DNA from: Saccharothrix longispora
GTDB lineage: Bacteria; Actinomycetota; Actinomycetes; Mycobacteriales; Pseudonocardiaceae
Direction: 5' to 3'
Assembly: GCF_030852425.1 (NCBI RefSeq)
Contig: NZ_NSDM01000017.1
Span: 63,899 to 127,898 of the forward strand
DNA length: 64,000 bases
This document shows positions 1 through 64,000 of the stretch, piece after piece. The translations under genes and the position numbers were made by a program. Every line of letters starts with the position of its first letter. Position 1 is the stretch's first letter. The notes below the pieces were generated by a model. The model did not search any database, was not told the origin of the DNA, and saw only the letters and a list, made by a program, of their open reading frames with translations.

Positions 1-1605
1 GGCACCGGCAAGACCGTGGTGGCGCTGCACCGCGTCGCGTACCTGCTCTACACCCAGCGGGAGCGGATGGAGCGGCACGGCGTGCTCGTGGTCGGGCCGA
101 ACCCGGCGTTCCTGAACCACATCGGCCGCGTCCTGCCGTCGCTGGGCGAGTCCGACGTCGTGTTCACCACCACCGGCGGCCTCGTGCCCGGCCTGCTGGT
201 CACCGCCGAGGACGGTCCGGAGGCCGCGCGGCTCAAGGGCTCGCTCGCGATGCTGGACGTGCTCGCGGCGGCGATCCGGGACCGGCAGCGGCTGCCGGAG
301 GAGCCGCTGACGATCGAACTGGGCGGGGGCACGGCCCGGATCGACGCCCCCACCGCCGAGTGGGCCAGGGAGGAGGCGCGCGCGAGCGGGCTGCCGCACA
401 ACGAGGCCCGCGCCGTGTTCACCGAGATCGTCACGTACGTGCTCACCGAACGGGCGATCCCCCGGATCGGCAAGGGCTGGCTGACGCGGGAGGACCGCAC
501 GTCGTGGGAGCGCCTGCGGGCCGAGCTGGTCAAGGAGCTGGCGGAGGACGAGGCTTTCACCGCCGTGCTGGACGAGCTGTGGCCCGTCCTGACGCCGGAA
601 GCGCTGCTGGCGCCGCTCTACTCCTCCCCCGAACGGCTGCGGGCGGCGGGCGGTGACCCGGTGCTGCTGCGCGCCGACGGCGAGGCGTGGACGGTGTCGG
701 ACGTGCCGCTGCTCGACGAGCTGGTCGACCTGCTCGGCAGCGACGGGTCGGTGGACCGCGCCGCCGAGCGGGCGCGGGCGGCCGAGACCGAGCACGCCGC
801 CGCGGTGCTGGACAGCTTCGTCGGCCGACGGGACATGATGGACGACGAGGACCACCTGTTCGCCACGGACCTGCTCGACGCCGAGGACCTGGCGGACCGC
901 TTCGTCGAGCACGACACCCGGGAACTGGTCGAGCGCGCCGCCGCGGACCGGGACTGGACCTACCGGCACGTCGTGGTCGACGAGGCCCAGGAGCTGTCCG
1001 AGATGGACTGGCGGGTGCTGATGCGGCGCTGCCCGGGCCGTTCCTTCACGGTGGTCGGCGACCTCGCCCAGCGCCGGTCGTCGGCCGGCGCGACGTCGTG
1101 GGGCGGGATGCTGGACCGGTACGTGCCCGGCCGCTGGGTCTACCGGTCGCTGACGGTGAACTACCGCACCCCGGCGGAGATCATGGACGTCGCCGCCGCG
1201 GTGCTGGCCGGGTTTGCGCCGGGGGTCCGCCCGCCGGAGTCGGTCCGCGCGTGCGGCGCCCGGCCGTGGTCCAGGCTGGTCACCGGGGACGAGCTGCCCG
1301 CCGCCGTCGAGGAGTTCGTCCGCGACGAGGCGGGCCGCGAGGGCACCAGCGTCGTGATCGGGCCGCCGGACGTGCCGGGCGCGGTGGCGGCGTCGGAGAC
1401 GAAGGGCCTGGAGTACGACGCCGTGCTGGTCGTGGAACCGGAGCGCATCCTCGCCGACGGCCCGCGCGGCGCGGCCGAGCTGTACGTCGCCCTCACCCGC
1501 GCCACCCAGCGCCTGGGCGTCCTGCACCGCGGTCCGCTGCCGCGCGCGCTGGACGGCCTCGTCGGGATCGGGATGCCCGAGCGGGTAGGGGGCCGGCCGG
1601 TGTAG
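1..1605 (+). CDS. HelD/HelR-like RNA polymerase recycling ATPase (5' truncated by window edge)
   Basis: The reading frame is open from base 1, so the N-terminal part lies outside the window. The first visible residues, GTGKTVVALHR, are a superfamily 1 Walker A motif. Further SF1/UvrD motifs follow in order: DEAQ at about residues 327-330, GDLAQ near 354, NYRTPAEI near 386, TKGLEYD near 467 and ALTRAT near 497. The spacing and the opening motif match HelD/HelR proteins, which release stalled RNA polymerase from DNA or rifamycin by ATP hydrolysis, rather than a DNA-unwinding UvrD. HelR of actinomycetes is linked to rifamycin tolerance; that role here is inference. The gene ends in TAG, and 214 bp separate it from the next gene. 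A UvrD/PcrA-like helicase cannot be excluded without the missing N-terminal coiled-coil arm. Confidence 0.85.
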   Translation, partial: GTGKTVVALHRVAYLLYTQRERMERHGVLVVGPNPAFLNHIGRVLPSLGESDVVFTTTGGLVPGLLVTAEDGPEAARLKGSLAMLDVLAAAIRDRQRLPEEPLTIELGGGTARIDAPTAEWAREEARASGLPHNEARAVFTEIVTYVLTERAIPRIGKGWLTREDRTSWERLRAELVKELAEDEAFTAVLDELWPVLTPEALLAPLYSSPERLRAAGGDPVLLRADGEAWTVSDVPLLDELVDLLGSDGSVDRAAERARAAETEHAAAVLDSFVGRRDMMDDEDHLFATDLLDAEDLADRFVEHDTRELVERAAADRDWTYRHVVVDEAQELSEMDWRVLMRRCPGRSFTVVGDLAQRRSSAGATSWGGMLDRYVPGRWVYRSLTVNYRTPAEIMDVAAAVLAGFAPGVRPPESVRACGARPWSRLVTGDELPAAVEEFVRDEAGREGTSVVIGPPDVPGAVAASETKGLEYDAVLVVEPERILADGPRGAAELYVALTRATQRLGVLHRGPLPRALDGLVGIGMPERVGGRPV

Positions 1606-1819
1606 CGGCACGGGCCCCCGGGAGGCCGCGCAGCCGGGTGAATTCCTTCGAAGCCGTTCGTCGAAGCCCGTCGAAGGAGGACCGCCCGGTTGACCGGTCC
1701 CGGGTGGACTGCGAAAGTCCGATCCGTTCCGCCGCCGGACACCGTTCCCGGCGCGCTCCGCGACGTGGTTCGACGAAGCGCGCCGACGTGGGCGACGACG
1801 CCCGGGAGGAGTGCCGACA

Positions 1820-2506
1820 GTGACGAGAACGCGATGGGCCGCCGCGGCGGTCGTGCTCGCCGGTCTGCTGGTCGGGAGCGCGGTGCCCGCACAGGCCGCG
1901 ACGTGGTCCTCGACCGACAAGTGGGGCACCTGGTCGAACGGCGGGTACACCGTCCGCAACAACGTCTGGGGAAGCGGGGTCGGGCCGCAGACGATCTGGG
2001 CGAACTCGTACTCGAACTGGGGCGTGTGGGCGAACCACCCGAACACCGGCGGCGTGAAGTCGTACCCGCACTCGGCGAGGATGGTCAACCGGAAGTTGAG
2101 CGCGCTGAGCAGGTTGAGCAGCTCGTTCGACGTGGCCCGGCCCGGCGGCGGCGCGTACGCGACGGCGTACGACATCTGGGCCGACAACCACGCGTACGAG
2201 GTCATGATCTGGGTGAACAAGCAGGGGCCGGTCGGCCCCATAGGGGGGCGGGAGACCACCGTGTCGGTGGGCGGCCACACCTGGGACGTGCACCGCGGGT
2301 CCAACGGGTCGAACCAGGTGTTCTCCTTCGTGCGGACGGGCAACACCAACGCCGGCACGGTGGACGTGCTCGCGGTGCTGCGCTGGATCGGCGCGCGCGG
2401 CTGGTGGGGCGACGTGACGGTGGGCGACGTGCAGTTCGGCTTCGAGATCACCTCGTCGTCCGGCGGCATGGACTTCCGGTCCAACAGCTTCTCGATCACG
2501 ACCTGA
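1820..2506 (+). CDS. Secreted GH12 endo-beta-1,4-glucanase / xyloglucanase
   Basis: The product is a 228-residue secreted glycoside hydrolase of family 12 that cuts internal beta-1,4-glucan or xyloglucan bonds outside the cell. A Sec signal peptide with an AQA cleavage site covers about residues 1-27. GH12 hallmarks follow: WGTWSNGGYTVRNNVWG near the mature N-terminus, the nucleophile Glu in YEVMIW (about residue 127) and the acid/base Glu in FGFEIT (about residue 209). There is no CBM. I chose GTG 1820 because GGGAGGAG at 1804-1811 gives it normal spacing; the alternative GTG at 1811 directly abuts that site. No clear operator is visible upstream, unlike the GH5 gene at 8.7-10.1 kb. Confidence 0.93.
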   Translation: MTRTRWAAAAVVLAGLLVGSAVPAQAATWSSTDKWGTWSNGGYTVRNNVWGSGVGPQTIWANSYSNWGVWANHPNTGGVKSYPHSARMVNRKLSALSRLSSSFDVARPGGGAYATAYDIWADNHAYEVMIWVNKQGPVGPIGGRETTVSVGGHTWDVHRGSNGSNQVFSFVRTGNTNAGTVDVLAVLRWIGARGWWGDVTVGDVQFGFEITSSSGGMDFRSNSFSITT

Positions 2507-2665
2507 CCGGGCCCGGGTCGGCGGGAACCGGTCCCCGCCGCCCCGGTGCGGTCGGCGCCCGGGCACGGGTCGCCGCCGCGTACAGTGCCGACCCGGCGGT
2601 CGCGGCCGGGGCCGCCGGGCCGCTGTCCACGCCCGGCCGGGCACGCCGCCGGCGGGAGGGCACGC

Positions 2666-3301
2666 GTGGAACCGGAACACCACCGGGTGAACGGTCGGTC
2701 CGTGCTGGTGTGGCGCACCGGGCGACCGTGGCTGGCCATCTCCTCCGCGGTGCACGGCGGAGGCATCGGCGAACGCGAGTGGGTGCTCAACGCCACGGTG
2801 CCGCACGACTACGACCGCGACGACCCGGCCGCCGACGTGGTCGACCTCGCCGCCGCGTGCGGCCTGGTGGGGACCGGCACCGGCGTGCTGACCGCGGTGG
2901 ACGTCCGCCAGGAGGTCACCACGACCGACCGGGGCGTGACCGTCACCGCGACGACCGGCATCGGCGCCCACCCGACCTGGGCGGCGGGCGGCGAGGCGCT
3001 GGCGTGGCGGCCGGGCACGATCAACGTGGTGGGGTGGTTCCCCGTGCGGTTGACGCCGGCGGCGCTGGTCAACGCCGTGGCCACGGCCGCGGAGGCCAAG
3101 GCGCAGGCCCTGGTGGAGGGCGGTGTGCCGGGCACCGGGACACCGACCGACGCCACGGTCCTGCTGTGCCCGGCGACGGGGCCGGCGGCGGAGTACGGCG
3201 GTCCGCGTTCGGTGCAGGGCTCGCGGTTGGCGCGCGCCGTGCACGCGGCCGTGCGGGCGGGCCTGCGCACCTCGCCGACGACCTGGTCCGCCCGGACCTG
3301 A
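2666..3301 (+). CDS. cbiZ: Adenosylcobinamide amidohydrolase CbiZ
   Basis: CbiZ removes the aminopropanol arm from adenosylcobinamide to give adenosylcobyric acid, which lets the cell rebuild salvaged corrinoids into its own cobalamin. The 211-residue protein shows family features: LVWRTGRPWLAISSAVHGGG near the N-terminus, an Asn-containing VLNATVPHDY segment, CGLVGTGTGVLTAVDV in the middle and the PGTGTPTDATVLLCP segment near the C-terminus. GTG 2666 is preferred because GGGAGGG sits just upstream. The frame is also open to 2546, but that extension is Pro/Arg-rich and unlike the family. It is a single gene 159 bp after the GH12 gene. Its natural partners, btuFCD, lie at 22.8-25.7 kb. Confidence 0.88.
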   Translation: MEPEHHRVNGRSVLVWRTGRPWLAISSAVHGGGIGEREWVLNATVPHDYDRDDPAADVVDLAAACGLVGTGTGVLTAVDVRQEVTTTDRGVTVTATTGIGAHPTWAAGGEALAWRPGTINVVGWFPVRLTPAALVNAVATAAEAKAQALVEGGVPGTGTPTDATVLLCPATGPAAEYGGPRSVQGSRLARAVHAAVRAGLRTSPTTWSART

Positions 3302-3626
3302 CCCGCGCGCCCCGCTTCACCGGGACACCCCGCACCACGCCGTCCACCCCGACCGCCGGTTCCACCGTGGCGAGCAGTTCTCCCCGTGCGTCGACGCACC
3401 GCGGAAGCACTCCCGTGCGCATTTCTCGATCACTTCCCGGCCCCGGCGCGAAAATCCCTGCCCCAGAGCTCCGGCCAGGGCGAGAACACCTCCGCAGCCG
3501 CGCTGGATATGGGTTCCGGCAACACAGTGTGTACGGCGTTCGCCCCACCGACAAGGTCCGAGAGGGGGAGTCACCGACAGTGAAATCCCACTTCACGCAT
3601 GCACCGTCACCACGTCGGTCGAAACC

Positions 3627-3656
3627 TTGACACGCCGACGGAGCGCCGGTTACGTT
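3627..3656 (+). promoter_or_regulatory. Predicted vegetative promoter
   Basis: TTGACA at 3627-3632 and TACGTT at 3651-3656 are separated by 18 bp, close to the primary sigma consensus of actinobacteria. Transcription would start near 3663 and run into a leader containing a TCCCCGCACGGGG hairpin and the mini-ORF at 3736. No recognisable long gene follows for 1 kb. Confidence 0.5.
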
Positions 3657-3735
3657 CGATGAGAAGTTTCCTGGTACTGGGGTGAGTCCGAGAAATCCTC
3701 CCCGCACGGGGCGGTACGACTACTGGGGAGAGTTC

Positions 3736-3804
3736 ATGCGACGCTGCACCACCTGCGAGCCGTCTTCCGGCCGACCGCGCAGGCACCCGCGTTCTTGCGC
3801 GTGA
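3736..3804 (+). CDS. Possible 22-residue Cys-containing leader peptide
   Basis: An ATG with GGGGAGAG 3 bp upstream opens a 22-codon frame (start MRRCTTCEPSSGR) ending in TGA. It lies about 75 bp downstream of the promoter at 3627-3656. Three cysteines, two spaced as CTTC, and a basic tail are visible. It could be a regulatory upstream peptide, or the remains of the start of a lost gene. I recognise no family. Confidence 0.25.
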   Translation: MRRCTTCEPSSGRPRRHPRSCA

Positions 3805-4763
3805 GAAGGTCGCACGGCGTCGTCCACAATGCTCAGCTGGGGCTCTGAGCTGCACTGATCCACGCGTGCCGGCATCGCAGACGAGCCGGCCGCATATCCG
3901 CGCGTGTCGCGAACACCCGGGAGTCGTTCGCCGGTCGCCCTCGTCGAGCGTTCGAGATCACCCACCGTCGACGGCGGCCGGGCCGATCGCCGCGCGGTCG
4001 AGAAGTGCGCCCCGGTCCAGGGTCCGATCACGGCTTCGACCAAGAGGCGCATTCCGGTGCGCACTTCTGGTGGAACGCGCGAACACCACTCCACCGTTCT
4101 CTCGCACACGAGCGCCCGATCGGGTGCTCTTTCGACAGCAGAGGTGCGCATGATTTCCGACAACAGGACTCCACACCTGATGGGGGGAGAGTTCGACCAA
4201 TTCCACCGGGACCGTCACGTCGACCCACTCGATCATTACGAGCCGGCGGAGACGAGTCCGCCGGCTCCAGGTGCTCCGGCTGAAGTCGCCGAACACGGAG
4301 AAAGCGGTCCACCGCGACGGCGGAACCGCTGTGCCCGACGGCGACCGGCACCCCGACGAGGACGTCGGCGGAGTTCGGCGGCACGGCCTGCCCGGACCGG
4401 TTCGGCACCGTGCCGGTGTCCGGCGACGGTCCCTTCGGGCACGACGGGCTCGTGCGCGGGACGGTGATCGACGCCGACTCCGTCGACGCGGGCGGCACGT
4501 GGCCCACCGCGGTCGAGCGGGTGCCGAGCCCCGCAGCACGGCCCGGCGCGGCGGGGACCGCGGCCGGGTGACGTCGTGGGCGTCCGCGTGGCCCGCTCCC
4601 CCGAGTCGGGCACCGCCGCGGGCCGGCGCCGATGTCCACACCGGACCAGTCCGTCGTGGACGGCCCGGGCACCGGGCGGGCGAACCGCTGAGGTGACTCG
4701 TCTTCGAGTCGAACCGACACGTCGCCGGACCCAGCGGTCCGCGGGACACCGGGAGGACAGCAC

Positions 4764-6002
4764 GTGCAGCACCTCGACGCGGCGGACCTCAACAGCCGCA
4801 CGTTCCTGGCCCTCGCGGTCATCCTCGTCGCCGTGCGCGCGGTGGGCTGGCTGGTGGGCAAGATCGGTCAGCCCAGGGTGCTGGGCGAGATCGTCGCCGG
4901 CATCCTGCTGGGCCCCAGCGCGCTGGGCGTGGTGTTCCCCGGCTCCACCGAGCACCTGTTCCCGCCGCAGGTGGTCCAGTCGTTGAACGTGCTGGCCCAG
5001 ATCGGCCTGGTGATCTTCATGCTGCTCGTCGGCCTGGAGATCGACCTGCGGGCGCTGCGCGGGCAGGGCCGCAAGGTCACCCTGATCAGCCAGGCGTCGA
5101 TGCTCGTGCCGATCGCGTTGTCGGTGCCGCTGTCGCTGTGGCTGCACCCCCGGTTCGGGGAGGGCACCGGTCGGCTGGAGTTCAGCCTGTTCATGGCGGC
5201 GGCGATGGCCATCACCGCGTTCCCCGTGCTGTCCCGACTCCTCCAGGAGTCCGACCTGCTGCGCACCCGCGTCGGCGTGGTGAGCCTGCTGTGCGCGGCG
5301 ACCAACGACGTCGTCGCCTGGTTCCTGCTCGCCGTGGTGGTCGCCGTGGTGAACTCGTCCGGACCGCTGGACGTCGTGCTCACCCTCGCGTGGTCGGCGG
5401 TCTACGTGGCGCTGATGCTGGTCGTGGTGCGCCCGCTGCTCCGGAGGTGGGGCCGACCGCCGATCTGGGGCGTGCTGGTGATCGCCGTCCTCAGCGCGTG
5501 GGTCACCGACCTGATCGGCATCCACGCGATCTTCGGCGCGTTCATGGCGGGCGCGGTCATGCCGCGCGAGCCGACGTGGCTGCGCGCCGTCGAGGGCAAG
5601 CTGGGCAGCGTGACGTCGGTGCTGCTGCTGCCGGTGTTCTTCGGCCTGGTCGGCATCTCCACCAGGGTGGACCTGCTCTCCACCCCCGCCCTGTGGCTGA
5701 CCGTGCTGCTGGTCGTCGCGGTGGCCACCGCGGGCAAGCTCAGCGGGTCGGCGCTCACCGCCCGGCTGACCGGCGAGCCCTGGCCCGAGTCGCTGCTGAT
5801 CGGCGTCCTGATGAACACCAGGGGGTTGACGGAGGTGGTGATCCTGACCGTCGGCGTGCAGCTCGGCGTCGTGTCGCCGCCCCTGTTCGCGATCATGGTG
5901 CTGATGGCGCTGGCCACGACGTTCATGGCGGCCCCGCTGATCGCCGCGCTCAAGCGGCGGACGACGTTCGCGGGCGTCGACGAACCGGCCGGTGCGCGGT
6001 GA
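4764..6002 (+). CDS. Cation:proton antiporter (CPA2 family)
   Basis: A 412-residue integral membrane protein with about 12 hydrophobic segments. It is of the monovalent cation:proton antiporter-2 type, which exchanges Na+ or K+ for H+ across the cytoplasmic membrane. Conserved CPA2 signatures are visible: GQPRVLGEIVAGILLGPSALG after the first helix, LVGLEIDLRALRGQ, and LLIGVLMNTRGLTEVVIL in the C-terminal half. No TrkA or USP regulatory domain is attached, so it is a minimal transporter. GTG 4764 follows GGGAGGA at a good distance. The stop overlaps the GTG of the thioesterase remnant (GTGA), showing the two were once co-translated. Such antiporters occur in natural-product clusters, which fits the broken thioesterase, but the ion specificity cannot be read from sequence. 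Confidence 0.9.
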   Translation: MQHLDAADLNSRTFLALAVILVAVRAVGWLVGKIGQPRVLGEIVAGILLGPSALGVVFPGSTEHLFPPQVVQSLNVLAQIGLVIFMLLVGLEIDLRALRGQGRKVTLISQASMLVPIALSVPLSLWLHPRFGEGTGRLEFSLFMAAAMAITAFPVLSRLLQESDLLRTRVGVVSLLCAATNDVVAWFLLAVVVAVVNSSGPLDVVLTLAWSAVYVALMLVVVRPLLRRWGRPPIWGVLVIAVLSAWVTDLIGIHAIFGAFMAGAVMPREPTWLRAVEGKLGSVTSVLLLPVFFGLVGISTRVDLLSTPALWLTVLLVVAVATAGKLSGSALTARLTGEPWPESLLIGVLMNTRGLTEVVILTVGVQLGVVSPPLFAIMVLMALATTFMAAPLIAALKRRTTFAGVDEPAGAR

Positions 6003-6394
6003 GCCGGGTCCACCGGGGCGAGTGGGCGCGCTGCTGACCCGGCGCGGCCGTCCGCACGACGCCGGCTGGTCTGCTTCCCGCACGCGGGCGGCTCCGCGAG
6101 CTTCCTCCGCCCGTGGTCGACGAGCTGCCCGACGACGTGGAGCTGTGGGCCGTGCAGTACCCGGGCCGCGAGGACCGGTTCGGCGAACCGCACCCGCGGA
6201 CCTGGGCGAGCCGCTGCCCGTCCCGATCACCGCGCTGACCGGGGACGCCGACCCGCGGGTGACCGGGGCGCAGGCGGCCGGCCGGGCGGAGGCGACCCGC
6301 GCCGGGTTCCGGCTCGTCGCGTTCCCCGGTGACCACTTCCACCTCGTGCCGCACCGGGAGGAGTCGTCCGGCGGTCGGCCGCTGCCCCGGCTGA
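5999..6394 (+). pseudogene. Type II thioesterase (TEII), frameshifted and internally deleted
   Basis: Type II thioesterases edit stalled acyl groups from PKS/NRPS carrier domains. The start GTG 5999 overlaps the antiporter stop, but the frame closes at 6037 after 12 codons. Family pieces then appear in three different frames: LVCFPHAGGSASFLRPW from 6066, LPDDVELWAVQYPGREDRFG from 6125, and EPLPVPITALTGDADPRV then FPGDHFHLVP from 6208. The third piece carries the catalytic Asp and His regions. The GHSMG nucleophile segment and about 100 residues between the second and third pieces are missing. No PKS/NRPS megasynthase lies in the window, so this is the relic of a lost cluster or lost editing function. 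The 3' limit is approximate. Confidence 0.85.
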
Positions 6395-6452
6395 CGCCTG
6401 GCCGGCACCCGGTGTTCCGGGCGGGCCGACCACGCGAGCCTGCCGGTGACGT

Positions 6453-6504
6453 GGTCCCGGTCGGTCACCACCCCCCCCCCGCGGAGGGGTGACCGACCGG
6501 GACC
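6453..6504. terminator. Perfect 17-bp stem, bidirectional terminator
   Basis: Bases 6453-6469 and 6488-6504 are perfect complements (GGTCCCGGTCGGTCACC and its reverse), with an 18-nt loop containing an 11-C run. It sits just past the end of the minus-strand gene at 6512 and past the thioesterase relic, so it can stop transcription from both sides. There is no U tract, which is usual in this GC range. Confidence 0.75.
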
Positions 6505-6511
6505 CGCCGGG

Positions 6512-6676
6512 CTACGCCACGGGCAGGTACGCGAGCGCGAGCAGGGCGCCGGGACCGGCCAGCAGGCCGAGCCCCATCGCCCCGTAGAGCGGCTTGTCCT
6601 TCAGGAACATCGTCACCAGCAGACCCACCGCGGTGACGAGGGCGGCGATCAGCAGCACGAGCACGACGACGGACAT
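6512..6676 (-). CDS. Small two-helix membrane protein
   Basis: A 54-residue protein with two hydrophobic helices (about residues 3-24 and 31-52) joined by a short KDKPLYGA turn. ATG 6676 is the only reasonable start; the GAAGGG upstream is a weak ribosome site. The gene ends directly before the strong hairpin at 6453-6504, which supports it as a real transcript end. The family is not recognised. It could be a small transporter accessory or a stress membrane peptide. Confidence 0.6.
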   Translation of the reverse strand: MSVVVLVLLIAALVTAVGLLVTMFLKDKPLYGAMGLGLLAGPGALLALAYLPVA

Positions 6677-6743
6677 GGGTGAACCCTTCGGGGTGGACGA
6701 ACGGCGCGCGCCACCGGCGCGCCCCCCGAGGTGGGTGGGTGCG

Positions 6744-7139
6744 TCAGGCGCGTCGCGAAAGGGACGGGTGCGGGACAGCCGGTCCCCCCGGAGGGGGCGT
6801 CCTCGTCGACGGCGGCGTCGACACGGCGACCGGCGGCCGGGCGGAACCGGCCACGTCGGCGGGCGACCGACCCCGCGGCGCGCAGCGGGCGGTCGCGCGC
6901 CGGCACAGCACCCACCAGGTGTCCGGGTGCGCCGTGGCCGGCGCATGCCGGGCCGCCGCCAACCTGAGCCAGTCGTGGCGGTCGTCGTGCATCGACGGCT
7001 CGTCGGAGACCGACCAGCCGTTGAACAGGACCGGGTGCGTCGCGCCGGCGGCGCCCTGCGCCACGCCGGCGGTGGCCCCGAGGAGGACCAGCAGCGACAC
7101 GAGGAGCCCGAACCGGCCCGTCCTCGCCGCTGCCCGCAC
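6744..7139 (-). CDS. Putative secreted protein, unknown family
   Basis: A 131-residue frame starting GTG 7139 with GAGGGG about 8 bp upstream. Residues 1-30 form a convincing Sec signal peptide (Arg-rich start, LLVSLLVLLGATAG core, cleavage near AQG-A). The next 55 residues contain Trp-rich segments (LFNGWSVSDEPSMHDDRHDW and TWWVLC). The last third is Pro/Arg-rich and may be read-through of a damaged end, so the true stop is uncertain. It lies 67 bp upstream of the small membrane gene on the same strand. No function is assigned. Confidence 0.45.
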   Translation of the reverse strand: MRAAARTGRFGLLVSLLVLLGATAGVAQGAAGATHPVLFNGWSVSDEPSMHDDRHDWLRLAAARHAPATAHPDTWWVLCRRATARCAPRGRSPADVAGSARPPVAVSTPPSTRTPPPGGPAVPHPSLSRRA

Positions 7140-7225
7140 CCGTCCGCCCCTCGCCGATGGGCACCCGGAGGTGACCCGCCCTTGGAGACAGCCAGCTTAC
7201 GGGGCCGCCCCGCCCGGACCGGCCG

Positions 7226-7955
7226 GTGAGGCGCTCGATGGTGCTGGACGGCGTGATCGACCACAGCTCCGACCAGCGGCGCCTGCTGGTGGACCGGGCA
7301 CGGGCCCTGGAGGAGGCGTTCGACGCGTTCGTCGCGTGGTGCGCCGCGAACACCGCGTGCGCCCTGCACGGGCGGTGTTCGCGCGGCGTGGGAGGAGGCC
7401 CTGGTCGCGGCGGACGAGATCGGGCTGGGGCAGGGCGAGCTGATCGAGTGGGCGTTCTTCGAGATCCGCGGTGGGGCGTGGGAGAACCTGGCGTCGCTCA
7501 TCGCGGACGTCGGCGGTGCGCGGGCGTCGTTCGAGCCGCACTACGACTCGCTGCGCTACGCCGTGGTGTGCCAGGACTTCGTGCTGCGGTACCGGGACTT
7601 CCACCCGTACCGCTCGCTGCGCGAGGCCGAGCTGCGGGCGTCGCCCACGCTGCGCGGCACGCCCATCGGCCACCACGAGGCGGCCTCGTGCATCGGGTTC
7701 ACCGACCGCCCCCGCAACCCGCAGCACCGGCTCGACGCCGACCAGGCTCCCCCGCTGCTGCTGTTGACCAGCCGGTACGACGTGGCCACGCCGTACCGGT
7801 GGGCGGTGAACGCGCACCGGCAGGCCACGGGCTCGCGCCTGGTCACCTTCGACGGCCCCGGCCACGGCGTCTACCACGCCAACGAGTGCACGCGGACCGC
7901 GGCGGACGCCCACCTGCTCGGCACGGCGCCCGCTCGTCAGCCGAACACGACCTGA
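7226..7955 (+). pseudogene. Alpha/beta-hydrolase, tripeptidyl-aminopeptidase (TAP-like) type, truncated and frameshifted
   Basis: The sequence matches the C-terminal two thirds of secreted actinobacterial TAP-type peptidases. The first piece (frame of GTG 7226) reads VRRSMVLDGVIDHSSDQRR and on to ALEEAFDAFVAWCA. Near 7360-7383 the frame shifts, and the second piece runs to the stop at 7955, with DEIGLGQGELIEWAFFEIR, the catalytic Asp segment TSRYDVATPY and the catalytic His in DGPGHGVY. The N-terminal half, including the signal peptide and the GxSYG nucleophile, is absent. It cannot encode an active enzyme. It ends 9 bp before the convergent AIM24 gene. Confidence 0.8.
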
Positions 7956-7964
7956 CCCGCCGGG

Positions 7965-8636
7965 TCACTGCGGGGGCGGCGCCGGGTGACCCTCGGAGGC
8001 CTGCACGACGACGATGCCCCGACCGGACAGCGCCAGCTGGTACGCCTCACCCGAGCCGCGCCCGATGGCCGCGGCGAGCTTCGCGGTCTTGCGGATCGAC
8101 GACTGCAACGACGTGGACCACAGGACCGCGGACTGCATGTCGACGAACGTCGGCACGTCCACGTTCAGCACGACGGGCGTGCCGAACGTCGTGATGGCGA
8201 GCGCCCCGGAGCCGGTGAACGTCGTGTTGAACAGGCCGCCGCTGAGCATCGACGCACCCTCGACGCGGTTGATGTCCCAGGTGAGGGTGCTCTCGAAGGC
8301 GAGCACGTTGGCGCCGTTGACGGTCACGCTCTCGTTGTCCAGGTGCAGCACGAACACCTGGTCGGCGTCCTGGGCGAGGAAGACGTCGCCGCTGCCCGAC
8401 ACCTTCATCAGGGACATGCCCTCGCCGGTGAACGCCTTCTTGAACAGCTTCCCGATCCCGCCGCTGCCCTCGTAGGCGAAGTCGACGTCCCCCTGGTAGG
8501 CGACCATCGACCCCTGCTTGGCGAAGAAGAAGCCGCCGGTGCCGCGGAGGTCGACCTTGAGCATGTGGTTGTTCTGGAGCTGGAAGTGGCCGGGCTCGAC
8601 GGATCGTTCCGCGTGGTCGAGAAGTGAGCTGCGCAT
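7965..8636 (-). CDS. AIM24 family protein
   Basis: A 223-residue cytoplasmic protein of the AIM24 (DUF124, TIGR00266-like) beta-rich fold. Signatures include an N-terminal LQNNHMLKVDLRG, FFFAKQGSMVAYQGDVDF, SLMKVSGSGDVFLAQDADQV and the glycine-rich C-terminal segment IGRGSGEAYQLALSGRGIVVVQ. Length and order match actinobacterial homologues. The biochemical role of bacterial AIM24 proteins is not established, although they are often found near stress genes. ATG 8636 is the only sensible start. It stands alone, convergent with the peptidase relic and 102 bp from the end of the cellulase gene. Confidence 0.85.
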   Translation of the reverse strand: MRSSLLDHAERSVEPGHFQLQNNHMLKVDLRGTGGFFFAKQGSMVAYQGDVDFAYEGSGGIGKLFKKAFTGEGMSLMKVSGSGDVFLAQDADQVFVLHLDNESVTVNGANVLAFESTLTWDINRVEGASMLSGGLFNTTFTGSGALAITTFGTPVVLNVDVPTFVDMQSAVLWSTSLQSSIRKTAKLAAAIGRGSGEAYQLALSGRGIVVVQASEGHPAPPPQ

Positions 8637-8695
8637 GGTCCGATCCTGCCCGCGTTCACCCGGACGCGCACCCCTTTCGGCCCAACCGCCCGTGG

Positions 8696-8726
8696 TCCCC
8701 GAGCCCGATCAGCGCGGGCTCGGGGA
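8696..8726. terminator. 12-bp stem terminator after the GH5 cellulase
   Basis: TCCCCGAGCCCG (8696-8707) pairs perfectly with CGGGCTCGGGGA (8715-8726) across a 7-nt loop. It lies 11 bp beyond the stop of the minus-strand cellulase gene. Confidence 0.75.
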
Positions 8727-8737
8727 CCTGACGGGAC

Positions 8738-10135
8738 CTAGCTGGTGGGGAAGTCGTCCGGCGTGCTGATCCGGCTCTTGATCAGCGCACCGGACTCGGT
8801 GAGCACACCGCTGCCGGTGTAGGTGCCGCCGTTGCACGTGCCGGGCCGGAACGCCCCGCTGCTCTCGTCCGCGTCGGAGTACGTCCAGTTGGCGTAGCTG
8901 ATCTTCAACTGGTCGAGCAGGTCCAGCCACGCCGTGGTGCTCGCCCGGTCGAACGCCCCGCCGCCCGTGGCGCTGACCGTGCCGAACTCGGTGACGAACA
9001 GCGGCAGGCGGGAGGCCGCCCGGCTCACCGTCGCGCGGTAGTTGTCCTTGTGCGACGCGGCGTAGAAGTGGAACGCGTACATGATGTTGGTCGCGTTGAC
9101 CGGGTTGTCGACCACCTCGGTCTCGTTGGAGCCCTCCGACACGCCCAGCGACGACCAGGCCCGCGTGCCGACGATGATCACGGCGTCCGGGTCGGCCGCG
9201 CGGATCACCGGGATGACCTGCTCCGCGTAGCTCTTGATGCCGGCCCAGCTCACGCCGTTGGGCTCGTTCGCGATCTCGTAGATCACGTTCTTCTTGGCCG
9301 CGTTGCGGGCGGCGACCGAGGCGAAGAACGTCTTGGCCCGCGCCAGGTTGTGGTTCGGGTCACCCGGGGTGAGCGTGTGGAAGTCGATCAGCGCGTACAG
9401 CCCGCGCGCCTCGGCCAGGTCGACCAGGCTGTTCACCTGGTTGGTGAACCCGGTCGGGTTGGTCTCGTAGCCCTGCTCCTGGACGTACATCGCGATGCGG
9501 AACAGGTCGGCCTTCCAGTCCGCGGCCAGCGCGTCCAGCGAGGCGTTGTTGTAGCACTTGCCGAACCACTGGATGCCGTGCGTGCTCATGCCGCGCAGCT
9601 GGATGGGGCGGTTGTGCTGGTTGCACAGGTTGACGCCGCAGACCCGCAGCTGCCCGTTGGCCTCGACCGGGTTGCGCGGGACGGGCGGCGCCGTCGTGGT
9701 GGTCGTGGTGGTGGTCGTCGTCGGCCCGGTGGAGCCCGTGCACGCCACGCCGTTGAGCGTGAACGAGGTGGGCGTGGGGTTGCTGCCCGACCACGAGCCG
9801 ACGAACCCGATGTCGGTGGACCCTCCGGTGGCCAGCGAGCGGTTCCAGTCGATGTTGGTCGCGGTCGCCGTGGAACCGGACTGGGACCAGGTGGCGTTCC
9901 AGCCCTGCGTCACCCGTTGCGAGGTGCTCGGGAAGGCGATCCCGAGCGACCAACCGGTGACGGGGTCGCCGAGGTTGGTGATCTTCACACCGGCCTGGAA
10001 CCCGCCCTGCCACTGGCTGGTGACGGTGTAGTCGACCCGGCAGCCCTGCGCGGCGGCCGTCGCCTGCGGCAGCACCACCGCTCCCGCGCCGAGCACCACA
10101 CCCAGAGCCGCCACTGCGGCGGTGGAGCGCTTCAC
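8738..10135 (-). CDS. Secreted cellulase: CBM2 - Thr linker - GH5 catalytic domain
   Basis: A 465-residue secreted endo-beta-1,4-glucanase. A signal peptide (about 1-30, ending ATAAA) is followed by a cellulose-binding CBM2 (about 32-135, with Cys pair and WQGGFQAGVKITN), a Thr-rich linker (about 138-150) and a GH5 domain (about 160-460). The catalytic acid/base is Glu291 in EIANEPNG and the nucleophile is Glu383 in FVTEFGT. GTG 10135 was chosen because GAGGAGGGG lies 4 bp upstream. A perfect CebR-type operator sits 26-41 bp upstream of the start, so expression should be released by cello-oligosaccharides. It is transcribed alone and ends at a strong hairpin. The subfamily (GH5_2-like) is inferred from the motifs. 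Confidence 0.95.
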   Translation of the reverse strand: MKRSTAAVAALGVVLGAGAVVLPQATAAAQGCRVDYTVTSQWQGGFQAGVKITNLGDPVTGWSLGIAFPSTSQRVTQGWNATWSQSGSTATATNIDWNRSLATGGSTDIGFVGSWSGSNPTPTSFTLNGVACTGSTGPTTTTTTTTTTAPPVPRNPVEANGQLRVCGVNLCNQHNRPIQLRGMSTHGIQWFGKCYNNASLDALAADWKADLFRIAMYVQEQGYETNPTGFTNQVNSLVDLAEARGLYALIDFHTLTPGDPNHNLARAKTFFASVAARNAAKKNVIYEIANEPNGVSWAGIKSYAEQVIPVIRAADPDAVIIVGTRAWSSLGVSEGSNETEVVDNPVNATNIMYAFHFYAASHKDNYRATVSRAASRLPLFVTEFGTVSATGGGAFDRASTTAWLDLLDQLKISYANWTYSDADESSGAFRPGTCNGGTYTGSGVLTESGALIKSRISTPDDFPTS

Positions 10136-10160
10136 TGAGCCCCTCCTCGTCTCGACCTGT

Positions 10161-10176
10161 CTGGGAGCGCTCCCAG
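10161..10176. promoter_or_regulatory. CebR-type operator
   Basis: CTGGGAGCGCTCCCAG is a perfect 16-bp palindrome containing the full TGGGAGCGCTCCCA consensus bound by CebR, the LacI-family cellobiose/cellotriose-responsive repressor of actinomycete cellulolytic genes. It lies between the GH5 start and its upstream promoter region. I found no second perfect copy in the window. Confidence 0.92.
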
Positions 10177-10269
10177 ACTCGGTTGACCGTACACCGGGGT
10201 GCGGATTCACGTACACCACGAACACTCTCCGTAGTCACCGCGTGGAGGTGGTCCCACCGCGTGCCGTCC

Positions 10270-10294
10270 GATTGCGCGCTCCTGGTCGGGGTAG
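10270..10294 (+). promoter_or_regulatory. Possible sigma-B-type promoter for the DUF2231 gene
   Basis: GATT (10270-10273), 15 bp, then GGGTAG (10289-10294) approaches the GNNT-N14-16-GGGTAY consensus of actinobacterial sigma-B factors; the last base is not the preferred pyrimidine. The start codon is 10 bp downstream, so the mRNA would be nearly leaderless. A much better match exists at 16755-16779. Confidence 0.3.
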
Positions 10295-10303
10295 CCCGCG
10301 ATC

Positions 10304-10855
10304 GTGCTGACACATCGACTCTTCCGGGCCGTCGAACGCCTGAGCCGGCTCGACGACCCCACCGACAAGGCCGTCCGCGCGATCCGCCGGGCGGTGGGCG
10401 GCACCGCCGTCGAGCGGGCGCTGCGCGGGACGTGGCTGGGCCACCCCGTGCACCCGCTGCTGATCCTCGCCCCGATCGGGGCCTACACCTGCGCCGCCGT
10501 GGCCGACTTCGCGTTCGGCGACCGCGAGACGGCGCACCGGTTCACCGGCGTGGGGCTGCTCGCGACGCCACCCGCCGTGGTCACCGGCCTGGTCGAGCTG
10601 TCCACGCTCACGGACGCGCCCTCGCGCCGCGTCGGGCTGGTGCACGCCGCGGCCAACGCGGTGGCGAGCACCTGCTTCCTGGCGGCCTACGTCACCGGCC
10701 GCCGGAAGTGGTCGGTGCTCGGCCTCGCCGCGGTGGGCGCGGGCGGGGCGCTGGGCGGGCACCTGTCCTACGCCCTGGGCGCCGGGGTCGGGCGCGAACC
10801 CGTGGAGGGCGCGCCCGAGGTGGAGACCTCACCGACCGGCAACCTGCCGGGCTGA
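10304..10855 (+). CDS. DUF2231 membrane protein
   Basis: A 183-residue membrane protein with four hydrophobic segments and the DUF2231 motif GTWLGHPVHPLLILAPIGAYTCA, followed by a helix pair and a GGHLSYALGAGVG segment near the end. The conserved His residues (GHPVHP and GGHLSY) suggest possible haem or metal contact, as proposed for the family; the function is not established. GTG 10304 starts the frame and no strong ribosome site is visible, which fits a leaderless message. It converges with the phenolic-lipid operon. Confidence 0.85.
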   Translation: MLTHRLFRAVERLSRLDDPTDKAVRAIRRAVGGTAVERALRGTWLGHPVHPLLILAPIGAYTCAAVADFAFGDRETAHRFTGVGLLATPPAVVTGLVELSTLTDAPSRRVGLVHAAANAVASTCFLAAYVTGRRKWSVLGLAAVGAGGALGGHLSYALGAGVGREPVEGAPEVETSPTGNLPG

Positions 10856-10885
10856 GGACTCCCGGGCATCACGGCGGGGAGGACG

Positions 10886-11086
10886 TCACGGCGGGCCGTC
10901 GGCCCCGGCGTCCATCCCGCCGCGGCCCTCGGGGACGGACTCGTCGGGCCCTTCGGCTGGGGTCGTCCCGCCGGCCACCGTCGTGCTGTCGTGCTCGTCC
11001 CCGAAGTCGGGTTCCTGTTCGCTCTCGGCGGTGACCGGGTCGAGGTCGGCCGGTCCCCGCGTGCCGTCGGGGTCGTCGTCGCGCAC
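10886..11086 (-). CDS. Small acidic hypothetical protein
   Basis: A 66-residue, Asp/Glu-rich, probably disordered protein (begins MRDDDPDGTRG, ends in a Gly/Pro/Asp tail). GTG 11086 has GAGGAG 5 bp upstream. It follows the flavin hydroxylase by 44 bp on the same strand and may be the last cistron of that operon. No family is recognised; low-complexity composition makes homology difficult to judge. Confidence 0.5.
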   Translation of the reverse strand: MRDDDPDGTRGPADLDPVTAESEQEPDFGDEHDSTTVAGGTTPAEGPDESVPEGRGGMDAGADGPP

Positions 11087-11130
11087 GTCGGCTCCTCGTG
11101 GAGGTGGTGTCGGCGGAGGTCCGCCCCGGA

Positions 11131-12663
11131 TCAGCCGGGTACCCGGTGCCCCCGGCCGGAAACGGCGCGGTCCGGCGGCAGGGCCGCGCAGAGCGCCGCC
11201 GGGTCGCGCCCCGTTCGCAGCACGGCGCCGTCGGGTCGGACCACCGCCGCCGCCGCGCGTCCCCCGCGCAGCCAGGAGTGCAGCTCCTCCCCCGGCCCGG
11301 TCACCACCAGGACCGCTCCGCGCCGTTCGGCGGCGGCGCGGAGCGCGGGGGACGCGGCGACCGAGGTGACGACGGCGAAGCGACCCCCGGCCACGTCGTC
11401 GAAGCGGCGGCCGTCGCGCAGCACGGCGTTCGGGCACAGCCGTCCCGCCAGGCCGGGGCGCAGGCGGGGCCGCGCCACCAGGTCGGAGCGGCGCAGCGCG
11501 GGCGTCTCGCTGCTCAGCGCCCGCTCCCGGAGGCCGGGCAGCAGGCCCAGCCTCGGGACCAGCGCGGCGCGGAGGAGGTCGGCCGCCCTCCCGCCGCCGG
11601 TCATGGCGGTCCCGACGAGCTTGGCCAGGCCGATCATCGCCCGGGCGTGGGGCGCGCGTTCGGCCTGGTAGGTGTCCAGGGCGGTGTCGGGCAGCGCGCC
11701 CCGGAGGACGCCGGCGAGCTTCCAGCAGAGGTTGGCCGCGTCGCGCAGGCCCGCGCCCAGGCCCTGCCCCGTGAACGGCGGCATCAGGTGCGCGGCGTCG
11801 CCCAGCAGGAACACCCCGCGGTCGCGCCACCTGTCGGCCACCTGCGCGCGGAAGACGTACTCGGCGACGCGGACGACGTCCAGCTCCGCCACCGGGACGT
11901 CACCGGTCCACGGCGCGACCAGCGGGTGCAGCGCGGTGACGTCGCGGTGGTCCTCGGCGCTCTCGCCGGGGGCGAGCCGGAACTCCCAGCGGTAGCGGGT
12001 CGGGCCGATCCGCATGTACGTCGCGGCGCGGTCGTGGTCGCAGACCTGGTGCACGCCCTCCCACTGGCCGAGTTCGGCGTCGGTGGCCACGTCCACGACC
12101 AGCCAGCGCTGGGTGAACCCGAGGTCGATCGGCGCCGCGCCGATCGAGGCGCGGACGAGGCTGTTGGCGCCGTCGCAGCCGAGCGCGTACCGGGCGCGGA
12201 CCTCGTCGGCCGCCCCGGTCGCCCGGTCGGTGAACGCCACGCGCACCAGCCCGTCGTCGTCCTGGGCGACCGCGGTGACCTCGACGTCCCCGCGCACCGC
12301 GACACCCGCGTGCCGCGCCAGGTTCGCGCGCAGCACCCGCTCCAGGTCGGGCTGGTCGAACATGTTCGCCTCGGGGTGGCCGTGCCTGCCCGGCGCGGTG
12401 CCCCGCCGGAACTCGGCGAGCACCCGCATGTCCCGGTCGAGCAGGCGCAGCCCGCGGCCCGGCCGGGAGATCGCGGCGAACTCGGCCCCCACCCCCAGAC
12501 CGGCCAGCACGCGGTGCGCCTCGTCGTCGAGGTGCACCGCGCGGGGCAGCGGGTGGTGCGCGCCGTGGCGTTCGAGCACCAGGCACTCGACGCCGTGGCG
12601 CGCCAGCAGCGTCGCCGCGGCGAGCCCGGTCGGCCCGGCCCCGACGACGACCACCGGGATCAC
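11131..12663 (-). CDS. FAD-dependent aromatic hydroxylase of the phenolic-lipid cluster
   Basis: A 510-residue class A flavoprotein monooxygenase (PheA/TfdB/MhpA-like). It shows the dinucleotide fold VVVGAGPTGLAAATLLARHG at the N-terminus, a DG-type CDGANSLVR motif in the middle and the FAD-ribityl motif LLGDAAHLMPPFTGQG, then a thioredoxin-like C-terminal domain without obvious catalytic cysteines. It is expected to hydroxylate the resorcinol ring made by the adjacent type III PKS using NAD(P)H and O2, giving a hydroquinone or quinone, as SrsC and AgqC-type enzymes do. Its GTG start overlaps the PKS stop by four bases (GTGA), which indicates translational coupling. Substrate assignment is by context. 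Confidence 0.85.
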   Translation of the reverse strand: MIPVVVVGAGPTGLAAATLLARHGVECLVLERHGAHHPLPRAVHLDDEAHRVLAGLGVGAEFAAISRPGRGLRLLDRDMRVLAEFRRGTAPGRHGHPEANMFDQPDLERVLRANLARHAGVAVRGDVEVTAVAQDDDGLVRVAFTDRATGAADEVRARYALGCDGANSLVRASIGAAPIDLGFTQRWLVVDVATDAELGQWEGVHQVCDHDRAATYMRIGPTRYRWEFRLAPGESAEDHRDVTALHPLVAPWTGDVPVAELDVVRVAEYVFRAQVADRWRDRGVFLLGDAAHLMPPFTGQGLGAGLRDAANLCWKLAGVLRGALPDTALDTYQAERAPHARAMIGLAKLVGTAMTGGGRAADLLRAALVPRLGLLPGLRERALSSETPALRRSDLVARPRLRPGLAGRLCPNAVLRDGRRFDDVAGGRFAVVTSVAASPALRAAAERRGAVLVVTGPGEELHSWLRGGRAAAAVVRPDGAVLRTGRDPAALCAALPPDRAVSGRGHRVPG

Positions 12664-13709
12664 GTGACCCGCAGCAGCGCGGCGCACAGGGTCAGCCCGG
12701 GGCCGAAGGCCATGGCCACGACGGGGTCGCCGGGGCGCAGGCCGCCGCGCGCGAGCAGCTCGTCGAGCACCAGCAGCACGGTCGCCGACGAGCAGTTCCC
12801 GTGTTCTCGCAGCACCCGCCGCGAGTGGGCCAGCGCGTCGGCGGACAGGTCGAGCTCCTGTTCGGTGGTGTCGAGGATGCGCGGCCCACCGGGGTGCACG
12901 GCCCAGCCCCGCACGTCCGACGGCACGAGGCCGTGCCCGCCGAGGAGGTCCTCCACGGCGGGGCGCACGTGCTTGCCCAGCACGTCGGGCACGCGCGGCG
13001 ACAGCTCCATCCGGAACCCGAGGTCGGTGACGCGCCACGTCATGTGGTCCTGCGCGGTCGTGTCGGTCAGCGTGGTCGTGCCGAGGATCTCCAGGCCCCC
13101 GCCGGGTTCGCCGCCGGGTTGCAGGACGATCGCCGCGGCGGCGTCGCTGAACAGCGCGTGGGACACGACCTGCGACGGATCGGCGGTGGGCGGTTGCAGG
13201 TGCAGCGAGGTGAGTTCGACGCACAGCAGCACCGCGGGCCGCCGGTGCGCGACGACGTAGTCGGTGGTGGCGGCCAGGGCGGGCAGGGCGGCGTAGCAGC
13301 CCATGTGGCCGACGAGCAGGCGCCGGGCGTCCACGGGCAGGTCGAGCGACGCGGCCAGCCGGACGTCCAGGCCGGGCGCGGTGTAGCCGGTGCAGGAGGC
13401 GATGGTGAGCTGTCCGACGTCGGCCGTCGTGAGACCGGCGGACGCGAGCGCGGCGGTGACGGCGGCGTGCCCGAGCGCGGGCGCGTGCTCCTCGTAGCGC
13501 AGCATCCGCACACCGGTCGACTCGCCGGACAGGTCCTCGTCCAGGGGGCTGACCACGGCGTGGCGGCGGTCCACCCCGGACCCCCGGAAGATCCGCTCCG
13601 CGACGCGGCTGCCGCCGAAGTGCGCCCGGAAGTACCCCTCCCACACCTCCTCCTGGTCGAAGGCGGGGGGCAGCGCGGTGCCGACGCCGGTGACGCGCGC
13701 CGTCACCAT
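12660..13709 (-). CDS. Type III polyketide synthase (alkylresorcinol/alkylpyrone synthase type)
   Basis: A 349-residue chalcone-synthase-fold enzyme that condenses malonyl-type units onto an acyl-CoA starter. The catalytic triad is intact: Cys138 in GHMGCYAALP, His272 in AVHPGGPRIL and Asn305 in EHGNCSSATV; the GFGPG-type loop reads AFGPGLTL at the C-terminus. Clustering with a hydroxylase, methyltransferase and UbiA enzyme points to alkylresorcinol chemistry as in the srs and agq pathways, rather than flaviolin or DpgA chemistry. ATG 13709 overlaps the end of the methyltransferase gene by seven bases; a GTG three bases later would give a GTGA overlap. The starter chain length cannot be predicted by eye. 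Confidence 0.9.
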   Translation of the reverse strand: MVTARVTGVGTALPPAFDQEEVWEGYFRAHFGGSRVAERIFRGSGVDRRHAVVSPLDEDLSGESTGVRMLRYEEHAPALGHAAVTAALASAGLTTADVGQLTIASCTGYTAPGLDVRLAASLDLPVDARRLLVGHMGCYAALPALAATTDYVVAHRRPAVLLCVELTSLHLQPPTADPSQVVSHALFSDAAAAIVLQPGGEPGGGLEILGTTTLTDTTAQDHMTWRVTDLGFRMELSPRVPDVLGKHVRPAVEDLLGGHGLVPSDVRGWAVHPGGPRILDTTEQELDLSADALAHSRRVLREHGNCSSATVLLVLDELLARGGLRPGDPVVAMAFGPGLTLCAALLRVT

Positions 13710-14545
13710 CCGGGCGTCCCTGCGGCGGTGGTCCGTGCCTGCGTTCTCGGGTGTTCCGACTCAGTCAACCCTCGTCCTCTCTCGGGGTGGGCTTTGACGC
13801 CGCGCCCCTGGAACAGCACCGCCGTCGAGCGGGTGGGCACCATCGCGACGTCGTCCGCCCGACCGGACAGCCACGCCAGCAACCCGGTCACGGAGGGTCG
13901 GATACCCCGCAGCGCCAGCCGGACACCGTGACGTGCGCACTCCCGCACCAACCGGGAGCGGTCCACCAGCAGGGCCGGGTCGTGCACACCGGGTGGCGCG
14001 AGCCCCGGCACGCGTTCGGCGATGCCGATGGCCACCACCCGGCAGACGGCGGTCGCCGCCAGCGTGTCCAGCACGAGCGACCCGCCCGGCCGCAGGACGC
14101 GGCACGCCTCCGCGACGGCGGCGGGCAGGTCCGCCACGTGCTCAAGGATCTCCCCGGCCACCACGACGTCGGCGACACCGTCCGCCAGGGGCACGGCGAG
14201 GACGTCGCCGCGCACCGCGGTGACACCGTGGTCGCCCGCCTGGAGCAGCGCCGAGTGCGACAGGTCCACGCCGACGTGCCGGTAGCCCTTGGCGCGGACG
14301 TGCGGCGCGAGCAGGCCCGCCCCGCAGCCGAGGTCGAGCAGGACCGCGCCGGGCCGGGTGGCCGGTGGCACGAGGTCGCCGCGCGCGGCGGCGAGCCAGT
14401 GCAGCATCGCGAACGCGCCCCGCGGCTGCCACCACTGGTCGGCCAGCAGTTCGTAGAGCCTCGGGTCGTTCTGCGGAAGTTCCGCCGGCCGGCAGACTGG
14501 TCCCCCGTGCTGCTGCGCCTCTGGGCCTTGGTCCGTGCCTGTCAT
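13703..14545 (-). CDS. SAM-dependent methyltransferase (UbiG-like) of the phenolic-lipid cluster
   Basis: A 280-residue class I methyltransferase. Its N-terminal NDPRLYELLADQWWQPRGAF and the following MLHWL resemble ubiquinone O-methyltransferases. The SAM motif is LDLGCGAGLLAPHV, followed by VGVDLS, RGDVLAVPLADG and LRPGGSLVLDTLA. It probably O-methylates the hydroxylated resorcinol/hydroquinone. ATG 14545 has GAGGGAAGG and GGGG upstream. The first 13 codons overlap the 5' end of the divergent UbiA gene, whose start is at 14507. The 3' end overlaps the PKS start, so methyltransferase, PKS and hydroxylase form one coupled operon. The last 35 residues are Arg/Thr-rich and poorly conserved in appearance. 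Confidence 0.85.
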   Translation of the reverse strand: MTGTDQGPEAQQHGGPVCRPAELPQNDPRLYELLADQWWQPRGAFAMLHWLAAARGDLVPPATRPGAVLLDLGCGAGLLAPHVRAKGYRHVGVDLSHSALLQAGDHGVTAVRGDVLAVPLADGVADVVVAGEILEHVADLPAAVAEACRVLRPGGSLVLDTLAATAVCRVVAIGIAERVPGLAPPGVHDPALLVDRSRLVRECARHGVRLALRGIRPSVTGLLAWLSGRADDVAMVPTRSTAVLFQGRGVKAHPERGRGLTESEHPRTQARTTAAGTPGW

Positions 14546-15334
14546 CCCCTGCCTTCCCTCGCCGTGACCGCGGTGGCCGCCGCGCTGGCCGTGACCACCG
14601 GCCGTGACGGGCGGGGAGTGGTGGCGGTCGTCGCGGCGGTGCTGGTCGGTCAACTCTCCGTCGGGTGGCTCAACGACGCCCTCGACGCCCGGCGCGACAC
14701 CGCGTCGAACCGGAGCGACAAACCGGTGGCCACCGGTGCGATCAGCAGGTCGTCGGTCGCCGTCGCGGCCGGCGTCGCGGTGCCGGCGGCCGTCGGCCTG
14801 TCCATGGTGTCGGGTGTCGTCGCCGGCGTCGTGCACGTGGTCGCGCTGTGCTCGGCCTGGGCCTACGACCTCGGGGTCAAGGGGACCGTCTTCTCCATGG
14901 TGCCCTACGCGGTGTCCTTCGGGTTGCTGCCCGCCTTCGTGGTGCTCGGCGCGCCGGGCCACCCCTGGCCCCCCGCGTGGCTGGTGGCGGCCGGGGCGGT
15001 GCTGGGCAGTGCCGCCCACTTCGCCAACGTCATCCCGGACATCGACGACGACCTCGCCACCGGGGTGCGCGGTCTGCCGCACCGCCTCGGCGCGCCGGCC
15101 AGCGCCGCGGTGGCCTCGGCGCTGGTGCTGCTCACCTCGGTGATCCTGGCGTTCGGCCCGCCGGGGCCGGTCTCGCTCGCCGGCCTGGTGGCCCTGCCCC
15201 TGTCGGCCGCGGTCCTGGTGGTCGGCCGGCTGCGCGCCCGCCGTCCCGGGTCCCGGGCGGCGTTCAACGCGCTGCTGGTGGTCGCCGTCATCGACGTGGT
15301 GCTGCTGATCACCACCGGCGCGGTGGTGCTGTGA
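14507..15334 (+). CDS. UbiA-family prenyltransferase of the phenolic-lipid cluster
   Basis: A 275-residue polytopic membrane prenyltransferase. Both prenyl-diphosphate/Mg2+ motifs are present: NDALDARRDTASNRSDKP after the second helix and DIDDDLATGVRGLPHRLG in the second half. It should attach an isoprenoid (geranyl in the agq-type pathway) to the phenolic lipid head group. It is the only plus-strand gene of the cluster and starts inside the 5' end of the divergent methyltransferase gene. No Shine-Dalgarno sequence precedes GTG 14507, which suggests a leaderless message; TTG 14528 is an alternative. It ends 11 bp from the convergent SDR gene. Confidence 0.88.
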   Translation: MLLRLWALVRACHPLPSLAVTAVAAALAVTTGRDGRGVVAVVAAVLVGQLSVGWLNDALDARRDTASNRSDKPVATGAISRSSVAVAAGVAVPAAVGLSMVSGVVAGVVHVVALCSAWAYDLGVKGTVFSMVPYAVSFGLLPAFVVLGAPGHPWPPAWLVAAGAVLGSAAHFANVIPDIDDDLATGVRGLPHRLGAPASAAVASALVLLTSVILAFGPPGPVSLAGLVALPLSAAVLVVGRLRARRPGSRAAFNALLVVAVIDVVLLITTGAVVL

Positions 15335-15345
15335 CGCCCGGTCCG

Positions 15346-16164
15346 TCACAGGCGTCGCCCGTACCGGGCGACCGCCCGCACCAGTGACGGGGCCAGCGGG
15401 GTCAGCACGGCGTCCAGGGCGCGGTCCAGCGGGGGCACGGAGGTCAACCGCGTGACGCCCCACCAGCGCGGCACGGCGGCGGTGCGCGACCGCCGCCCGG
15501 TCAGGCACCGCTCGACCTCGGCGGCGACCCGCTCCGGCGCCGCGCCGGCCGACACCTTGCCGGGCGCCTCGGCCTCGTCCGGACGTCCCTGCTGGTCGCG
15601 TGCCAGCCACTCGGTGCTCGTCGGCGCGGGGCAGAGCAGGTGCACCCGCACGCCGCGCGGCACCTCGCGCCGCAGCGCCGCGGTCAGGCCGCTCACCCCG
15701 GCCTTGGTGGCGGAGTAGAGCGACAACGGCGGCAGCGGCGCCCAGGCGGCCACCGAGGACATCATCACCACGTCACCGCCGCGGTCCGGCAGGTGCGGCA
15801 GGACGAGGCGCGTCATCTCGGCCACCGCGGTGAAGTTGACGGCGACGAGGTCCTCGACGGTGGCGCGGTCCAGGTCGACGAGCCTGCCGACCGCGCCCCG
15901 GCCCGCGTTGTTGACCAGCGCGTCGACCCGGCCGCAGCGCTCGACCGCGGTGCGCACGAGGCGTTCGCGGTCGTCGGCGTCCGTCACGTCGCACCGCACG
16001 GTCAGCAGACCGGGCACCTCGGCGGCGGTGGCGTCGAGGCGGTCCTGGTCGCGCCCGCAGGCCACGACGCGGGCGCCGGTGGCGACCAACCGCCGCGCGG
16101 TCGCCCGCCCGATGCCCGCGGAACCCCCGGTGACCAGCACGACCCTGCCGCGAAGTGAGCGCAT
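15346..16164 (-). CDS. Short-chain dehydrogenase/reductase
   Basis: A 272-residue classical SDR. It has the cofactor motif TGGSAGIG at the N-terminus, a CDVTD acidic site, NNAG, the catalytic Ser in MMSSVAAW and the YSATKAG Tyr/Lys pair. Arg in ACGRDQDRL after strand 2 suggests NADP(H). It is convergent with the prenyltransferase and probably belongs to the same pathway, where it could reduce a quinone, ketone or prenyl-derived intermediate. That role is inferred only from position, and many such SDRs are general lipid-type reductases. The start is ATG 16164. It is transcribed toward the cluster from the same intergenic space as the DUF4383 terminator. Confidence 0.88.
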   Translation of the reverse strand: MRSLRGRVVLVTGGSAGIGRATARRLVATGARVVACGRDQDRLDATAAEVPGLLTVRCDVTDADDRERLVRTAVERCGRVDALVNNAGRGAVGRLVDLDRATVEDLVAVNFTAVAEMTRLVLPHLPDRGGDVVMMSSVAAWAPLPPLSLYSATKAGVSGLTAALRREVPRGVRVHLLCPAPTSTEWLARDQQGRPDEAEAPGKVSAGAAPERVAAEVERCLTGRRSRTAAVPRWWGVTRLTSVPPLDRALDAVLTPLAPSLVRAVARYGRRL

Positions 16165-16216
16165 GGTCCCGAGTACCCGCCGTGCCGGAAAGCACTCGGA
16201 CCGCTTCCGCGGAACG

Positions 16217-16252
16217 CACGAGGGGCCACCGCCGCGGCGGTGGCCCCTCGTG
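16217..16252. terminator. Perfect 18-bp palindrome terminator
   Basis: CACGAGGGGCCACCGCCG (16217-16234) is immediately followed by its exact reverse complement (16235-16252). It lies 11 bp beyond the stop of the DUF4383 gene and 50 bp upstream of the SDR start, insulating the two minus-strand genes. Confidence 0.85.
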
Positions 16253-16263
16253 GGAACAGCGTG

Positions 16264-16713
16264 TCAGGTGCGGGCGCGGCCGGGCAGGTCGCGCTTGCCC
16301 AGGGCCAGGCCCAGACCGATCATGCCGACGGCCAGCACCAGGTGCAGCCAGTTGTCGGCGGCGTTGAGCGGCACGAAGTTCGCCGCGCTGTCGTGACCGA
16401 TGAGCAGCCCGTACAGCCACAGCACCAGGTAGACGACGCCGCCGCCCACCAGGTACAGGTAGGCCCCGCGGACCGACCGGGCCAGGGCCAGGCCGGCGAC
16501 GCCGAAGGCCAGGTGCACGATGTTGTGCAGGATCGAGACCTGGAACAGCCCCAGCAGCAGGGCCTCCGAGTGGTGGCCCGCGAACTCCATGGTGTCGTAG
16601 TTCGTGGTCAGACCCGGGATGAAGCCGGCGATCCCGACCAGCAGGAACACCGCCCCCACGACCGTCGCGGCCAGCTGCACCCGTGTGCGTGACGCTTGTT
16701 CGATTCTGGACAT
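16264..16713 (-). CDS. DUF4383 membrane protein
   Basis: A 149-residue protein with four transmembrane helices and the DUF4383 signature: FLLVGIAGFIPG in helix 1, LFQVSILHNIVHLAFGVAGL in helix 2, then YLVGGGVVYLVLW and NWLHLVLAVGMIGLG. The function of the family is unknown. ATG 16713 was preferred over ATG 16725 because TGGAGGA lies 5 bp upstream of it. A perfect sigma-B-type promoter stands 42 bp upstream and a perfect hairpin follows the stop, so this is a monocistronic, probably osmotic/stress-induced gene. The match to sigma-B control is inference from the promoter. Confidence 0.9.
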   Translation of the reverse strand: MSRIEQASRTRVQLAATVVGAVFLLVGIAGFIPGLTTNYDTMEFAGHHSEALLLGLFQVSILHNIVHLAFGVAGLALARSVRGAYLYLVGGGVVYLVLWLYGLLIGHDSAANFVPLNAADNWLHLVLAVGMIGLGLALGKRDLPGRART

Positions 16714-16754
16714 GCAGTCCTCCACAACCTGAGTGCGTCCTCTTCACGCGCCAC

Positions 16755-16779
16755 ATACCCACACGGACGGAGGACAAAC
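16755..16779 (-). promoter_or_regulatory. Sigma-B-type stress promoter
   Basis: Read on the minus strand, GTTT (16779-16776), a 15-bp spacer and GGGTAT (16760-16755) match the GNNT-N14-16-GGGTAY consensus of the Streptomyces/Pseudonocardia SigB group at every position. It drives the DUF4383 gene. Several STAS and RsbW-like proteins elsewhere in the window are the usual partners of such sigma factors. Confidence 0.75.
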
Positions 16780-16782
16780 GAC

Positions 16783-16814
16783 GACCGGCGGACGGCATGC
16801 GCCGTCCGCCGGTC
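16783..16814. terminator. 13-bp stem terminator
   Basis: GACCGGCGGACGG (16783-16795) pairs exactly with CCGTCCGCCGGTC (16802-16814) across a 6-nt loop. It lies 29 bp past the stop of the small gene at 16843. Three copies of GGTCATCCG (16811, 16824, 16841) follow it. Confidence 0.7.
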
Positions 16815-16842
16815 ATCCGAACAGGTCATCCGCCCGAACAGG

Positions 16843-16998
16843 TCATCCGAGGGAGCGTGCCTCCGCACCCGCGCCGGGCGTGGGGCCGGAAGTCGGCTGC
16901 GGTTGGTCGACCGCGCCGGTGGACTTCGCGGTCCAGTCCGCGCCCAGCCGGGTCCGCCGCGGGTTGGCGACCGCCCGGCCCGTCTCTGTCTCGTGCAT
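16843..16998 (-). CDS. Small hydrophilic hypothetical protein
   Basis: A 51-residue protein beginning MHETETGRAVANPRRTR, ending in a Pro/Gly/Ala tail. ATG 16998 has CTGGAGGG 4 bp upstream. It is followed by a good hairpin, which supports a real transcript. A GTTT-N15-GGGCAA sequence lies upstream and weakly resembles a sigma-B promoter. I do not recognise a family. Confidence 0.5.
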   Translation of the reverse strand: MHETETGRAVANPRRTRLGADWTAKSTGAVDQPQPTSGPTPGAGAEARSLG

Positions 16999-17277
16999 CG
17001 TGCCCTCCAGGTCAAACTTCGCTCGCACCCGTCGATTGCCCCGAGAGGGGCCGGGTAAACGATGAGGTGCATCACGTCCGCAGCCTCGTCCGACCCATTC
17101 GGGACGGACTCCGGTTCACAGGCGTGACCGGCGGCACCGGTTTTGTTCACGAGCATGACCGGGCCGCATTGTCCGACGAAGACCGCAGGTCGGCCGATGA
17201 TCGGCTGCGATATCGGTGACCTCGACGTTCGATTCGTTCGACGACGAAAAGCCTACCACCACCCCGGGAACCGGCCG

Positions 17278-17307
17278 TTGACCACCCCGTTGTGAACCTC
17301 CTAACAT
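17278..17307 (+). promoter_or_regulatory. Promoter of the PL9 pectate lyase gene
   Basis: TTGACC (17278-17283), an 18-bp spacer and TAACAT (17302-17307) form a good primary-sigma promoter. Transcription would begin near 17314, inside the dyad at 17312-17328, leaving a leader of about 118 nt. Confidence 0.6.
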
Positions 17308-17311
17308 CCGG

Positions 17312-17328
17312 CGGGAAACGGTTTCCCG
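17312..17328. promoter_or_regulatory. LacI-type operator overlapping the transcription start
   Basis: CGGGAAACGGTTTCCCG is a 17-bp dyad with perfect 8-bp arms around one base. GAAAC-G-GTTTC is typical of LacI-family repressor sites. Its position on the predicted start point would block initiation, so the lyase is probably induced by a pectin-derived sugar. A half site (GTTTCCCGGCG) recurs about 50 bp downstream. The repressor gene is not in the window. Confidence 0.65.
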
Positions 17329-17431
17329 GCGCAATCACATTTATGAACCGCGATCGGGGTGCCCGCCGTTTCCCGGCGCACGCGGAAAACCGCCGGCACG
17401 CCTGCCGGAATCGTTCGGAAGTGGAGTACCC

Positions 17432-19123
17432 ATGAGAACACCGGAGCAGCCCGCCGCCCCGCGCGCCCGACGACCGCGCGGGGCGGTGGTCGTGGCGGCC
17501 GCCGCCGCGGGCGCGCTGGCCGCCACGCTCGCCGCGTGGCCGATCGCCACACCCGCCAACGCCGCGGTCGACGCGGGCACGTACGCGGTGAAGAACGCGG
17601 GCAGCGGGTTGTGCCTCGACGCGGCCGGCGGGACCGCCGGCACGCAACTCCGGCAGCAGGCGTGCGGCGCCGCGGCCGGTCAGCAGTGGACGTTGACGTC
17701 GGTCGGCGGCGGGTTCCGGCTGACGGCGACCGGCAGCGGGTTGTGCGTGGGCGTGCGGGACGGCTCGACCAGCGCGGGCAAGCCGATCCAGCTGGAGGCG
17801 TGCACCGGCGCGGCCGGCCAGACCTGGGCGGTGACCGCGAGCGGTGGCGGCCACCGCCTGGTCAACACCAACGGCGGCAAGTGCGCGAACACCAAGGACA
17901 GCTCCAAGGCGGCCGGCGCGGCCGTGCAGACGAACTCCTGCGACAGCGCCGTGACCAAGCAGTGGGCGTTCACCCCGGTCACCGGCGGGCCCACCTCGAC
18001 CACCACCGGCACGACCACCACCACCACGACGACCACGACGGCTCCCCCGTCCTCCACGTTGTACGCGGCGCCGAACGGCGCCGACGGCGCGGCCGGGACG
18101 GAGTCGGCGCCGACCACGCTGACCTCCGCCATCGCCCGCATCACCCCCGGCGGGACGATCCACCTGCGCGGCGGGACCTACCGCTTCGCGCAGACCGTCA
18201 CCATCCCGCAGGGCAACAACGGCACGTCGGGCAACCGCACCGACCTGTTCGCCTACCCGGGCGAGACCCCGGTGCTGAACTTCTCGGCCCAGGCCGAGGA
18301 CCCGGCCAACCGCGGGCTCGCGGTCAACGGCGACTACTGGCACGTGCGCGGCCTCGTCGTGGAGCGGGCCGGTGACAACGGCATCTTCGTCGGTGGCAGC
18401 AACAACGTCTTCGAGCGCACCGTGACGCGCTTCAACCGCGACACCGGCCTCCAGCTGTCGCGGATGCTGTCCACCACCCCGAAGGAGCGGTGGCCGGCCA
18501 ACAACCTGATCCTCAGCGCCGAGTCGCACGACAACGCCGACTCGGACGGCGAGGACGCCGACGGCTTCGCCGCGAAGCTCACCTCCGGTCCCGGCAACGT
18601 CTTCCGATACGCCGTGGCGCACAACAACATCGACGACGGCTGGGACCTGTTCACCAAGACCGACACCGGTCCGATCGGCGCGGTGACCATCGAGGACTCG
18701 CTGGCCTACGGGAACGGCACCCTCAGCGACGGCTCGCAGGCCGGCAACGGCGACCGCAACGGCTACAAGCTCGGCGGCGAGGACATCGGCGTCGACCACG
18801 TCATCCGCCGCAACATCGCCTACGACAACGGCAAGCACGGCTTCACCTACAACCGCAACCTCGGCACGATGACCGTGTCCGACAACGTGTCAGTGGACAA
18901 CACCGAGCGCAACTTCAACTTCGACGGCGGCTCCTCGGTGTTCCGCGCCAACACCTCGTGCCGCGGCGGCAGCGGCACCAACGACCGCACGCTCGGCGAC
19001 GTCGACGCCACGAACCAGTTCTGGACCGGCTCCAACGGCTCCCGCTGCGCCTCCTACGGCGGCGCGCTGAACTGGTCGTACGCCTCGGACGGCCGCCTCG
19101 TCGTCACCTTCGGCGGGAGGTAG
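17432..19123 (+). CDS. Secreted CBM13 - Thr linker - PL9-type pectate lyase
   Basis: A 563-residue extracellular enzyme that should cleave polygalacturonate by calcium-dependent beta-elimination. A 45-residue signal peptide ends at PANA. Residues 46-185 form a ricin-type CBM13 trefoil with three QxW repeats (QQWTL, QTWAV, KQWAF). A Thr-rich linker covers about 190-212. From 213 to the end is a right-handed beta-helix with the PL9 features HDNADSDGEDADGFAAKLTS (calcium-binding aspartates) and NGYKLGGED, containing the likely catalytic Lys. ATG 17432 has GGAG at normal distance. It is a single-gene unit with its own promoter, operator and a 27-bp terminator stem. Other beta-helix lyase families are less likely but not excluded by eye. 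Confidence 0.9.
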   Translation: MRTPEQPAAPRARRPRGAVVVAAAAAGALAATLAAWPIATPANAAVDAGTYAVKNAGSGLCLDAAGGTAGTQLRQQACGAAAGQQWTLTSVGGGFRLTATGSGLCVGVRDGSTSAGKPIQLEACTGAAGQTWAVTASGGGHRLVNTNGGKCANTKDSSKAAGAAVQTNSCDSAVTKQWAFTPVTGGPTSTTTGTTTTTTTTTTAPPSSTLYAAPNGADGAAGTESAPTTLTSAIARITPGGTIHLRGGTYRFAQTVTIPQGNNGTSGNRTDLFAYPGETPVLNFSAQAEDPANRGLAVNGDYWHVRGLVVERAGDNGIFVGGSNNVFERTVTRFNRDTGLQLSRMLSTTPKERWPANNLILSAESHDNADSDGEDADGFAAKLTSGPGNVFRYAVAHNNIDDGWDLFTKTDTGPIGAVTIEDSLAYGNGTLSDGSQAGNGDRNGYKLGGEDIGVDHVIRRNIAYDNGKHGFTYNRNLGTMTVSDNVSVDNTERNFNFDGGSSVFRANTSCRGGSGTNDRTLGDVDATNQFWTGSNGSRCASYGGALNWSYASDGRLVVTFGGR

Positions 19124-19138
19124 GCGGACCGCACCCCG

Positions 19139-19202
19139 CGCACCACGACGACGGCGATCGCCGCGGCCACCCGGTCGCGGCGATCGCCGTCGTCGTGGTG
19201 CG
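19139..19202. terminator. 27-bp perfect-stem terminator
   Basis: Bases 19139-19165 and 19176-19202 are exact complements with a 10-nt loop. It begins 15 bp after the pectate lyase stop and is the longest perfect hairpin I found in the window. Confidence 0.9.
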
Positions 19203-19359
19203 GTCACACGGCAGCCTGACCGCGTCCCGCGACACGGCGCCCTTCCAATCCCACAGCGGGACGACGTCGTCAAGAGTCCGTTGTTCGCAATGCGGACCGT
19301 TCACCCGCCCACTTATGCATGCACTAGACAAAAGTCCGGCCAGAATCGACGAAACTTCT

Positions 19360-19379
19360 GGACTTGCCGTCACAAGTCC
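19360..19379. promoter_or_regulatory. Dyad operator candidate upstream of the DUF1080 gene
   Basis: GGACTTGCCGTCACAAGTCC has 7-bp arms around a 6-bp centre. An additional AAGTCC half site lies 26 bp upstream. It is 140 bp before the start codon of the next gene in a 395-bp space that otherwise lacks coding signal. The binding protein is unknown. Confidence 0.4.
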
Positions 19380-19518
19380 CCTTACCGTTCGGGCACTCCG
19401 CCATCCCTGCGACGGAACCACCTCTCCCCGTTTCGACCCGCTACCGCGTGCGGGCCCCGCAACCGTGCGACGACGACGTCGGACACGTGGTCGTCCCTGC
19501 CCTCCCAGGAGCATGGAT

Positions 19519-22515
19519 ATGAGATGGACAGCGCGCCGGACGCGCGTACCCGCCCTCGGCCTGTTGGCGGCGGCCCTGCTGGTCGGCGGCTCGGGGCTGC
19601 CGGCCACCGCCGACCCGAAGACCGACGCCGTACCGCCCCAGGAACCCGGCGTGACGCTGCGGGTCTTCGACGTGCAGGTGCCGCTGGACCGGCTCTGCGC
19701 CCTCAAGCCCGCCCAGACGCCCAACATCGACAAGCTCATGCCGACCATCGACTGGAGCACGCCCGAGCAGTTCGGGTTCGCCGACCGGTTCGTGGCGCAG
19801 GTCTCCGGCAACGTCAACATCACCCAGGCCGGGGCCTACACCTTCCGGGTGCTCAGCGACGACGGGTCGCGGCTGTCGATCGACGGCAAGGTGGTCGTCG
19901 ACCACGACGGCCTGCACGGCCCGGACCCCAAGGACGGCGCGGTCACCCTGACGACCGGCTACCACTCCCTGCTCATCGAGCACTTCGAGCGCGACGGCGG
20001 GCAGCAGTTGACGCTCCAGTGGAAGCCGCCCGGGGCCACCGGCTTCTCGCTCGTGCCGAACTCGGCGCTCAGCACGGACAGCGGCGTCGTGCGGGTCACC
20101 GCGCCGGGCCGCAAGGACTGCGCGGCGGGCGCCGACTCGCCCGGTGACGGCCTGCCGCTCAACGGCGTGCACCCCGACTACACGCTGACCAACCTGCGCC
20201 CCGGCGGTTTCCAGCCCCGCGTCAGCGCGATGGACTGGTTCCCGGACGGCCGCCTGGTCATCGCCACGTGGGACGGCAAGAGCACGAACACCGGTGAGCT
20301 GTGGGTGCTCGGCAACGTCACCGGGGCCACCTCGCCCGACCGGGTCACCACCAAGCGGATCGCGGCGAACCTGCGCGAGCCGATGGGCGTGAAGGTGCTC
20401 GACGGCAGGATCTACGTGTCGCAGAAGCACCAGCTCACCGAGCTGACCGACACCAACGGCGACGACGTGGTCGACCAGTCCCGCGCGGTGGCGACGTGGC
20501 CGTACGGCGGGAACTTCCACGAGTTCGCGTTCGGCCTGCTCTACAAGGACGGGGCGTTCTACCTCAGCCTCTCCGTCGCGATCAACGAGGGCGGCGCGAC
20601 CACCGACCCGCAGCCCGCCGCCAACCGCGGCACGACGGTGAAGGTCGATCGCGCCACCGGCCAGGTGAGCTACATCGCCGGCGGCCTGCGCACGCCCAAC
20701 GGCATCGGCTGGGGTCCCGAGGGCGGCATGTTCGTCAACGACAACCAGGGCGGCTACCTGCCCGCGTCGAAGATGGTGCACATCAAGCAGGGCCGGTTCT
20801 TCAACCACTACACCAACCCCGCCGGGCCGTTCGACGCGAACCCGGTCACCGCGCCCGTGCTGTGGTTGCCGCAGAACGAGATCGCGAACTCCCCCAGCAC
20901 GCCGGTGCAGCTCACCCAGGGCACCTACGCCGGGCAGATGGTGTTCGGCGACGTCACCTACGGCGGCCTCCAGCGGGCGTTCCTGGAGAAGGTCGAGGGC
21001 GAGTACCAGGGCGCGGTGTTCCGGATGACGCAGGGCCTCGAAGCGGGCGTCAACCGGACCACCCTCGGCCCGGACGGCGCCCTCTACGTCGGCGGCATCG
21101 GGGACGGCGGCAACTGGGGCCAGGACGGCAAGCTGCTCCACGGCCTGCAGAAGCTCGCGCCCAACGGCGGCCGCACGTTCGACGTCCTCGCGATGCGCGC
21201 CATCGCGGGCGGCTTCGAGGTCGAGTACACCCAGCCGCTGTCCGCGGACACCGCCGCGAACCTCGCGAGCCGCTACCGGGCCCAGCAGTGGCGGTACGCG
21301 CCCGCCCCGTCCTACGGCGGCCCCAAGGTCGACCAGGAGAACCTGTCGGTCGCCTCGGCGACGCTGTCCGCGGACGGCCGCAAGGTCACGCTCAAGCTCA
21401 GCGGCCTCAAGGCCGGCCGGGTGGTGCACCTGCGCTCGCCGCGCCCGTTCTCCTCGAACACCGGCGTGCCGCTGTGGAGCACCGAGGCCTGGTACACGCT
21501 CAACAACCTGGTGGGCAGCGCGCCGTCGGCGACCCAGTCGTTCGAGGCGGAGAGCGCGGCCCTGTCCGGCGGCGCGGGCGTCAACACCGACCACACCGGC
21601 TACTCCGGCGCGGGCTTCGTCGACGGCTACGGCACGCAGGGCGCGACCACCCGGTTCGCGGTGAACGCCGCGTCGGCGGGCGCGCACACCGTGGGCCTGC
21701 GCTACAGCAACGGCCCCAACCCGTCCTCCGGCACCAAGACGATCAGCGTGTACGTCAACAACGTGAAGGTCAGGCAGGTGGCGCTGGCCGACACGGGCAA
21801 CTGGGACACGTGGGCCACCCACACCGAGGCGTTGACGCTGCGGGCGGGCGCGAACACCATCGCCTACCGGTTCGACAGCGGGGACGTCGGGCACGTCAAC
21901 CTCGACCACCTGACCGTCACCCCGGCGCAGCGGGTCGTGCTCTACGGCGGTGGCGGCACGGAGAACTGGCGCAACGCCGACGGCAGCGCACCCTCGTGGC
22001 CGGTCGCGAACGGGTCGATGGAGGCGCTCGGCGGCGACATCCGCAGCAGGCAGGCGTTCGGCGACTTCAAGCTGCACCTGGAGTTCTGGCTGCCGAACCT
22101 GCCGTCGAACGTGACCGGCCAGCAGCGCGCCAACAGCGGCGTGTACCTCCAGGACCGCTACGAGCTCCAGATCCTGGACAGCTTCGGCAAGAACCCGCTG
22201 GCCGCCGACGACGCGGCGAGCATCTACCTCAAGAGGGCCGCGTCGACCAACGCGGCCACCGCGCCGCAGACGTGGCAGACCTACGACGTCACGTTCCGGG
22301 CGGCCCGCTTCGACAGTTCGGGCGTGAAGACCGAGAACGCCCGCGTCACCGTGGTGTGGAACGGCGTCACAGTCCACCGGGACTTCGCCATCGACGGCCC
22401 GACCGGCAACGGCGCGCCCGAGGGCCCGACCGCCGGTCCGTTCCGGTTGCAGGACCACGGCGACCCGGGCGAGAACGTCCGCTTCCGCAACATCTGGGTC
22501 GAACCGCTGGGCTGA
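19519..22515 (+). CDS. Secreted multidomain protein: PA14 - beta-propeller - CBM6/35-like - 3-keto-glycoside hydrolase (DUF1080)
   Basis: A 998-residue extracellular protein. A signal peptide (about 1-32) leads into a PA14 carbohydrate-binding domain (about 45-190; AGAYTFRVLSDDGSRLSIDG). A six-blade propeller of the glucose/sorbosone-dehydrogenase-like type follows (about 215-585; SAMDWFPDGRLVIATWDG, GGLRTPNGIGWGPEGGMF), then a bridging region, a CBM6/35-like beta-sandwich (about 673-804) and a C-terminal DUF1080 domain (about 808-998; RSRQAFGDFKLHLEFWLP, NSGVYLQDRYELQILDS). DUF1080 domains include 3-keto-disaccharide hydrolases, so sugar oxidation to a 3-keto sugar and cleavage may both occur in one chain; that coupling is inference. 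ATG 19519 is chosen over ATG 19513 because the AGGA site then has 8-bp spacing. Confidence 0.88.
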   Translation: MRWTARRTRVPALGLLAAALLVGGSGLPATADPKTDAVPPQEPGVTLRVFDVQVPLDRLCALKPAQTPNIDKLMPTIDWSTPEQFGFADRFVAQVSGNVNITQAGAYTFRVLSDDGSRLSIDGKVVVDHDGLHGPDPKDGAVTLTTGYHSLLIEHFERDGGQQLTLQWKPPGATGFSLVPNSALSTDSGVVRVTAPGRKDCAAGADSPGDGLPLNGVHPDYTLTNLRPGGFQPRVSAMDWFPDGRLVIATWDGKSTNTGELWVLGNVTGATSPDRVTTKRIAANLREPMGVKVLDGRIYVSQKHQLTELTDTNGDDVVDQSRAVATWPYGGNFHEFAFGLLYKDGAFYLSLSVAINEGGATTDPQPAANRGTTVKVDRATGQVSYIAGGLRTPNGIGWGPEGGMFVNDNQGGYLPASKMVHIKQGRFFNHYTNPAGPFDANPVTAPVLWLPQNEIANSPSTPVQLTQGTYAGQMVFGDVTYGGLQRAFLEKVEGEYQGAVFRMTQGLEAGVNRTTLGPDGALYVGGIGDGGNWGQDGKLLHGLQKLAPNGGRTFDVLAMRAIAGGFEVEYTQPLSADTAANLASRYRAQQWRYAPAPSYGGPKVDQENLSVASATLSADGRKVTLKLSGLKAGRVVHLRSPRPFSSNTGVPLWSTEAWYTLNNLVGSAPSATQSFEAESAALSGGAGVNTDHTGYSGAGFVDGYGTQGATTRFAVNAASAGAHTVGLRYSNGPNPSSGTKTISVYVNNVKVRQVALADTGNWDTWATHTEALTLRAGANTIAYRFDSGDVGHVNLDHLTVTPAQRVVLYGGGGTENWRNADGSAPSWPVANGSMEALGGDIRSRQAFGDFKLHLEFWLPNLPSNVTGQQRANSGVYLQDRYELQILDSFGKNPLAADDAASIYLKRAASTNAATAPQTWQTYDVTFRAARFDSSGVKTENARVTVVWNGVTVHRDFAIDGPTGNGAPEGPTAGPFRLQDHGDPGENVRFRNIWVEPLG

Positions 22516-22538
22516 CCCCCTGCCGACGACACCCCGGC

Positions 22539-22579
22539 CGACGACGCCCCCGCCGACCCGTTCGGCGGGGACGTCGTCG
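22539..22579. terminator. 18-bp stem terminator
   Basis: CGACGACGCCCCCGCCGA (22539-22556) pairs with TCGGCGGGGACGTCGTCG (22562-22579) with one mismatch and a 5-nt loop. It lies 23 bp past the DUF1080 stop and insulates the riboswitch that follows. Confidence 0.75.
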
Positions 22580-22649
22580 CACCTCGTCGGGCAGGCCGCC
22601 GCGCCCCGAGGGGAGGCGAGCCGGGTCGACGACCTGTGTTAGCTTTCCC

Positions 22650-22775
22650 CCGCCAGCCGGGTCCGCGTTCGCGGGTCCGGGCGGGGGAACCCGGTGTGAA
22701 TCCGGGACTGACGCGCAGCGGTGAGGAACGCCCACGACGGGCGGCCCGAGTCCGAGCACCCACTGGCACCCCGTC
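22650..22775 (+). promoter_or_regulatory. Cobalamin (B12) riboswitch
   Basis: The core elements of the cobalamin aptamer appear in order: GGGGAACCCGGTGTGAATCC (22684-22703, with the GGTG-N-GAATCC junction), GGGACTGACGCGCAGCGGTGA (the CTG-CGCARC-GTGA block), and GAGTCCGAGCACCCACTGGC (22749-22768, the B12-box equivalent of AGCCAGGAxACC). About 75 nt of GC-rich expression platform follows before the ribosome site CTGAGGA of btuF. Binding of adenosylcobalamin should repress translation or cause early termination of the btuFCD message. The exact boundaries are estimates. Confidence 0.88.
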
Positions 22776-22848
22776 GGGTCGCCTCCCGCGCGGGGCCACC
22801 GCACGATCGGGCTCCGCGACCGGGCCCTCGACGCTGAGGATCTCTGCT

Positions 22849-23868
22849 GTGCGCCACGCACGACCTGCTCGTCCACCCCTGCTCGCCCTGACCGCGGCCC
22901 TCGTGCTGTCCGCGTGCGGGAGCCCGCCCGCCGACGCCCCCGCCACGCCCACCCGCACCCTGGACAACTGCGGCCGCACGGTGCGGGTGGCCGAACCGCC
23001 GAGGCGCGCGGTGGCGCTGAACCAGGGCAGCGCGGAGATCATGCTGGCCTTGGGCCTGGCGGACCGGATGGTCGGCACCGCCACCTGGACCGACCCGGTC
23101 CTGCCGGAGCTGGCCGACGCCAACGCCCGGGTGCCGCGCCTCGCGGAGAACAAGCCGTCGTTCGAACGGGTGCTGGAGGCCGATCCGGACTTCGTCGCCG
23201 CGTCCTTCGAGTCCGTCCTGGGCACCGGCGGCGTCGCCACGCGGGACCAGTTCGAGAAGCTCGGCGTGGCCACCTACCTCTCGCCGACGGACTGCGGCGC
23301 CAAGGACAACAGCGGGGACGGCGACGGCGTGCGCGCCACCGCGTTGACGATGGACGACGTCTACCGCGAGATCCGCGACCTGGCGGCGCTGTTCGCCGTC
23401 GAGGCGCGTGGCGAGGAGCTGGTGGCCGGCCTGCGGCGGCGGCTGGGCGCCGCGACCGAGGGGCTGGACGCCTCCGGCGCGAGCGTCCTGTACTGGTTCG
23501 CCAACTCCGAGTCGCCCTACCTGGCCGGGTGCTGCGGCGCACCGGGCGTGATCACCGCGGCGCTGGGCGCGCGCAACGTCTTCGACGACACCCGCGAGGA
23601 GTGGCCGCAGGTCAACTGGGAGACCGTCGCCGAGCGCGACCCCGCCGTGCTGGTGATCGGCGACCTGTCCCGCCGGTCGCAGACCGCGGAGACCGCCGGC
23701 GCGAAGATCGCGTTCCTGGAGTCGAACCCGGTCACCTCCCGGATGCGGGCGGTGCGGGAGAAGCGGTACGTCGCGCTGAGCGGGCAGGCGCTGAACCCGA
23801 CCATGCGCACCGTCGAGGGCGTGGAGCGCGTCGCCGAGGCCCTGCGGCGGTTCGGGCCGCTCGGGTGA
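22849..23868 (+). CDS. btuF: B12 ABC transporter substrate-binding lipoprotein BtuF
   Basis: A 339-residue lipoprotein of the class III metal-chelate/corrinoid binding fold (PF01497). The signal ends in the lipobox LVLSAC with acylated Cys23. The mature protein shows the two-lobe signatures AVALNQGSAEIMLALGLADR, EADPDFVAASFESVLG and RDPAVLVIGDLSRR. GTG 22849 follows CTGAGGA with an 8-bp gap; longer in-frame starts would place the lipobox too far inside. It lies directly behind the cobalamin riboswitch and overlaps btuC by GTGA. Sequence alone cannot separate cobalamin from siderophore binding; the riboswitch supports corrinoid. Confidence 0.88.
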   Translation: MRHARPARPPLLALTAALVLSACGSPPADAPATPTRTLDNCGRTVRVAEPPRRAVALNQGSAEIMLALGLADRMVGTATWTDPVLPELADANARVPRLAENKPSFERVLEADPDFVAASFESVLGTGGVATRDQFEKLGVATYLSPTDCGAKDNSGDGDGVRATALTMDDVYREIRDLAALFAVEARGEELVAGLRRRLGAATEGLDASGASVLYWFANSESPYLAGCCGAPGVITAALGARNVFDDTREEWPQVNWETVAERDPAVLVIGDLSRRSQTAETAGAKIAFLESNPVTSRMRAVREKRYVALSGQALNPTMRTVEGVERVAEALRRFGPLG

Positions 23869-24898
23869 CGACCGCGCCGACCCGCGCCCGGACCACCGCG
23901 GGCGCCGCCTGGTGCGCGGCCGGGCTGGGGCTGCTGGTCGTCTCGATCGCGGTCGCCATCACCATCGGCCCGGCCTCGATCGGGGTGGGCGAGGTGTGGC
24001 GCACGGTGTGGGCGCACCTGCGCGGCACCGGGCCGGTGCTCCCGCCCATCCGCGACGGCATCGTCTGGCACCTGCGGCTGCCCCGGACCCTGCTGGCGGC
24101 GGTGTGCGGCGCCGGGCTAGCGGTGTGCGGCGTGGTGCTCCAGTCGCTGCTGCGCAACCCGCTGGCCGACCCGTTCGTGCTCGGGGTGTCCTCCGGCGCG
24201 TCCACCGGGGCGGTGCTCGTGGTGGTGCTGGGCGTGGGTGGCGGCGCGGTCACGCTGTCGGCGGGCGCGTTCGCGGGCGCGGTGGTGTCGTTCGCCCTGG
24301 TGCTGGGGCTGAGCCACCTGCTGGGCGGGCAGCTGGACCGCGTGGTGCTGAGCGGTGTCGCGGCCATGCAGCTGTTCTCCGCGCTCACCTCGTTCGTGGT
24401 GCTCACCGCCGCGGACGCCGAGACCACCAAGGGGGTGCTGTTCTGGCTGCTCGGGTCGCTGGCCAGCGCCTCGTGGGGCGAGGTCGGCGCCTGCGCCGCG
24501 GTGCTCGCGGTGACGCTGGCGGTGTGCCTGGGCCACGGCCGCGCGCTCGACGCGTTCGCGTTCGGCGAGGACGCCGCCGCCGCGCTGGGCGTGCGGGTCC
24601 TGCGCACCCGCCTGGTCCTGCTGTGCGCCACCGCGCTGCTCACCGCCGCGCTGGTCAGCTCGACCGGCGCGATCGGCTTCGTCGGCCTGGTCCTGCCGCA
24701 CGCCGCACGCGCGCTGGTCGGCACCGGGCACACCCGGTTGCTGCCCGCCTCGGCACTGGCGGGCGCGGTGTTCCTGGTCTGGGTCGACACGCTGGCCCGC
24801 ACCGCGCTGGACCCCCAGGAGGTGCCGGTCGGCGTGCTCACCTCGTTGATCGGCGTCCCGGCGTTCGTGGTCGTCCTCTACCGCACCCGGAGGCGTTG

Positions 24899-24899
<1 letters not shown>
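23865..24899 (+). CDS. btuC: B12 ABC transporter permease BtuC (FecCD family)
   Basis: A 344-residue FecCD-type permease with about ten transmembrane helices. Family motifs are LRLPRTLLAAVCGAGLAVCG, LQSLLRNPLADPFVLGVSSG near the first third, GVLFWLLGSL in the middle and the ATPase-coupling loop GAIGFVGLVLPHAARALVG. Its GTG overlaps the btuF stop and its TGA overlaps the btuD ATG (TGATG), so the three genes are translated as one unit. The complex imports corrinoid bound by BtuF. Confidence 0.92.
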
Positions 24900-25696
<797 letters not shown>

Positions 25697-25806
25697 GCGA
25701 TCCCGGGCAGCCACCGCCCGGGCACCGATCCCGGCGTTCCGGGAACCGGCGGGCCGTCGCCACCGACCACTGGACCGGAACGGTGCAGCACGCGGAAGGG
25801 CCGCCG

Positions 25807-26883
25807 ATGACCTCGAACCGCACCACCGACGCGGCGACACCGCCGGTCCACGACCACATCACCGACGCCGTCAAGGCGCCGGCGCTCGTCCGCCTCGCCC
25901 CGAACGTCGTGCTGATGCGGTTCGAGACGCTGAAGGTCTACGCCGCCGACGGCGCGGTCCGCCACCTCCTCGGCACCGGCGCGATCCGGCCCGGGCAGAC
26001 GCTGGTGGACAGCTCCAGCGGCATCTACGCCCTCGCGCTGGCCATGGCCTGCCACCGCCACGGCCTGCGCTGCCGGATCGTCGCCTCCACGACGGTCGAC
26101 GACACGATCCGCGCCCAGCTGGAGGTCCTGGGCGTCACCGTGGACCAGATGCCGCCGTCGGACGACCTGCGGCTGGACCAGAACCGCCGGGTGGCCCGCG
26201 TCCGCGAGCTGCTGGCCCGCGACCCCGACCTGCACTGGATGCGCCAGTACCACGACGACGTGCACCACCTGGGTTACGCCGAGGCCGCCGACCTGCTGCG
26301 CGGCGCGTTACCGGGCGAGCAGCTCACGGTGGTGGGGAGCGTGGGGACCGGCGCGTCCACCGGCGGCCTCACCCGGTCGCTGCGGGAGCACGACCCGCGC
26401 ACCCTGCTGGTGGGCGTGCAGCCGTTCGGCAGCGTCACGTTCGGCAGCGAGCGCTTCACCGACCCCGACGCGATCATCGCGGGCATCGGCAGCGCCATCC
26501 ACTTCGACAACGTCCACCACGACCTCTACGACCGGGTCCACTGGCTGGACTTCCGGCACGCCATGGCCGCCACGATCGGCCTGCTGCGCGAGCACGCCGT
26601 GTTCGCCGGCCTGTCCACCGGCGCCGCGCACCTGGTCGCGCGGTGGGAGGCCGCCCGCCACCCCGACCGCACGCACGTCGTCATCGGCGCCGACACCGGC
26701 CACCGCTACACCCAGCGGGTCTTCGCCCGCCACCGCGAGGCGCTCGACCCCGCCGAGCTCGCCCCGGTCGAGATCGCCTCGCTCGACGAGCTGACCCCGC
26801 CGTGGGCGGCCATCGACTGGGCGCGCCGCCCCCGCGGCCCGCTCGTCCCCACCCAGGAACGCTGGAAGGACCCCGTGCCGTGA
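25807..26883 (+). CDS. PLP-dependent enzyme, cysteine-synthase fold (tryptophan synthase beta superfamily)
   Basis: A 358-residue fold-type II PLP enzyme. The likely Schiff-base lysine is Lys43 in RFETLKVYAADGAV, an unusual version of the SxKxR motif. An Asn/Ser-type DSSSGIYALALAMACHRHG loop follows, and the phosphate-binding glycine loop is GSVGTGASTGG. Relatives include cysteine synthases and SbnA/diaminopropionate-type enzymes, which make unusual amino acids by beta-replacement. ATG 25807 has CGGAAGGG upstream. The stop overlaps the GTG of the ATP-grasp gene (GTGA), a strong sign that both act together: one makes an amino acid and the other ligates it. The product is unknown. Confidence 0.82.
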   Translation: MTSNRTTDAATPPVHDHITDAVKAPALVRLAPNVVLMRFETLKVYAADGAVRHLLGTGAIRPGQTLVDSSSGIYALALAMACHRHGLRCRIVASTTVDDTIRAQLEVLGVTVDQMPPSDDLRLDQNRRVARVRELLARDPDLHWMRQYHDDVHHLGYAEAADLLRGALPGEQLTVVGSVGTGASTGGLTRSLREHDPRTLLVGVQPFGSVTFGSERFTDPDAIIAGIGSAIHFDNVHHDLYDRVHWLDFRHAMAATIGLLREHAVFAGLSTGAAHLVARWEAARHPDRTHVVIGADTGHRYTQRVFARHREALDPAELAPVEIASLDELTPPWAAIDWARRPRGPLVPTQERWKDPVP

Positions 26884-28088
26884 CCATCGCCCTGCTCGAA
26901 GCGCTCACCTTCGGCCTCGGCCGCCTCGCGGACGCCGGCCGGGACGCGGGCCACGACCTGGTCCTGCTGACCGGGGACCGGTCGATCTACACCCACGAGC
27001 TGAGCCGGCTCGGACCGGACCGGCTGCGGGTGGTGGACATCGACACCACCGACGTCGCGGCGTGCGAGCGGGTGTTGCGCGACCTGCCCGACCTGGCCGG
27101 GTTGATCAGCTCCACCGACACCTGGGCGCTCCCCGGCGCGGAACTCGCCCACCGGCTGGGCCTGCCCGGCCCGTCCCCCGAGGCCGTCCGGACCCTGCGG
27201 GACAAGGCGGCCGTGCGGGCACTGCTGCACGAGCACGGCCTGAGCCGCAGCGGCCCGCTGGACCCGGCGTCGGCCGACGCGTTCCCGCTGGTGCTCAAGG
27301 ACTCCGCCGGCACGTCGTCCCGGGCGGTGTGGCTGTGCCGCTCCCCCGCCGAGCGCGACGCCGCGCTGCGCGAGGCCGCCGGCACCGCGCTCAAGGGCCG
27401 GTTGATCGCCGAACCGTACTTCGCGGGCCCGCTCTACAGCGCTGAGACGATCACCTGGCGGGGTCGGACCCGGCTGCTCGGCGTGCTCAGCCGCGTCATC
27501 TCCCCCGAACCCGCGCGCCGCGAGGAGGCCGCGGCGTTCCCCGTCGCCTTCCCCGACGACGACCTGCGCGGGCTGGGGACGTGGATCGACCGGGTCCTCG
27601 CGGTCGCCGGGCACGAGCGCGGCTTCGCGCACACCGAGTTCGTCCTCACCGCCGACGGCCCCGAGGTGGTCGAGGTCAACGCCCGCATCGGCGGCGCCCT
27701 GGTCGGCGAGGCCCTGTGCCGGTCACTGGGCGTGAACGCCTACGCGTCGATGGTCCAGGTCGCCCTGGGCGCGCCGCCCGACCTGCTCGACGGGGCGGCC
27801 GGCGGTGGTCCCGCGACCGGGTTCGTGCTGGTCTACCCGCGCGAAGCCGGCGTGCTGGAGGGCTGGAGCGGCCTGGACCGCCTCGCCGACCTGCCCGGCG
27901 CCCCCGAGTGGTACCCGACCGCGAGCCCCGGTGACGTGCTGGAACACCTCGCCGACCAGCGGTCCTGCACCGGCATCGTGCTCGCCGGAGGCCCCACCGC
28001 CGAACTGGCCCTGCACCGCGCCCTGGCCGCCGCGGGCGGGATCGCCCCGGTGGTGCGGGCGGAGGAGCGCGCGGACGCGCCGGCGTGA
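26880..28088 (+). CDS. ATP-grasp carboxylate-amine ligase
   Basis: A 402-residue ATP-grasp protein of the carbamoyl-phosphate-synthase/biotin-carboxylase type. The N-terminal Rossmann-like domain ends near residue 95; the ATP-binding Lys is in FPLVLKDSAGTSSRAVW; the LIAEPYFAGPLYSAET strand and the metal-binding EVVEVNARIGGALVGEA follow. The C-terminal 110 residues form the usual ATP-grasp cap. Such enzymes join a carboxylate to an amine through an acyl-phosphate. It is translationally coupled to the PLP enzyme, so I infer a two-gene module for a small peptide or amino-acid conjugate, possibly a metal ligand. No exporter gene follows; the next gene is convergent. Confidence 0.85.
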   Translation: MTIALLEALTFGLGRLADAGRDAGHDLVLLTGDRSIYTHELSRLGPDRLRVVDIDTTDVAACERVLRDLPDLAGLISSTDTWALPGAELAHRLGLPGPSPEAVRTLRDKAAVRALLHEHGLSRSGPLDPASADAFPLVLKDSAGTSSRAVWLCRSPAERDAALREAAGTALKGRLIAEPYFAGPLYSAETITWRGRTRLLGVLSRVISPEPARREEAAAFPVAFPDDDLRGLGTWIDRVLAVAGHERGFAHTEFVLTADGPEVVEVNARIGGALVGEALCRSLGVNAYASMVQVALGAPPDLLDGAAGGGPATGFVLVYPREAGVLEGWSGLDRLADLPGAPEWYPTASPGDVLEHLADQRSCTGIVLAGGPTAELALHRALAAAGGIAPVVRAEERADAPA

Positions 28089-28121
28089 CCCGGGCGCCTG
28101 GCTCGTCCGCGCACCGCCGGG

Positions 28122-29498
28122 TCAGAGGTGGTCGAACAGCGGCGGGAAGACCAGCACCACGACCCACGCCCACCCGGCGTACACCGGGAGGTAACCGGTC
28201 TGCCAGCGTTCGAGCGCCGTGAACGGTCCGCGCCGGCGGACCAGGCCCAGCAGCAGCCAGGCGGACCAGGCGAGGTTGGCCAGCAGGATGGCGTTCTCCC
28301 CGAGCGCCGCCGCCTTGTTGGGCGTGGTGCCGTACTCGCTGATGCGGCCGGTGATCGCCAGCAGCACCAGCACGTCGATGGCCAGCGCGCTGACCACGAG
28401 GGCGAGTTGCAGCCTGTCGAACAGGCCGGGCGGGGCCAGCGGGTCGCGGGCCGAGATCGAGTAGAGCAGCAGCCCCAGCACCACGACCAGCAGGAGGTCG
28501 AACAGGATCAGCGCCTCGCGTTCGACGTCGATGCCGCCCCGGGTGAGGCCGAACGTGACGAGGAACGCCAGCAGCGCCACGGTGAACAACGGGGTGAACA
28601 GCCGCGTGAGCACCGGGGCGATGTTCTCGACGACGCTCTGCTTGGCCTCCACCAGCCACCCGGCCACCACCACCGCGGCCGCCGCGCCGCACGGGAGCAC
28701 CCACTCCGCGACGACGTGCTCCGGCGACACCCCGATGGCCTGGAACGTCCCGAACAGGAAGCCGACCAGCACGCCGCCGCCGAGGGCGATGAGGACGTAG
28801 TAGACGAACAGCTCGCCGGTGAAGCGGACGAAGTCCATGCGCCGGCGCGGTGAGCGCAGGTCGTCCGACGCGTAGGCCAGGCCGACCGCGAACCACAGGG
28901 CGATGGGCAGGTGGATGGCGGTGAGGACCACCGACTGCGACTCGTCCGCGAGCGGGTAGGCGTTGGCCGCGACCGCGCCGAGCGCGAACAGCGCCACCAG
29001 GGCGCCGACCACCGCCTTCGACGCGCCGCGGCGCCACGCCAGGAAGGCCGCCAACCAGGGCAGCGCGAACAGGGCGGCGTTGGTCCCGTAGAACGCGCCG
29101 TCCGCCTCGGGGGTGAGGCCGAACAGCTCCGGCGCCTTGACCGACACCGCCGCGCCCACCGCGCAGCCGACCGCCACGAGCAGGTCGTGCCGCGACGTGG
29201 CGCCCTCCGCCTGGTCGTCGGTCCCGCCGGTCAGCACCAGCTGCTTCCACAGCCGTTCCGAGTGCTCCCGGGCGAACTCGCGGGACAGCTCGTCCAGGCT
29301 GCCCATGCGCTTGACCGCGACCAGGAACGCCTCGTCGGCGCGCAGACCGGCGTCGACGAGCTCGTCGACGGACCCGCGCAGGTGGTCCTCCAGCTCCTCG
29401 ACGTCGGGCTGCCGCAGCTCCTTGCGGCGCTCCACGTACCGGCGCCACTGGTCGAACTGGGCCTCCAGCCCGTCCCCGCCGCCCGAACCGCTCGTCAC
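28122..29498 (-). CDS. Permease-prefix-domain membrane protein
   Basis: A 458-residue protein. The first 85 residues are a soluble helical permease prefix domain (FDQWRRYVERRKELRQPDVE, then ELEDHLRGSVDELVDAGLRADEAF split over two helices). The rest contains about ten hydrophobic helices in pairs without ABC or MFS motifs. The GTG start overlaps the PadR stop (GTGA), a very common actinobacterial and acidobacterial pairing in which the PadR protein controls the membrane protein. A transport or antibiotic-stress role is likely but unproven. Confidence 0.82.
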   Translation of the reverse strand: MTSGSGGGDGLEAQFDQWRRYVERRKELRQPDVEELEDHLRGSVDELVDAGLRADEAFLVAVKRMGSLDELSREFAREHSERLWKQLVLTGGTDDQAEGATSRHDLLVAVGCAVGAAVSVKAPELFGLTPEADGAFYGTNAALFALPWLAAFLAWRRGASKAVVGALVALFALGAVAANAYPLADESQSVVLTAIHLPIALWFAVGLAYASDDLRSPRRRMDFVRFTGELFVYYVLIALGGGVLVGFLFGTFQAIGVSPEHVVAEWVLPCGAAAAVVVAGWLVEAKQSVVENIAPVLTRLFTPLFTVALLAFLVTFGLTRGGIDVEREALILFDLLLVVVLGLLLYSISARDPLAPPGLFDRLQLALVVSALAIDVLVLLAITGRISEYGTTPNKAAALGENAILLANLAWSAWLLLGLVRRRGPFTALERWQTGYLPVYAGWAWVVVLVFPPLFDHL

Positions 29499-29869
29499 GC
29501 GCGGCCCCCCGTCGGCATGGCGACCAGCAGCCCGGGGCCGTCGGGGCCGCGCCAGACCTCCTTGAGCGTGTTCACGACCGCGGCCCACTGGCGGCGCTGC
29601 TCGGCGAGTTCGGCCAGGCCGCTGTCGGTGACGCGGTAGTACTTGCGCCGCCGCTCACCGGCGACCGACCGCCAGTCGGATTCCACGTGCCCGAGGCGTT
29701 CGAGCCGGTGCAGCAACGGGTAGAGCAGCCCTTCGGTCCAGTCCAGCTCGCCCCCGGACAGCTCGTTGATCCGCTTGAGGATGGCGTAGCCGTAGCTGTC
29801 CTCCTCGGCCAGGATGCCCAGCACCATCGGCGTCGCCGAGGCGGCCACGAGATCCTTGGCGACTTTCAC
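29495..29869 (-). CDS. PadR family transcriptional regulator
   Basis: A 124-residue winged-helix repressor. It has the PadR core MVLGILAEEDSYGYAILKRI, TEGLLYPLLHRLERLGHVES and GERRRKYYRVTDSGLAELAE, followed by a C-terminal helix for dimerisation. GTG 29869 was chosen for GGAGGA 5 bp upstream; an in-frame extension to 29938 lacks a ribosome site and would cover the promoter. It probably represses its own promoter at 29910-29938, where TACCTAACACTACTATG includes a short dyad-like AACACTACT element, and the coupled membrane gene. Confidence 0.9.
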   Translation of the reverse strand: MKVAKDLVAASATPMVLGILAEEDSYGYAILKRINELSGGELDWTEGLLYPLLHRLERLGHVESDWRSVAGERRRKYYRVTDSGLAELAEQRRQWAAVVNTLKEVWRGPDGPGLLVAMPTGGRA

Positions 29870-29909
29870 CGGTTTCCTCCGCACACGTCGAACCCTGGAT
29901 GTGCGAGGC

Positions 29910-29938
29910 ATAGTAGTGTTAGGTATCGATGGCGGCAA
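29910..29938 (-). promoter_or_regulatory. Promoter of the padR-membrane protein operon
   Basis: On the minus strand TTGCCG (29938-29933), 17 bp, and TACTAT (29915-29910) form a good primary-sigma promoter 41 bp before the padR start. The spacer and -10 region are AT-rich compared with the surroundings and suit autorepression. The remaining 265 bp up to the pucR stop (29939-30203) hold no gene that I can support. Confidence 0.6.
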
Positions 29939-30177
29939 GCACCGCGGGCACCGGGCTCGTGGACCTCGGTCCGGGCGGAAGCGCGAACGGGCGCACCGGA
30001 GTGCGCCGTCCTCGGCTGCACCCCGGTGCGGTGGCCCGGTTCCCCCTCCCCGGGAAACCGCCCTTCACGGGTTGGCCCCCGTGCGGCCGGCACACCCCCG
30101 TTCCGGCCTTGCACCAATGCTCTCCTGCCGTGAAGACGACGACAACGGGACGATTCGGCCACCTCAAGGGCTCATTC

Positions 30178-30196
30178 GTTGCCGGTTCCCGGCAAC
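30178..30196. promoter_or_regulatory. Dyad GTTGCCGG-N3-CCGGCAAC after the pucR gene
   Basis: GTTGCCGGTTCCCGGCAAC has perfect 8-bp arms and a 3-bp centre. It lies 8-26 bp beyond the stop of the minus-strand PucR gene. It could act as a short terminator hairpin, but the same 7-bp arms recur upstream of that gene (31408-31424), and related dyads flank the second PucR gene (63658-63706), so a regulator-binding site is equally possible. Confidence 0.5.
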
Positions 30197-30203
30197 AGGG
30201 GTG

Positions 30204-31388
30204 TCACGGTGCCTGCTCGGCGTCCGCGGGCAGGCCGAGCAGCTTCGCGCCGAGGACCGCGACGTGCAGCGAGAGCGCCTGCGACGGGTCGTCCACCGAG
30301 TACCCCGTCAACTCCTTGACCCGTTGGAGCCGGTAGGTGACCGTGCGGACGCCGACGTGCAGTTCCCTGGCGCAGGCGGTCGCCACCTGGCCGCAGGCGA
30401 AGTAGGCCGACAGCGTGTCGAGCAGTGGCCGTTCACCGCCCCGCGCGCCGCGCAGCGGCTCCAGCACGACCGACACCAGGTCGGCCAGCGCGGCGCTGTC
30501 GCGCAGCAGCACCTGGTACACCAGCAGGTCCTCGGCCCGGTGCTGCCGGCCCGGCAGTCCCAACCGGCCCGCGATGTCCACCGCGTACCGGGCCTGCTCG
30601 AACGACCGCACCACACCCCCCGGCCCCGACTGGGCGCGCCCGACCCCCACCGACCACGCCGCGCCCGCACCGAGCGCACCGGTCACCTGGCGCACGAACT
30701 CGTCGATCACCGCGACCATGGTCCCCGGCACGACGCACACCAGCAGGTCGCTCTTCGTGGTCACCAGGACGTCGCGCGAGTCCAGCCGCAGGTGCAACGA
30801 CGCCTCCACCGCCCTGGCCACCTCGCCCCCGTCCACCACCGGCTCCGCCGCCCGCACCACCGCCACCACGTTGCTGCCGGCCAGCCGCAGCCCGAACCGC
30901 TCCGCCCGCTCGGCCAACCGCCCCAGGTTGCGCCCGTCGAGCAGGTCGTCCACGAACTCCCGCCGGAACGACTCCTCCTGCCGCACCGACCAGCGCTGCG
31001 CCTTCTCGTACCCCTCCGTGACCGCCATCACCGCCGCGTCCGCCGCGCGCAGCACCGCCTCACCCGCCGCGCGCACCGCGTCGGCGTCCCCCGCCCCGCG
31101 CACACCGGTCAACAACGGCCACGCCAACCACGTGGCACTCAAGTGCAGGTCGATCACGCCCCGCAGGGGGATGCCCCGCTCGGCCGCGCGCGAGCCGACG
31201 TCGTGGCGCACCCGCAACCGGTCCGCACCGAAGGACTCCCCCGTCACGCTGACCTCGTCGAGATCCGCGACGTACTCCCCGATCAGGTCCGCCGGAACGC
31301 CGTGGGCATCGCGGCTCGCCCGCTCCGCGATACCCGTCAACAGGTCCGACCGGTCGTCACGCACGGGGCTCCGCCTGATTCGCGCCAT
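30204..31388 (-). CDS. PucR/CdaR family transcriptional regulator
   Basis: A 394-residue regulator. The N-terminal half is a helical sensor-like domain. The middle (about 165-290) is the GGDEF-like CdaR domain with SNVVAVVRAAEPVVD and WSVGVGRAQSGPGGVVRSFE. The C-terminal HTH_30 domain (about 325-385) includes TLSAYFACGQVATACARELHV and VRTVTYRLQRVKELTG. PucR proteins often control nitrogen, purine, proline or amino-acid catabolism genes. ATG 31388 starts the frame, 20 bp from the upstream dyad. No metabolic gene is adjacent, so its target is not evident; autoregulation through the dyads is likely. Confidence 0.88.
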   Translation of the reverse strand: MARIRRSPVRDDRSDLLTGIAERASRDAHGVPADLIGEYVADLDEVSVTGESFGADRLRVRHDVGSRAAERGIPLRGVIDLHLSATWLAWPLLTGVRGAGDADAVRAAGEAVLRAADAAVMAVTEGYEKAQRWSVRQEESFRREFVDDLLDGRNLGRLAERAERFGLRLAGSNVVAVVRAAEPVVDGGEVARAVEASLHLRLDSRDVLVTTKSDLLVCVVPGTMVAVIDEFVRQVTGALGAGAAWSVGVGRAQSGPGGVVRSFEQARYAVDIAGRLGLPGRQHRAEDLLVYQVLLRDSAALADLVSVVLEPLRGARGGERPLLDTLSAYFACGQVATACARELHVGVRTVTYRLQRVKELTGYSVDDPSQALSLHVAVLGAKLLGLPADAEQAP

Positions 31389-31407
31389 GGAGCCAGTCTC
31401 ACAGCAC

Positions 31408-31424
31408 TTGCCGGAACCCGGCAA
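31408..31424. promoter_or_regulatory. Dyad TTGCCGG-N3-CCGGCAA upstream of pucR
   Basis: TTGCCGGAACCCGGCAA has the same 7-bp arms as the site after the gene. It lies 20-36 bp upstream of the PucR start, a normal place for an autoregulatory operator, and 110 bp before the divergent small gene at 31534. Confidence 0.55.
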
Positions 31425-31533
31425 TCGAGGGCGTTCGCTTCGGCCTGCGTCGGGTCTGTTTCCCGTCAGCCGTGCCTGTGACCATGGGACCCATCGCCGG
31501 CGCCGCCGGTCCGCGACCGAGGGGGGTGCCGAC

Positions 31534-31953
31534 ATGCGGTGGTCGCTGTGGCTCGTGCAGATCGGCCTGCTGCTGGGCGTCCCGGGCGTCCCGGGCACCG
31601 CGCGGTGGGTGACGGTCGTCCCGGCCGCGCTCGCCACCGGGGCGCTCGCCCTCGGGTACGGCGCGCGGCGGCGGCACAGCGCGCGCCTGCTCCGCCTGCA
31701 CGGGGACGACCTCGCGCCGGGCGCCGTCCGCTCGGCGGAGCACGAAGCGCCCACCACGTGGGAGGAGTTCGAGCGGCAGCGCTTCCGGGCGATCGCGGAG
31801 CGGCTCCAGGACGAGGACCGCGAGTTCACCGCGCGCATCCGCGCCCTGGACCGGGCCGGCGGCACGACCGCCTTCCTGGCGCGCCTGCTGCCGGGTGGTC
31901 CCCGCCGTGCGCGCCCGTCGCCCCGACCGGACGGCGGACCGGGCGACCGGTGA
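31534..31953 (+). CDS. Small membrane-anchored hypothetical protein
   Basis: A 139-residue protein with two N-terminal hydrophobic helices (about 4-20 and 25-43), then a basic ARRRHSARLLRLH segment, a charged helical stretch (TTWEEFERQRFRAIAERLQD) likely to form a coiled coil, and a disordered Pro/Arg tail. ATG 31534 follows GAGGGGGG. It diverges from the PucR gene and is convergent with the lipase-like gene. No family is recognised. Confidence 0.6.
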   Translation: MRWSLWLVQIGLLLGVPGVPGTARWVTVVPAALATGALALGYGARRRHSARLLRLHGDDLAPGAVRSAEHEAPTTWEEFERQRFRAIAERLQDEDREFTARIRALDRAGGTTAFLARLLPGGPRRARPSPRPDGGPGDR

Positions 31954-31989
31954 CCGGGTCGGGACCGGTCGGACCGCGACGAACGCGCC

Positions 31990-33081
31990 CTACCCGGTCT
32001 CGCGCAGCCAGTCGAGCACCGTCTCGTGGACGCTGTCGTGGCGCTGGAGGTCGAAGTGGTTCAGCCCGCCCAGCCACCGCCGGTCGGCGTCCAGTTCGGG
32101 GTGGGCCGCGCTGACCGGGTCGACCAGCAGGTCGCCGATGATGCGGCTGAACGCGCTGTCCTCGGAGCGGGACAGGGTCGCGGACACGAACAGCTGCCGC
32201 ACGCCGGCCGGCGGCGGCGGGTCCTCCCGGCGCTCCGCGTCCTCACCGGCCCACTGGTGCTCGTGCAGGTAGCCCTCCGCCAGGTCCTTGATGCCGTCGC
32301 TGCGCAACGCCAGCAGCCAGCACAGCGGGGCGGCCGGCCAGAGCCTTTCGAGCACCGCCGCGGTGCGGGCGACGGCGCGTTCCAGCGGCGCCCCGGCGTG
32401 CGGCGTGCCCAGGCACACCAGGCGCGTCACCAGCGACGAGCAGCGCGCCCCCCGTTCGTGGGCCTGGTGCGCGGCGCTGCGCGCCACGAGGCCGCCCATC
32501 GAGTGACCGACGAGGACGATGTCGGTGACCTCCACCGGCCACGCCCCGACCAGCTCGTCGAGCAGGTCGACCAGCTCCCGGCCGTTGTCGGACACGTGGC
32601 GGCCGGAGTTGTAGCGCAGGTACAGCGGCGTGCACGGCACGGCGGCGGCGAGCCTGCTGCCGAAGTCGGTGCCGGAGCAGCCCTTCTCGGGCTCGTCGGC
32701 GTGGAACCAGGAGCGCTCGGTGTCCACGAGCCCGTGCAGGAACACCACCAGGCGTCCCCGGGCGGACGGGTAGGCCGCCGCGAGCGAGGCGCGGTCCAGC
32801 CGGACCCGGCGGTGGTCGAGCCGCAGGGACATCGCCGAGGGCAGCGTGTCGCCGCGCGGGGCCACCCGGTCGCCGAAGGCGCCGTTGGCGAACCCGATCA
32901 CCCGCTGCCCCACCTCGGACTTCACCAGCGCGCCGGGCGGCCACAGCCCCGTCGCGCCCGAGGCGACGGCGTCGGGCAGCGCCCGGACCGCGCCCAGCAC
33001 CGCGCCGAACGCCCGGGACACCAGGTCGACGCCCAGGCCGGCCCCGTCCACCGGGCCGGGTGACGTGGGAATGAGCACCAT
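31990..33081 (-). CDS. Alpha/beta-hydrolase, PGAP1/triacylglycerol-lipase-like
   Basis: A 363-residue hydrolase. The oxyanion region is LVVFLHGLVDTERSW, the nucleophile elbow is VGHSMGGLVAR, and the final GGLNHFDLQRHDSVHETVL contains the catalytic His. A CLGTPHAGAPLERAVA segment is typical of PGAP1-like and bacterial lipases acting on long-chain esters. There is no signal peptide, so it is cytoplasmic. ATG 33081 is preferred because GAGGTG stands at a usable distance; GTG 33111 is an alternative ten codons longer with a poor ribosome site. It stands alone between convergent and divergent neighbours. Confidence 0.85.
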   Translation of the reverse strand: MVLIPTSPGPVDGAGLGVDLVSRAFGAVLGAVRALPDAVASGATGLWPPGALVKSEVGQRVIGFANGAFGDRVAPRGDTLPSAMSLRLDHRRVRLDRASLAAAYPSARGRLVVFLHGLVDTERSWFHADEPEKGCSGTDFGSRLAAAVPCTPLYLRYNSGRHVSDNGRELVDLLDELVGAWPVEVTDIVLVGHSMGGLVARSAAHQAHERGARCSSLVTRLVCLGTPHAGAPLERAVARTAAVLERLWPAAPLCWLLALRSDGIKDLAEGYLHEHQWAGEDAERREDPPPPAGVRQLFVSATLSRSEDSAFSRIIGDLLVDPVSAAHPELDADRRWLGGLNHFDLQRHDSVHETVLDWLRETG

Positions 33082-33215
33082 GTCGCTGCACCTCACCCGC
33101 TCGGTCGGCACCCACCGTGACGGTCACGGTTCGCGATGAGTACCCCGATCGGTGTACGAACACACGTTCCCGCGACGCACCCGGTAGAACCGCAGGTCGG
33201 GGGCGGGACGGTCGC

Positions 33216-33854
33216 TCAGGGCAGCCGGTCGTACCCGACGAAGGTGAACACGCGCCCGCCCGCGACCAACGGCCGCGGTTCACCGCGGAAGCGGTGCGCA
33301 CCGACGCCGAAGCCCTCGTCCGGCCCGGACAGCCAGTGGCGGTCGAACCCCCGCTGCTCGAACCACCCGCAGATCGACGGCACCAGGTCCGGGGCGCCGC
33401 GGTGCCGGGTCCAGAGCACCGTGCCACCGGTCGCGCACAACCGGGTGCAGGCATCGACGGTCCGCTCGACGTCCTCGTCGGTGATGTTGCCGAACACCCC
33501 GCAGACCAGCACGAGGTCCGCCTGCGCCAGGTCGAGGTAGTGGTCGGTGGCCGAGGCGTCGGCCGTCACCACCTCCACCCCCGCCAGGCCCGCCGCCCGC
33601 GCGGCCTCCGCCGCGATCCCCGCGTTGCGCGGGTCCAGCTCCACCAGGCGCGCGCGGACGTCGTCCCGCCTCGGGTGCCCGGCGAGCACCTCCAGCAGGT
33701 CGCGCCCCTGACCGGCGCACAGGCTGATCACCCGCAGCGGTCCCGGCGGGCCGTCGTCCAGGGCGGCCCTGACCTGCGCCTGCACGGCGCGCAACCGCAG
33801 CGACAGCGACGAACCGGGGCGGTCGTAGTCGTCGTGCCAACCGAGCCAGTCCAC
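33216..33854 (-). CDS. Class I SAM-dependent methyltransferase
   Basis: A 212-residue methyltransferase. The SAM-binding motif I is VISLCAGQGRDLLEVL, followed by ARLVELDPRN, VVTADASATDHYL and LVLVCGVFGNITDED, matching actinobacterial class I methyltransferases of unknown substrate. The start is GTG 33854. It is 76 bp downstream of the ATP-grasp gene on the same strand and may be its operon partner; N- or O-methylation of a ligated amino acid or peptide would then be a reasonable guess. Confidence 0.8.
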   Translation of the reverse strand: MDWLGWHDDYDRPGSSLSLRLRAVQAQVRAALDDGPPGPLRVISLCAGQGRDLLEVLAGHPRRDDVRARLVELDPRNAGIAAEAARAAGLAGVEVVTADASATDHYLDLAQADLVLVCGVFGNITDEDVERTVDACTRLCATGGTVLWTRHRGAPDLVPSICGWFEQRGFDRHWLSGPDEGFGVGAHRFRGEPRPLVAGGRVFTFVGYDRLP

Positions 33855-33930
33855 GGCGCCGACCCTACGGCGACCGGTCGGCGCCGGGAAGCCCCGCCGA
33901 CCGGACCGGCCACGGGCCTTCGCGTCCGGG

Positions 33931-35133
33931 TCAGCGGCGGACCTTCGCCTCCAGGGCGCGCCGACGTGCGCTCACGTCGTCCGGGTCGTCGCCGTGCACC
34001 AGCAGTTGCAGGGTGCTCTGCCGGGCGCTGTCGTCGGTGCGCGCGGTGTCGTGGCCCGAGGTGACCAGCAGGCCACCGGCCGCCAACGCCGGGCGCAGCT
34101 CGACCAGCAGGTCGGCCAGGGGAGCGGCGACCACCAGCTTCACCGACTCGGCGGGACCGTCGAGCGCGTCGGGCCGGACCGACTGGAGCGCGAGCAGCGG
34201 GACCGACCCGCCGGTGATGCGGAAGTTCAGGTCCAGCATCACCAGCCGGCCGTCCGCGGTCTGGGCGCAGTCCAGGCTGCACAACCCCCGGTAGCCGACG
34301 TCGGCGGCGCGCTGGGTGATGGCCACGCACTCGGCGAGAAGGTCCGCGGGGGGCTGGGTGACCGCGCCGAACAGCCCACCGACGTAGACCCCGGCCTCGT
34401 CGACCCGTTGCTCGGTGACGGCGAGCAGCCGGGCCACGGCGTCCGTGCCGACGTAGAGCTGGACGCCCCAGTTGCGCAGGAGGTCCAGGTACTCCTCGAC
34501 CACGAACTCGTCGAGCACATCGGCGAACAGCGGCAGCACGACCCGTTCGCCCGCCCGGTGCAGGTAGACGTCGAGGCTCGCGCCGTGCGCGTCGTCGGTG
34601 GCGGCCTTGAGCACCCACGACTCCCCCGCCGGCGCCGCCTCGGCCAGGTCGGCGCGCGACACGACTCCGCGCCGCGCCTGGAAGCGCGGCGAGACGAACG
34701 TGCCGATGCTCGCCTTGTTGTTCAGGAAGCCCACGAGGCGCGCGGTCTTGACCGCGTCCTCGTCGGGGCACAGCGAGGTGGGCAGCGGGTACTCCATCGC
34801 GAGGAGCAGTCCGTCCAGCCTCGCCTCGGTCACCCGGGCCGCGAACTCGGCCTCGGTGCGGAACTCGCGCAGGTCGGTGCCGACCGGCAGGCCGCCGTCG
34901 CGCAGCTGCGCGAGCAGCGCCGGGTCCGTGCCACCGGCGCTGCAGATCAGCGGGGTGCCCGCGGCGATGGCGACCGGTCTGGCGGACAGCGCGTCGCGGG
35001 TGGTGCGGTGCCTGCTCGCCGGGACGGCGGTCTCCAGCGCGGGTCGCGCGGAGACGGCGACACCGCGGCCGTACACGTCGGCGAGCGCGCGCGGGGCGCC
35101 GACGGAGGGCGACAACAGATCGGAAGTGCTGAT
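33931..35133 (-). CDS. Stand-alone ATP-grasp ligase with pre-ATP-grasp domain, probable AUC start
   Basis: A 400-residue protein. The N-terminal part (about 1-150) looks like a pre-ATP-grasp domain. The ATP-binding Lys lies in ESWVLKAATDDAHGAS, then EFVVEEYLDLLRNWG and the metal-binding MLDLNFRITGGSVPL. It resembles peptide- or amino-acid-ligating ATP-grasp enzymes, perhaps the PGM1 type; the substrate is unknown. No ATG, GTG or TTG precedes the conserved-looking N-terminus at a proper distance. The only position with a good ribosome site (AGGGGGAG, 5 bp) is the codon AUC at 35133. CTG 35118 and TTG 35115 lie 13-16 bp downstream of the site, and GTG 35076 has no site and would remove 19 residues. 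Confidence 0.75.
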   Translation of the reverse strand: MSTSDLLSPSVGAPRALADVYGRGVAVSARPALETAVPASRHRTTRDALSARPVAIAAGTPLICSAGGTDPALLAQLRDGGLPVGTDLREFRTEAEFAARVTEARLDGLLLAMEYPLPTSLCPDEDAVKTARLVGFLNNKASIGTFVSPRFQARRGVVSRADLAEAAPAGESWVLKAATDDAHGASLDVYLHRAGERVVLPLFADVLDEFVVEEYLDLLRNWGVQLYVGTDAVARLLAVTEQRVDEAGVYVGGLFGAVTQPPADLLAECVAITQRAADVGYRGLCSLDCAQTADGRLVMLDLNFRITGGSVPLLALQSVRPDALDGPAESVKLVVAAPLADLLVELRPALAAGGLLVTSGHDTARTDDSARQSTLQLLVHGDDPDDVSARRRALEAKVRR

Positions 35134-35327
35134 GGGGCTCCCCCTGGGAGGTGGTGGGTCGACCGCGCCCGCCGCCCGGGTGGCGGGCGCGGGGCACGGC
35201 GTGAACGGTGCGGGTGACGCCGGAAACGGGAACGGGGCGGGGCCAGGAGCCGTCCGCTGCCGCGCCGCAGTCGCGCCTGCGGGCCGGATTCCGCGGAACC
35301 GCAGGTGACCAGCCCGGATGTGGGCTG

Positions 35328-35347
35328 TGTGGGACCACGGTCCCACA
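35328..35347. promoter_or_regulatory. 20-bp dyad between divergent genes
   Basis: TGTGGGACCACGGTCCCACA has perfect 9-bp arms around two bases. It lies midway in the 364-bp space between the minus-strand ATP-grasp gene and the plus-strand RsbW-like gene. The form suits a homodimeric repressor of either or both genes. A shorter GATGTGGGC copy of the half site lies just upstream. Confidence 0.5.
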
Positions 35348-35497
35348 TGTGCCCGCAGCACCCGACCGGCGGTGTCCCGCCGAGGCGTCCCGGAGGACGG
35401 GGACAGGGGTCGGGCTGAGGCGTGCGCCCGGCGATCACGGGTACCCCCGGGGAACCGCCGCGTGAGGGCGGTCGCCTCGTCCCCGGAAGAAGGCCCC

Positions 35498-35983
35498 GTG
35501 CCGATGCCCCCTCCCCCCGGTCCCGTCCCCGACAGGTCGTCCTCCGGGCACGGCCTGACCGAGGACGAGGTGTTCCTGGAGACTTCGGTGCGCTTCGGGA
35601 ACCTGGCCGCGGTGCGGGCCCGGATCGGCGTCCTGCTGGAGGCGTTCGGCGAGGACTTCGTGCAGGACGTGCAGCTCGTGTGCCACGAACTGGCCTCCAA
35701 CGCCTGCGACCACGCCGACGAGCCGCACCACCTCCGCCTGCGCAGGCGGGGCCGCGACGGGAGCGACGACCTGCTCGTCGAGGTCCAGGACGCCTCCGCG
35801 GACGCCACGCCGAAGCTCGGCACGTCGACCGCCGGACCCAACCGGGGCAACGGCATGAAGATGGTCGAGGCGCTCAGCGACGACTGGGGCGTGCGTCGCA
35901 CGGACGACGCGAAGGTCGTCTGGGCCCGCCTGCGCCTGCCGAGCCAGGACCGCTCGAACCGGGGCCTCCCGAACCGGAGCTGA
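35498..35983 (+). CDS. RsbW-like ATP-binding protein (HATPase_c anti-sigma/regulatory kinase)
   Basis: A 161-residue GHKL ATPase domain. The N-box is LVCHELASNACDHADEPHH, the G1 box LLVEVQDASADATP and the G2/G3 region GPNRGNGMKMVEALSDDWGV. Single-domain proteins of this kind in actinomycetes are either anti-sigma kinases or general regulators. GTG 35498 has GGAAGAAGG 4 bp upstream; ATG 35504 is also possible. It is one of three such domains in the window, the others being at 46642-47034 and at the end of the hybrid kinase. Its partner STAS or sigma factor is not adjacent. Confidence 0.82.
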   Translation: MPMPPPPGPVPDRSSSGHGLTEDEVFLETSVRFGNLAAVRARIGVLLEAFGEDFVQDVQLVCHELASNACDHADEPHHLRLRRRGRDGSDDLLVEVQDASADATPKLGTSTAGPNRGNGMKMVEALSDDWGVRRTDDAKVVWARLRLPSQDRSNRGLPNRS

Positions 35984-36112
35984 CCGGAGGCCGGGTGCCG
36001 GTGGGTCGAGCCGCCACGGCCGCGGCCGCGCCTGCCGGCTGATTCGGCGAGGTCGTCCGGGGACCGCGCCGCAGGACCGCCGTCGAACGACCGACAAGAC
36101 CCGAAGAAGATG

Positions 36113-36136
36113 TTGTTAACGCTAACGCGCTAACAA
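36113..36136. promoter_or_regulatory. TTGTTA/TAACAA dyad with GCTAACGC repeats
   Basis: TTGTTA (36113-36118) and TAACAA (36131-36136) are inverted around two partly overlapping GTTAACGCTAAC and GCTAAC elements. TTAxCGxTAA-type sites are common for LacI-family repressors of arabinose and xylose genes. It is an AT-rich island 275-298 bp upstream of the GH127 start. The rest of the 427-bp space (35984-36410) holds a promoter at 36277 but no gene. Confidence 0.45.
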
Positions 36137-36276
36137 TTCCGAGGTTGCGACCCGATTTTCAGATTCCGCAGTGCGCGAAATGTGAAGACCTCTGACCGGC
36201 ACTGCAACGGGTCCGAGTACTCGATCATCCACACTCGTCCGCTCAGGTGAGCGATCACATCAGAACGTCCACATCG

Positions 36277-36305
36277 TTGACGGACATCACCGTCGCCGTT
36301 ACCTT
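36277..36305 (+). promoter_or_regulatory. Promoter of the GH127 gene
   Basis: TTGACG (36277-36282), 17 bp and TACCTT (36300-36305) give a good primary-sigma promoter, about 105 bp before the GH127 start codon. Confidence 0.55.
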
Positions 36306-36410
36306 CGGGCCCTGCACCGATCCTTTCGACGTGGTTACCGACCCATTCGGGTTGACCACTCGCGAACGTGGTCGCCGTCAATGACGACGATGCAGGAATG
36401 AGGTAGCCCC

Positions 36411-38735
36411 ATGTCGTCCTCACGGTTCACCCGCCGCACGTTGTTGCAGGCCGCGGGCGTCGCCGCCGCCTCGACCGCGGCACCGGTCCTGCTCCAGGGG
36501 ACCGCCGCGGCCGACGCCGTGCCGCCGGTCCGGGCCGACATCGGCGTCTCGGCCCACCCGTTCGACCTCGGCCAGGCCCGGCTGACCTCGGGTCGCTGGT
36601 TGGACAACCAGAACCGCACCCTGTCCTACCTGCGGTTCGTCGACGTCGACCGGTTGCTCTACAACTTCCGCGCCAACCACCGCCTGTCGACGAACGGCGC
36701 GGCGGCGCTGGGCGGCTGGGAGGCGCCGAACTTCCCGTTCCGCACCCACAGCCAGGGCCACTTCCTCACCGCGTGGGCGCAGGCGTGGGTCGTGCTGGGC
36801 GACACCACGTGCCGCGACAAGGCGAACCGCATGGTCGCCGAGCTGGCCAAGTGCCAGGCGAACAACGCGGCGGCCGGGTTCAACACCGGCTACCTGTCCG
36901 GGTTCCCGGAGTCGGACCTCGACGCGCTGGAGGCCGGCAGCCCGAAGGCCGTCTCGTACTACTCGCTGCACAAGACGCTGGCCGGTCTGCTGGACGTGTG
37001 GCGCCTGATCGGCAACACCCAGGCGCGCGACGTCCTGCTGCGGTTCGCGGGGTGGGTGGACTGGCGCACGGGCCGGCTGTCCTACAGCCAGATGCAGCGC
37101 GTGCTGGGCACCGAGTTCGGCGGCATGAACGCGGTGCTCGCCGACCTGTACCAGCAGACCGGCGACAGCAGGTGGCTCACCGCCGCGCAGCGGTTCGACC
37201 ACGCCGCCGTGTTCGACCCGCTCGCCGCCAACCAGGACCGGCTCAACGGCCTGCACGCCAACACGCAGGTGCCCAAGTGGATCGGCGCGGCCCGGGAGTA
37301 CAAGGCGACCGGCACCACCCGCTACCGCGACATCGCGCGCAACGCGTGGGCCATCACCGTGGGCGCGCACACCTACGCGATCGGCGGCAACAGCCAGGCG
37401 GAGCACTTCCGCGCCCCCAACGCCGTCGCCGCGTACCTCAACACCGACACGGCCGAGGCGTGCAACACCTACAACATGCTCAAGCTCACCCGTGAGCTGT
37501 GGCTGCTGGACCCGAACAACGCGGCCTACTTCGACTACTACGAACGCGCGCTGCTCAACCACCTGATCGGCCAGCAGAACCCGGCCGACGCGCACGGTCA
37601 CTTCTGCTACTTCACCGGCCTGAACCCGGGGCACCGGCGGGGCAACACCGGTCCGGCCTGGGGCGGCGGCAACTGGAGCACCGACTACACCACGTTCTGG
37701 TGCTGCCAGGGCACGGGCATCGAGACCAACACCAAGCTGGCCGACTCCGTCTACTTCCACAACGGCACCACGCTGACCGTGAACCTGTACGTGCCGTCGG
37801 TGCTCGACTGGTCGCAGCGGGGCATCACGGTCACCCAGAGCACCACCTACCCCGCGAGCGACACGACCACGCTGACCGTGACCGGCAGCGTGGGCGGGTC
37901 GTGGACGATGCGCCTGCGCATCCCGTCGTGGACCAACGGCGCGACGGTCAGCGTCAACGGCGTAGCGCAGAACGTCGCCGCCGCGCCCGGCAGCTACGCG
38001 TCGCTCACCCGGTCGTGGACCTCGGGTGACGTGGTCACCCTGCGCCTGCCCATGCGGGTGGTCACGGTGCCCGCCAACGACAACCCGAACGTCGTCGCCG
38101 TCACCTACGGCCCGGCCGTCCTGGCCGGCAACTACGGCAACACCACGTTGTCCGCGCCGCCCTCCCTCGACGTCGGCTCGATCACCCGCACCAGCGGCTC
38201 GGCGCTCGCGTTCACCGCGCGGGCCAACGGCGCGACGGTCAACCTGGGCCCGTTCCACGACGCCCACGGCTTCAACTACACCGTCTACTGGAGCACCGGT
38301 GGCGGCAGCGGGAGCGGCAGCTACCGACTGGTCAACGCGGCCAGCGGCCTGGTGCTGGGCATCCGGGACATGTCCACCGCCGACGGAGGCCTGGCCCTGC
38401 AGTGGGGGGACACCGGCACCGCCGACCACAACTGGCAGATGGTCCCCGACGGCGCCAACGTGCGCTTCCGCAACGTCCACAGCGGCAAGGTGCTCGGCGT
38501 GGAGAACATGTCCACCGCCGACAACGCCCGCGTGCTCCAGTGGTCCGACACCGGCACCGCCGACCACAAGTGGACGCTCGTCGACAACGGCGACGGCACC
38601 CACAGGATCCGCAACGTCCACAGCGGCAAGCTGCTCGCCATCCAGGGCGGTTCGACCGCCCAGGGCGCGCAGGCGGTCCAGGACTCGGACAACGGCTCGG
38701 CCGACAACCGCTGGAGGCTGGTCCGCAACGCGTGA
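36411..38735 (+). CDS. Tat-exported GH127 beta-L-arabinofuranosidase with C-terminal CBM13
   Basis: A 774-residue secreted enzyme that should release beta-L-arabinofuranose from plant glycoproteins or pectin side chains. The start SSRFTRRTLLQAAG is a twin-arginine signal. Residues about 45-640 form the GH127 (DUF1680) domain. The zinc/catalytic set known from HypBA1 is preserved as Glu349 and Cys351 (AEACNTYNMLKLT) and Cys431-Cys432 (FWCCQGTGIETN). A Gly/Ser hinge near 640 leads to a ricin-type CBM13 with three repeats (HNWQM, HKWTL, NRWRL). ATG 36411 has a weak GAGG site. It has its own promoter and a 14-bp stem terminator. GH146 is a close relative, but the double Cys motif and length fit GH127. 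Confidence 0.9.
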   Translation: MSSSRFTRRTLLQAAGVAAASTAAPVLLQGTAAADAVPPVRADIGVSAHPFDLGQARLTSGRWLDNQNRTLSYLRFVDVDRLLYNFRANHRLSTNGAAALGGWEAPNFPFRTHSQGHFLTAWAQAWVVLGDTTCRDKANRMVAELAKCQANNAAAGFNTGYLSGFPESDLDALEAGSPKAVSYYSLHKTLAGLLDVWRLIGNTQARDVLLRFAGWVDWRTGRLSYSQMQRVLGTEFGGMNAVLADLYQQTGDSRWLTAAQRFDHAAVFDPLAANQDRLNGLHANTQVPKWIGAAREYKATGTTRYRDIARNAWAITVGAHTYAIGGNSQAEHFRAPNAVAAYLNTDTAEACNTYNMLKLTRELWLLDPNNAAYFDYYERALLNHLIGQQNPADAHGHFCYFTGLNPGHRRGNTGPAWGGGNWSTDYTTFWCCQGTGIETNTKLADSVYFHNGTTLTVNLYVPSVLDWSQRGITVTQSTTYPASDTTTLTVTGSVGGSWTMRLRIPSWTNGATVSVNGVAQNVAAAPGSYASLTRSWTSGDVVTLRLPMRVVTVPANDNPNVVAVTYGPAVLAGNYGNTTLSAPPSLDVGSITRTSGSALAFTARANGATVNLGPFHDAHGFNYTVYWSTGGGSGSGSYRLVNAASGLVLGIRDMSTADGGLALQWGDTGTADHNWQMVPDGANVRFRNVHSGKVLGVENMSTADNARVLQWSDTGTADHKWTLVDNGDGTHRIRNVHSGKLLAIQGGSTAQGAQAVQDSDNGSADNRWRLVRNA

Positions 38736-38762
38736 CCGCGCGGGTGCGCCGGCGTGCCGTGC

Positions 38763-38804
38763 GGCCCACGCCGCCCACCGGTTCCACGGCGGGCGGCGTG
38801 GGCC
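38763..38804. terminator. 14-bp stem terminator after GH127
   Basis: GGCCCACGCCGCCC (38763-38776) pairs exactly with GGGCGGCGTGGGCC (38791-38804), with a 14-nt loop. It is 28 bp past the GH127 stop and 24 bp before the GH27 start codon. Confidence 0.8.
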
Positions 38805-38827
38805 CACCCGACCACGAGGAGCCGGCG

Positions 38828-39702
38828 ATGGCGTGGGACAACGGGGTCGCGACGACCCCGCCGATGGGCTGGAACAGCTACGACTCCTTCAACTGGAACG
38901 TCACCGAGGCGCAGGTCGAGGCCAACGCCGACTACATGCGCGACAACCTCAGGCAGCACAGGTGGCAGTACGTCGTCGACTGGGCCTGGTACCGCCCCGG
39001 CAGCGGCACCGGCACGCCGAGCCGGGACGCGAACCTCCGGCCCAGGTCGCGCACCGACGCGAACGGCCTGCTGCTGCCCGACACCGCCCGCTTCCCCTCG
39101 GCCGCGGGCGGCAACGGCTTCAAGCCGCCGGCCGACCACGTCCACGCGGGCGGCCTGAAGTTCGGCGTGCACCCGATGCAGCGGCATCCCGCGCCAGGTG
39201 GTCGCGGACAACCTGCCGGTGCCGGGCACGAGCTGCCGGGCGAACGAGATCGACGACGGCACCACCGCGGCGTGGCTGAACCTGAACCGGGGCCTCGACA
39301 TGGCCAACCCGTGCGCCCAGGCGTACCTGGACGCCCAGTTCCGGCTGCTCGCCTCGTGGGGCGTGGACTACGTCAAGGTCGACGACATCGCCGCGCCGAC
39401 CTACCGGCAGGCCGAGGTCGAGGGCTACCGGCTGGCGATCCGGCGCAGCGGGCGGCCCATGGTGCTCAGCCTCCCCCGGCCCGACGTCGACCGCCCACGG
39501 CGCGCACGTCGCGGCCAACGCCACCATGTGGCGCGTCGTCAACGACCTGTGGGACGACTGGGCGGGACTGGACGCCCTGTTCGAGCGGCTGCACGCCTGG
39601 ACGCCGCACCGCGGGCCCGGCGCCTGGCCCGACCCGGACATGATCCCCATCGGCCGGCTGTCCCAGCAGGGCCCGGTGGGGTCGCCCCGCTACTCGAACC
39701 AG
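38828..39702 (+). pseudogene. GH27 alpha-galactosidase-like gene, two frameshifts and 3' deletion
   Basis: ATG 38828 has GAGGAG 6 bp upstream and opens a GH27 frame (PPMGWNSYDSFNWNVTEAQ, then GGLKFGVHPMQ). At 39182 the frame shifts: the expected RGIPRQVV continues in another frame (GIPRQVVADNLPVPG, LASWGVDYVKVDD with the nucleophile Asp). At about 39473 a second shift moves GPTSTAHGAHVAANATMWRV into the third frame, which continues with NDLWDDWAGL (likely acid/base region) and GPVGSPRYS. At about 39695 the enzyme sequence stops and a RidA-type sequence begins. The C-terminal half of the barrel and any CBM are gone. Two small indels and one deletion make this a clear pseudogene. Confidence 0.88.
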
Positions 39703-40041
39703 GGCGAGGTGGTCTCCGGGGCCACCCGGCCCCTGTACTGCTCCGGGCAGGCCGCGATGAGCGGCGAAGGCGAACCCCTGCACGCCGGTGACCTGGCGGC
39801 GCAGTTGGCGCTGAGCCTCGACAACCTGGAGGCCGTCCTCGGCGAGGCGGGCATGTCGCTCGCGAACCTCGTGCGGCTCACCGTCTTCACCACCGACGTC
39901 GACCTGCTGTTCCGGCACTACGGCGTGCCGGCGTCGCGGTTGGGCGCCGCCGGGGTCGCGCCGACCACGACGATGCTCGGGGTGACGAGGCTGGCGATCC
40001 CGGGCCTGGTCGTCGAGCTCGAGGGGACCGCCGTCGCGTGA
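39526..40041 (+). CDS. GH27 tail - RidA (YjgF/YER057c) chimeric reading frame
   Basis: From ATG 39526 an uninterrupted 171-codon frame first encodes about 58 residues of GH27 and then, from QGEVVSGATRPLYCSGQAAM at 39700 onward, about 113 residues of a RidA-family protein ending LVVELEGTAVA. RidA enzymes hydrolyse reactive enamines/imines from PLP chemistry. The domain looks complete except for its first 10-20 residues, replaced by galactosidase sequence at the SPRYSN junction. Whether a RidA product is made depends on an internal start; GTG 39711 lies inside the domain. It may be non-functional, but the RidA part has no internal damage. Confidence 0.6.
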   Translation: MWRVVNDLWDDWAGLDALFERLHAWTPHRGPGAWPDPDMIPIGRLSQQGPVGSPRYSNQGEVVSGATRPLYCSGQAAMSGEGEPLHAGDLAAQLALSLDNLEAVLGEAGMSLANLVRLTVFTTDVDLLFRHYGVPASRLGAAGVAPTTTMLGVTRLAIPGLVVELEGTAVA

Positions 40042-40048
40042 CCCGACC

Positions 40049-40942
40049 TCAAGGCTCCTCGGAGGTCCGCCGGTCGACCGCCGGGCGGACCCGGTCCCGG
40101 ACCTCGGGGAGTCGCCGGAACCCCGCCGACGCGTAGGTGGCGACGGCGCCCGCGTTGGAACCCGGCGTGCAGACGACCGCGCTCGACGAGCCCAGTTCCC
40201 GCAGGGCGGCGGCAGCGGCCACGGTGATCGCCCTGCCGTGGCCGCGACCGCGGTGGTCCCGGTGCACGCCCATCGGTTCGAGCAGCCCCGGCCGGCCCGG
40301 CCCGGCGGACCACACGGTCACCGCCGCCACGGCGTCGCCCCGCTCGTCGTGCGCGACCAGGCACCGGGCGTCGGCGTACGGCGCCCCGGCCGCCATCGCG
40401 CGCCACCGCTCGTCGGTGAACGTCGACCCGTCGAACGACGCCCGCTGCACGGCGGCCCGCACGTGCGCCCGCCCCGGCCCGATCACCTCGATCCGCGCAC
40501 CGGGGTCCTCCACCGGCTCCGCCAGGTCGCGGCGCAGCGGCGTCCACGGCTCGTCCACGCCCCAGCCGTCCCCGGACAGCAGGTCGTGCAGCAGCGCGTC
40601 CACCGGCGTCTCGACGCGCGCCTCCCCCGCCGGCAGCACGCCGCGCTCAGGCCGGGTCGCGTCCTCCGCCAACCGCCGCGCCAGCTCCTCGTCCCGCCGG
40701 GCGTCCGGCGCGGTCGTCAGGCGCAGCAACCCGGGACCGTCCAGCAGCCCGACGGCGAGGACCCGCCCGCCCCGGCTCCACGTCCGCACCGCCGCGGCCG
40801 TCGCCTCCGCGCCGAACCGCCGGAACCAGCCCAGGTCGCCGGGGTGCAGCTGCATCGGCGCGCCGTCGTGCTGCCACTCCCGCAGCACGCCCGCGGCCTC
40901 GTCCACCCCGTCGACGCCCGGTGTGCGCGTCGTGATCGCCAT
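40049..40942 (-). CDS. GNAT family N-acetyltransferase
   Basis: A 297-residue protein. The C-terminal GNAT domain has the acetyl-CoA motif A MGVHRDHRGRGHGRAITVAA and motif B GSNAGAVATYASAGFRRL. The N-terminal half is a degenerate GNAT-like region, as in two-domain actinobacterial acetyltransferases. The start is ATG 40942 with a short G-rich site. It converges with the RidA chimera, 7 bp away. The substrate is unknown. Confidence 0.85.
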   Translation of the reverse strand: MAITTRTPGVDGVDEAAGVLREWQHDGAPMQLHPGDLGWFRRFGAEATAAAVRTWSRGGRVLAVGLLDGPGLLRLTTAPDARRDEELARRLAEDATRPERGVLPAGEARVETPVDALLHDLLSGDGWGVDEPWTPLRRDLAEPVEDPGARIEVIGPGRAHVRAAVQRASFDGSTFTDERWRAMAAGAPYADARCLVAHDERGDAVAAVTVWSAGPGRPGLLEPMGVHRDHRGRGHGRAITVAAAAALRELGSSSAVVCTPGSNAGAVATYASAGFRRLPEVRDRVRPAVDRRTSEEP

Positions 40943-41066
40943 GCCCCGATCACACACCACCGCGCCGGCACCCGCACCCGGTTTCCGCCCCGGGGCGCGC
41001 TCCGGGTCGGGATAATCGCTGTCCCGCCGCGGAACGCGGTGGTACACAGCGGCGGTGGAGGAGACC

Positions 41067-41822
41067 TTGGCGTTCCCCGACCTGCTGCGGCTGATAGACG
41101 AGCGGTCGATCGCGTTCCGGGCCGCGGTGGACTCCGCGCCCACGCTCGACGCGCAGGTGCCGACCTGCCCCGAGTGGACGCTGTCCGACCTGGTGCGGCA
41201 CATCGGCGAGGGGCGCCGCACCTGGGCCGCCACCGTCGCCGCGGGACCCGCGGACGCCCCCGCGCCCGCGCCGGAGGGCACCGCCGCGCCCCGGGAGCGC
41301 GAAGCCGTGTCGGCCTGGTTGGCCGAGTCGACGCGGCTGCTGGTCGACGCGCTGCGGGAAGCCGGTCCGGACCGCGGTTGCTGGACGTGGTGGGGCGACT
41401 CGCAGTCGCCGCGGACCTGCGGCGCCGTCGCCCGGCACCAGCTCCAGCAGATGGTGGTGCACACCTACGACGCCCAGATCACCGCGGGCGTCCCGGAGCC
41501 GCTGCCGGTGGAGGCGGCGCTCGACGGCGTCGACGAGTTCCTCACCACCTGCTGCGCGACGACGGCCCCTTGGCCGCACGAGCCCGCCACCGTGGACTAC
41601 CACGCCACCGAGGGCCGTTCCTGGCGCCTGTGGCTCTCCGCCGACGGCGCGCGGACCGCTCCCCTCCGCACGCCGGGCGAGGGCGCGGTCGACGCCTCCC
41701 TTCGGGGGACGGCCGGCGAGCTGGTCCTGGCCCTGTACGGCCGCATCCCGGTCGACTCCCTGGGGCTCGACGGCGACCCGCGCCTGTTCGACCTGCTCAT
41801 GGCCTGGGACCCGACGCAGTAG
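41067..41822 (+). CDS. Maleylpyruvate-isomerase-family mycothiol-dependent enzyme
   Basis: A 251-residue DinB-fold protein with the MDMPI N domain (LLRLIDERSIAFRAAVDSAP, PTCPEWTLSDLVRHIGEGRR) and a C-terminal MDMPI_C-like domain. The metal-binding His pattern is in DLVRHIGEG and in RHQLQQMVVHTYDAQ. Such proteins use mycothiol as thiol cofactor; the specific reaction is unknown. TTG 41067 is preferred because GGAGGAG ends a few bases upstream and homologues begin near this residue; GTG 41055 is an alternative four codons longer. Confidence 0.85.
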   Translation: MAFPDLLRLIDERSIAFRAAVDSAPTLDAQVPTCPEWTLSDLVRHIGEGRRTWAATVAAGPADAPAPAPEGTAAPREREAVSAWLAESTRLLVDALREAGPDRGCWTWWGDSQSPRTCGAVARHQLQQMVVHTYDAQITAGVPEPLPVEAALDGVDEFLTTCCATTAPWPHEPATVDYHATEGRSWRLWLSADGARTAPLRTPGEGAVDASLRGTAGELVLALYGRIPVDSLGLDGDPRLFDLLMAWDPTQ

Positions 41823-41899
41823 GACGCGCGCCGACCGCTCGGGCGGCACCGGGAGGGGGACGCGGTGTGACGTAGGGTCGCGGAGCGGAGGTGAGGTCG

Positions 41900-42088
41900 G
41901 TGGCAGAGGCCGGTGGGGGTCCCGCCGAGGTGTCGCGGCACGACCGCGTCGACAGCGGCGGCGACCCGGTGTGCTGGTTGTCGCGGGTGTGCCCGGAGTG
42001 CGGTTTCCCGGCCGACGGCGAACCGGCCCCGGTGTGCCCGCGGTGCGGTGCGGCGGTGGCCGAGGACGAGGGTGGTGACCCGCGATGA
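41900..42088 (+). CDS. Small zinc-ribbon protein
   Basis: A 62-residue protein with two CxxC knuckles (RVCPECGFPAD and PVCPRCGAAV) that should bind one zinc ion, preceded by WLSRV. GGAGGTGAGG upstream supports GTG 41900; GTG 41891 is possible. Similar short zinc-ribbon proteins are widespread in actinomycetes without a known role. It follows the MDMPI gene by 77 bp on the same strand. Confidence 0.65.
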   Translation: MAEAGGGPAEVSRHDRVDSGGDPVCWLSRVCPECGFPADGEPAPVCPRCGAAVAEDEGGDPR

Positions 42089-42729
42089 CCTCCACGGCGG
42101 CGGTCGCCCGCGTGGGGTCGGGATGGTGCCGGCGATCTCCTTCCCGGGGACGCCGCCGACGTTCCGCGCCCCCGGTGTGACGGTCGTTGCCCGGCCCGGG
42201 CATCGGCCGGGTCGTGTTCCGCGCCCTCGACGTCGCCGAGGTGGTGCCGGCCGCGGTGGTCGTGGCGGTGGCGGTGCTCGGCGGGCCGCCCGACCGGGTG
42301 CCGGCCGGGGAGGACCCGCCGCGTTCCCGAGCGCACCCGGGTCCACGTGGCGCTCGAAGTGCTCGAGGTGGTGGCCCTGGCGGTGCCGGGCGTCGCGGGC
42401 CGAGCCCCGGGAGCCGCGGCTCCCGGAAAATCCGTTGCCGGCGGTCCCGCGGTTGAACACCATGGCGGCCATGTACCGGTAGGCAGTGGCGCACGTGCGG
42501 GACGAAGACGGGTCCGAGTCGCTCCCCGTCCCTCCCCGGCGTGCCTCCTGAAGCCCGCGCCTCGTGACGAGCGCGGGTTCCCGTCACACGACGTGATGTG
42601 CCACGTCGTGCCGGCCGGCGTGCTCCGCTCTCGCGGCGCCGGCCGTACGCCACTGTCCCGAGAGGCGGTCCGCGGCGCGCGGAAGCGCTGCCCGTCGCCG
42701 CCTCCGCATACCGGGGGTCGACCCGAGCC
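42089..42729. other. 641-bp gene-poor interval
   Basis: No frame is convincing. Short protein-like stretches change frame, for example MVPAISFPGTPPTFRAPGVT from 42123 and PGIGRVVFRALDVAEVVPAA near 42197, then VHVALEVLEVVALAVPGVAG near 42342. This suggests a decayed gene with indels. The right half holds two hairpins (42554-42577 and 42587-42610) before the DUF1062 gene. Confidence 0.45.
42554..42610. terminator. Two consecutive hairpins
   Basis: CCCGCGC/GCGCGGG (42554-42560 and 42571-42577) form a 7-bp stem around a 10-nt loop. CACGACGTG/CACGTCGTG (42587-42595 and 42602-42610) form a 9-bp stem around 6 nt. They may terminate transcripts from the left, or fold in the leader of the DUF1062 gene 120 bp downstream. 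Confidence 0.4.
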
Positions 42730-43377
42730 GTGAGTGAACTCCGCAGTACCCGTGTGCCCGTCGAGGGCGGCGGCATCGACCGGAAAGCGCTGTGGGTGGT
42801 CAGGGAGCTGGGCCTGCCCGCCATCGTCAAGGCGTGCGCGTCGTGCAGGTCCACCCGTCACCACCCCACCGGGAAGTTCCGGGTGAACGCCAACGGCAAG
42901 CTCCTCGACGTCTGGCTGCTGATCCGCTGTGAGCTGTGCGGGCGCGCGTCGAAGGTCCCCGTCCACGAGCGCGTCCGCGTGCAGTCGCTCGACCACGAGC
43001 GGCTGCCGGCGTTCGAGGGCAACGACCCGGCGATGGTGCGGCGGCTGACCGTGGACGCGGCGTTCGCCGGTCGGGCCGGGCACCGGCTCGACTGGAGCGG
43101 CACGTGGGAACTGGAGACGGACGTGCCGTTCTACGAGTTCGGGCGCGACGACCCGACGCCGCTGGAGGTCGTCGTCAGGTTCGAACTCCCGGCGCCCGTG
43201 CGGGTCGGGAAGCTGCTGACGGCCGGGTTCGGCCTGAGCCGGCCCGCCGTGCGGGACGCGGTCGCTTCCGGCCGCATCCACCTGCCCCTGGCCGTGGACG
43301 CGAAGGTCCGTGAGGACTTCACCTTCTTCGTCACCGCGCCGGCTCCGCCGCCCGAGGCGGCCGGGGGTCGGGGGTAG
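42730..43377 (+). CDS. DUF1062 protein
   Basis: A 215-residue protein of the DUF1062 family. Cysteine pairs CASCRSTRHHPTGKFRVNAN and IRCELCGRASKVPVHER suggest an N-terminal zinc site; the SGTWELETDVPF and FGLSRPAVRDAVASGRIHLP segments are also characteristic, the latter resembling an S4-like RNA-binding loop. RNA binding is therefore a reasonable guess. GTG 42730 follows a GGGGG stretch. It is convergent with the DUF4287 gene. Confidence 0.82.
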   Translation: MSELRSTRVPVEGGGIDRKALWVVRELGLPAIVKACASCRSTRHHPTGKFRVNANGKLLDVWLLIRCELCGRASKVPVHERVRVQSLDHERLPAFEGNDPAMVRRLTVDAAFAGRAGHRLDWSGTWELETDVPFYEFGRDDPTPLEVVVRFELPAPVRVGKLLTAGFGLSRPAVRDAVASGRIHLPLAVDAKVREDFTFFVTAPAPPPEAAGGRG

Positions 43378-43443
43378 GGCTTCCCGCCGCTCGTCCGCGT
43401 CGCGCGCGTCCTCCGGGGCGGGCGCGGCGCGGGCGCTCGGCCG

Positions 43444-43725
43444 TCAGCGGTCGGCGATGCCGTCCACGCGCAGCGTCGCGGACTCGTCCCGGTGGCTGCC
43501 GGCGCCGCCGACGTGCTTGTCGCTGATCCCGGTGCCGTTCTTGAGCACGTGGTAGAGCGCCATCCCGTGCCCGCGGCCCAGGTCGTAGTCCGCCTTGAGC
43601 CAGTCGAGGACCACCCCGGCCTTCGTGCCGGCGCCGTAGCCGCGGGCACCGGCCTCGGCCAGCAGTTCGACCGGGGTCTTGCCGGTCTTCCTCTCGATGG
43701 TGTCGAGGTAGGCCTGGAAGGACAT
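43444..43725 (-). CDS. DUF4287 protein
   Basis: A 93-residue cytoplasmic protein with the DUF4287 signature FQAYLDTIERKTGKTPVELLA, then GTKAGVVLDWLKADYDLGRGHGMALYHVLKNG. It fits the short helical proteins often regulated together with MarR/ArsR-type stress genes. ATG 43725 has GGAGG upstream. Direct repeats in its promoter region (43776-43802) suggest specific control. The biochemical role is unknown. Confidence 0.85.
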   Translation of the reverse strand: MSFQAYLDTIERKTGKTPVELLAEAGARGYGAGTKAGVVLDWLKADYDLGRGHGMALYHVLKNGTGISDKHVGGAGSHRDESATLRVDGIADR

Positions 43726-43775
43726 GGAGGTCTCCGCTCGTCTCGGTCGAGGTGTTCGAGGTCGGGGGCAGCTTA

Positions 43776-43802
43776 TGACAACTTTTTCTGTCCTGACAAC
43801 TT
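43776..43802. promoter_or_regulatory. Direct repeat TGACAACTT x2 upstream of DUF4287
   Basis: TGACAACTT occurs at 43776-43784 and 43794-43802, 18 bp apart, in a T-rich island (CTTTTTCTG between them). On the minus strand this gives TTGTCA spaced from CATAAG like a promoter, so a regulator binding the repeats would cover it. It lies 50-77 bp upstream of the DUF4287 start. Confidence 0.45.
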
Positions 43803-43952
43803 CTTTCTTCGGTGTTATCGCGGACCCCGGCGACCGGTCCCCACCGCCCTACTCGGCCCCGTACCCCGGCCACGACCACGCGGGGCCGGTCTCCGCCGCG
43901 CGGCGGACCGCCGCGCCTGACGACCGCCCACGTCGGCGCGCTCGTCCCGCGC

Positions 43953-46142
43953 TCACGTCGAGGGCAGCCGCTGGGGATCGGTCAGCAGGCCGGGGTGCCA
44001 GTTCTCCGGCAGGTCGGGCCTGCCGAACAGGTACCCCTGGAGGTAGCCGCACCCCGCGTCGCGCAGCCAGCGCGCCTGGTCCGGGGTCTCGACGCCCTCG
44101 GCCACCGTGCGCGCGCCCAGCACCGCGGCCAGGTCGATGATGCACCGCACCACGCCCTCGGTCCGGTCGTCCTCCCCGAGGCCGTCCGTGAACGACTTGT
44201 CGATCTTCACCAGGTCGAACGGGTAGCGGCGCAGGTAGTTCAGCGACGAGTACCCCGTGCCGAAGTCGTCCAGGGCGATGCGCACGCCCAGGTCCCGGAC
44301 GTCCATCAGCACCCGCATGGCCGCCTCGTCGGCCCACACCGACTCGGTGACCTCCACGGTGAGCAGACCCGCCTCCAGTCCCGTCGTGGTCAGCAGTTCG
44401 TCGACCTGGCGGGGGAAGGCCTCACCCGCCAACTGCCACGGCGAGACGTTGACCGCGACCCCCAGCGGGTGGCCGCCGCGCTGCCAGCGCACCGCCTGGC
44501 CGCACGCGCTGCGCAGCACGTGGGCGCCGAGCGGCACGATGAGGCCGGTCTCCTCCGCCAGGCCGATGAACCTGTCCGGACCGAGCAGCCCGCGACCCGG
44601 GTGCCGCCACCGCACCAGGGCCTCGGCGTGCGTGGTGCGTGCCTCGGCCAGGTCGATGATCGGCTGGTAGTGGAGCACCAGCTCCTCGTTGGTCAGGGCG
44701 GCGCGCAGGTCGGCCTGGTCGCGCTGCCGGGCCGCGACGTCCTCGCCCATGGCCCGCTCGAACGACCTGGCCCTTCCGCCGCCCTCCCGCTTGGCGACGT
44801 ACATGGCCACGTCCGCGTCGCGCAGCAGGTCCTCCGACGTGCGGCCGGTGCCGGCCCGTCCGGGCACGGCGATGCCGATGCTCGCGCGGATGGCGCGACC
44901 GCCGGGCCCGGCCAGCGCGGCCAGCACCCGCTCGGCCGGCCGCACGCCGCCGTCGCCGTCGCCGGGAACCGCCGTCAGCACGGCGAACTCGTCACCGCCG
45001 AGGCGGGCGACCACGTCCTCGGGACCGGTCGTGGACCGCAGGAGCCGGGCGGCCTCGACGAGGCGCCGGTCGCCTGCCTGGTGCCCGGCGGTGTCGTTGA
45101 CCTCCTTGAAGCGGTCCAGGTCGATGAGCAGGAGGGCGACCCGGGCGCCGGCGGCCAGGGCGCGGTCCACCAGGTCGAGGAAGTGGCGGCGCCCGAACAG
45201 CCCCGTCAGCTCGTCGCGCTCGGAGCGCTCGCGGAGCGCGTCCTCCAGCGCGCGGCGGGCCGTGACGTCCACGACCGCGACCACGACGCGACCGGGCCGC
45301 GAGTCGTCCTCGACACCGGTGGGGTGCAGCGTGAGGGCCGTGGCGCCGCCGCCCCGGTCGACGCGCAGCTCGACCGGTTCCTCCCCCGCCCGGGCGCACC
45401 CGGCGGGGCAGCCGGTGATGTCCGTGCCGTGAGGGCACGGCACGGTCCCCGACGAGGCCCAGCCGAGCAGGTCGGCCACGCGCTCGTTGAACAGCTCCGG
45501 CCGCCCGTCGCCGTCGAGCAGCGCGAGGCCGACCGGGCTGGCGCGCACGACGGCCTCCGTGGTGCGGTGCGCGTCGTCGGCGTACCGGCGCGCCGCTTCG
45601 GCCAGGTGGGCGGCGCGCGCCGTCTCGCGCAGGGCCGCGGTCCCGATGAGCAGGCCGAGCAGCGGCATGAGCACCGGGGCCAGCACCTCCGGTCCGGGCG
45701 GAGGCGTGTGCCGGTCGTCGAGCACGACGGACGCGCCGAACCCGAGCACGTACCCGAGCACCGGGCAGGCGGCCTTCACCGGGAAGCGGCCGGCGCCGTC
45801 CAGCAGGGCGCGGCGGACGGTGACGCCGAACAGGAAACCCAGCACCGGCTGCGGGTCCGGCAGCACGAGCACACCGGTCACGACGATGGCGGCTTCCGCG
45901 AACGCGGTGCCCCAGCCGTCCACCTCCGGCCACAGCAGCCACCCGCCCAGGACGAGCGCCACGGCGACCGACGCGGCACCGCCGACGACTCCCCCGGCCT
46001 GCGCGAGCCGCACCGCGAACACGACACCGCCGATCCAGGCGAACGCGGTCGTCAAGCGCCGCACCCGGCGGAGGCCGCGGTCGTGCGGCACACCCGGCGG
46101 TCCGCCGACCGGCGTGACGGCCGAGTGGGCAGAAGTGGTCAC
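43953..46142 (-). CDS. Membrane-bound GGDEF-EAL protein (c-di-GMP cyclase/phosphodiesterase)
   Basis: A 729-residue protein. About five N-terminal transmembrane helices (residues 30-170) are followed by a PAS domain (about 200-320), a GGDEF domain with an intact [10 protein letters not shown] site (GGDEF at 382-386) and an EAL domain with intact HAEALVRW (Glu507), [10 protein letters not shown] and [13 protein letters not shown]. Both active sites look functional, so it can in principle make and degrade cyclic di-GMP, which in actinomycetes controls development through BldD. The PAS domain contains [14 protein letters not shown], an unusual Cys-rich insert. GTG 46142 has GGGGAGGG upstream. 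It is a single gene. Confidence 0.92.
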
Positions 46143-46641
46143 GTCCCTCCCCGGCGACGACGTGATCGACCGCGGTCCCCGATCGACGCGGACCCCCGAG
46201 CGGTCCGCCCCGCGCTCCGACCGCCGCCGAAGCCTAGTGGAACGGCGACCGCCACAACCACTGCCAACGAGGAATATGCACATCCATAGAGGACGAATGC
46301 AGGCGGCACAGTGCCGACCGGGACGGTGCCGCGACACCCGCCGAACCGCACTCCCGACGGGCGCCGGGTCGGCACGGCGTCCCCCGGATCACCGCCTGTC
46401 CCGCGGCGCCCGCGAGGCGGTCTTCCCCGCCCCTGGAAGAGGACCAGCCCCGCGGGTGCCGCGTCCGGGAGCGGACACCCGATGGGAGCAACGCCCGGCG
46501 ACCCGCCCCTGTCCCGACCCCGCCCCGTCACCGCAACCCCCGCACGGGTGACGGCGGCGTCCGGGAATGCCGCGACTGTGGGAACCTGATCCCCACGCCT
46601 TGAGACCACAGGGTGTGTTTCATGCTGGAAAGGCACGGTTT
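46143..46641. other. Divergent intergenic region without a supported gene
   Basis: This 499-bp space separates the divergent GGDEF-EAL and RsbW-like genes. It contains an AT-richer island near 46264-46295 and an 8-bp inverted repeat CCGTCACC/GGTGACGG near 46522-46551. The frames present are Arg/Pro-rich shadows. It probably carries both promoters, but I cannot name -35/-10 elements with confidence. Confidence 0.5.
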
Positions 46642-47034
46642 GTGGACGTCGTCGAGCCGCCCGGTGACCACATCGACCTGGACCGGGAGGGCGGGTTCCC
46701 GCTGCACCGGGCGCGGCGGTGGATCACCGGCAGCTTCCCCGATGTGAGCCGGGAACGGCTCTCGACCCTGCTGCTGGTGGCCGACGCGTTGCTGGCCAAC
46801 GCGTTCGAGCACGCCGCCGGGCCGCGCAGGGTCCGGTTGCTCCGCTCGCCCGACCGGGCGCTGGTGCGCGTCGAGGTCGACGACGCCAGTCCCCACCTGC
46901 TGCCGGTGCTGGGGAGGCCCGGTGCCGCGGACCGGCGGCACCGGGGGCTGCTGCTGGTCAACCGGTTGTCCTCGCTGTGGGGCGTGACGCCCGGGGCCGA
47001 CCACAAGACCGTGTGGGCAGAGGTCGTGGTGTAG
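46642..47034 (+). CDS. RsbW-like ATP-binding protein (HATPase_c)
   Basis: A 130-residue GHKL domain. The N-box reads LLLVADALLANAFEHAAGPR, the G1 region VRVEVDDASPHL and the end RGLLLVNRLSSLWGVTP. It is slightly shorter and more divergent than the one at 35498. GTG 46642 is preferred because GGAAAGG lies 7 bp upstream; GTG 46615 would add nine residues. It probably acts as an anti-sigma or partner-switch kinase. It lies upstream of the GntR/ABC operon but is separated from it by a clear promoter. Confidence 0.78.
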   Translation: MDVVEPPGDHIDLDREGGFPLHRARRWITGSFPDVSRERLSTLLLVADALLANAFEHAAGPRRVRLLRSPDRALVRVEVDDASPHLLPVLGRPGAADRRHRGLLLVNRLSSLWGVTPGADHKTVWAEVVV

Positions 47035-47069
47035 GCCCCACACACCCGATCGCGCCGCGATCGACCCGA

Positions 47070-47109
47070 TTGCTCCATGATCTGCTATGTGCCTATAGTG
47101 CTAGGACCA
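47070..47109 (+). promoter_or_regulatory. Promoter and probable operator of the GntR/ABC operon
   Basis: TTGCTC (47070-47075), 18 bp, TATAGT (47094-47099) form a good promoter. CTATAGTGCTAGGACCATAG (about 47093-47112) is an imperfect dyad overlapping the -10 region and start point, typical of YtrA-type GntR autoregulation. The start codon is at 47128 with GGAGGAA just before it. Confidence 0.6.
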
Positions 47110-47127
47110 TAGTTAAATGGAGGAAGT

Positions 47128-47520
47128 GTGATCGAGTTCCACCTGGACAGCGGGTCCGGCCTGTCGCCGTACCAGCAGGTGGTCCAGCAGGTCCGCCACG
47201 CGCTGCGGCTCGGCCTGCTGCGCGAGGGCGACCAACTGCCGAAGGTCAAGGACGTCGTGGCGCAGTTGGCCATCAACCCGAACACGGTGCTCAAGGCGTA
47301 CCGGGAGCTGGAGCACGCCGGCCTGGTCGCGGCCCGTCCGGGGGTGGGCACCTTCGTCTCGGCGACCCTGCCCGGCGTGGCACCGGGGGTGCTGGGCCCG
47401 CTGAGCCGGGACCTGCGGCGCTGGATCGCCAAGGCCCGCCTGGCCGGGCTGGACGACGAGGGCATCGAGGCCCTGATCACCACGACCCTCCGGACCACGG
47501 CGACGGAGGAGACCGCGTGA
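47128..47520 (+). CDS. GntR-family (YtrA-type) transcriptional regulator
   Basis: A 130-residue regulator with an N-terminal GntR winged helix (GLSPYQQVVQQVRHALRLGL, KDVVAQLAINPNTVLKAYRE, LVAARPGVGTFVS) and only a short C-terminal helical tail, as in the YtrA subfamily. These proteins repress adjacent ABC transporter operons and respond to cell-envelope antibiotics. GTG 47128 follows GGAGGAAGT. Its stop overlaps the GTG of the ATPase gene. Confidence 0.92.
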   Translation: MIEFHLDSGSGLSPYQQVVQQVRHALRLGLLREGDQLPKVKDVVAQLAINPNTVLKAYRELEHAGLVAARPGVGTFVSATLPGVAPGVLGPLSRDLRRWIAKARLAGLDDEGIEALITTTLRTTATEETA

Positions 47521-48407
47521 CCGCGATGCTGCGAGCCCGGGGGCTGGGCAAGAGGTACCGGCGGCGCCAGGCCCTGGCGGACTGCACGCTGGACATCCCG
47601 GCGGGCCGCGTCGTCGGCCTCGTCGGCCCCAACGGCGCCGGCAAGTCCACGCTGCTCAACCTCGCGGCCGGCATGAGCAGCCCCACCACCGGCGAGATCG
47701 AGGTGTGCGGCGGACGGCCCGGCAGCGGACCGGAACAGCTGGCCAAGGTCGGCTTCGTCGCCCAGGACACCCCCACCTACGCGAGCCTGACCGTCGCCGA
47801 GCACCTGCGCCTCGGCGCCCGGCTCAACCCGGGCTGGGACACCGACCTCGCCCGTCGACGCGTCGAGCACCTCGGCCTCGACCCCGCGCAGCGGGCGGGG
47901 CGGCTCTCCGGGGGTCAGCGGGCGCAGCTCGCCCTGACCATCGGCATCGCCAAGCGCCCCGACGTGCTGCTGCTCGACGAACCGGTCGCCGCGCTCGACC
48001 CGCTGGCCCGGCGCGGGTTCCTCCAGGACCTGATGGAGACGGTCGCCGAGCACGGCGTGGGCGTCGTGCTCTCGTCGCACCTGATCACCGACGTCGAACG
48101 GGTCTGCGACCACCTCGTCACCCTCGTCGACTCCCGCGTGGTCCTCGCCGGGGAGATCGACGACCTGGTCGCCACCCACCACCGGCTCACCGGACCGCGC
48201 CGCGACCCCGCGACGCTGCCCGCCGACCAGCACGTCGTCGCCGCGAGCCACACCGACCGGCAGACCACGCTGCTCGTGCGCACGGAGTCGCCGATCCTCG
48301 ACCCGTCCTGGACGGTGGGCGCGGTCGGCCTCGAAGACATCGTCCTCGCCTACCTGGAGTCGCCCTCCGCCGCGACGTCCCGCCCCGCCCTGGAGGTCCT
48401 CCGGTGA
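47517..48407 (+). CDS. ABC transporter ATPase
   Basis: A 296-residue ATPase of the multidrug/antibiotic type (CcmA). Walker A is GPNGAGKST, the Q-loop is FVAQDTPTYAS, the signature is LSGGQRAQLALTIGIA, Walker B is LLLDEPVAALDP and the switch His is in LSSHLITDVERV. A C-terminal 80-residue extension (ATHHRLTGPRRDPATLP onward) is typical of regulators of antibiotic exporters. It is coupled by GTGA overlaps on both sides, to the GntR gene and to the permease gene. Confidence 0.93.
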   Translation: MTAMLRARGLGKRYRRRQALADCTLDIPAGRVVGLVGPNGAGKSTLLNLAAGMSSPTTGEIEVCGGRPGSGPEQLAKVGFVAQDTPTYASLTVAEHLRLGARLNPGWDTDLARRRVEHLGLDPAQRAGRLSGGQRAQLALTIGIAKRPDVLLLDEPVAALDPLARRGFLQDLMETVAEHGVGVVLSSHLITDVERVCDHLVTLVDSRVVLAGEIDDLVATHHRLTGPRRDPATLPADQHVVAASHTDRQTTLLVRTESPILDPSWTVGAVGLEDIVLAYLESPSAATSRPALEVLR

Positions 48408-49405
48408 CCTGGTTGACGCTGCGCCAGTTCCGCCTGTCCGCCCTCGCCGTCGTCGCCCTGCTGGTCGCCCTCGCCGCCGTGCTGCTGGCCGTCGGCAGGC
48501 CGGTGGTCCCGGCGACGGACCCGGGACTGTCCACGGACGACAGCACCTACTACTACCTGGGCATGGTCGCCCTCCACGTGTTCCCCGCCATCATCGGCGC
48601 GTTCTGGGGAGCGCCCCTCATCAGCCGCGAGGTGGAGAACGGCACCCACCGCCTGGTGTGGAACCAGGGCGTCACCCGCACCCGCTGGCTGCTCGCCAAG
48701 ACCGGCCTGCTGGCCCTGGCGACGGTGGTCGCCACCGGGCTGCTCAGCCTGCTCGTCACGTGGTGGGCGAGCCCCGTGGACGCCATCGCCACCGAGAACG
48801 GCCCCGCCGCGCTCCCGATCGAACCCATGATCTTCGGAGCCCGGGGCGTCGTCCCGGTGGCCCACGCCGTCTTCGCCTTCACCCTGGGCGTCGCCGCGAG
48901 CGCCCTGTTGCGCCGCACGGTCCCGGCCATGGCGGTGACGCTCGTGCTCTTCACCGCCTTCCAGGTCACGGCCCTGAACCTGGTCCGCCCCGAACTGCTG
49001 CCGGCGGAGCAGGAACTCCGGCAGTTCTCCCCGCACGACACGACCCTCTACCTCGCCGGCGGCGACACCCCGCTGGAACTCCTCGCCCCGGTCCCCGAGC
49101 ACTCCTGGGTGCTGGGGCAGCAGACCCTGGACCGGGCGGGCAACCCGACCGCCGTCCCCGCGTGGTTCCTCGACTGCCTGTTCCCGGGCGGCCTGGGCAA
49201 CCCCACCCCGCCGCCGGCGGACCACCGCGAGAAGCAGGAGGCGTGCTACGGCCGCCTGGCCGACGAGGGGTACCAGCAGCGCGTCACCCACCAGCCGAAC
49301 AGCCGCTTCTGGAGCCTCCAGTGGACCGAGACGGCGCTCTACCTGGCGCTGGCCGGCCTGCTGACGTGGTTCGCGCTGCACTGGACCCGCCGCCGCATCA
49401 GCTGA
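48404..49405 (+). CDS. ABC transporter permease (ABC-2 type)
   Basis: A 333-residue membrane protein with six predicted helices. It begins with LTLRQFRLSALAVVALLVAL and has a large extracytoplasmic loop before the last helix. The cytoplasmic EVENGTHRLVWNQGVTRTRW after helix 2 is typical of actinomycete ABC-2 exporters paired with YtrA regulators. Its GTG overlaps the ATPase stop. The complex probably exports or protects against a membrane-active compound. Confidence 0.88.
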   Translation: MTWLTLRQFRLSALAVVALLVALAAVLLAVGRPVVPATDPGLSTDDSTYYYLGMVALHVFPAIIGAFWGAPLISREVENGTHRLVWNQGVTRTRWLLAKTGLLALATVVATGLLSLLVTWWASPVDAIATENGPAALPIEPMIFGARGVVPVAHAVFAFTLGVAASALLRRTVPAMAVTLVLFTAFQVTALNLVRPELLPAEQELRQFSPHDTTLYLAGGDTPLELLAPVPEHSWVLGQQTLDRAGNPTAVPAWFLDCLFPGGLGNPTPPPADHREKQEACYGRLADEGYQQRVTHQPNSRFWSLQWTETALYLALAGLLTWFALHWTRRRIS

Positions 49406-49442
49406 GCCGCCGGGGCCACCGACGGCGGGCGCGCCCCCGCCG

Positions 49443-49748
49443 CTACCGGTCCCCGGCGTCCCGGCGCGTGCGCACGGTGGCCACGGTCGCGAGCCCCGAG
49501 ATCGTGACGACCGGTTCCAGGAGCGGGGCGACGACCAGTTCGAGGCGGCCGGCGCGGACGAACAGGGCGTTGAGCCCGGCGCTGTCCAGGTACTCGACCT
49601 CGGTGAGGTCCACCACGAGCCGGTCCGGCACGTCGTCCAGCGCGGCGGCGAAGGCGTGGGTGTTGCTCATGTCGATCTCGCCCACGGCCTTGAGGACCGC
49701 GGTCCCGTCCGGGTTCCGACCGGTGGTCAGGGTGAGGGGTGTGGTCAT
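49443..49748 (-). CDS. STAS-domain anti-anti-sigma factor
   Basis: A 101-residue STAS protein. The core VGEIDMSNTHAFAAALDD is followed by the phosphorylation site region VDLTEVEYLDSAGLNALFV, with the acceptor Ser in DSAGL. It should bind or release an RsbW-type kinase depending on phosphorylation. Its ATG overlaps the stop of the large hybrid kinase (TGATG), so it is made in step with that protein, whose phosphatase and ATPase domains probably act on it. Confidence 0.92.
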   Translation of the reverse strand: MTTPLTLTTGRNPDGTAVLKAVGEIDMSNTHAFAAALDDVPDRLVVDLTEVEYLDSAGLNALFVRAGRLELVVAPLLEPVVTISGLATVATVRTRRDAGDR

Positions 49749-52700
49749 CACGAGATCCTCAGGTGCATGTCGACGGTGGTGCCCGCGGGGCCCGGGGTGA
49801 TGGTCACGCGCTGCATGAGCGCGCGCATCAGGGCGACGCCCCGACCTCGGTGCTGGTCGAGGTCGGGGCGGGGTGTCTTCCAGCGGCCGGTGTCGGTCAC
49901 GCTCAGGTAGAGGTCGCCGACGAGGGTCTCGGCGCGGAGTCGGACCGGGTCGTGCGGGGTGTGGCGGTGCCCGTGCTCGACGGCGTTGGCGCAGGCCTCC
50001 CCCGCGGCGATCAGGACGCTCTGCACGGTGTGCGGCGGCAGGCCGCACTGGTTCAGCCAGCCGCGCAGGGACTTGCGGACCGGCGCGAGCTGGGCCGCCT
50101 CGGCCGGGAAGGACAGGTCCAGCGGGGCGGGGTGGCGGTAGAGCAGGAGCGCGACGTCGTCGTCGTAGCCGTCGGCGGGCGCCAGCCGGGTCATCACCTG
50201 GGTGGCGAGGTCGTCGAGGGCCGTGTCGCGGCCCTCCTGGACGGCCTCCCCGGCCTGGTCGATGCCCGCGGTCAGCGGGCGGCGGCGGCGTTCGACGAGC
50301 CCGTCGGTGTACATCAGCAGGGTGGCGCGCGGCGGCAGGGTGCACTCCGCCTCCGGCCGCCGGGCGCCGGGGCGCACGGCCAGCGGGGTCGAGCCGCCGT
50401 CCTCCAGCAGCCGGGTGGTCCCGTCGGGGTGGGCGAGGATGGCCGGCGGGTGACCCGCGCGGGAGTAGACCAGGTGCCCGGTCCCGGGGTCGAGGACGCC
50501 GCAGAAGACGGTGGTGCACACCGCGCCGGGCACGCCCGCGGCGAAGTGGTCCAGGGCCATGAGGGTCCGGGCCGGACCGACGTCCTGGAGGAGCAGCGCG
50601 CGGCAGGCGCTGCGCAGTTGCCCCATGACCGCCGCGGCTTCCAGGCCGCGGCCGACGCAGTCGCCGACGACGATGCCGATGCGGCCGTCGGGCAGCAGGA
50701 CGGTGTCGTACCAGTCGCCGCCGACCTCCAGCGGGCGCGCCGCGGGCTCGTAGCGGACCGCGAAGCCCTCGGGCAGGCTGGCCGGGCCCAGGATCGCGCG
50801 CTGGAGCGCGATGGCGGTCTCGCGCTGCTGGTCGATCTGGTGGGCGCGGGTCAGGCCCTGGGCGAGGTGCCCCGCCAGCAGCGACAGCAGGAGCTTGTCC
50901 TCGTCGGTGAAGGGGCGTCGGGGGTCGAGGTCGAGCCAGAGCACCATGGTGCCCTCGGGGTGCTCCATGGTGATGCCGGTGCCCGTGGGCCCCAGGCCGG
51001 TCTGGCTCAGCGCGGGGCGCTCGCGCAGCGCGCCGAGCGCCGCGCGGTGCTGCTCGGCGAGCCCGTCCCAATGCAGGCCTGCCTCGGTGCTGGTCAGCGC
51101 GGGCGCGTTCCGCTCGGTGAAGACGGCGGCGAGGACCCGGCGGGCGTGCCACAGGTCCTTGAGCTCGGTCAGCGCCCCGGACAGCGCCTCGGAAAGGCTG
51201 GTGGCCTGCGACATGCGCACGCTGAGCGCGGCCAGGGCGGTGTCGCGCTGGATGGCGTAGTGCTCGGCGGTGACGTCGCGGAACGTGCCCACGATCACGG
51301 CGCGGCCGGTGTCCGGGTCCTGGGCCTGGTTGAACGTGGCGCTGACCCACAGCCGGTGGCCGTCCCGGTGGGTCACCGGGATGGTGTAGCTCCCCTGGCT
51401 GTTGCCGAGCAGGGTGGCGAACGCCTCGGCGACCTGCCGGTGCGCCCCCGCGTCGGTGCCGGGCCACCAGGGGTGCTCCGGCGCGTACGGCAGGCCCTCC
51501 GGGCCGTAGCCGAGGATGTCGGTGAACGCGGTGTTGATCTCGACGACGGCGCCGTCCTCGTCGCAGACGAAGAACGCCTCCTGGAGGGAGTCGATCAGCG
51601 CGGTGCGCCAACGGGCGTGGTGGTTGCGCAGGCGGGACAGCTCCACGCTCGCCCGCACGCGCGCCAGCAGCTCGCCGGCGGCGAACGGCTTGACCAGGTA
51701 GTCGTCGGCGCCGGCCCGCAGGCCCTCGATGGACGCCTCCTGCCCGGCGCGCGCGGACAGCAGCAGCACCGGCACCGCCGCCGTGCGCGGGTCCTTGCGC
51801 AGCGCGCCCACCAGCGACAGGCCGTCCAGGCGGGGCATCATCACGTCGCTGACGAGCAGGTCGGGCTGCCGGGCGCGGACCGCTTCCAGCGCTTCCACGC
51901 CGTCGGTGACGCCGTGGACCGCGTAGCCGGCGTCGGTGAGCAGCCGGGTGAGGTAGTCGCGCATGTCGGCGTTGTCGTCGGCGACCACGACCGTCGCCGG
52001 TGACGCGGGACCGGACGCCGCCGCCGCACCGGTCGCCTCGACGTCGGGTCGCGCGCCGGGCAGCCAGCGCAGGGCCTCCTGCACGTACGGGTCGGTGGCG
52101 CCGGTCGCCGTCGCGGCGCCGGCGGGGGCCAGGGCGTCGGCGGGCAGGTGGTCGACGCCGAAGGGCACGCGGATGGTGAAGGTCGTGCCCTCCCCCTCGG
52201 CGCTGTCCGCCGTGATCGTGCCGCCGTGCAGGCCGACCAGTTCCCGCACCAGCGCCAACCCGATGCCGCTGCCCTCGTTGGAGCGGGAGCGGGCGTTCTC
52301 GATGCGGTGGAAGCGCTCGAACAGCCTGGGCATCTCCCGGGCGGGGACGCCGACGCCGGTGTCGGAGACGGTCACCACGGCCTCGCGGCCCTCGGCGCGC
52401 ACGGAGACCCCCACCGAGCCGTCGAAGGTGAACTTCAGCGCGTTGCTGAGCAGGTTGAGGACGACCTTCTCCCACATGCCGCGGTCGATGCGCACGGGTT
52501 CGGGCAGCGGTGGGCAGTCGACCTCCAGGGCCAGGCCGGCCTTCTCCACGGCGGAGCGGAAGACGCTGGCCAGCTCGGCGGTGACGGCCGACAGGTCGAC
52601 CGGCTCGTAGTTCGCCCGCATCCGGCCGGCCTCGATGCGGGAGAAGTCGAGCAGGGTGTTGACCAGCTTGCCCAGCCGCAGCGCGTTGCGGTGCACGAGT

Positions 52701-53884
52701 TCCAGCTCCCCGCCCGCGCGGGGGTCGGACTGCGCCAGCCGGTCCCGCAGCTCCGCCACCGGACCCATGATCAGGGTGAGCGGGGTGCGGAACTCGTGGC
52801 TGATGTTGGAGAAGAACGCGGTCTTGGCGCGGTCCAGCTCGGCCAGCTCCTCGGCCCGCCGCTGCTGCGCCTCGTAGCTGCGGGCGCTGGCGATGCCCGT
52901 CGCGACGTGCCCGGCGACCAGGGCGAGGAAGCCCCGGCAGCCCTCGTCCAGCGGCCGGTACCGGTTGAGCCCGACCACCACGAACCCGTAGGGCGCGCCA
53001 CCCTGCTGCTGCAGCGGCACCACCAGCGCCTGCACCGGTGGCGCCGGCCAGGCCCCGCCCGGCAGCGCGGTGAACGGCTCGCCGTCGAGCTCCACCAGCG
53101 CCGTGTCCCCCGCGGCGGGCGCCACCACCGGCCACACCGCGCCCTCGTCGTCGGCGGGCAGGGTCCCGGGCGCCATCGGGTGGTCGGCGGCGACGCCGGT
53201 CGTGCCCGCCAGCCGCGCCGAGCCGTCGTCCTGGAACAGGTAGGTCAGGGTGAACGGCAGGTCGCGCGGGTTGCGCTCCAGCTGGCGGCAGGAGAAGGCC
53301 AGCGTCTCCTGCTCGGTGCGCACGGCGCTGGGGTCGGAGCCCAGGTCGCGCAGCGTCGCCATCCGCCGCTCGCCGATGATCCGCTCGGTGTCCTCGCTGA
53401 CCACGCACAGCATGCCGACCACCGCGCCGGCGTCGTCGCGCAGCGGGCTGTAGGAGAACGTGTGGTAGCTCTCCTCCGGGTAGCCGGAGCGCTCCACGAA
53501 CAGCAGCAGCGCCTCGTCCCAGGTCGCCTTCCCGGTCGCCAGGACGGTGTCGATGCGCGGGCCGATGTCGCCCCAGATCTCCGCCCACACCTCCCGGGCG
53601 GGGCGGCCCAGCGCCCACGGGTACTTCCGGCCGAGCGTGTCGCGCCGGTAGGCGTCGTTGCAGAAGAACGTCAGCTCCGGTCCCCAGGCCATCCACATGG
53701 AGAACCGGGAGGACAGCAGGATGCTCACCGCCGTGCGCAGGCTCTGCGGCCAGTCGGCCGGCGGCCCCAGCGGGGTCGCGGCCCAGTCGACCGAGGCCAG
53801 GTCGCCACCGACGCCCTCGTCCGCGGTGAACACGTCGAACCCCAACGCCGTCGGCTCGCGCCCGGCGTCGTCGGAACCTGCCAC
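49748..53884 (-). CDS. Hybrid sensor protein: PAS-GAF-HisKA-HATPase-REC-PAS-GAF-PP2C(SpoIIE)-HATPase(RsbW)
   Basis: A 1,378-residue cytoplasmic signalling protein. Order by residue: PAS-like (about 20-165), GAF (about 180-335), histidine kinase with phospho-acceptor His363 in SNISHEFRTPLTL and ATPase boxes to about 590, receiver domain with Asp680 in LVSDVMMPRLDG, PAS (about 770-890), GAF (about 900-1020), SpoIIE-type PP2C phosphatase (about 1040-1245; VGGDWYDTVLLPDGRIGIVVG, VGDCVGRG) and a C-terminal RsbW-like ATPase (about 1255-1378; AAGEACANAVEHGHRHT). Two-component sensing and partner switching are thus in one chain. GTG 53884 follows AAGGGA at 6 bp. It is coupled to the STAS gene downstream. 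Confidence 0.93.
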   Translation of the reverse strand: MAGSDDAGREPTALGFDVFTADEGVGGDLASVDWAATPLGPPADWPQSLRTAVSILLSSRFSMWMAWGPELTFFCNDAYRRDTLGRKYPWALGRPAREVWAEIWGDIGPRIDTVLATGKATWDEALLLFVERSGYPEESYHTFSYSPLRDDAGAVVGMLCVVSEDTERIIGERRMATLRDLGSDPSAVRTEQETLAFSCRQLERNPRDLPFTLTYLFQDDGSARLAGTTGVAADHPMAPGTLPADDEGAVWPVVAPAAGDTALVELDGEPFTALPGGAWPAPPVQALVVPLQQQGGAPYGFVVVGLNRYRPLDEGCRGFLALVAGHVATGIASARSYEAQQRRAEELAELDRAKTAFFSNISHEFRTPLTLIMGPVAELRDRLAQSDPRAGGELELVHRNALRLGKLVNTLLDFSRIEAGRMRANYEPVDLSAVTAELASVFRSAVEKAGLALEVDCPPLPEPVRIDRGMWEKVVLNLLSNALKFTFDGSVGVSVRAEGREAVVTVSDTGVGVPAREMPRLFERFHRIENARSRSNEGSGIGLALVRELVGLHGGTITADSAEGEGTTFTIRVPFGVDHLPADALAPAGAATATGATDPYVQEALRWLPGARPDVEATGAAAASGPASPATVVVADDNADMRDYLTRLLTDAGYAVHGVTDGVEALEAVRARQPDLLVSDVMMPRLDGLSLVGALRKDPRTAAVPVLLLSARAGQEASIEGLRAGADDYLVKPFAAGELLARVRASVELSRLRNHHARWRTALIDSLQEAFFVCDEDGAVVEINTAFTDILGYGPEGLPYAPEHPWWPGTDAGAHRQVAEAFATLLGNSQGSYTIPVTHRDGHRLWVSATFNQAQDPDTGRAVIVGTFRDVTAEHYAIQRDTALAALSVRMSQATSLSEALSGALTELKDLWHARRVLAAVFTERNAPALTSTEAGLHWDGLAEQHRAALGALRERPALSQTGLGPTGTGITMEHPEGTMVLWLDLDPRRPFTDEDKLLLSLLAGHLAQGLTRAHQIDQQRETAIALQRAILGPASLPEGFAVRYEPAARPLEVGGDWYDTVLLPDGRIGIVVGDCVGRGLEAAAVMGQLRSACRALLLQDVGPARTLMALDHFAAGVPGAVCTTVFCGVLDPGTGHLVYSRAGHPPAILAHPDGTTRLLEDGGSTPLAVRPGARRPEAECTLPPRATLLMYTDGLVERRRRPLTAGIDQAGEAVQEGRDTALDDLATQVMTRLAPADGYDDDVALLLYRHPAPLDLSFPAEAAQLAPVRKSLRGWLNQCGLPPHTVQSVLIAAGEACANAVEHGHRHTPHDPVRLRAETLVGDLYLSVTDTGRWKTPRPDLDQHRGRGVALMRALMQRVTITPGPAGTTVDMHLRIS

Positions 53885-54121
53885 TGGGATTCCCTTCACG
53901 CACGACGGCCGCGGTCGGAACTGTTGCCTCAACACCCCGCGGTCGCCCGTCCACCGCCACCACGAGGGTCCGGCGGCGTGGTCCGTAGGATAGGACAAAC
54001 GCGCCGGGCACCAGCAGGCCGGCAGGTGGCTGTCGGAGCGGGAGCACCCGGGGACCGACGAGGGCGCCGCACCCCCGGCGCCACGCGTCGACCACGACCA
54101 CCACACCACGCAGGAGACCCG

Positions 54122-54478
54122 GTGACCGAGCAACTCCTCACCGTCACCACCACGTCCCACCCGGCGGGACCGCACGTGCTGCGGGTCAGCGGCGAACTCG
54201 ACCACCACACCACCGAGCGCCTGCGCGAGGCCCTCGACGCCGTGCCGGCCTCCTTCGCGACCGGCATCGTGCTCGACCTGACCGACCTCACCTACTGCGA
54301 CTCCACCGGCATCACCGAGCTGATCACCGCCCACCAGCGCACCCGGGCGGCGGGCCACTCCTTCGACCTGGTGGGGCTCAACCCGGACCTGATGCACGTC
54401 TTCCGCATCATCGGCCTCGACCAGGTCTTCTCGTTCCACCCCACCGTCGACCAGGCGGTCAGGGCCGCGCGGTCGTAG
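54122..54478 (+). CDS. STAS-domain anti-anti-sigma factor
   Basis: A 118-residue STAS protein with VLRVSGELDHHTTERLREAL and IVLDLTDLTYCDSTGITELI; the phospho-acceptor region is CDSTGI, with Ser followed by Thr. It diverges from the hybrid kinase across 237 bp, so it is likely another partner of the same switch. GTG 54122 follows AGGAGACCC. Its last 20 bp overlap the 3' end of the convergent membrane-protein gene. Confidence 0.9.
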   Translation: MTEQLLTVTTTSHPAGPHVLRVSGELDHHTTERLREALDAVPASFATGIVLDLTDLTYCDSTGITELITAHQRTRAAGHSFDLVGLNPDLMHVFRIIGLDQVFSFHPTVDQAVRAARS

Positions 54479-57380
54479 CGCCGGACCGGCGGCGCGACCC
54501 GAGCAGCAGGGCCGCGCCGAGCAGCACGGCCACGCCGCCGACCAGCAGCGCGACCACCGGCAGCCCGGTCGGGACCTCCAGGTGCGCGGTGATGCCGAGG
54601 ATGCGCGACAGGCCCCACGGCAGCAGGGCCGACTGGTCGTTCCACGCGGTCAGGGCGCGTTCCAGGCCGACCGCGGTCACCACCGCGCCCAGCACCGCCA
54701 GGGGTGTCCCGGCCGCCGCCAGCACGCGCCCGGCCGCACCCGCGCGCCCCACCTCGCCGCGCAGCGCCGCGTACGCCGCCGCGAAGACGCCCAGGAACGC
54801 CGCGACCGCCACCGCCACGTACACCGCCCGCCCGGCCGGAGCGGTCCAGAACCCGAACCAGTAGGCGCCCGGCCCGCGCACCGCCAGCACGCCCAGCAGC
54901 AGCACCGACCGCAGCAGCGCCACCGCGCCCACCGCCGCGGCGACCCGCGACCGGGTCGGGCCGCGGGTCGTGGACCGCAGCACCAGCGCGAACAGCGCCC
55001 ACGCGACCAGCACCGGCACCAGGTGGGCGGGCGCGGCGAACCACGTGAGCACCGCCCGGCTGAGCACGACCGCGGCGGCCGGCACGACCCAGACCAGCGC
55101 CCGGTCCGCGCGCGAGGCCTCGACCCGCCGCCACGGCCCGGTCAGCGCCCGCGCCCACGGCCTGCGCCACCCCAGGGCGAACGCGAGGGCGAGTCCCAGC
55201 AGCACGCCGCGCGCCGCCCACGCCATCGGCTCGTCGCGGGCCGCCCTGTCCAGGCCCAGGTCGGCCGCGGTGAGGTTGTAGGCGGGCAGCTCCAGGTCGT
55301 CCCCGTAGCGGCGCAGGTGCTCCGCGCGCAGGGTCCCGTACGCCGCCCGCGCGGCCCTCGCCCCGTCGCGCGCGCCGGGGTCGCCGGTGTCGAGCCACTG
55401 GGTGTGGCGCAGCGCGGCGGCGCGGTAGGCGGCCAGCACGCCGAACAGGTCCACCTGGTAGTCGAGGGCGGCGACGAACCGCTCGCGCAGCACCGGGTCG
55501 CGCCAGCCCGCCGGGTCGGTCGCACCGACCAGCTCGCGCATCCGGCGGGCCGTGCCGGTCGCCGCCGAGCCCTCCGCGACCGCCTCGTCCACCCGGTCGC
55601 GGCCCACCGCGTAGACCGTGCCCCAGGTCGCGCTGTCACCGGTCGGGATGTCCCACTCGAAGATCCACATCATCGGCGGCGGCTCCAGACCCAGGGCGCG
55701 CACCCGGTGCCGGGCGTACGGGCCGACGTACAGGCCGGTGGTGATCGCCTCGCGCGACAGCGCCAGCGCGCGGCACACGGCGTGCACGACGTCCGGGTCG
55801 TGGGAGAACGTGCGGCGCACCCAGTCGGCCGTCAGGTCCGCCGGGTCCTGCTCCGGGTCCCGCGCCAGCCTGCCGACGACGTAGGAGTTGAGGTCGTAGA
55901 GCTGCCAGAACCCGGTCCTGAGGTCCAGCACCCGCGGACCGGCGAGCAGCGGGCCCCCGCCCTGGCGCCACGTCCACACCCCTTCGACCCGGGGGTTGGC
56001 CAGGAACGCGCGCAGCGCGTGCCGGTGCAGCTCGCCCATGTCGTCGGGCAGCGCGCCCAGGCCCTCGAACTCGCGGCGGGACTGGAACTCCACGATCCGG
56101 CGGTGCCGTCCCACGAGCAGGGTGTCGTTGAGCGGGAGGTGGCTGTAGAAGTCGCCGAGGGCGTACTTGGTGGACACGATCAGCCGGTCGTCGTGCAGCC
56201 CGCCGAGGACGCGCTCGTAGGCGTCGCGGCTGGTGTGCAGGTCGCCGACCTCGCCGATGCCGACGCTCCACGTGCGGAAGACGATCTCCCGGTCGTGCTC
56301 GGCGGCGACGGCGAGGAACGCCCGCAGCATCGCCCGCACCGCCTCGGGCGTGGTGACCGCGATCTCCGAGGTGTAGTCCCAGCCGGCGAACCGGTAGGCC
56401 GAGCCGCCCTCGCCGATCCGGATCATCATGCCGTCCACGTCGGGCAGCCGCTCGAACACCTCCGAGAGCGCCGCCCGGTAGACCCGCCACAGCCGCTCGT
56501 CCTCGGTGCGCAGCCCACCGACCTCGCGCTCCAGGAAGGACCGCAGCGGCGGCGAGAGGGCGAGCATGTCGGTGGACAGGTACACCTCCACGCCCATCTC
56601 GTGGGCGTACCGCCAGACCGGGCCGAACGCGGCGGTCATCGCCTCGGCCCGTTCCGGGTGCGGGTCGCCGGCCGCGTGGACGCCGAGCCCGTCGAACGTG
56701 ACGTACTCCAGGAAGCCGGGCACGACCACGGCGTTGTACCCGTCGGCCAGCGCGTGGTGCACCAGGTCGCGGAACTGGCGGGATATCCCGTCGACGGCGG
56801 CCTGGTCGACGTAGGGCGCGTCGGGCAGCACGGCCGCGCCGACCACGTCGGAGTTCAGCGAGTAGTCGGCCCCCCCGGCGAACCGCGCCGGGTCGTCGGG
56901 CAGGCCGACCGAGCCGAGGTCGGTCAGCCGCAGCCCGAGCCGGGGCGCGACCACCCGCCCGTCGGCGACCACCTCCGCCCCGGCGCGGATGCGGTCGGCC
57001 ACGGCGTACAGGCCGGCGGCGACGCCGTCCGGCGTGCTGCCGACCACGACCGGCCCGGGGTCGAGCCGGTACGCCTCGTCGGGCAGGCCGGGCTCCAGCC
57101 TGGCCTGGAGCTGCCCGGTGGCGCCGGTGGTCGGCCGGGGACGGCCGCGCTCGACCAGGGCGTCGGCGACGGCGGTGGCGGCGAGCCGCAGGCGCGGTTC
57201 GTCCGGGACGCCGATCGAGGCGATCCCCGGCGGCGGGGCGAGCGGTCGCGGAGCGGCGGCGACCGGGCGTTCGACCGGGACGTCGGCCGGTCTCGCGGTC
57301 ACCCGCAGCGCGTCGTCCACCTGCCAGGCCACGACCCCGCCGAGCCCGAGCAACGCCAGCACCGCGGCCACCACGCGCAC
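54459..57380 (-). CDS. Membrane-anchored glycoside-hydrolase-like protein with C-terminal transmembrane bundle
   Basis: A 973-residue protein. An N-terminal signal/anchor helix (about 1-22) is followed by an extracytoplasmic part with a glycosidase-like layout: a small alpha/beta domain (about 55-135), then a (beta/alpha)8-type barrel (about 140-520) containing YNAVVVPGFLEYVTFDGLG, EVYLSTDMLALSP, MIRIGEGGSAY, VSTKYALGDFYSHLPLND and EGVWTWRQGGGPLL. These recall alpha-glucuronidase (GH67) and GH20-like enzymes, but I cannot fix the family. The last 230 residues (about 740-970) hold seven or eight hydrophobic helices. GTG 57380 is a best guess. Overlap with the STAS gene is 20 bp, tail to tail. 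Confidence 0.7.
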   Translation of the reverse strand: MRVVAAVLALLGLGGVVAWQVDDALRVTARPADVPVERPVAAAPRPLAPPPGIASIGVPDEPRLRLAATAVADALVERGRPRPTTGATGQLQARLEPGLPDEAYRLDPGPVVVGSTPDGVAAGLYAVADRIRAGAEVVADGRVVAPRLGLRLTDLGSVGLPDDPARFAGGADYSLNSDVVGAAVLPDAPYVDQAAVDGISRQFRDLVHHALADGYNAVVVPGFLEYVTFDGLGVHAAGDPHPERAEAMTAAFGPVWRYAHEMGVEVYLSTDMLALSPPLRSFLEREVGGLRTEDERLWRVYRAALSEVFERLPDVDGMMIRIGEGGSAYRFAGWDYTSEIAVTTPEAVRAMLRAFLAVAAEHDREIVFRTWSVGIGEVGDLHTSRDAYERVLGGLHDDRLIVSTKYALGDFYSHLPLNDTLLVGRHRRIVEFQSRREFEGLGALPDDMGELHRHALRAFLANPRVEGVWTWRQGGGPLLAGPRVLDLRTGFWQLYDLNSYVVGRLARDPEQDPADLTADWVRRTFSHDPDVVHAVCRALALSREAITTGLYVGPYARHRVRALGLEPPPMMWIFEWDIPTGDSATWGTVYAVGRDRVDEAVAEGSAATGTARRMRELVGATDPAGWRDPVLRERFVAALDYQVDLFGVLAAYRAAALRHTQWLDTGDPGARDGARAARAAYGTLRAEHLRRYGDDLELPAYNLTAADLGLDRAARDEPMAWAARGVLLGLALAFALGWRRPWARALTGPWRRVEASRADRALVWVVPAAAVVLSRAVLTWFAAPAHLVPVLVAWALFALVLRSTTRGPTRSRVAAAVGAVALLRSVLLLGVLAVRGPGAYWFGFWTAPAGRAVYVAVAVAAFLGVFAAAYAALRGEVGRAGAAGRVLAAAGTPLAVLGAVVTAVGLERALTAWNDQSALLPWGLSRILGITAHLEVPTGLPVVALLVGGVAVLLGAALLLGSRRRSGATTARP

Positions 57381-57667
57381 CCGGCCATCGTCACACGCTC
57401 CGCGCGCCACGCCATCCCCGGTATGGCGGCATGAACCACCGGATCGGGCGGGCATCACCACGTTCGCCGGGGGTTCGCCCACCCACAGGGGGCTCTCGAC
57501 ACGATCGGGTGTGGCACGGCGACGGTCGAACAGGGGCAAGGAGGTGGCCCGCCGACAACGCTGCGCTGCGCGCTCCGGTCCCGCGCCCGCCGTCCGACCG
57601 GACGGCGGACGCGCCGTGGCACAGTGGCCCTCGGCCACGTGATCGGCACGACGGAAGGACCACCGCG

Positions 57668-58201
57668 ATGCAGACCGAGGCGCAGGCCCGGGTCGGGCTC
57701 GTCTTCGACCTCTTCGACGTCAACGGGAACGGCCGGATCGAGGCCCGTGACTTCGAGCTGATGGCCGGGCGCGTCGACGCGGCGGCCACCGGGTCCGGCG
57801 ACGCGGCGCGCGCAAGGATGACGGCGGCCTTCCGCCGCTACTGGGCGACGCTGGCCGCCGAACTGGACGTCGACGGCGACGGCGCCATCCCCCTCGACGA
57901 GTTCGTGGCGTGCGTGCTGTCACCGGAGCGGTTCGCCGACACCATCGCGGAGTTCGCCGAGTCGCTCGCCGAACTGGGCGACCCGGACGGCGACGGCCGG
58001 ATCGAGCGGCCGCTGTTCGTCGCGCTGATGACCGCGATCGGCTTCGACCCGGCGAACACCAACGCGCTGTTCGACGCGTTCGGCCCCTCGGAGGCCGACG
58101 AGGTCGAGGTGCGCACGTGGACCGAGGCCATCGAGGACTACTACCAGCCGGACAAGGCGGGGACCACCGGCGACCTGCTCGTCGCGGGCCCCACCGGTTG
58201 A
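57668..58201 (+). CDS. EF-hand calcium-binding protein (calerythrin-like)
   Basis: A 177-residue acidic cytoplasmic protein with three canonical EF-hand loops: DVNGNGRIEARDF (about residues 18-30), DVDGDGAIPLDEF (about 66-78) and DPDGDGRIERPLF (about 103-115). A fourth, degenerate one near 138 (PSEADEVEVRTW) lacks proper ligands. This arrangement resembles calerythrin and CabB-type actinomycete calcium buffers or sensors. ATG 57668 has GAAGGA upstream. It stands upstream of the methyltransferase gene by 50 bp on the same strand. Confidence 0.92.
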   Translation: MQTEAQARVGLVFDLFDVNGNGRIEARDFELMAGRVDAAATGSGDAARARMTAAFRRYWATLAAELDVDGDGAIPLDEFVACVLSPERFADTIAEFAESLAELGDPDGDGRIERPLFVALMTAIGFDPANTNALFDAFGPSEADEVEVRTWTEAIEDYYQPDKAGTTGDLLVAGPTG

Positions 58202-58251
58202 GCGGCCTCGCGGCCGGGCCTGGCACGAGTGGCGCGAGGAGGGACGACGGG

Positions 58252-59145
58252 GTGTCCACCACCGAGGACGGGGTCGACGTCGGGGTCGGTCGGACGGCGC
58301 TGATGGTCGCCGCGGCACGGGCGATCGAGACCCACCGCGCCGACTCCCTCGCCGAGGACCCGTACGCCGAGCACTTCGTGCGCGCGGCCCCGGTGTCGGC
58401 CGGGTGGCCCGTGCGCCCGGAGGAGGTCCCGGACGGCGACGCCGACCCGCTGTGGGGCCGGCTGGCCCGCTACTTCGGACTGCGCACGCGGGTCTTCGAC
58501 GACTTCCTGCTGCGCTCCGCGCACGGCGGCGCGCGCCAGGTCGTGCTCTTCGGCGCCGGCCTGGACACGCGGGCGATGCGCCTGGACTGGCCGACCGGCG
58601 TCACGGTGTTCGAACTCGACCGGGCGCCGGTGCTGGCCTTCAAGCAGCGGGTGCTGGACGGACTGGGCGCGCGGTCGCGGGCCGCGCGCGTGCCGGTGGC
58701 CGTCGACCTGGGGCACGACTGGGCGCCGGCGCTGGCCGGCGGCGGCTTCACCCCCGGGGTGCCGACGGCCTGGCTGGCCGAGGGCCTGGTCATGTACCTG
58801 ACGCCCGAGGCCGAGCAGCGGTTGGTGCGCACCGCCGACCTGCTCTCGGCGGGCGGCAGCACGCTGGCGTACGAGACCAAGCCGCGCCCGACGTCGCCCG
58901 CCATGGTCGCCGACCAGCTCTACACCGGGACGCGGGCGCGGCTCGACATCGACCTGGTCGCGCTGTTCGACCCCGGTCCGCGCCCCGACTCGGCGGCCGA
59001 CCTCGCCGCGCGCGGCTGGTCCGCGACCACCCGCACGCCGTTCGACTTCACCGCCCGGCACGGCCGCGGCCCCGCACCGGAACCCGACGACGTGCTCGCC
59101 GACAACCGCTGGGTGTTCGCCGAGAAGCCGCCCGCCTCCGGGTGA
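58252..59145 (+). CDS. SAM-dependent methyltransferase, LCMT/TIGR00027 family
   Basis: A 297-residue class I methyltransferase of the leucine-carboxyl-methyltransferase-like family common in mycobacteria and streptomycetes. Motifs: TALMVAAARAIETHR and EDPYAEHFV at the N-terminus, RQVVLFGAGLDTRAMRLDWP (SAM motif I), VFELDRAPVLAFKQRVL and AWLAEGLVMYLTPEAEQRLV. Family members O-methylate small acids in secondary metabolism, but the substrate here is unknown. GTG 58252 follows GAGGAGGG at a distance of about 9 bp. Confidence 0.9.
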   Translation: MSTTEDGVDVGVGRTALMVAAARAIETHRADSLAEDPYAEHFVRAAPVSAGWPVRPEEVPDGDADPLWGRLARYFGLRTRVFDDFLLRSAHGGARQVVLFGAGLDTRAMRLDWPTGVTVFELDRAPVLAFKQRVLDGLGARSRAARVPVAVDLGHDWAPALAGGGFTPGVPTAWLAEGLVMYLTPEAEQRLVRTADLLSAGGSTLAYETKPRPTSPAMVADQLYTGTRARLDIDLVALFDPGPRPDSAADLAARGWSATTRTPFDFTARHGRGPAPEPDDVLADNRWVFAEKPPASG

Positions 59146-59322
59146 CCGGGGCAGGGAGCGGGTGCTCCCGCCGGTCCGGTCGACGGAGCGCCCGGAGAAG
59201 AGGCCTCGCGGCCGTCCGGCGACAACCCGGGGACGAACGCCCGGAGAAGAGGACACACCCTGGCCGGTTCCCCTGCGACCGTCGTCCCCGTCAGACGAGT
59301 CAGCAGGTTAAGGAGTACGGCC

Positions 59323-59745
59323 TTGTCCCTCACGACCACGATCCACCTGAACTTCCGCGGCGACGCCCGCGCGGCGCTGGAATCCTACCGGTCCGCGTTC
59401 GGCGGCGACCTCACCGTCGTCACGTACGGGGACGCCGGGAACGCCCAGGAGGAGTCCGAGGCCGACCAGGTGATGTGGGGCCAGGTGATCGCGCCGAACG
59501 GCTTCCACGTCATGGCCTACGACGTGCCCTCCCGGATGGCCTACGACCGGGGCGAGAACGCGTTCTTCGTCTCCCTGCGCGGCCAGACCGCCGAGGAGGT
59601 CACCGGTTACTGGGAGAAGCTCTCCGAGGGCGCGACGGTCGTGGTGCCGATCGGCCCGTCGGGCTGGGCGCCCGCCTACGGGATGCTGCGCGACCGCTTC
59701 GGCGTCGTGTGGGTCCTCGACGTGGTGAGCGGGCACAACGGGTAG
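59323..59745 (+). CDS. VOC-family protein (PhnB/glyoxalase-like)
   Basis: A 140-residue vicinal-oxygen-chelate protein of the PhnB type: TTTIHLNFRGDARAALESYR, AFGGDLTVVTYGD, GFHVMAYDVPS and the closing MLRDRFGVVWVLDVV. Such proteins are monomeric halves of a metal-binding fold, and many act as immunity or unknown-function enzymes. TTG 59323 follows AAGGAG at a good distance. A 15-bp direct repeat, CGCCCGGAGAAGAGG (59189 and 59238), lies in its leader. Confidence 0.9.
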   Translation: MSLTTTIHLNFRGDARAALESYRSAFGGDLTVVTYGDAGNAQEESEADQVMWGQVIAPNGFHVMAYDVPSRMAYDRGENAFFVSLRGQTAEEVTGYWEKLSEGATVVVPIGPSGWAPAYGMLRDRFGVVWVLDVVSGHNG

Positions 59746-59872
59746 CGCGCCCGCGGGTGGGGCGTCGAACCGGTCAGGAATCGAGAAGCACGGGCCGGTC
59801 CGACGCCCCTGGCGTCGTGGTCCCGGAATCGCGCCGGACGCGTCCCGGGACCGACGACTCCGAGGAGTTCCC

Positions 59873-60118
59873 ATGAACGGCAGCGAGGGCGGCAACGGCG
59901 GCGCGAAGGTCCGCCGGTTCCACCGCCGGGTGTCGATCGCCTTCACGGTGACCGTGATCGCCTGCTTCGCCGCGATCGGCCAGGCGGAGTCGGCCCCCTG
60001 GGTGTTCCACCTCCCGCTGCCCCCGCTCGTCCTGCTGCTGTTCACGGGCCTCTACCTGTTCTCCCTGCCGCACACGAGGAAGTGGCGCGCCGGACGGGGT
60101 GCCGTCCGTCCGGAGTGA
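59873..60118 (+). CDS. Small two-helix membrane protein
   Basis: An 81-residue protein with a hydrophilic Gly-rich N-terminus, two helices (about 24-40 and 48-67) and a basic C-terminus (HTRKWRAGRG). ATG 59873 has GAGGAG 4-5 bp upstream. It follows the VOC gene by 127 bp. The family is not recognised. Confidence 0.65.
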   Translation: MNGSEGGNGGAKVRRFHRRVSIAFTVTVIACFAAIGQAESAPWVFHLPLPPLVLLLFTGLYLFSLPHTRKWRAGRGAVRPE

Positions 60119-60297
60119 CCGGTCACTCCGGTGGGGCGCCGGGACTCCGACGCGGGCCGGGACCTCGTGGGTCGCGTGGAGGACCGCCGGGTCCACGAAC
60201 CGGCCGGTGTCTCCACGCGACGACTCCTCCGAGGATCACCCAGGCGCTGCTCGCCGGGCCGGGCGGAATCGGGTCACGCGGTCCGGCCCGGCGGGTG

Positions 60298-61257
60298 TCA
60301 GTGCGTCACCTGCCAGTGGCTGTTGGCCGTCTGGAGGGTGAACGACAGGCCGTAGCAGCCGAAGTCGGTGCTGTTCACGCTGCCCGGCGGTGTCACCGAC
60401 GAGTTGCCCGTGGTCAACGCGCTCCACGTGCCGCCGACCTTGATCTGCAGGTTGGCGGCGTGGTACTGGGTGCCGTAGGTCTCCGTGCAGTAGTAGCCCT
60501 GGCCGGTGGCGGAGTTGTACTCGGTGTAGACCTCGAACATGTCCCAGCCGCCGTGCGTCTCGCTGAGCTTGGCGGTGTCGGCGCTGGTGAACAGCGCGTC
60601 CCAGGACGAGGTGGTGTAGTTGTACAGGTAGGCGGTCCAGGAGTTGGTCACCGCGTTGGTCTGCACGTCCAGCACCGTGTAGGCGGGCAGCCCCTGGAAC
60701 GGCGTGGTGTAGGTGCTCACGAAGCTGGAGTCGATCCAGGCGACCGCGGCGAACCCGGGAGAGGCCGCGCACCAGTCCCACGCGCCGACGCCGTTGCCGC
60801 CCTGCCAGTAGAACGTGGTCACCTCGATGCAGGACTTGCCGCTCGGGACCAGCGTCGGGGCGTACACGATGTCGGGGTTGCCGGGCGGGATGCTGATGCC
60901 CGGGTTGATGGAGTGGGTGGCCTGCGCCCCGTCGGACGAGACGTTCGGGAACGCGCCCCACACGACGTGCAACGCGCCGGCCCACGGCGTGATGGTCGTG
61001 GTGCCGGAGGTGCGGGCGGCTTCGCGGGACGCCTCCCGCTTGCGGAGCCGCTCGTCGACCATGGGCGCGGTCGCGGTGCGGGCGGCGTCGCCGCGCAGGG
61101 CGGGCACGGCCCGGTTGCTGACCGGGGAGTCGGGTGACGGAGCCGCGGCGACCGGTTTGTCCGATGTGGACGATGAAGCGGCGGCGGGCGCGAGCAGCGC
61201 GCCGGCGACGAGCAGCGCGACGGCTGCCCCGCGTAACAGGGGTGATGACGACGACAT
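60298..61257 (-). CDS. Secreted protein of unknown family with four cysteines
   Basis: A 319-residue protein with a clear Sec signal (about 1-31; LLRGAAVALLVAGALLAPAA) and a charged pro-like segment (about 32-90). A Trp/Tyr/Gly-rich beta domain of about 220 residues follows, including HVVWGAFPNVSSDG, TTFYWQGGNGVGAWDWCAAS, AAVAWIDSSFVSTYTTPFQG and GYYCTETYGTQYHAANLQIK. Four cysteines suggest two disulfides. I do not recognise the family; a carbohydrate-binding or protease-like beta-sandwich (for example of the G1 peptidase type) is conceivable, but catalytic residues cannot be named. ATG 61257 has AAGGG upstream. Confidence 0.72.
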   Translation of the reverse strand: MSSSSPLLRGAAVALLVAGALLAPAAASSSTSDKPVAAAPSPDSPVSNRAVPALRGDAARTATAPMVDERLRKREASREAARTSGTTTITPWAGALHVVWGAFPNVSSDGAQATHSINPGISIPPGNPDIVYAPTLVPSGKSCIEVTTFYWQGGNGVGAWDWCAASPGFAAVAWIDSSFVSTYTTPFQGLPAYTVLDVQTNAVTNSWTAYLYNYTTSSWDALFTSADTAKLSETHGGWDMFEVYTEYNSATGQGYYCTETYGTQYHAANLQIKVGGTWSALTTGNSSVTPPGSVNSTDFGCYGLSFTLQTANSHWQVTH

Positions 61258-61414
61258 GGCCACGGTTGCCCTTTCGACAGGAAATCGGCTCACCGCAGGG
61301 AAGAAGCACGCGAGTGACGCACGTAGGTGCCCCCCCAGGACACTGCGGTACCCCTGAGCCTGTCGAGGACCCGTGATCTTGGCTAGAGGTCAATCGGCCG
61401 CTTGTCCTCCTCCG

Positions 61415-61454
61415 CCCGCCGACCACCGCACCGGCGGGCGCGGTGGTCGGCGGG
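61415..61454. terminator. 15-bp stem terminator
   Basis: CCCGCCGACCACCGC (61415-61429) pairs exactly with GCGGTGGTCGGCGGG (61440-61454) across 10 nt. It lies 7 bp past the stop of the minus-strand GreA-like gene and stops its transcript before the secreted-protein gene. Confidence 0.85.
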
Positions 61455-61460
61455 GGCGCG

Positions 61461-61949
61461 TCAGGACGCGCCGGCGGCACGGTGGTGGCCATGGGGCACG
61501 GCGTCGAGCAGGGTGACCCGGATGGTGTTGCCGTTGGGGGCGCGGTAGGTGCGCTGGTCACCGGGGCGCGCGCCGGTGAGGGCCGCGCCCAGGGGCGAGT
61601 CCGGGGAGTAGACCTCGACGTCGCCGTGCTCGACCGCGCGCAGGCCCAGCAGGAAGGTCTCGACGTCGCCGGTGTCGTCGTAGCGGACGGTGAGCACCAT
61701 GCCGAGTTCGGCGACGCCGTCGTCGGGCGGGTCCTGGCCGACCACGGCGACGTTGAGCAATTCCCGGATCTCGCGGATGCGCTCCTCGCGCTGCCTGCGC
61801 GGCACCGCGCCGCGCTCCCCGGCCGCGTCGGTCTCGTCGTGGACCGGCGCGGCACCTGCCGCGAACAGGCCGGCGAGCTCGGTGCGCAGCCGCTGGTGGG
61901 CGTCGGGGCTCAGCCAGACGCGTCGGGTGCCGGGGTGGGTGCTGGTCAT
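61461..61949 (-). CDS. GreA/GreB-family transcription elongation factor
   Basis: A 162-residue protein of the GreA/GreB fold. The N-terminal coiled coil includes LSPDAHQRLRTELAGLF and ERGAVPRRQREERIREIREL. The C-terminal FKBP-like domain has ELGMVLTVRYDDTGDVETFL, EVYSPDSPLGAALTGARPGD and a final TIRVTLLDAVP. The coiled-coil tip is shorter and less acidic than in classical GreA, so it may be a paralogue with altered cleavage activity. ATG 61949 starts the frame. It is the last gene before a strong hairpin and lies 180 bp downstream of the 64-residue coiled-coil gene. Confidence 0.88.
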   Translation of the reverse strand: MTSTHPGTRRVWLSPDAHQRLRTELAGLFAAGAAPVHDETDAAGERGAVPRRQREERIREIRELLNVAVVGQDPPDDGVAELGMVLTVRYDDTGDVETFLLGLRAVEHGDVEVYSPDSPLGAALTGARPGDQRTYRAPNGNTIRVTLLDAVPHGHHRAAGAS

Positions 61950-62129
61950 GGTGGCCTCGTGGTCGTGTGCTCGATCGGAGGACCGCTCGCACGGGTCGTG
62001 CGGACGGGTGGGTGCCGTCAGGGCGGCCGGGAGGGGCGGCGCCGCCCTGACGGCGGTGGTGTCCGCGGTGCCGGGTACTCGTTCGGCGCCGGCTCCTCGG
62101 ACGGGACAGGTGGTCGATGGGGCGGGTGG

Positions 62130-62324
62130 TCAGCGGCGGGAGGCTCCGGTGGCGCGGCGGCCGAGGATGACCTCGAGGTCGTGGGCGTAGTCGGTGGCGA
62201 TGCGGGTGAGCACGTCGCGCTGGACGCGCAGGAAGGCGTTCTCCGCTCGCAACCAGGTCAGCTCCTCGCGCTCCTCGTCGGTGAGCGCGGCGCGGCCGTC
62301 CGGGACGGGGTCCGTGGTGTCCAT
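62130..62324 (-). CDS. Small coiled-coil protein next to dadA
   Basis: A 64-residue protein with a heptad-like helix (LTDEEREELTWLRAENAFLR, then VQRDVLTRIATDY). It resembles the C-terminal helix of IS3-type OrfA proteins, but there is no HTH, no downstream transposase and no terminal repeats, so it is more likely a stand-alone coiled-coil protein. ATG 62324 is 8 bp after the dadA stop, with GAGGGA overlapping that stop, indicating coupled translation with dadA. Confidence 0.55.
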   Translation of the reverse strand: MDTTDPVPDGRAALTDEEREELTWLRAENAFLRVQRDVLTRIATDYAHDLEVILGRRATGASRR

Positions 62325-62332
62325 GCGTTCCC

Positions 62333-63592
62333 TCAGCGCAGGGGGTCGAACGCCCGCAACGCGTCGGGCTGCTTCCCGGTGGTGATCCGCTCGGCCAGCA
62401 GCCGCCCGGTGACCGGCCCCTGGGCCAGCCCCCACATGCCGTGCCCGCCCGCGACGTAGACGTGCGGGGCGCGCACCGCGCCGATCAGGGCACGCCCGTC
62501 GGGTGTGACCGGGCGCGGGCCGACCCACACGTCGCGGCGCTCGTCCCAGCGCACGCCGTCGAGCAGCGGTCGGGCGGAGGCGGTGATCGCCTCCAGCCGG
62601 GCGTGGACGCCGGGGGCGTCGGGGTCGCGGAACTCCATCGTGCCCGCCACCCGCAGCCCGCCCTGGTAGGGCGTGCACGCCACGCGCACGTCCGGCAGGT
62701 GGACGGGACCGGGCACCGGGCGCTCGACCGGCACGGTGAACGAGTACCCGCGCCCCGCTCGCACCGGCACGCGCACGCCCCACCGGCGCGCCAGCCGCGA
62801 CAGCCACGCGCCGGTGGCCACGACCGCCACGTCGGCGGTCACGGCCCGGCCGCTGCGGGTGTGGACCGTGACCCCCGTGGCGTGGGAGCTGATGTCGACG
62901 GCCTCGACCAGGCGGACCGTCGCCCCCCTGGAGACCACGGCGCGGGCCAGCGCCCGCACGAAGGCCCCGGGGTCGGTGTAGCGCTGCCCGTCGACGCGGA
63001 CCCCGGCGGTGAGGGTCGACGAGGCCAGGGGGACGTGCTCGCGCAGCCGGTCGGCGTCGAGTTCGACGTGGTCGACGGGCTGCCCGGCGTCGGACATCCT
63101 GCGCAGCTCCCGCAGCAGCCCCTCCGCCTGACGGCGCGTCCCGAAGGCGGCGGTGATCGGCGCGTCGACCGCGGTGGCGTCGACGCCGTTGGCGGTGAGC
63201 ACGTCGAACGCCTCGACAGCCTCCTGGTTGAGCGGCAGGTTGGCCGCCACCGCGCGGGTCCACGACGACCACCGGCAGTTCACCGCGAACCTCGCCAGGA
63301 ACGACCAGAGCCCCGGGTCGACCGTCAGCGGGACGTGCAGGGGCGCGTCCGGTCGCAGCAGCGACCGCAGGCCGTAGCGCAGCACGGACGGCTCGTTGAG
63401 CGGGATCGCCAGGCCGGGTGCGATCCAGCCGGCGTTGCCCCACGAGGCGCCGGCCGCGATCGAGGTGCGGTCGACCACGGTGACCTCGACGCCGCGCTCC
63501 TGGAGGAACCACGCGGTCGACAGACCCACGATCCCCGCGCCGACCACGACCGCCGACCGCGGCCCGCCGTCGATGCGCTCCACGTCGACCAC
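62333..63592 (-). CDS. dadA: D-amino-acid dehydrogenase (DadA-like FAD oxidoreductase)
   Basis: A 419-residue FAD-dependent oxidoreductase (DAO fold). The dinucleotide motif is VVVGAGIVGLSTAWFLQERG near the N-terminus; GASWGNAGWIAPGLAIPLNE, VAVVATGAWLSRLARR, VWVGPRPVTPDGRALIG and VAGGHGMWGLAQGP follow in DadA order. It should oxidise D-amino acids to 2-oxo acids and pass electrons to the respiratory chain. GTG 63592 was chosen for GGAGG 5 bp upstream; ATG 63634 lacks a ribosome site. Two related dyads (63658-63706) lie in its promoter, and a PucR-type regulator gene ends just upstream, which probably controls it in response to an amino acid. Confidence 0.87.
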   Translation of the reverse strand: MVDVERIDGGPRSAVVVGAGIVGLSTAWFLQERGVEVTVVDRTSIAAGASWGNAGWIAPGLAIPLNEPSVLRYGLRSLLRPDAPLHVPLTVDPGLWSFLARFAVNCRWSSWTRAVAANLPLNQEAVEAFDVLTANGVDATAVDAPITAAFGTRRQAEGLLRELRRMSDAGQPVDHVELDADRLREHVPLASSTLTAGVRVDGQRYTDPGAFVRALARAVVSRGATVRLVEAVDISSHATGVTVHTRSGRAVTADVAVVATGAWLSRLARRWGVRVPVRAGRGYSFTVPVERPVPGPVHLPDVRVACTPYQGGLRVAGTMEFRDPDAPGVHARLEAITASARPLLDGVRWDERRDVWVGPRPVTPDGRALIGAVRAPHVYVAGGHGMWGLAQGPVTGRLLAERITTGKQPDALRAFDPLR

Positions 63593-63657
63593 GACCACCT
63601 CCACCAGGACGAGTGCTGCTGTCGAAGCCAGCATCGCCGGGAGGACGCACCGGCCTG

Positions 63658-63706
63658 TTGTCCGCGGCCGACAATTCGGGCACGGCCCTTTGTCGGAAGC
63701 CGACAG
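63658..63706. promoter_or_regulatory. Two dyads in the dadA promoter, probable PucR-type regulator sites
   Basis: TTGTCCGCGGCCGACAA (63658-63674) and TTGTCGGAAGCCGACAG (63690-63706) are each 17-bp dyads with 7-bp arms around 3 bp, and their centres are 32 bp apart (three helical turns). They lie 66-114 bp upstream of the dadA start, between dadA and the PucR gene. Their form matches the dyads flanking the other PucR gene at 30.2-31.4 kb. Confidence 0.6.
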
Positions 63707-63715
63707 CGGCGTCGG

Positions 63716-64000
63716 TCAGCCGTTCTCGGCCGCGGCGAGGTCGATGATCATGGCGAGTCGCTTGCGCGGGTCGTCCAGGTCGAGCGCGGTCACCTCGGCC
63801 ATCTTGCGCAGCCGGTAGCGGATCGTGTTCGGGTGCACGCCCAGCCGGTCACCCGCCCCGCTCAGGTCGCCCTGGCACTCCAGCCAGGCGCGCAGCGTCG
63901 CCGCGTAGTGGGTGGCGTGCTCCTCGTCGTGCCGGCGCAACTCGGTCACCGGTCCCCGCGCCGGCGTCCGACCGGCCCGCGCCGCGGCGCGCAACCGCTG
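63716..64000 (-). CDS. PucR-family regulator, C-terminal part (truncated by window edge)
   Basis: The minus-strand frame is open to base 64000, and the last 95 residues of the protein are visible. They form the HTH_30 domain: ATHYAATLRAWLECQGDLSG, DRLGVHPNTIRYRLRKMAEV and a final helix ending AAAENG. It matches PucR/CdaR-type activators of amino-acid or purine catabolism. It lies directly upstream of dadA on the same strand, with 123 bp between its stop and the dadA start, and is the likely activator or repressor of that gene. Confidence 0.85.
   Translation of the reverse strand, partial: QRLRAAARAGRTPARGPVTELRRHDEEHATHYAATLRAWLECQGDLSGAGDRLGVHPNTIRYRLRKMAEVTALDLDDPRKRLAMIIDLAAAENG

Follow-up and report, generated by a model that had tools for sequence, protein, structure and literature searches.

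Two genes for PucR-family regulators lie well apart in the DNA analysed here, a stretch of 64,000 nucleotides (the window; G000:C9:63899-127898 of an 8.28-Mb host genome), and each is accompanied by short inverted repeats of similar build. Their presence raises the question of what these dyads are, which protein reads them and whether the two regulators share one operator or have one each.

Four dyads in a common frame

A preliminary description of this DNA had reported dyads at 30179-30195, 31408-31424, 63658-63674 and 63690-63706. When the sequence was read directly, all four were found at these positions with exactly the reported letters, and the centres of the last two were indeed 32 bp apart. 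The 7-bp arms with a 3-bp centre that had been ascribed to all of them are perfect in the dyads at 30179 and 31408. A single arm pair is mismatched in each of the dyads at 63658 and 63690, and the site at 63690, which ends in CAG, is one base off the proposed consensus TTGYCnG-N3-CCGRCAA. A 17-bp frame, TTG-N11-CAA, is common to the four. With up to one mismatch allowed, five places in the window fit the pattern, compared with a mean of 0.43 and a largest value of 3 in 100 dinucleotide shuffles. When spacers of 0-11 bp were tried, 7/7 arms beginning with TTG occurred only with the 3-bp spacer, and both cases are at pucR1. Over the whole genome a loose form of the pattern gave 7 places versus 2 for its reversed control; this loose search also returned dyads at C2:143639 and C10:97653.

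Based on the comparisons that follow, we put the probability at roughly 0.78 that two distinct PucR-family activators use the dyads as DNA operators, with one predicted operator type per paralog.

The PucR2 locus and its tandem sites

The 3' end of pucR2 occupies bp 63716-64000 on the minus strand. The full gene (L001:7615-9198) extends past the window and encodes a protein of 527 aa, in which a profile search identified HTH_30 (69.3 bits, cut-off 27) and found no GGDEF-like domain (PF17853) at E ≤ 1. Further along the same strand are genes for a dadA-like FAD-dependent oxidoreductase (PF01266, DAO; bp 62333-63592) and a protein with a GreA/GreB C-terminal domain (PF01272; bp 61461-61949), the last gene of the predicted PucR2 operon; a small ORF found in many relatives (bp 62130-62324, minus strand) separates the two. 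Dyad A (bp 63690-63706, CTGTCGG-CTT-CCGACAA on the minus strand) and dyad B (bp 63658-63674, TTGTCGG-CCG-CGGACAA on the minus strand) sit between the pucR2 stop codon and dadA, all on the same strand. Two observations led us to place the dadA start at the GTG at 63592. The ATG given in the ORF list (63634) coincides in part with the predicted -10 of the operon (GATGCT, minus strand, bp 63630-63635, 22 bp 3' of dyad B), and relatives have a ribosome binding site and start codon at the position of the GTG.

This -10 is predicted from the sequence and from close congeners, whose dadA promoters read YTGTCGG-N3-CCGACAA, 15 bp, TTGTCGG-N3-CGGACAA, 22 bp, GATGCT (in some, CATCCT), ribosome binding site and start codon. 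If GATGCT is taken as the -10, the centres of dyads A and B would fall near -75 and -43, and dyad B would touch the expected -35. Sequence and conservation mark dyad B as the predicted proximal PucR2 operator; sequence and the conserved 32-bp spacing mark dyad A as the predicted distal one.

To search for such pairs we used a strict tandem pattern, TTGTC-N7-GACAA twice with centres 32 bp apart, and its reversed form as control. The pattern matched exactly once in each of 12 of the 25 congeners, always adjoining pucR2 or dadA, and the control matched in none of the 25. The pair in G003 lies approximately 515 bp away from pucR2, directly upstream of dadA. When up to two mismatches were allowed, 35 places in 19 of the 25 genomes were obtained versus 24 for the control, which makes the relaxed search weak by itself; from it we used only the matches beside pucR2, where G019 and G020 were also recovered, and one upstream of a dksA-like gene. 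G020 has an additional relaxed match at C1:3728628. Among 249 genomes of the family, the tandem pattern had eight matches in eight genomes and its control had none. Six of the matches repeat the known congener places; the other two, in another genus, are flanked by the gene for a PucR2 ortholog (64-65%) on one side and a greA-like gene on the other.

A broader set combined 80 named PucR2 loci (the best 80 of 359) with the 25 congener loci; after three loci below 63% identity and duplicates were dropped, 94 of the 105 remained as distinct. In 38 of these 94 loci, the named ones being the best 80 of 359, the 220 bp around and after the pucR2 stop codon contained a dyad that matched in 6 or more of its 7 arm pairs; 50 shuffles gave 0.32 such loci on average and never more than 2 of 94. 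The remaining 56 loci had no such dyad in that region. Twelve within-region pairs were found in the 94-locus set, each exactly 32 bp apart. Sites numbered 50 in 20.7 kb of downstream regions versus 2 in 143.9 kb of pucR2 coding sequence and 21 in the more distant flanks (193.7 kb), and dyads on the upstream side were counted at 5 of the 94 loci. The sites remain at the promoter of dadA or of the greA-like gene in four loci that have either a divergent dadA or none. Goodfellowiella (L148) and Actinophytocola algeriensis (L164) have a dadA that is transcribed away from pucR2, with dyads in the space between the two genes; the sites follow the target promoter.

The closest named loci (among the best 80 of 359) belong to Saccharothrix and Actinosynnema, and the host genome is placed in the group of these two genera. 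Within the fetched DNA of these best 80, a dadA-like gene was found in 66, a greA-like gene in 55 and both in 46; greA occurs without dadA in 9, dadA without greA in 20, and neither in 5. At PucR2 loci lacking dadA, the next gene can be greA-like, dksA-like (L176) or of another kind. For three Mycobacterium loci without an adjacent dadA (L156, L192 and L195), the next gene resembles Rv1733c, and a Pfam search with it gave no match. A second tandem site in the host genome, with one mismatch, is located at G000:C2:282209, upstream of a dksA/traR zinc-finger gene (L003 about 7210-7821; C2:282209-282820), and G008 also has a tandem site (two mismatches) before its dksA-like gene. Homologues of this gene were identified in 3 of the 25 congeners, host included; in G016 the homologue comes after pucR2-dadA-greA. 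The amino-acid catabolic theme anticipated for the targets is not borne out at these loci, as the predicted PucR2 targets include greA/dksA-like RNA polymerase factors.

The PucR1 locus and its predicted promoters

pucR1 (bp 30204-31388, minus strand) encodes a 394-aa protein with GGDEF_2 and HTH_30 (PF17853, 69.5 bits; HTH_30, 69 bits, cut-off 27). Eight bp after its stop codon is the dyad TTGCCGGGAACCGGCAA (bp 30179-30195, minus strand), a predicted PucR1 operator at about -77 of a downstream transcript, for which the sequence suggests a -35 (TTGTCG, bp 30140-30145) and a -10 (GAGCAT, bp 30117-30122) on the same strand. A dyad in this downstream position is present in 12 of 18 pucR1 loci (L054-L069, L079 and L080), in one case with a mismatch. 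The dyad TTGCCGGAACCCGGCAA (bp 31408-31424, not assigned to a strand) lies between pucR1 and a divergent gene; it is 19 bp before the pucR1 start codon on the minus strand, and could therefore affect pucR1, and at about -77 of the divergent gene on the plus strand. That gene (bp 31534-31953, plus strand), a probable PucR1 target, is small and probably encodes a membrane protein (139 aa; no Pfam family above cut-off). Its predicted -10 (GACCAT, bp 31480-31485, plus strand) has the same spacing from the dyad in congener G001, before the homologous gene. The upstream dyad of pucR1 occurs only in the host species and G008, and a second copy, L079, has a different upstream site. A copy of the 31408 dyad was also observed at L005:6511-6527 (G000:C26), between an SPFH gene and a STAS-domain gene.

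TTGCCG-N5-CGGCAA is present in 18 of the 25 congeners: every one of the 16 that encode a PucR1 ortholog, and 2 of the 9 that do not (Fisher p = 7.5e-5, which is indicative only because the genomes are related and their independence is overstated). G016, scored as lacking PucR1, retains fragments of a PucR1-like gene at G016:C64:233559-233907. The bare motif is not enriched genome-wide in the 25 genomes (49 matches versus 100 for the reversed control), and our argument for the sites therefore relies on where they lie, how they are spaced and what they occur with, not on how often they occur. By eye, some of the 49 matches (e.g., in L106 and L118) look coding and do not resemble the promoters. 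A genome scan had been recommended as the check on the proposed pattern, with chance frequency counting against it. The strict tandem pair emerges from such a scan well above its control and the bare PucR1 motif does not; genome-wide chance frequency is a poor refutation test here, the PucR1 promoter positions being strongly conserved though the bare motif falls below control.

The promoter shared by these sites consists of the dyad, approximately 32 bp, a TTGTC-like -35, approximately 18 bp and a NANNAT -10, mostly followed by GCAGGTC. The distance from dyad to GCAGGTC is 89 or 90 nt in 15 of 15 distinct sequences, with a regular expression that allowed roughly 65-117 nt. The full pattern gave 17 matches in 14 of the 25 genomes, all PucR1-positive, and none in the control; the host match is at C2:147310. 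The window promoter at 30179 has its dyad, -35 and -10 in place and is absent from the GCAGGTC-based counts because GCAAGGC replaces GCAGGTC there. A set of 27 promoters was also assembled, in which the geometry is partly built in, as the script demanded TTGT or TTGC and A..AT in fixed windows; the variable-distance expression, the full-pattern count and a search of 249 family genomes are fairer tests. This last search gave 10 matches: eight within the genus, one beside PucR1 in G237, and one in G253 (L129), a likely false positive with no PucR1 within its 3-kb locus. Between dyad and -35, PucR1 promoters have a conserved GGCC-like block that is possibly a degenerate second half-site. On the opposite strand, a block beginning AGTCAGAAAATCTCCCACTTGG is conserved facing the dyad in L098, L110, L114 and L117 and precedes a conserved gene for a secreted-looking protein.

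Predicted PucR1 targets and a candidate G-rich non-coding RNA

PucR1-type promoters read into nfeD genes in L056 (Pfam NfeD, 59 bits), L059 and L060 (the latter two identified by eye), and an SPFH gene comes after nfeD in L107. The nfeD-SPFH pair of the host, on contig C26 (NfeD, 54 bits; Band_7, 140 bits), has the site TTGCCGACACCCGGCGA, with 11 of 12 half-site bases and the same geometry. In another genus (G237, L137), a 56% PucR1 adjoins a dyad promoter and an nfeD gene. Promoters of this type are also found before genes that, by eye, resemble those for a short-chain dehydrogenase (L002) and a glycosyltransferase (L066 and L067).

The 30179 promoter, like promoters of its kind in 11 other genomes of the genus search, is followed by a G-rich stretch in which no gene is evident and which closes with a long hairpin. 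In the window it corresponds to a predicted non-coding transcript at bp 29993-30111 (minus strand), with hairpin 1 at bp 30034-30061 and a terminator-like hairpin at bp 29993-30029; the prediction draws on covariation and a CM match. Nine of 23 predicted pairs are changed on both sides among 10 sequences. The RNA model R1, built from 10 of the loci that it later matched, identified the RNA in 12 of the 25 genomes, all PucR1-positive (best match per genome, E 1.6e-13 to 2.6e-4); G019 and G020 were recovered outside the building set, at the expected place. It found none in the 9 PucR1-negative genomes, with 150 of some 30,000-47,000 first-look candidates scored per genome. Loci bearing the RNA include L096, L110, L111, L113 and L114. 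Three weaker extra matches were seen, two in G005 and one in G009, and G022 (L117) has a similar hairpin by eye without an R1 match among the 150 candidates scored per genome. The window stretch had no Rfam match at the gathering score, and seven loci gave only far sub-threshold matches. As nfeD-SPFH, a small membrane gene and an RNA, the predicted PucR1 targets also depart from the amino-acid catabolic theme.

A probable separate operator type for each paralog

The preliminary description had merged all four sites into a single PucR-family operator. That they are PucR-type operators in one 17-bp frame is most likely correct, but they appear to be of two types: the fourth base separates TTGCCG (PucR1) from TTGTCG (PucR2), and a single dyad near -77 differs in layout from a tandem pair near -43 and -75. 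A single family read by both proteins, with cross-regulation through TTGYCG, would agree with half-sites one base apart in a common frame and with the presence of HTH_30 in both proteins. We consider it unlikely, as the sites part with their regulators as well as in layout. The nine congeners that lack PucR1 all keep PucR2, and G003 among them has the strict tandem TTGTC pair, yet seven of the nine have no TTGCCG site; conversely, the only three genomes that lack PucR2 (G005, G018 and G023) have TTGCCG sites and no strict tandem pair.

The sites might instead belong to another nearby regulator, such as the product of the MerR-family reading frame directly upstream of pucR2. There is little to recommend this, given that a search with PucR2 as the query led to sites in Saccharothrix, Lentzea, Amycolatopsis, Mycobacterium, Nocardia and Nonomuraea, that the presence of PucR1 predicts TTGCCG sites, and that MabR, itself a PucR protein, is described as binding the same frame (PMC5541348). 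That the 30179 dyad is a transcription terminator hairpin would suit its place shortly after the stop codon in 12 of 18 pucR1 loci and its perfect 7-bp arms around a 3-base loop, but we rejected this highly doubtful reading because no T-run follows the dyad, the outer arms retain identical letters without covariation, the 89-90 nt to GCAGGTC is fixed in 15 of 15 sequences (the window copy not among them; about 65-117 nt allowed) and the same dyad and promoter are also found away from pucR1.

With separate operators for PucR1 and PucR2 as the preferred reading, a model can be drawn in which the sequence, conservation and geometry of the sites and their co-occurrence with the regulators are observed, and binding, activation, oligomeric state and effectors are inferred. 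In a PucR dimer, the recognition helices of the two HTH domains would occupy successive major grooves of TTG-N11-CAA, and the bases after TTG (TTGTCG versus TTGCCG) would confer paralog specificity. PucR2 would bind dyads A and B in tandem on one helix face (32 bp, about three turns) and activate dadA-orf-greA from a position touching the -35, activation being favoured over repression by inference. PucR1 would bind single dyads centred near -77 and activate the non-coding RNA that follows pucR1, the small, probable membrane-protein gene divergent from it at 31534, and the distant nfeD-SPFH pair; the 31408 site may also tune pucR1. On this reading, conserved regulator-specific sites probably switch on an amino-acid oxidase/transcription-factor operon for PucR2 and, for PucR1, a small RNA together with genes for membrane proteins. 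More tentatively, PucR2, as a PucR widespread in actinomycetes, might couple an amino-acid oxidase to GreA-like and DksA-like RNA polymerase secondary-channel factors through its 32-bp tandem operator, so that a sensed metabolite would reset transcription globally; PucR1, with an operator one base different, would drive nfeD-SPFH and an undescribed G-rich RNA.

A third PucR and comparison with known systems

The host genome encodes a third PucR, beside fabD-fabH, that on sequence is clearly MabR-like: it matches both MabR structure entries (E 2.4e-70 for 9f80, and 3.3e-35), and the same MabR C-domain matches PucR1 with E 2e-13 and PucR2 with E 1.2e-6. Between this gene and fabD is the perfect dyad TTGTAGGAACCCTACAA (TTGTAGG-AAC-CCTACAA; L008:4791-4807), which is kept at 6/7 or 7/7 in all seven congener loci L072-L078. 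Of 14 loci scanned around other PucR genes, this one (L008) had a 7/7 dyad and L014 a 6/7 dyad; the other 12, including L009 with a 53-55% PucR2 paralog, had none. Judged from these sequences, the common frame is TTG-N11-CAA and the inner bases vary by paralog.

Three PucR paralogs of one genome with conserved dyads in a 17-bp frame suggest a simple recognition rule, TTGTAG / TTGTCG / TTGCCG, which assigns predicted targets to two uncharacterised regulators. Because PucR2 loci (best 80 of 359) range from Saccharothrix, Lentzea and Amycolatopsis to Mycobacterium and Streptomyces, a large group could be annotated at once. If true, PucR1 and PucR2 would represent operator divergence by a single base among paralogs within one genome. 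We found no description of these operators in the titles and abstract openings of the open-licence papers that our searches brought up.

Few PucR-type operators had been defined according to one account of the family, in which about half of the members have the GGDEF-like domain (PMC7652997). Of the FAS-II regulators in this family, MabR (Rv2242) is described as an activator that recognises TTTTGT-N9-ACAAAA; its site is at about -87 in M. tuberculosis, and that of its S. coelicolor orthologue FasR is at about -67 (PMC5541348). The spacing of the MabR recognition helices is reported to suit two adjacent major grooves (PMC11617747). The MabR/FasR site includes TTG-N11-CAA, the frame of all dyads here (PMC5541348); the PucR2 sites, TTGTC-N7-GACAA, also fit its longer form TTGT-N9-ACAA, whereas the PucR1 sites, with C as fourth base, fit TTG-N11-CAA only. 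Because the fabD dyad and the published MabR site have the same 17-bp frame, the dyads of the window are new sites of an already known operator type. A position upstream of the -35, as would suit an activator, is suggested by the predicted -10 and -35 elements.

PutR (17-bp inverted repeat) and AdeR (24-bp) of Bacillus subtilis, PucR-family activators of amino-acid catabolic genes (PMC7652997), resemble the present systems in the size of their inverted repeats and differ in organism and targets. GabR of Corynebacterium glutamicum, also a PucR-family activator, has two inverted repeats just upstream of the -35 and no GGDEF-like domain (PMC7652997), as predicted here for PucR2 with dyads A and B; it differs in its 21-bp repeats and its GABA target genes, and is an octamer (PMC7652997). 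MabR and FasR, like PucR1, combine GGDEF-like and HTH domains with a single upstream dyad, but differ in inner bases, target genes and, for MabR, a suggested long acyl-CoA effector (PMC5541348). In domain make-up and in single versus tandem dyads, PucR1 therefore resembles FasR/MabR and PucR2 resembles GabR.
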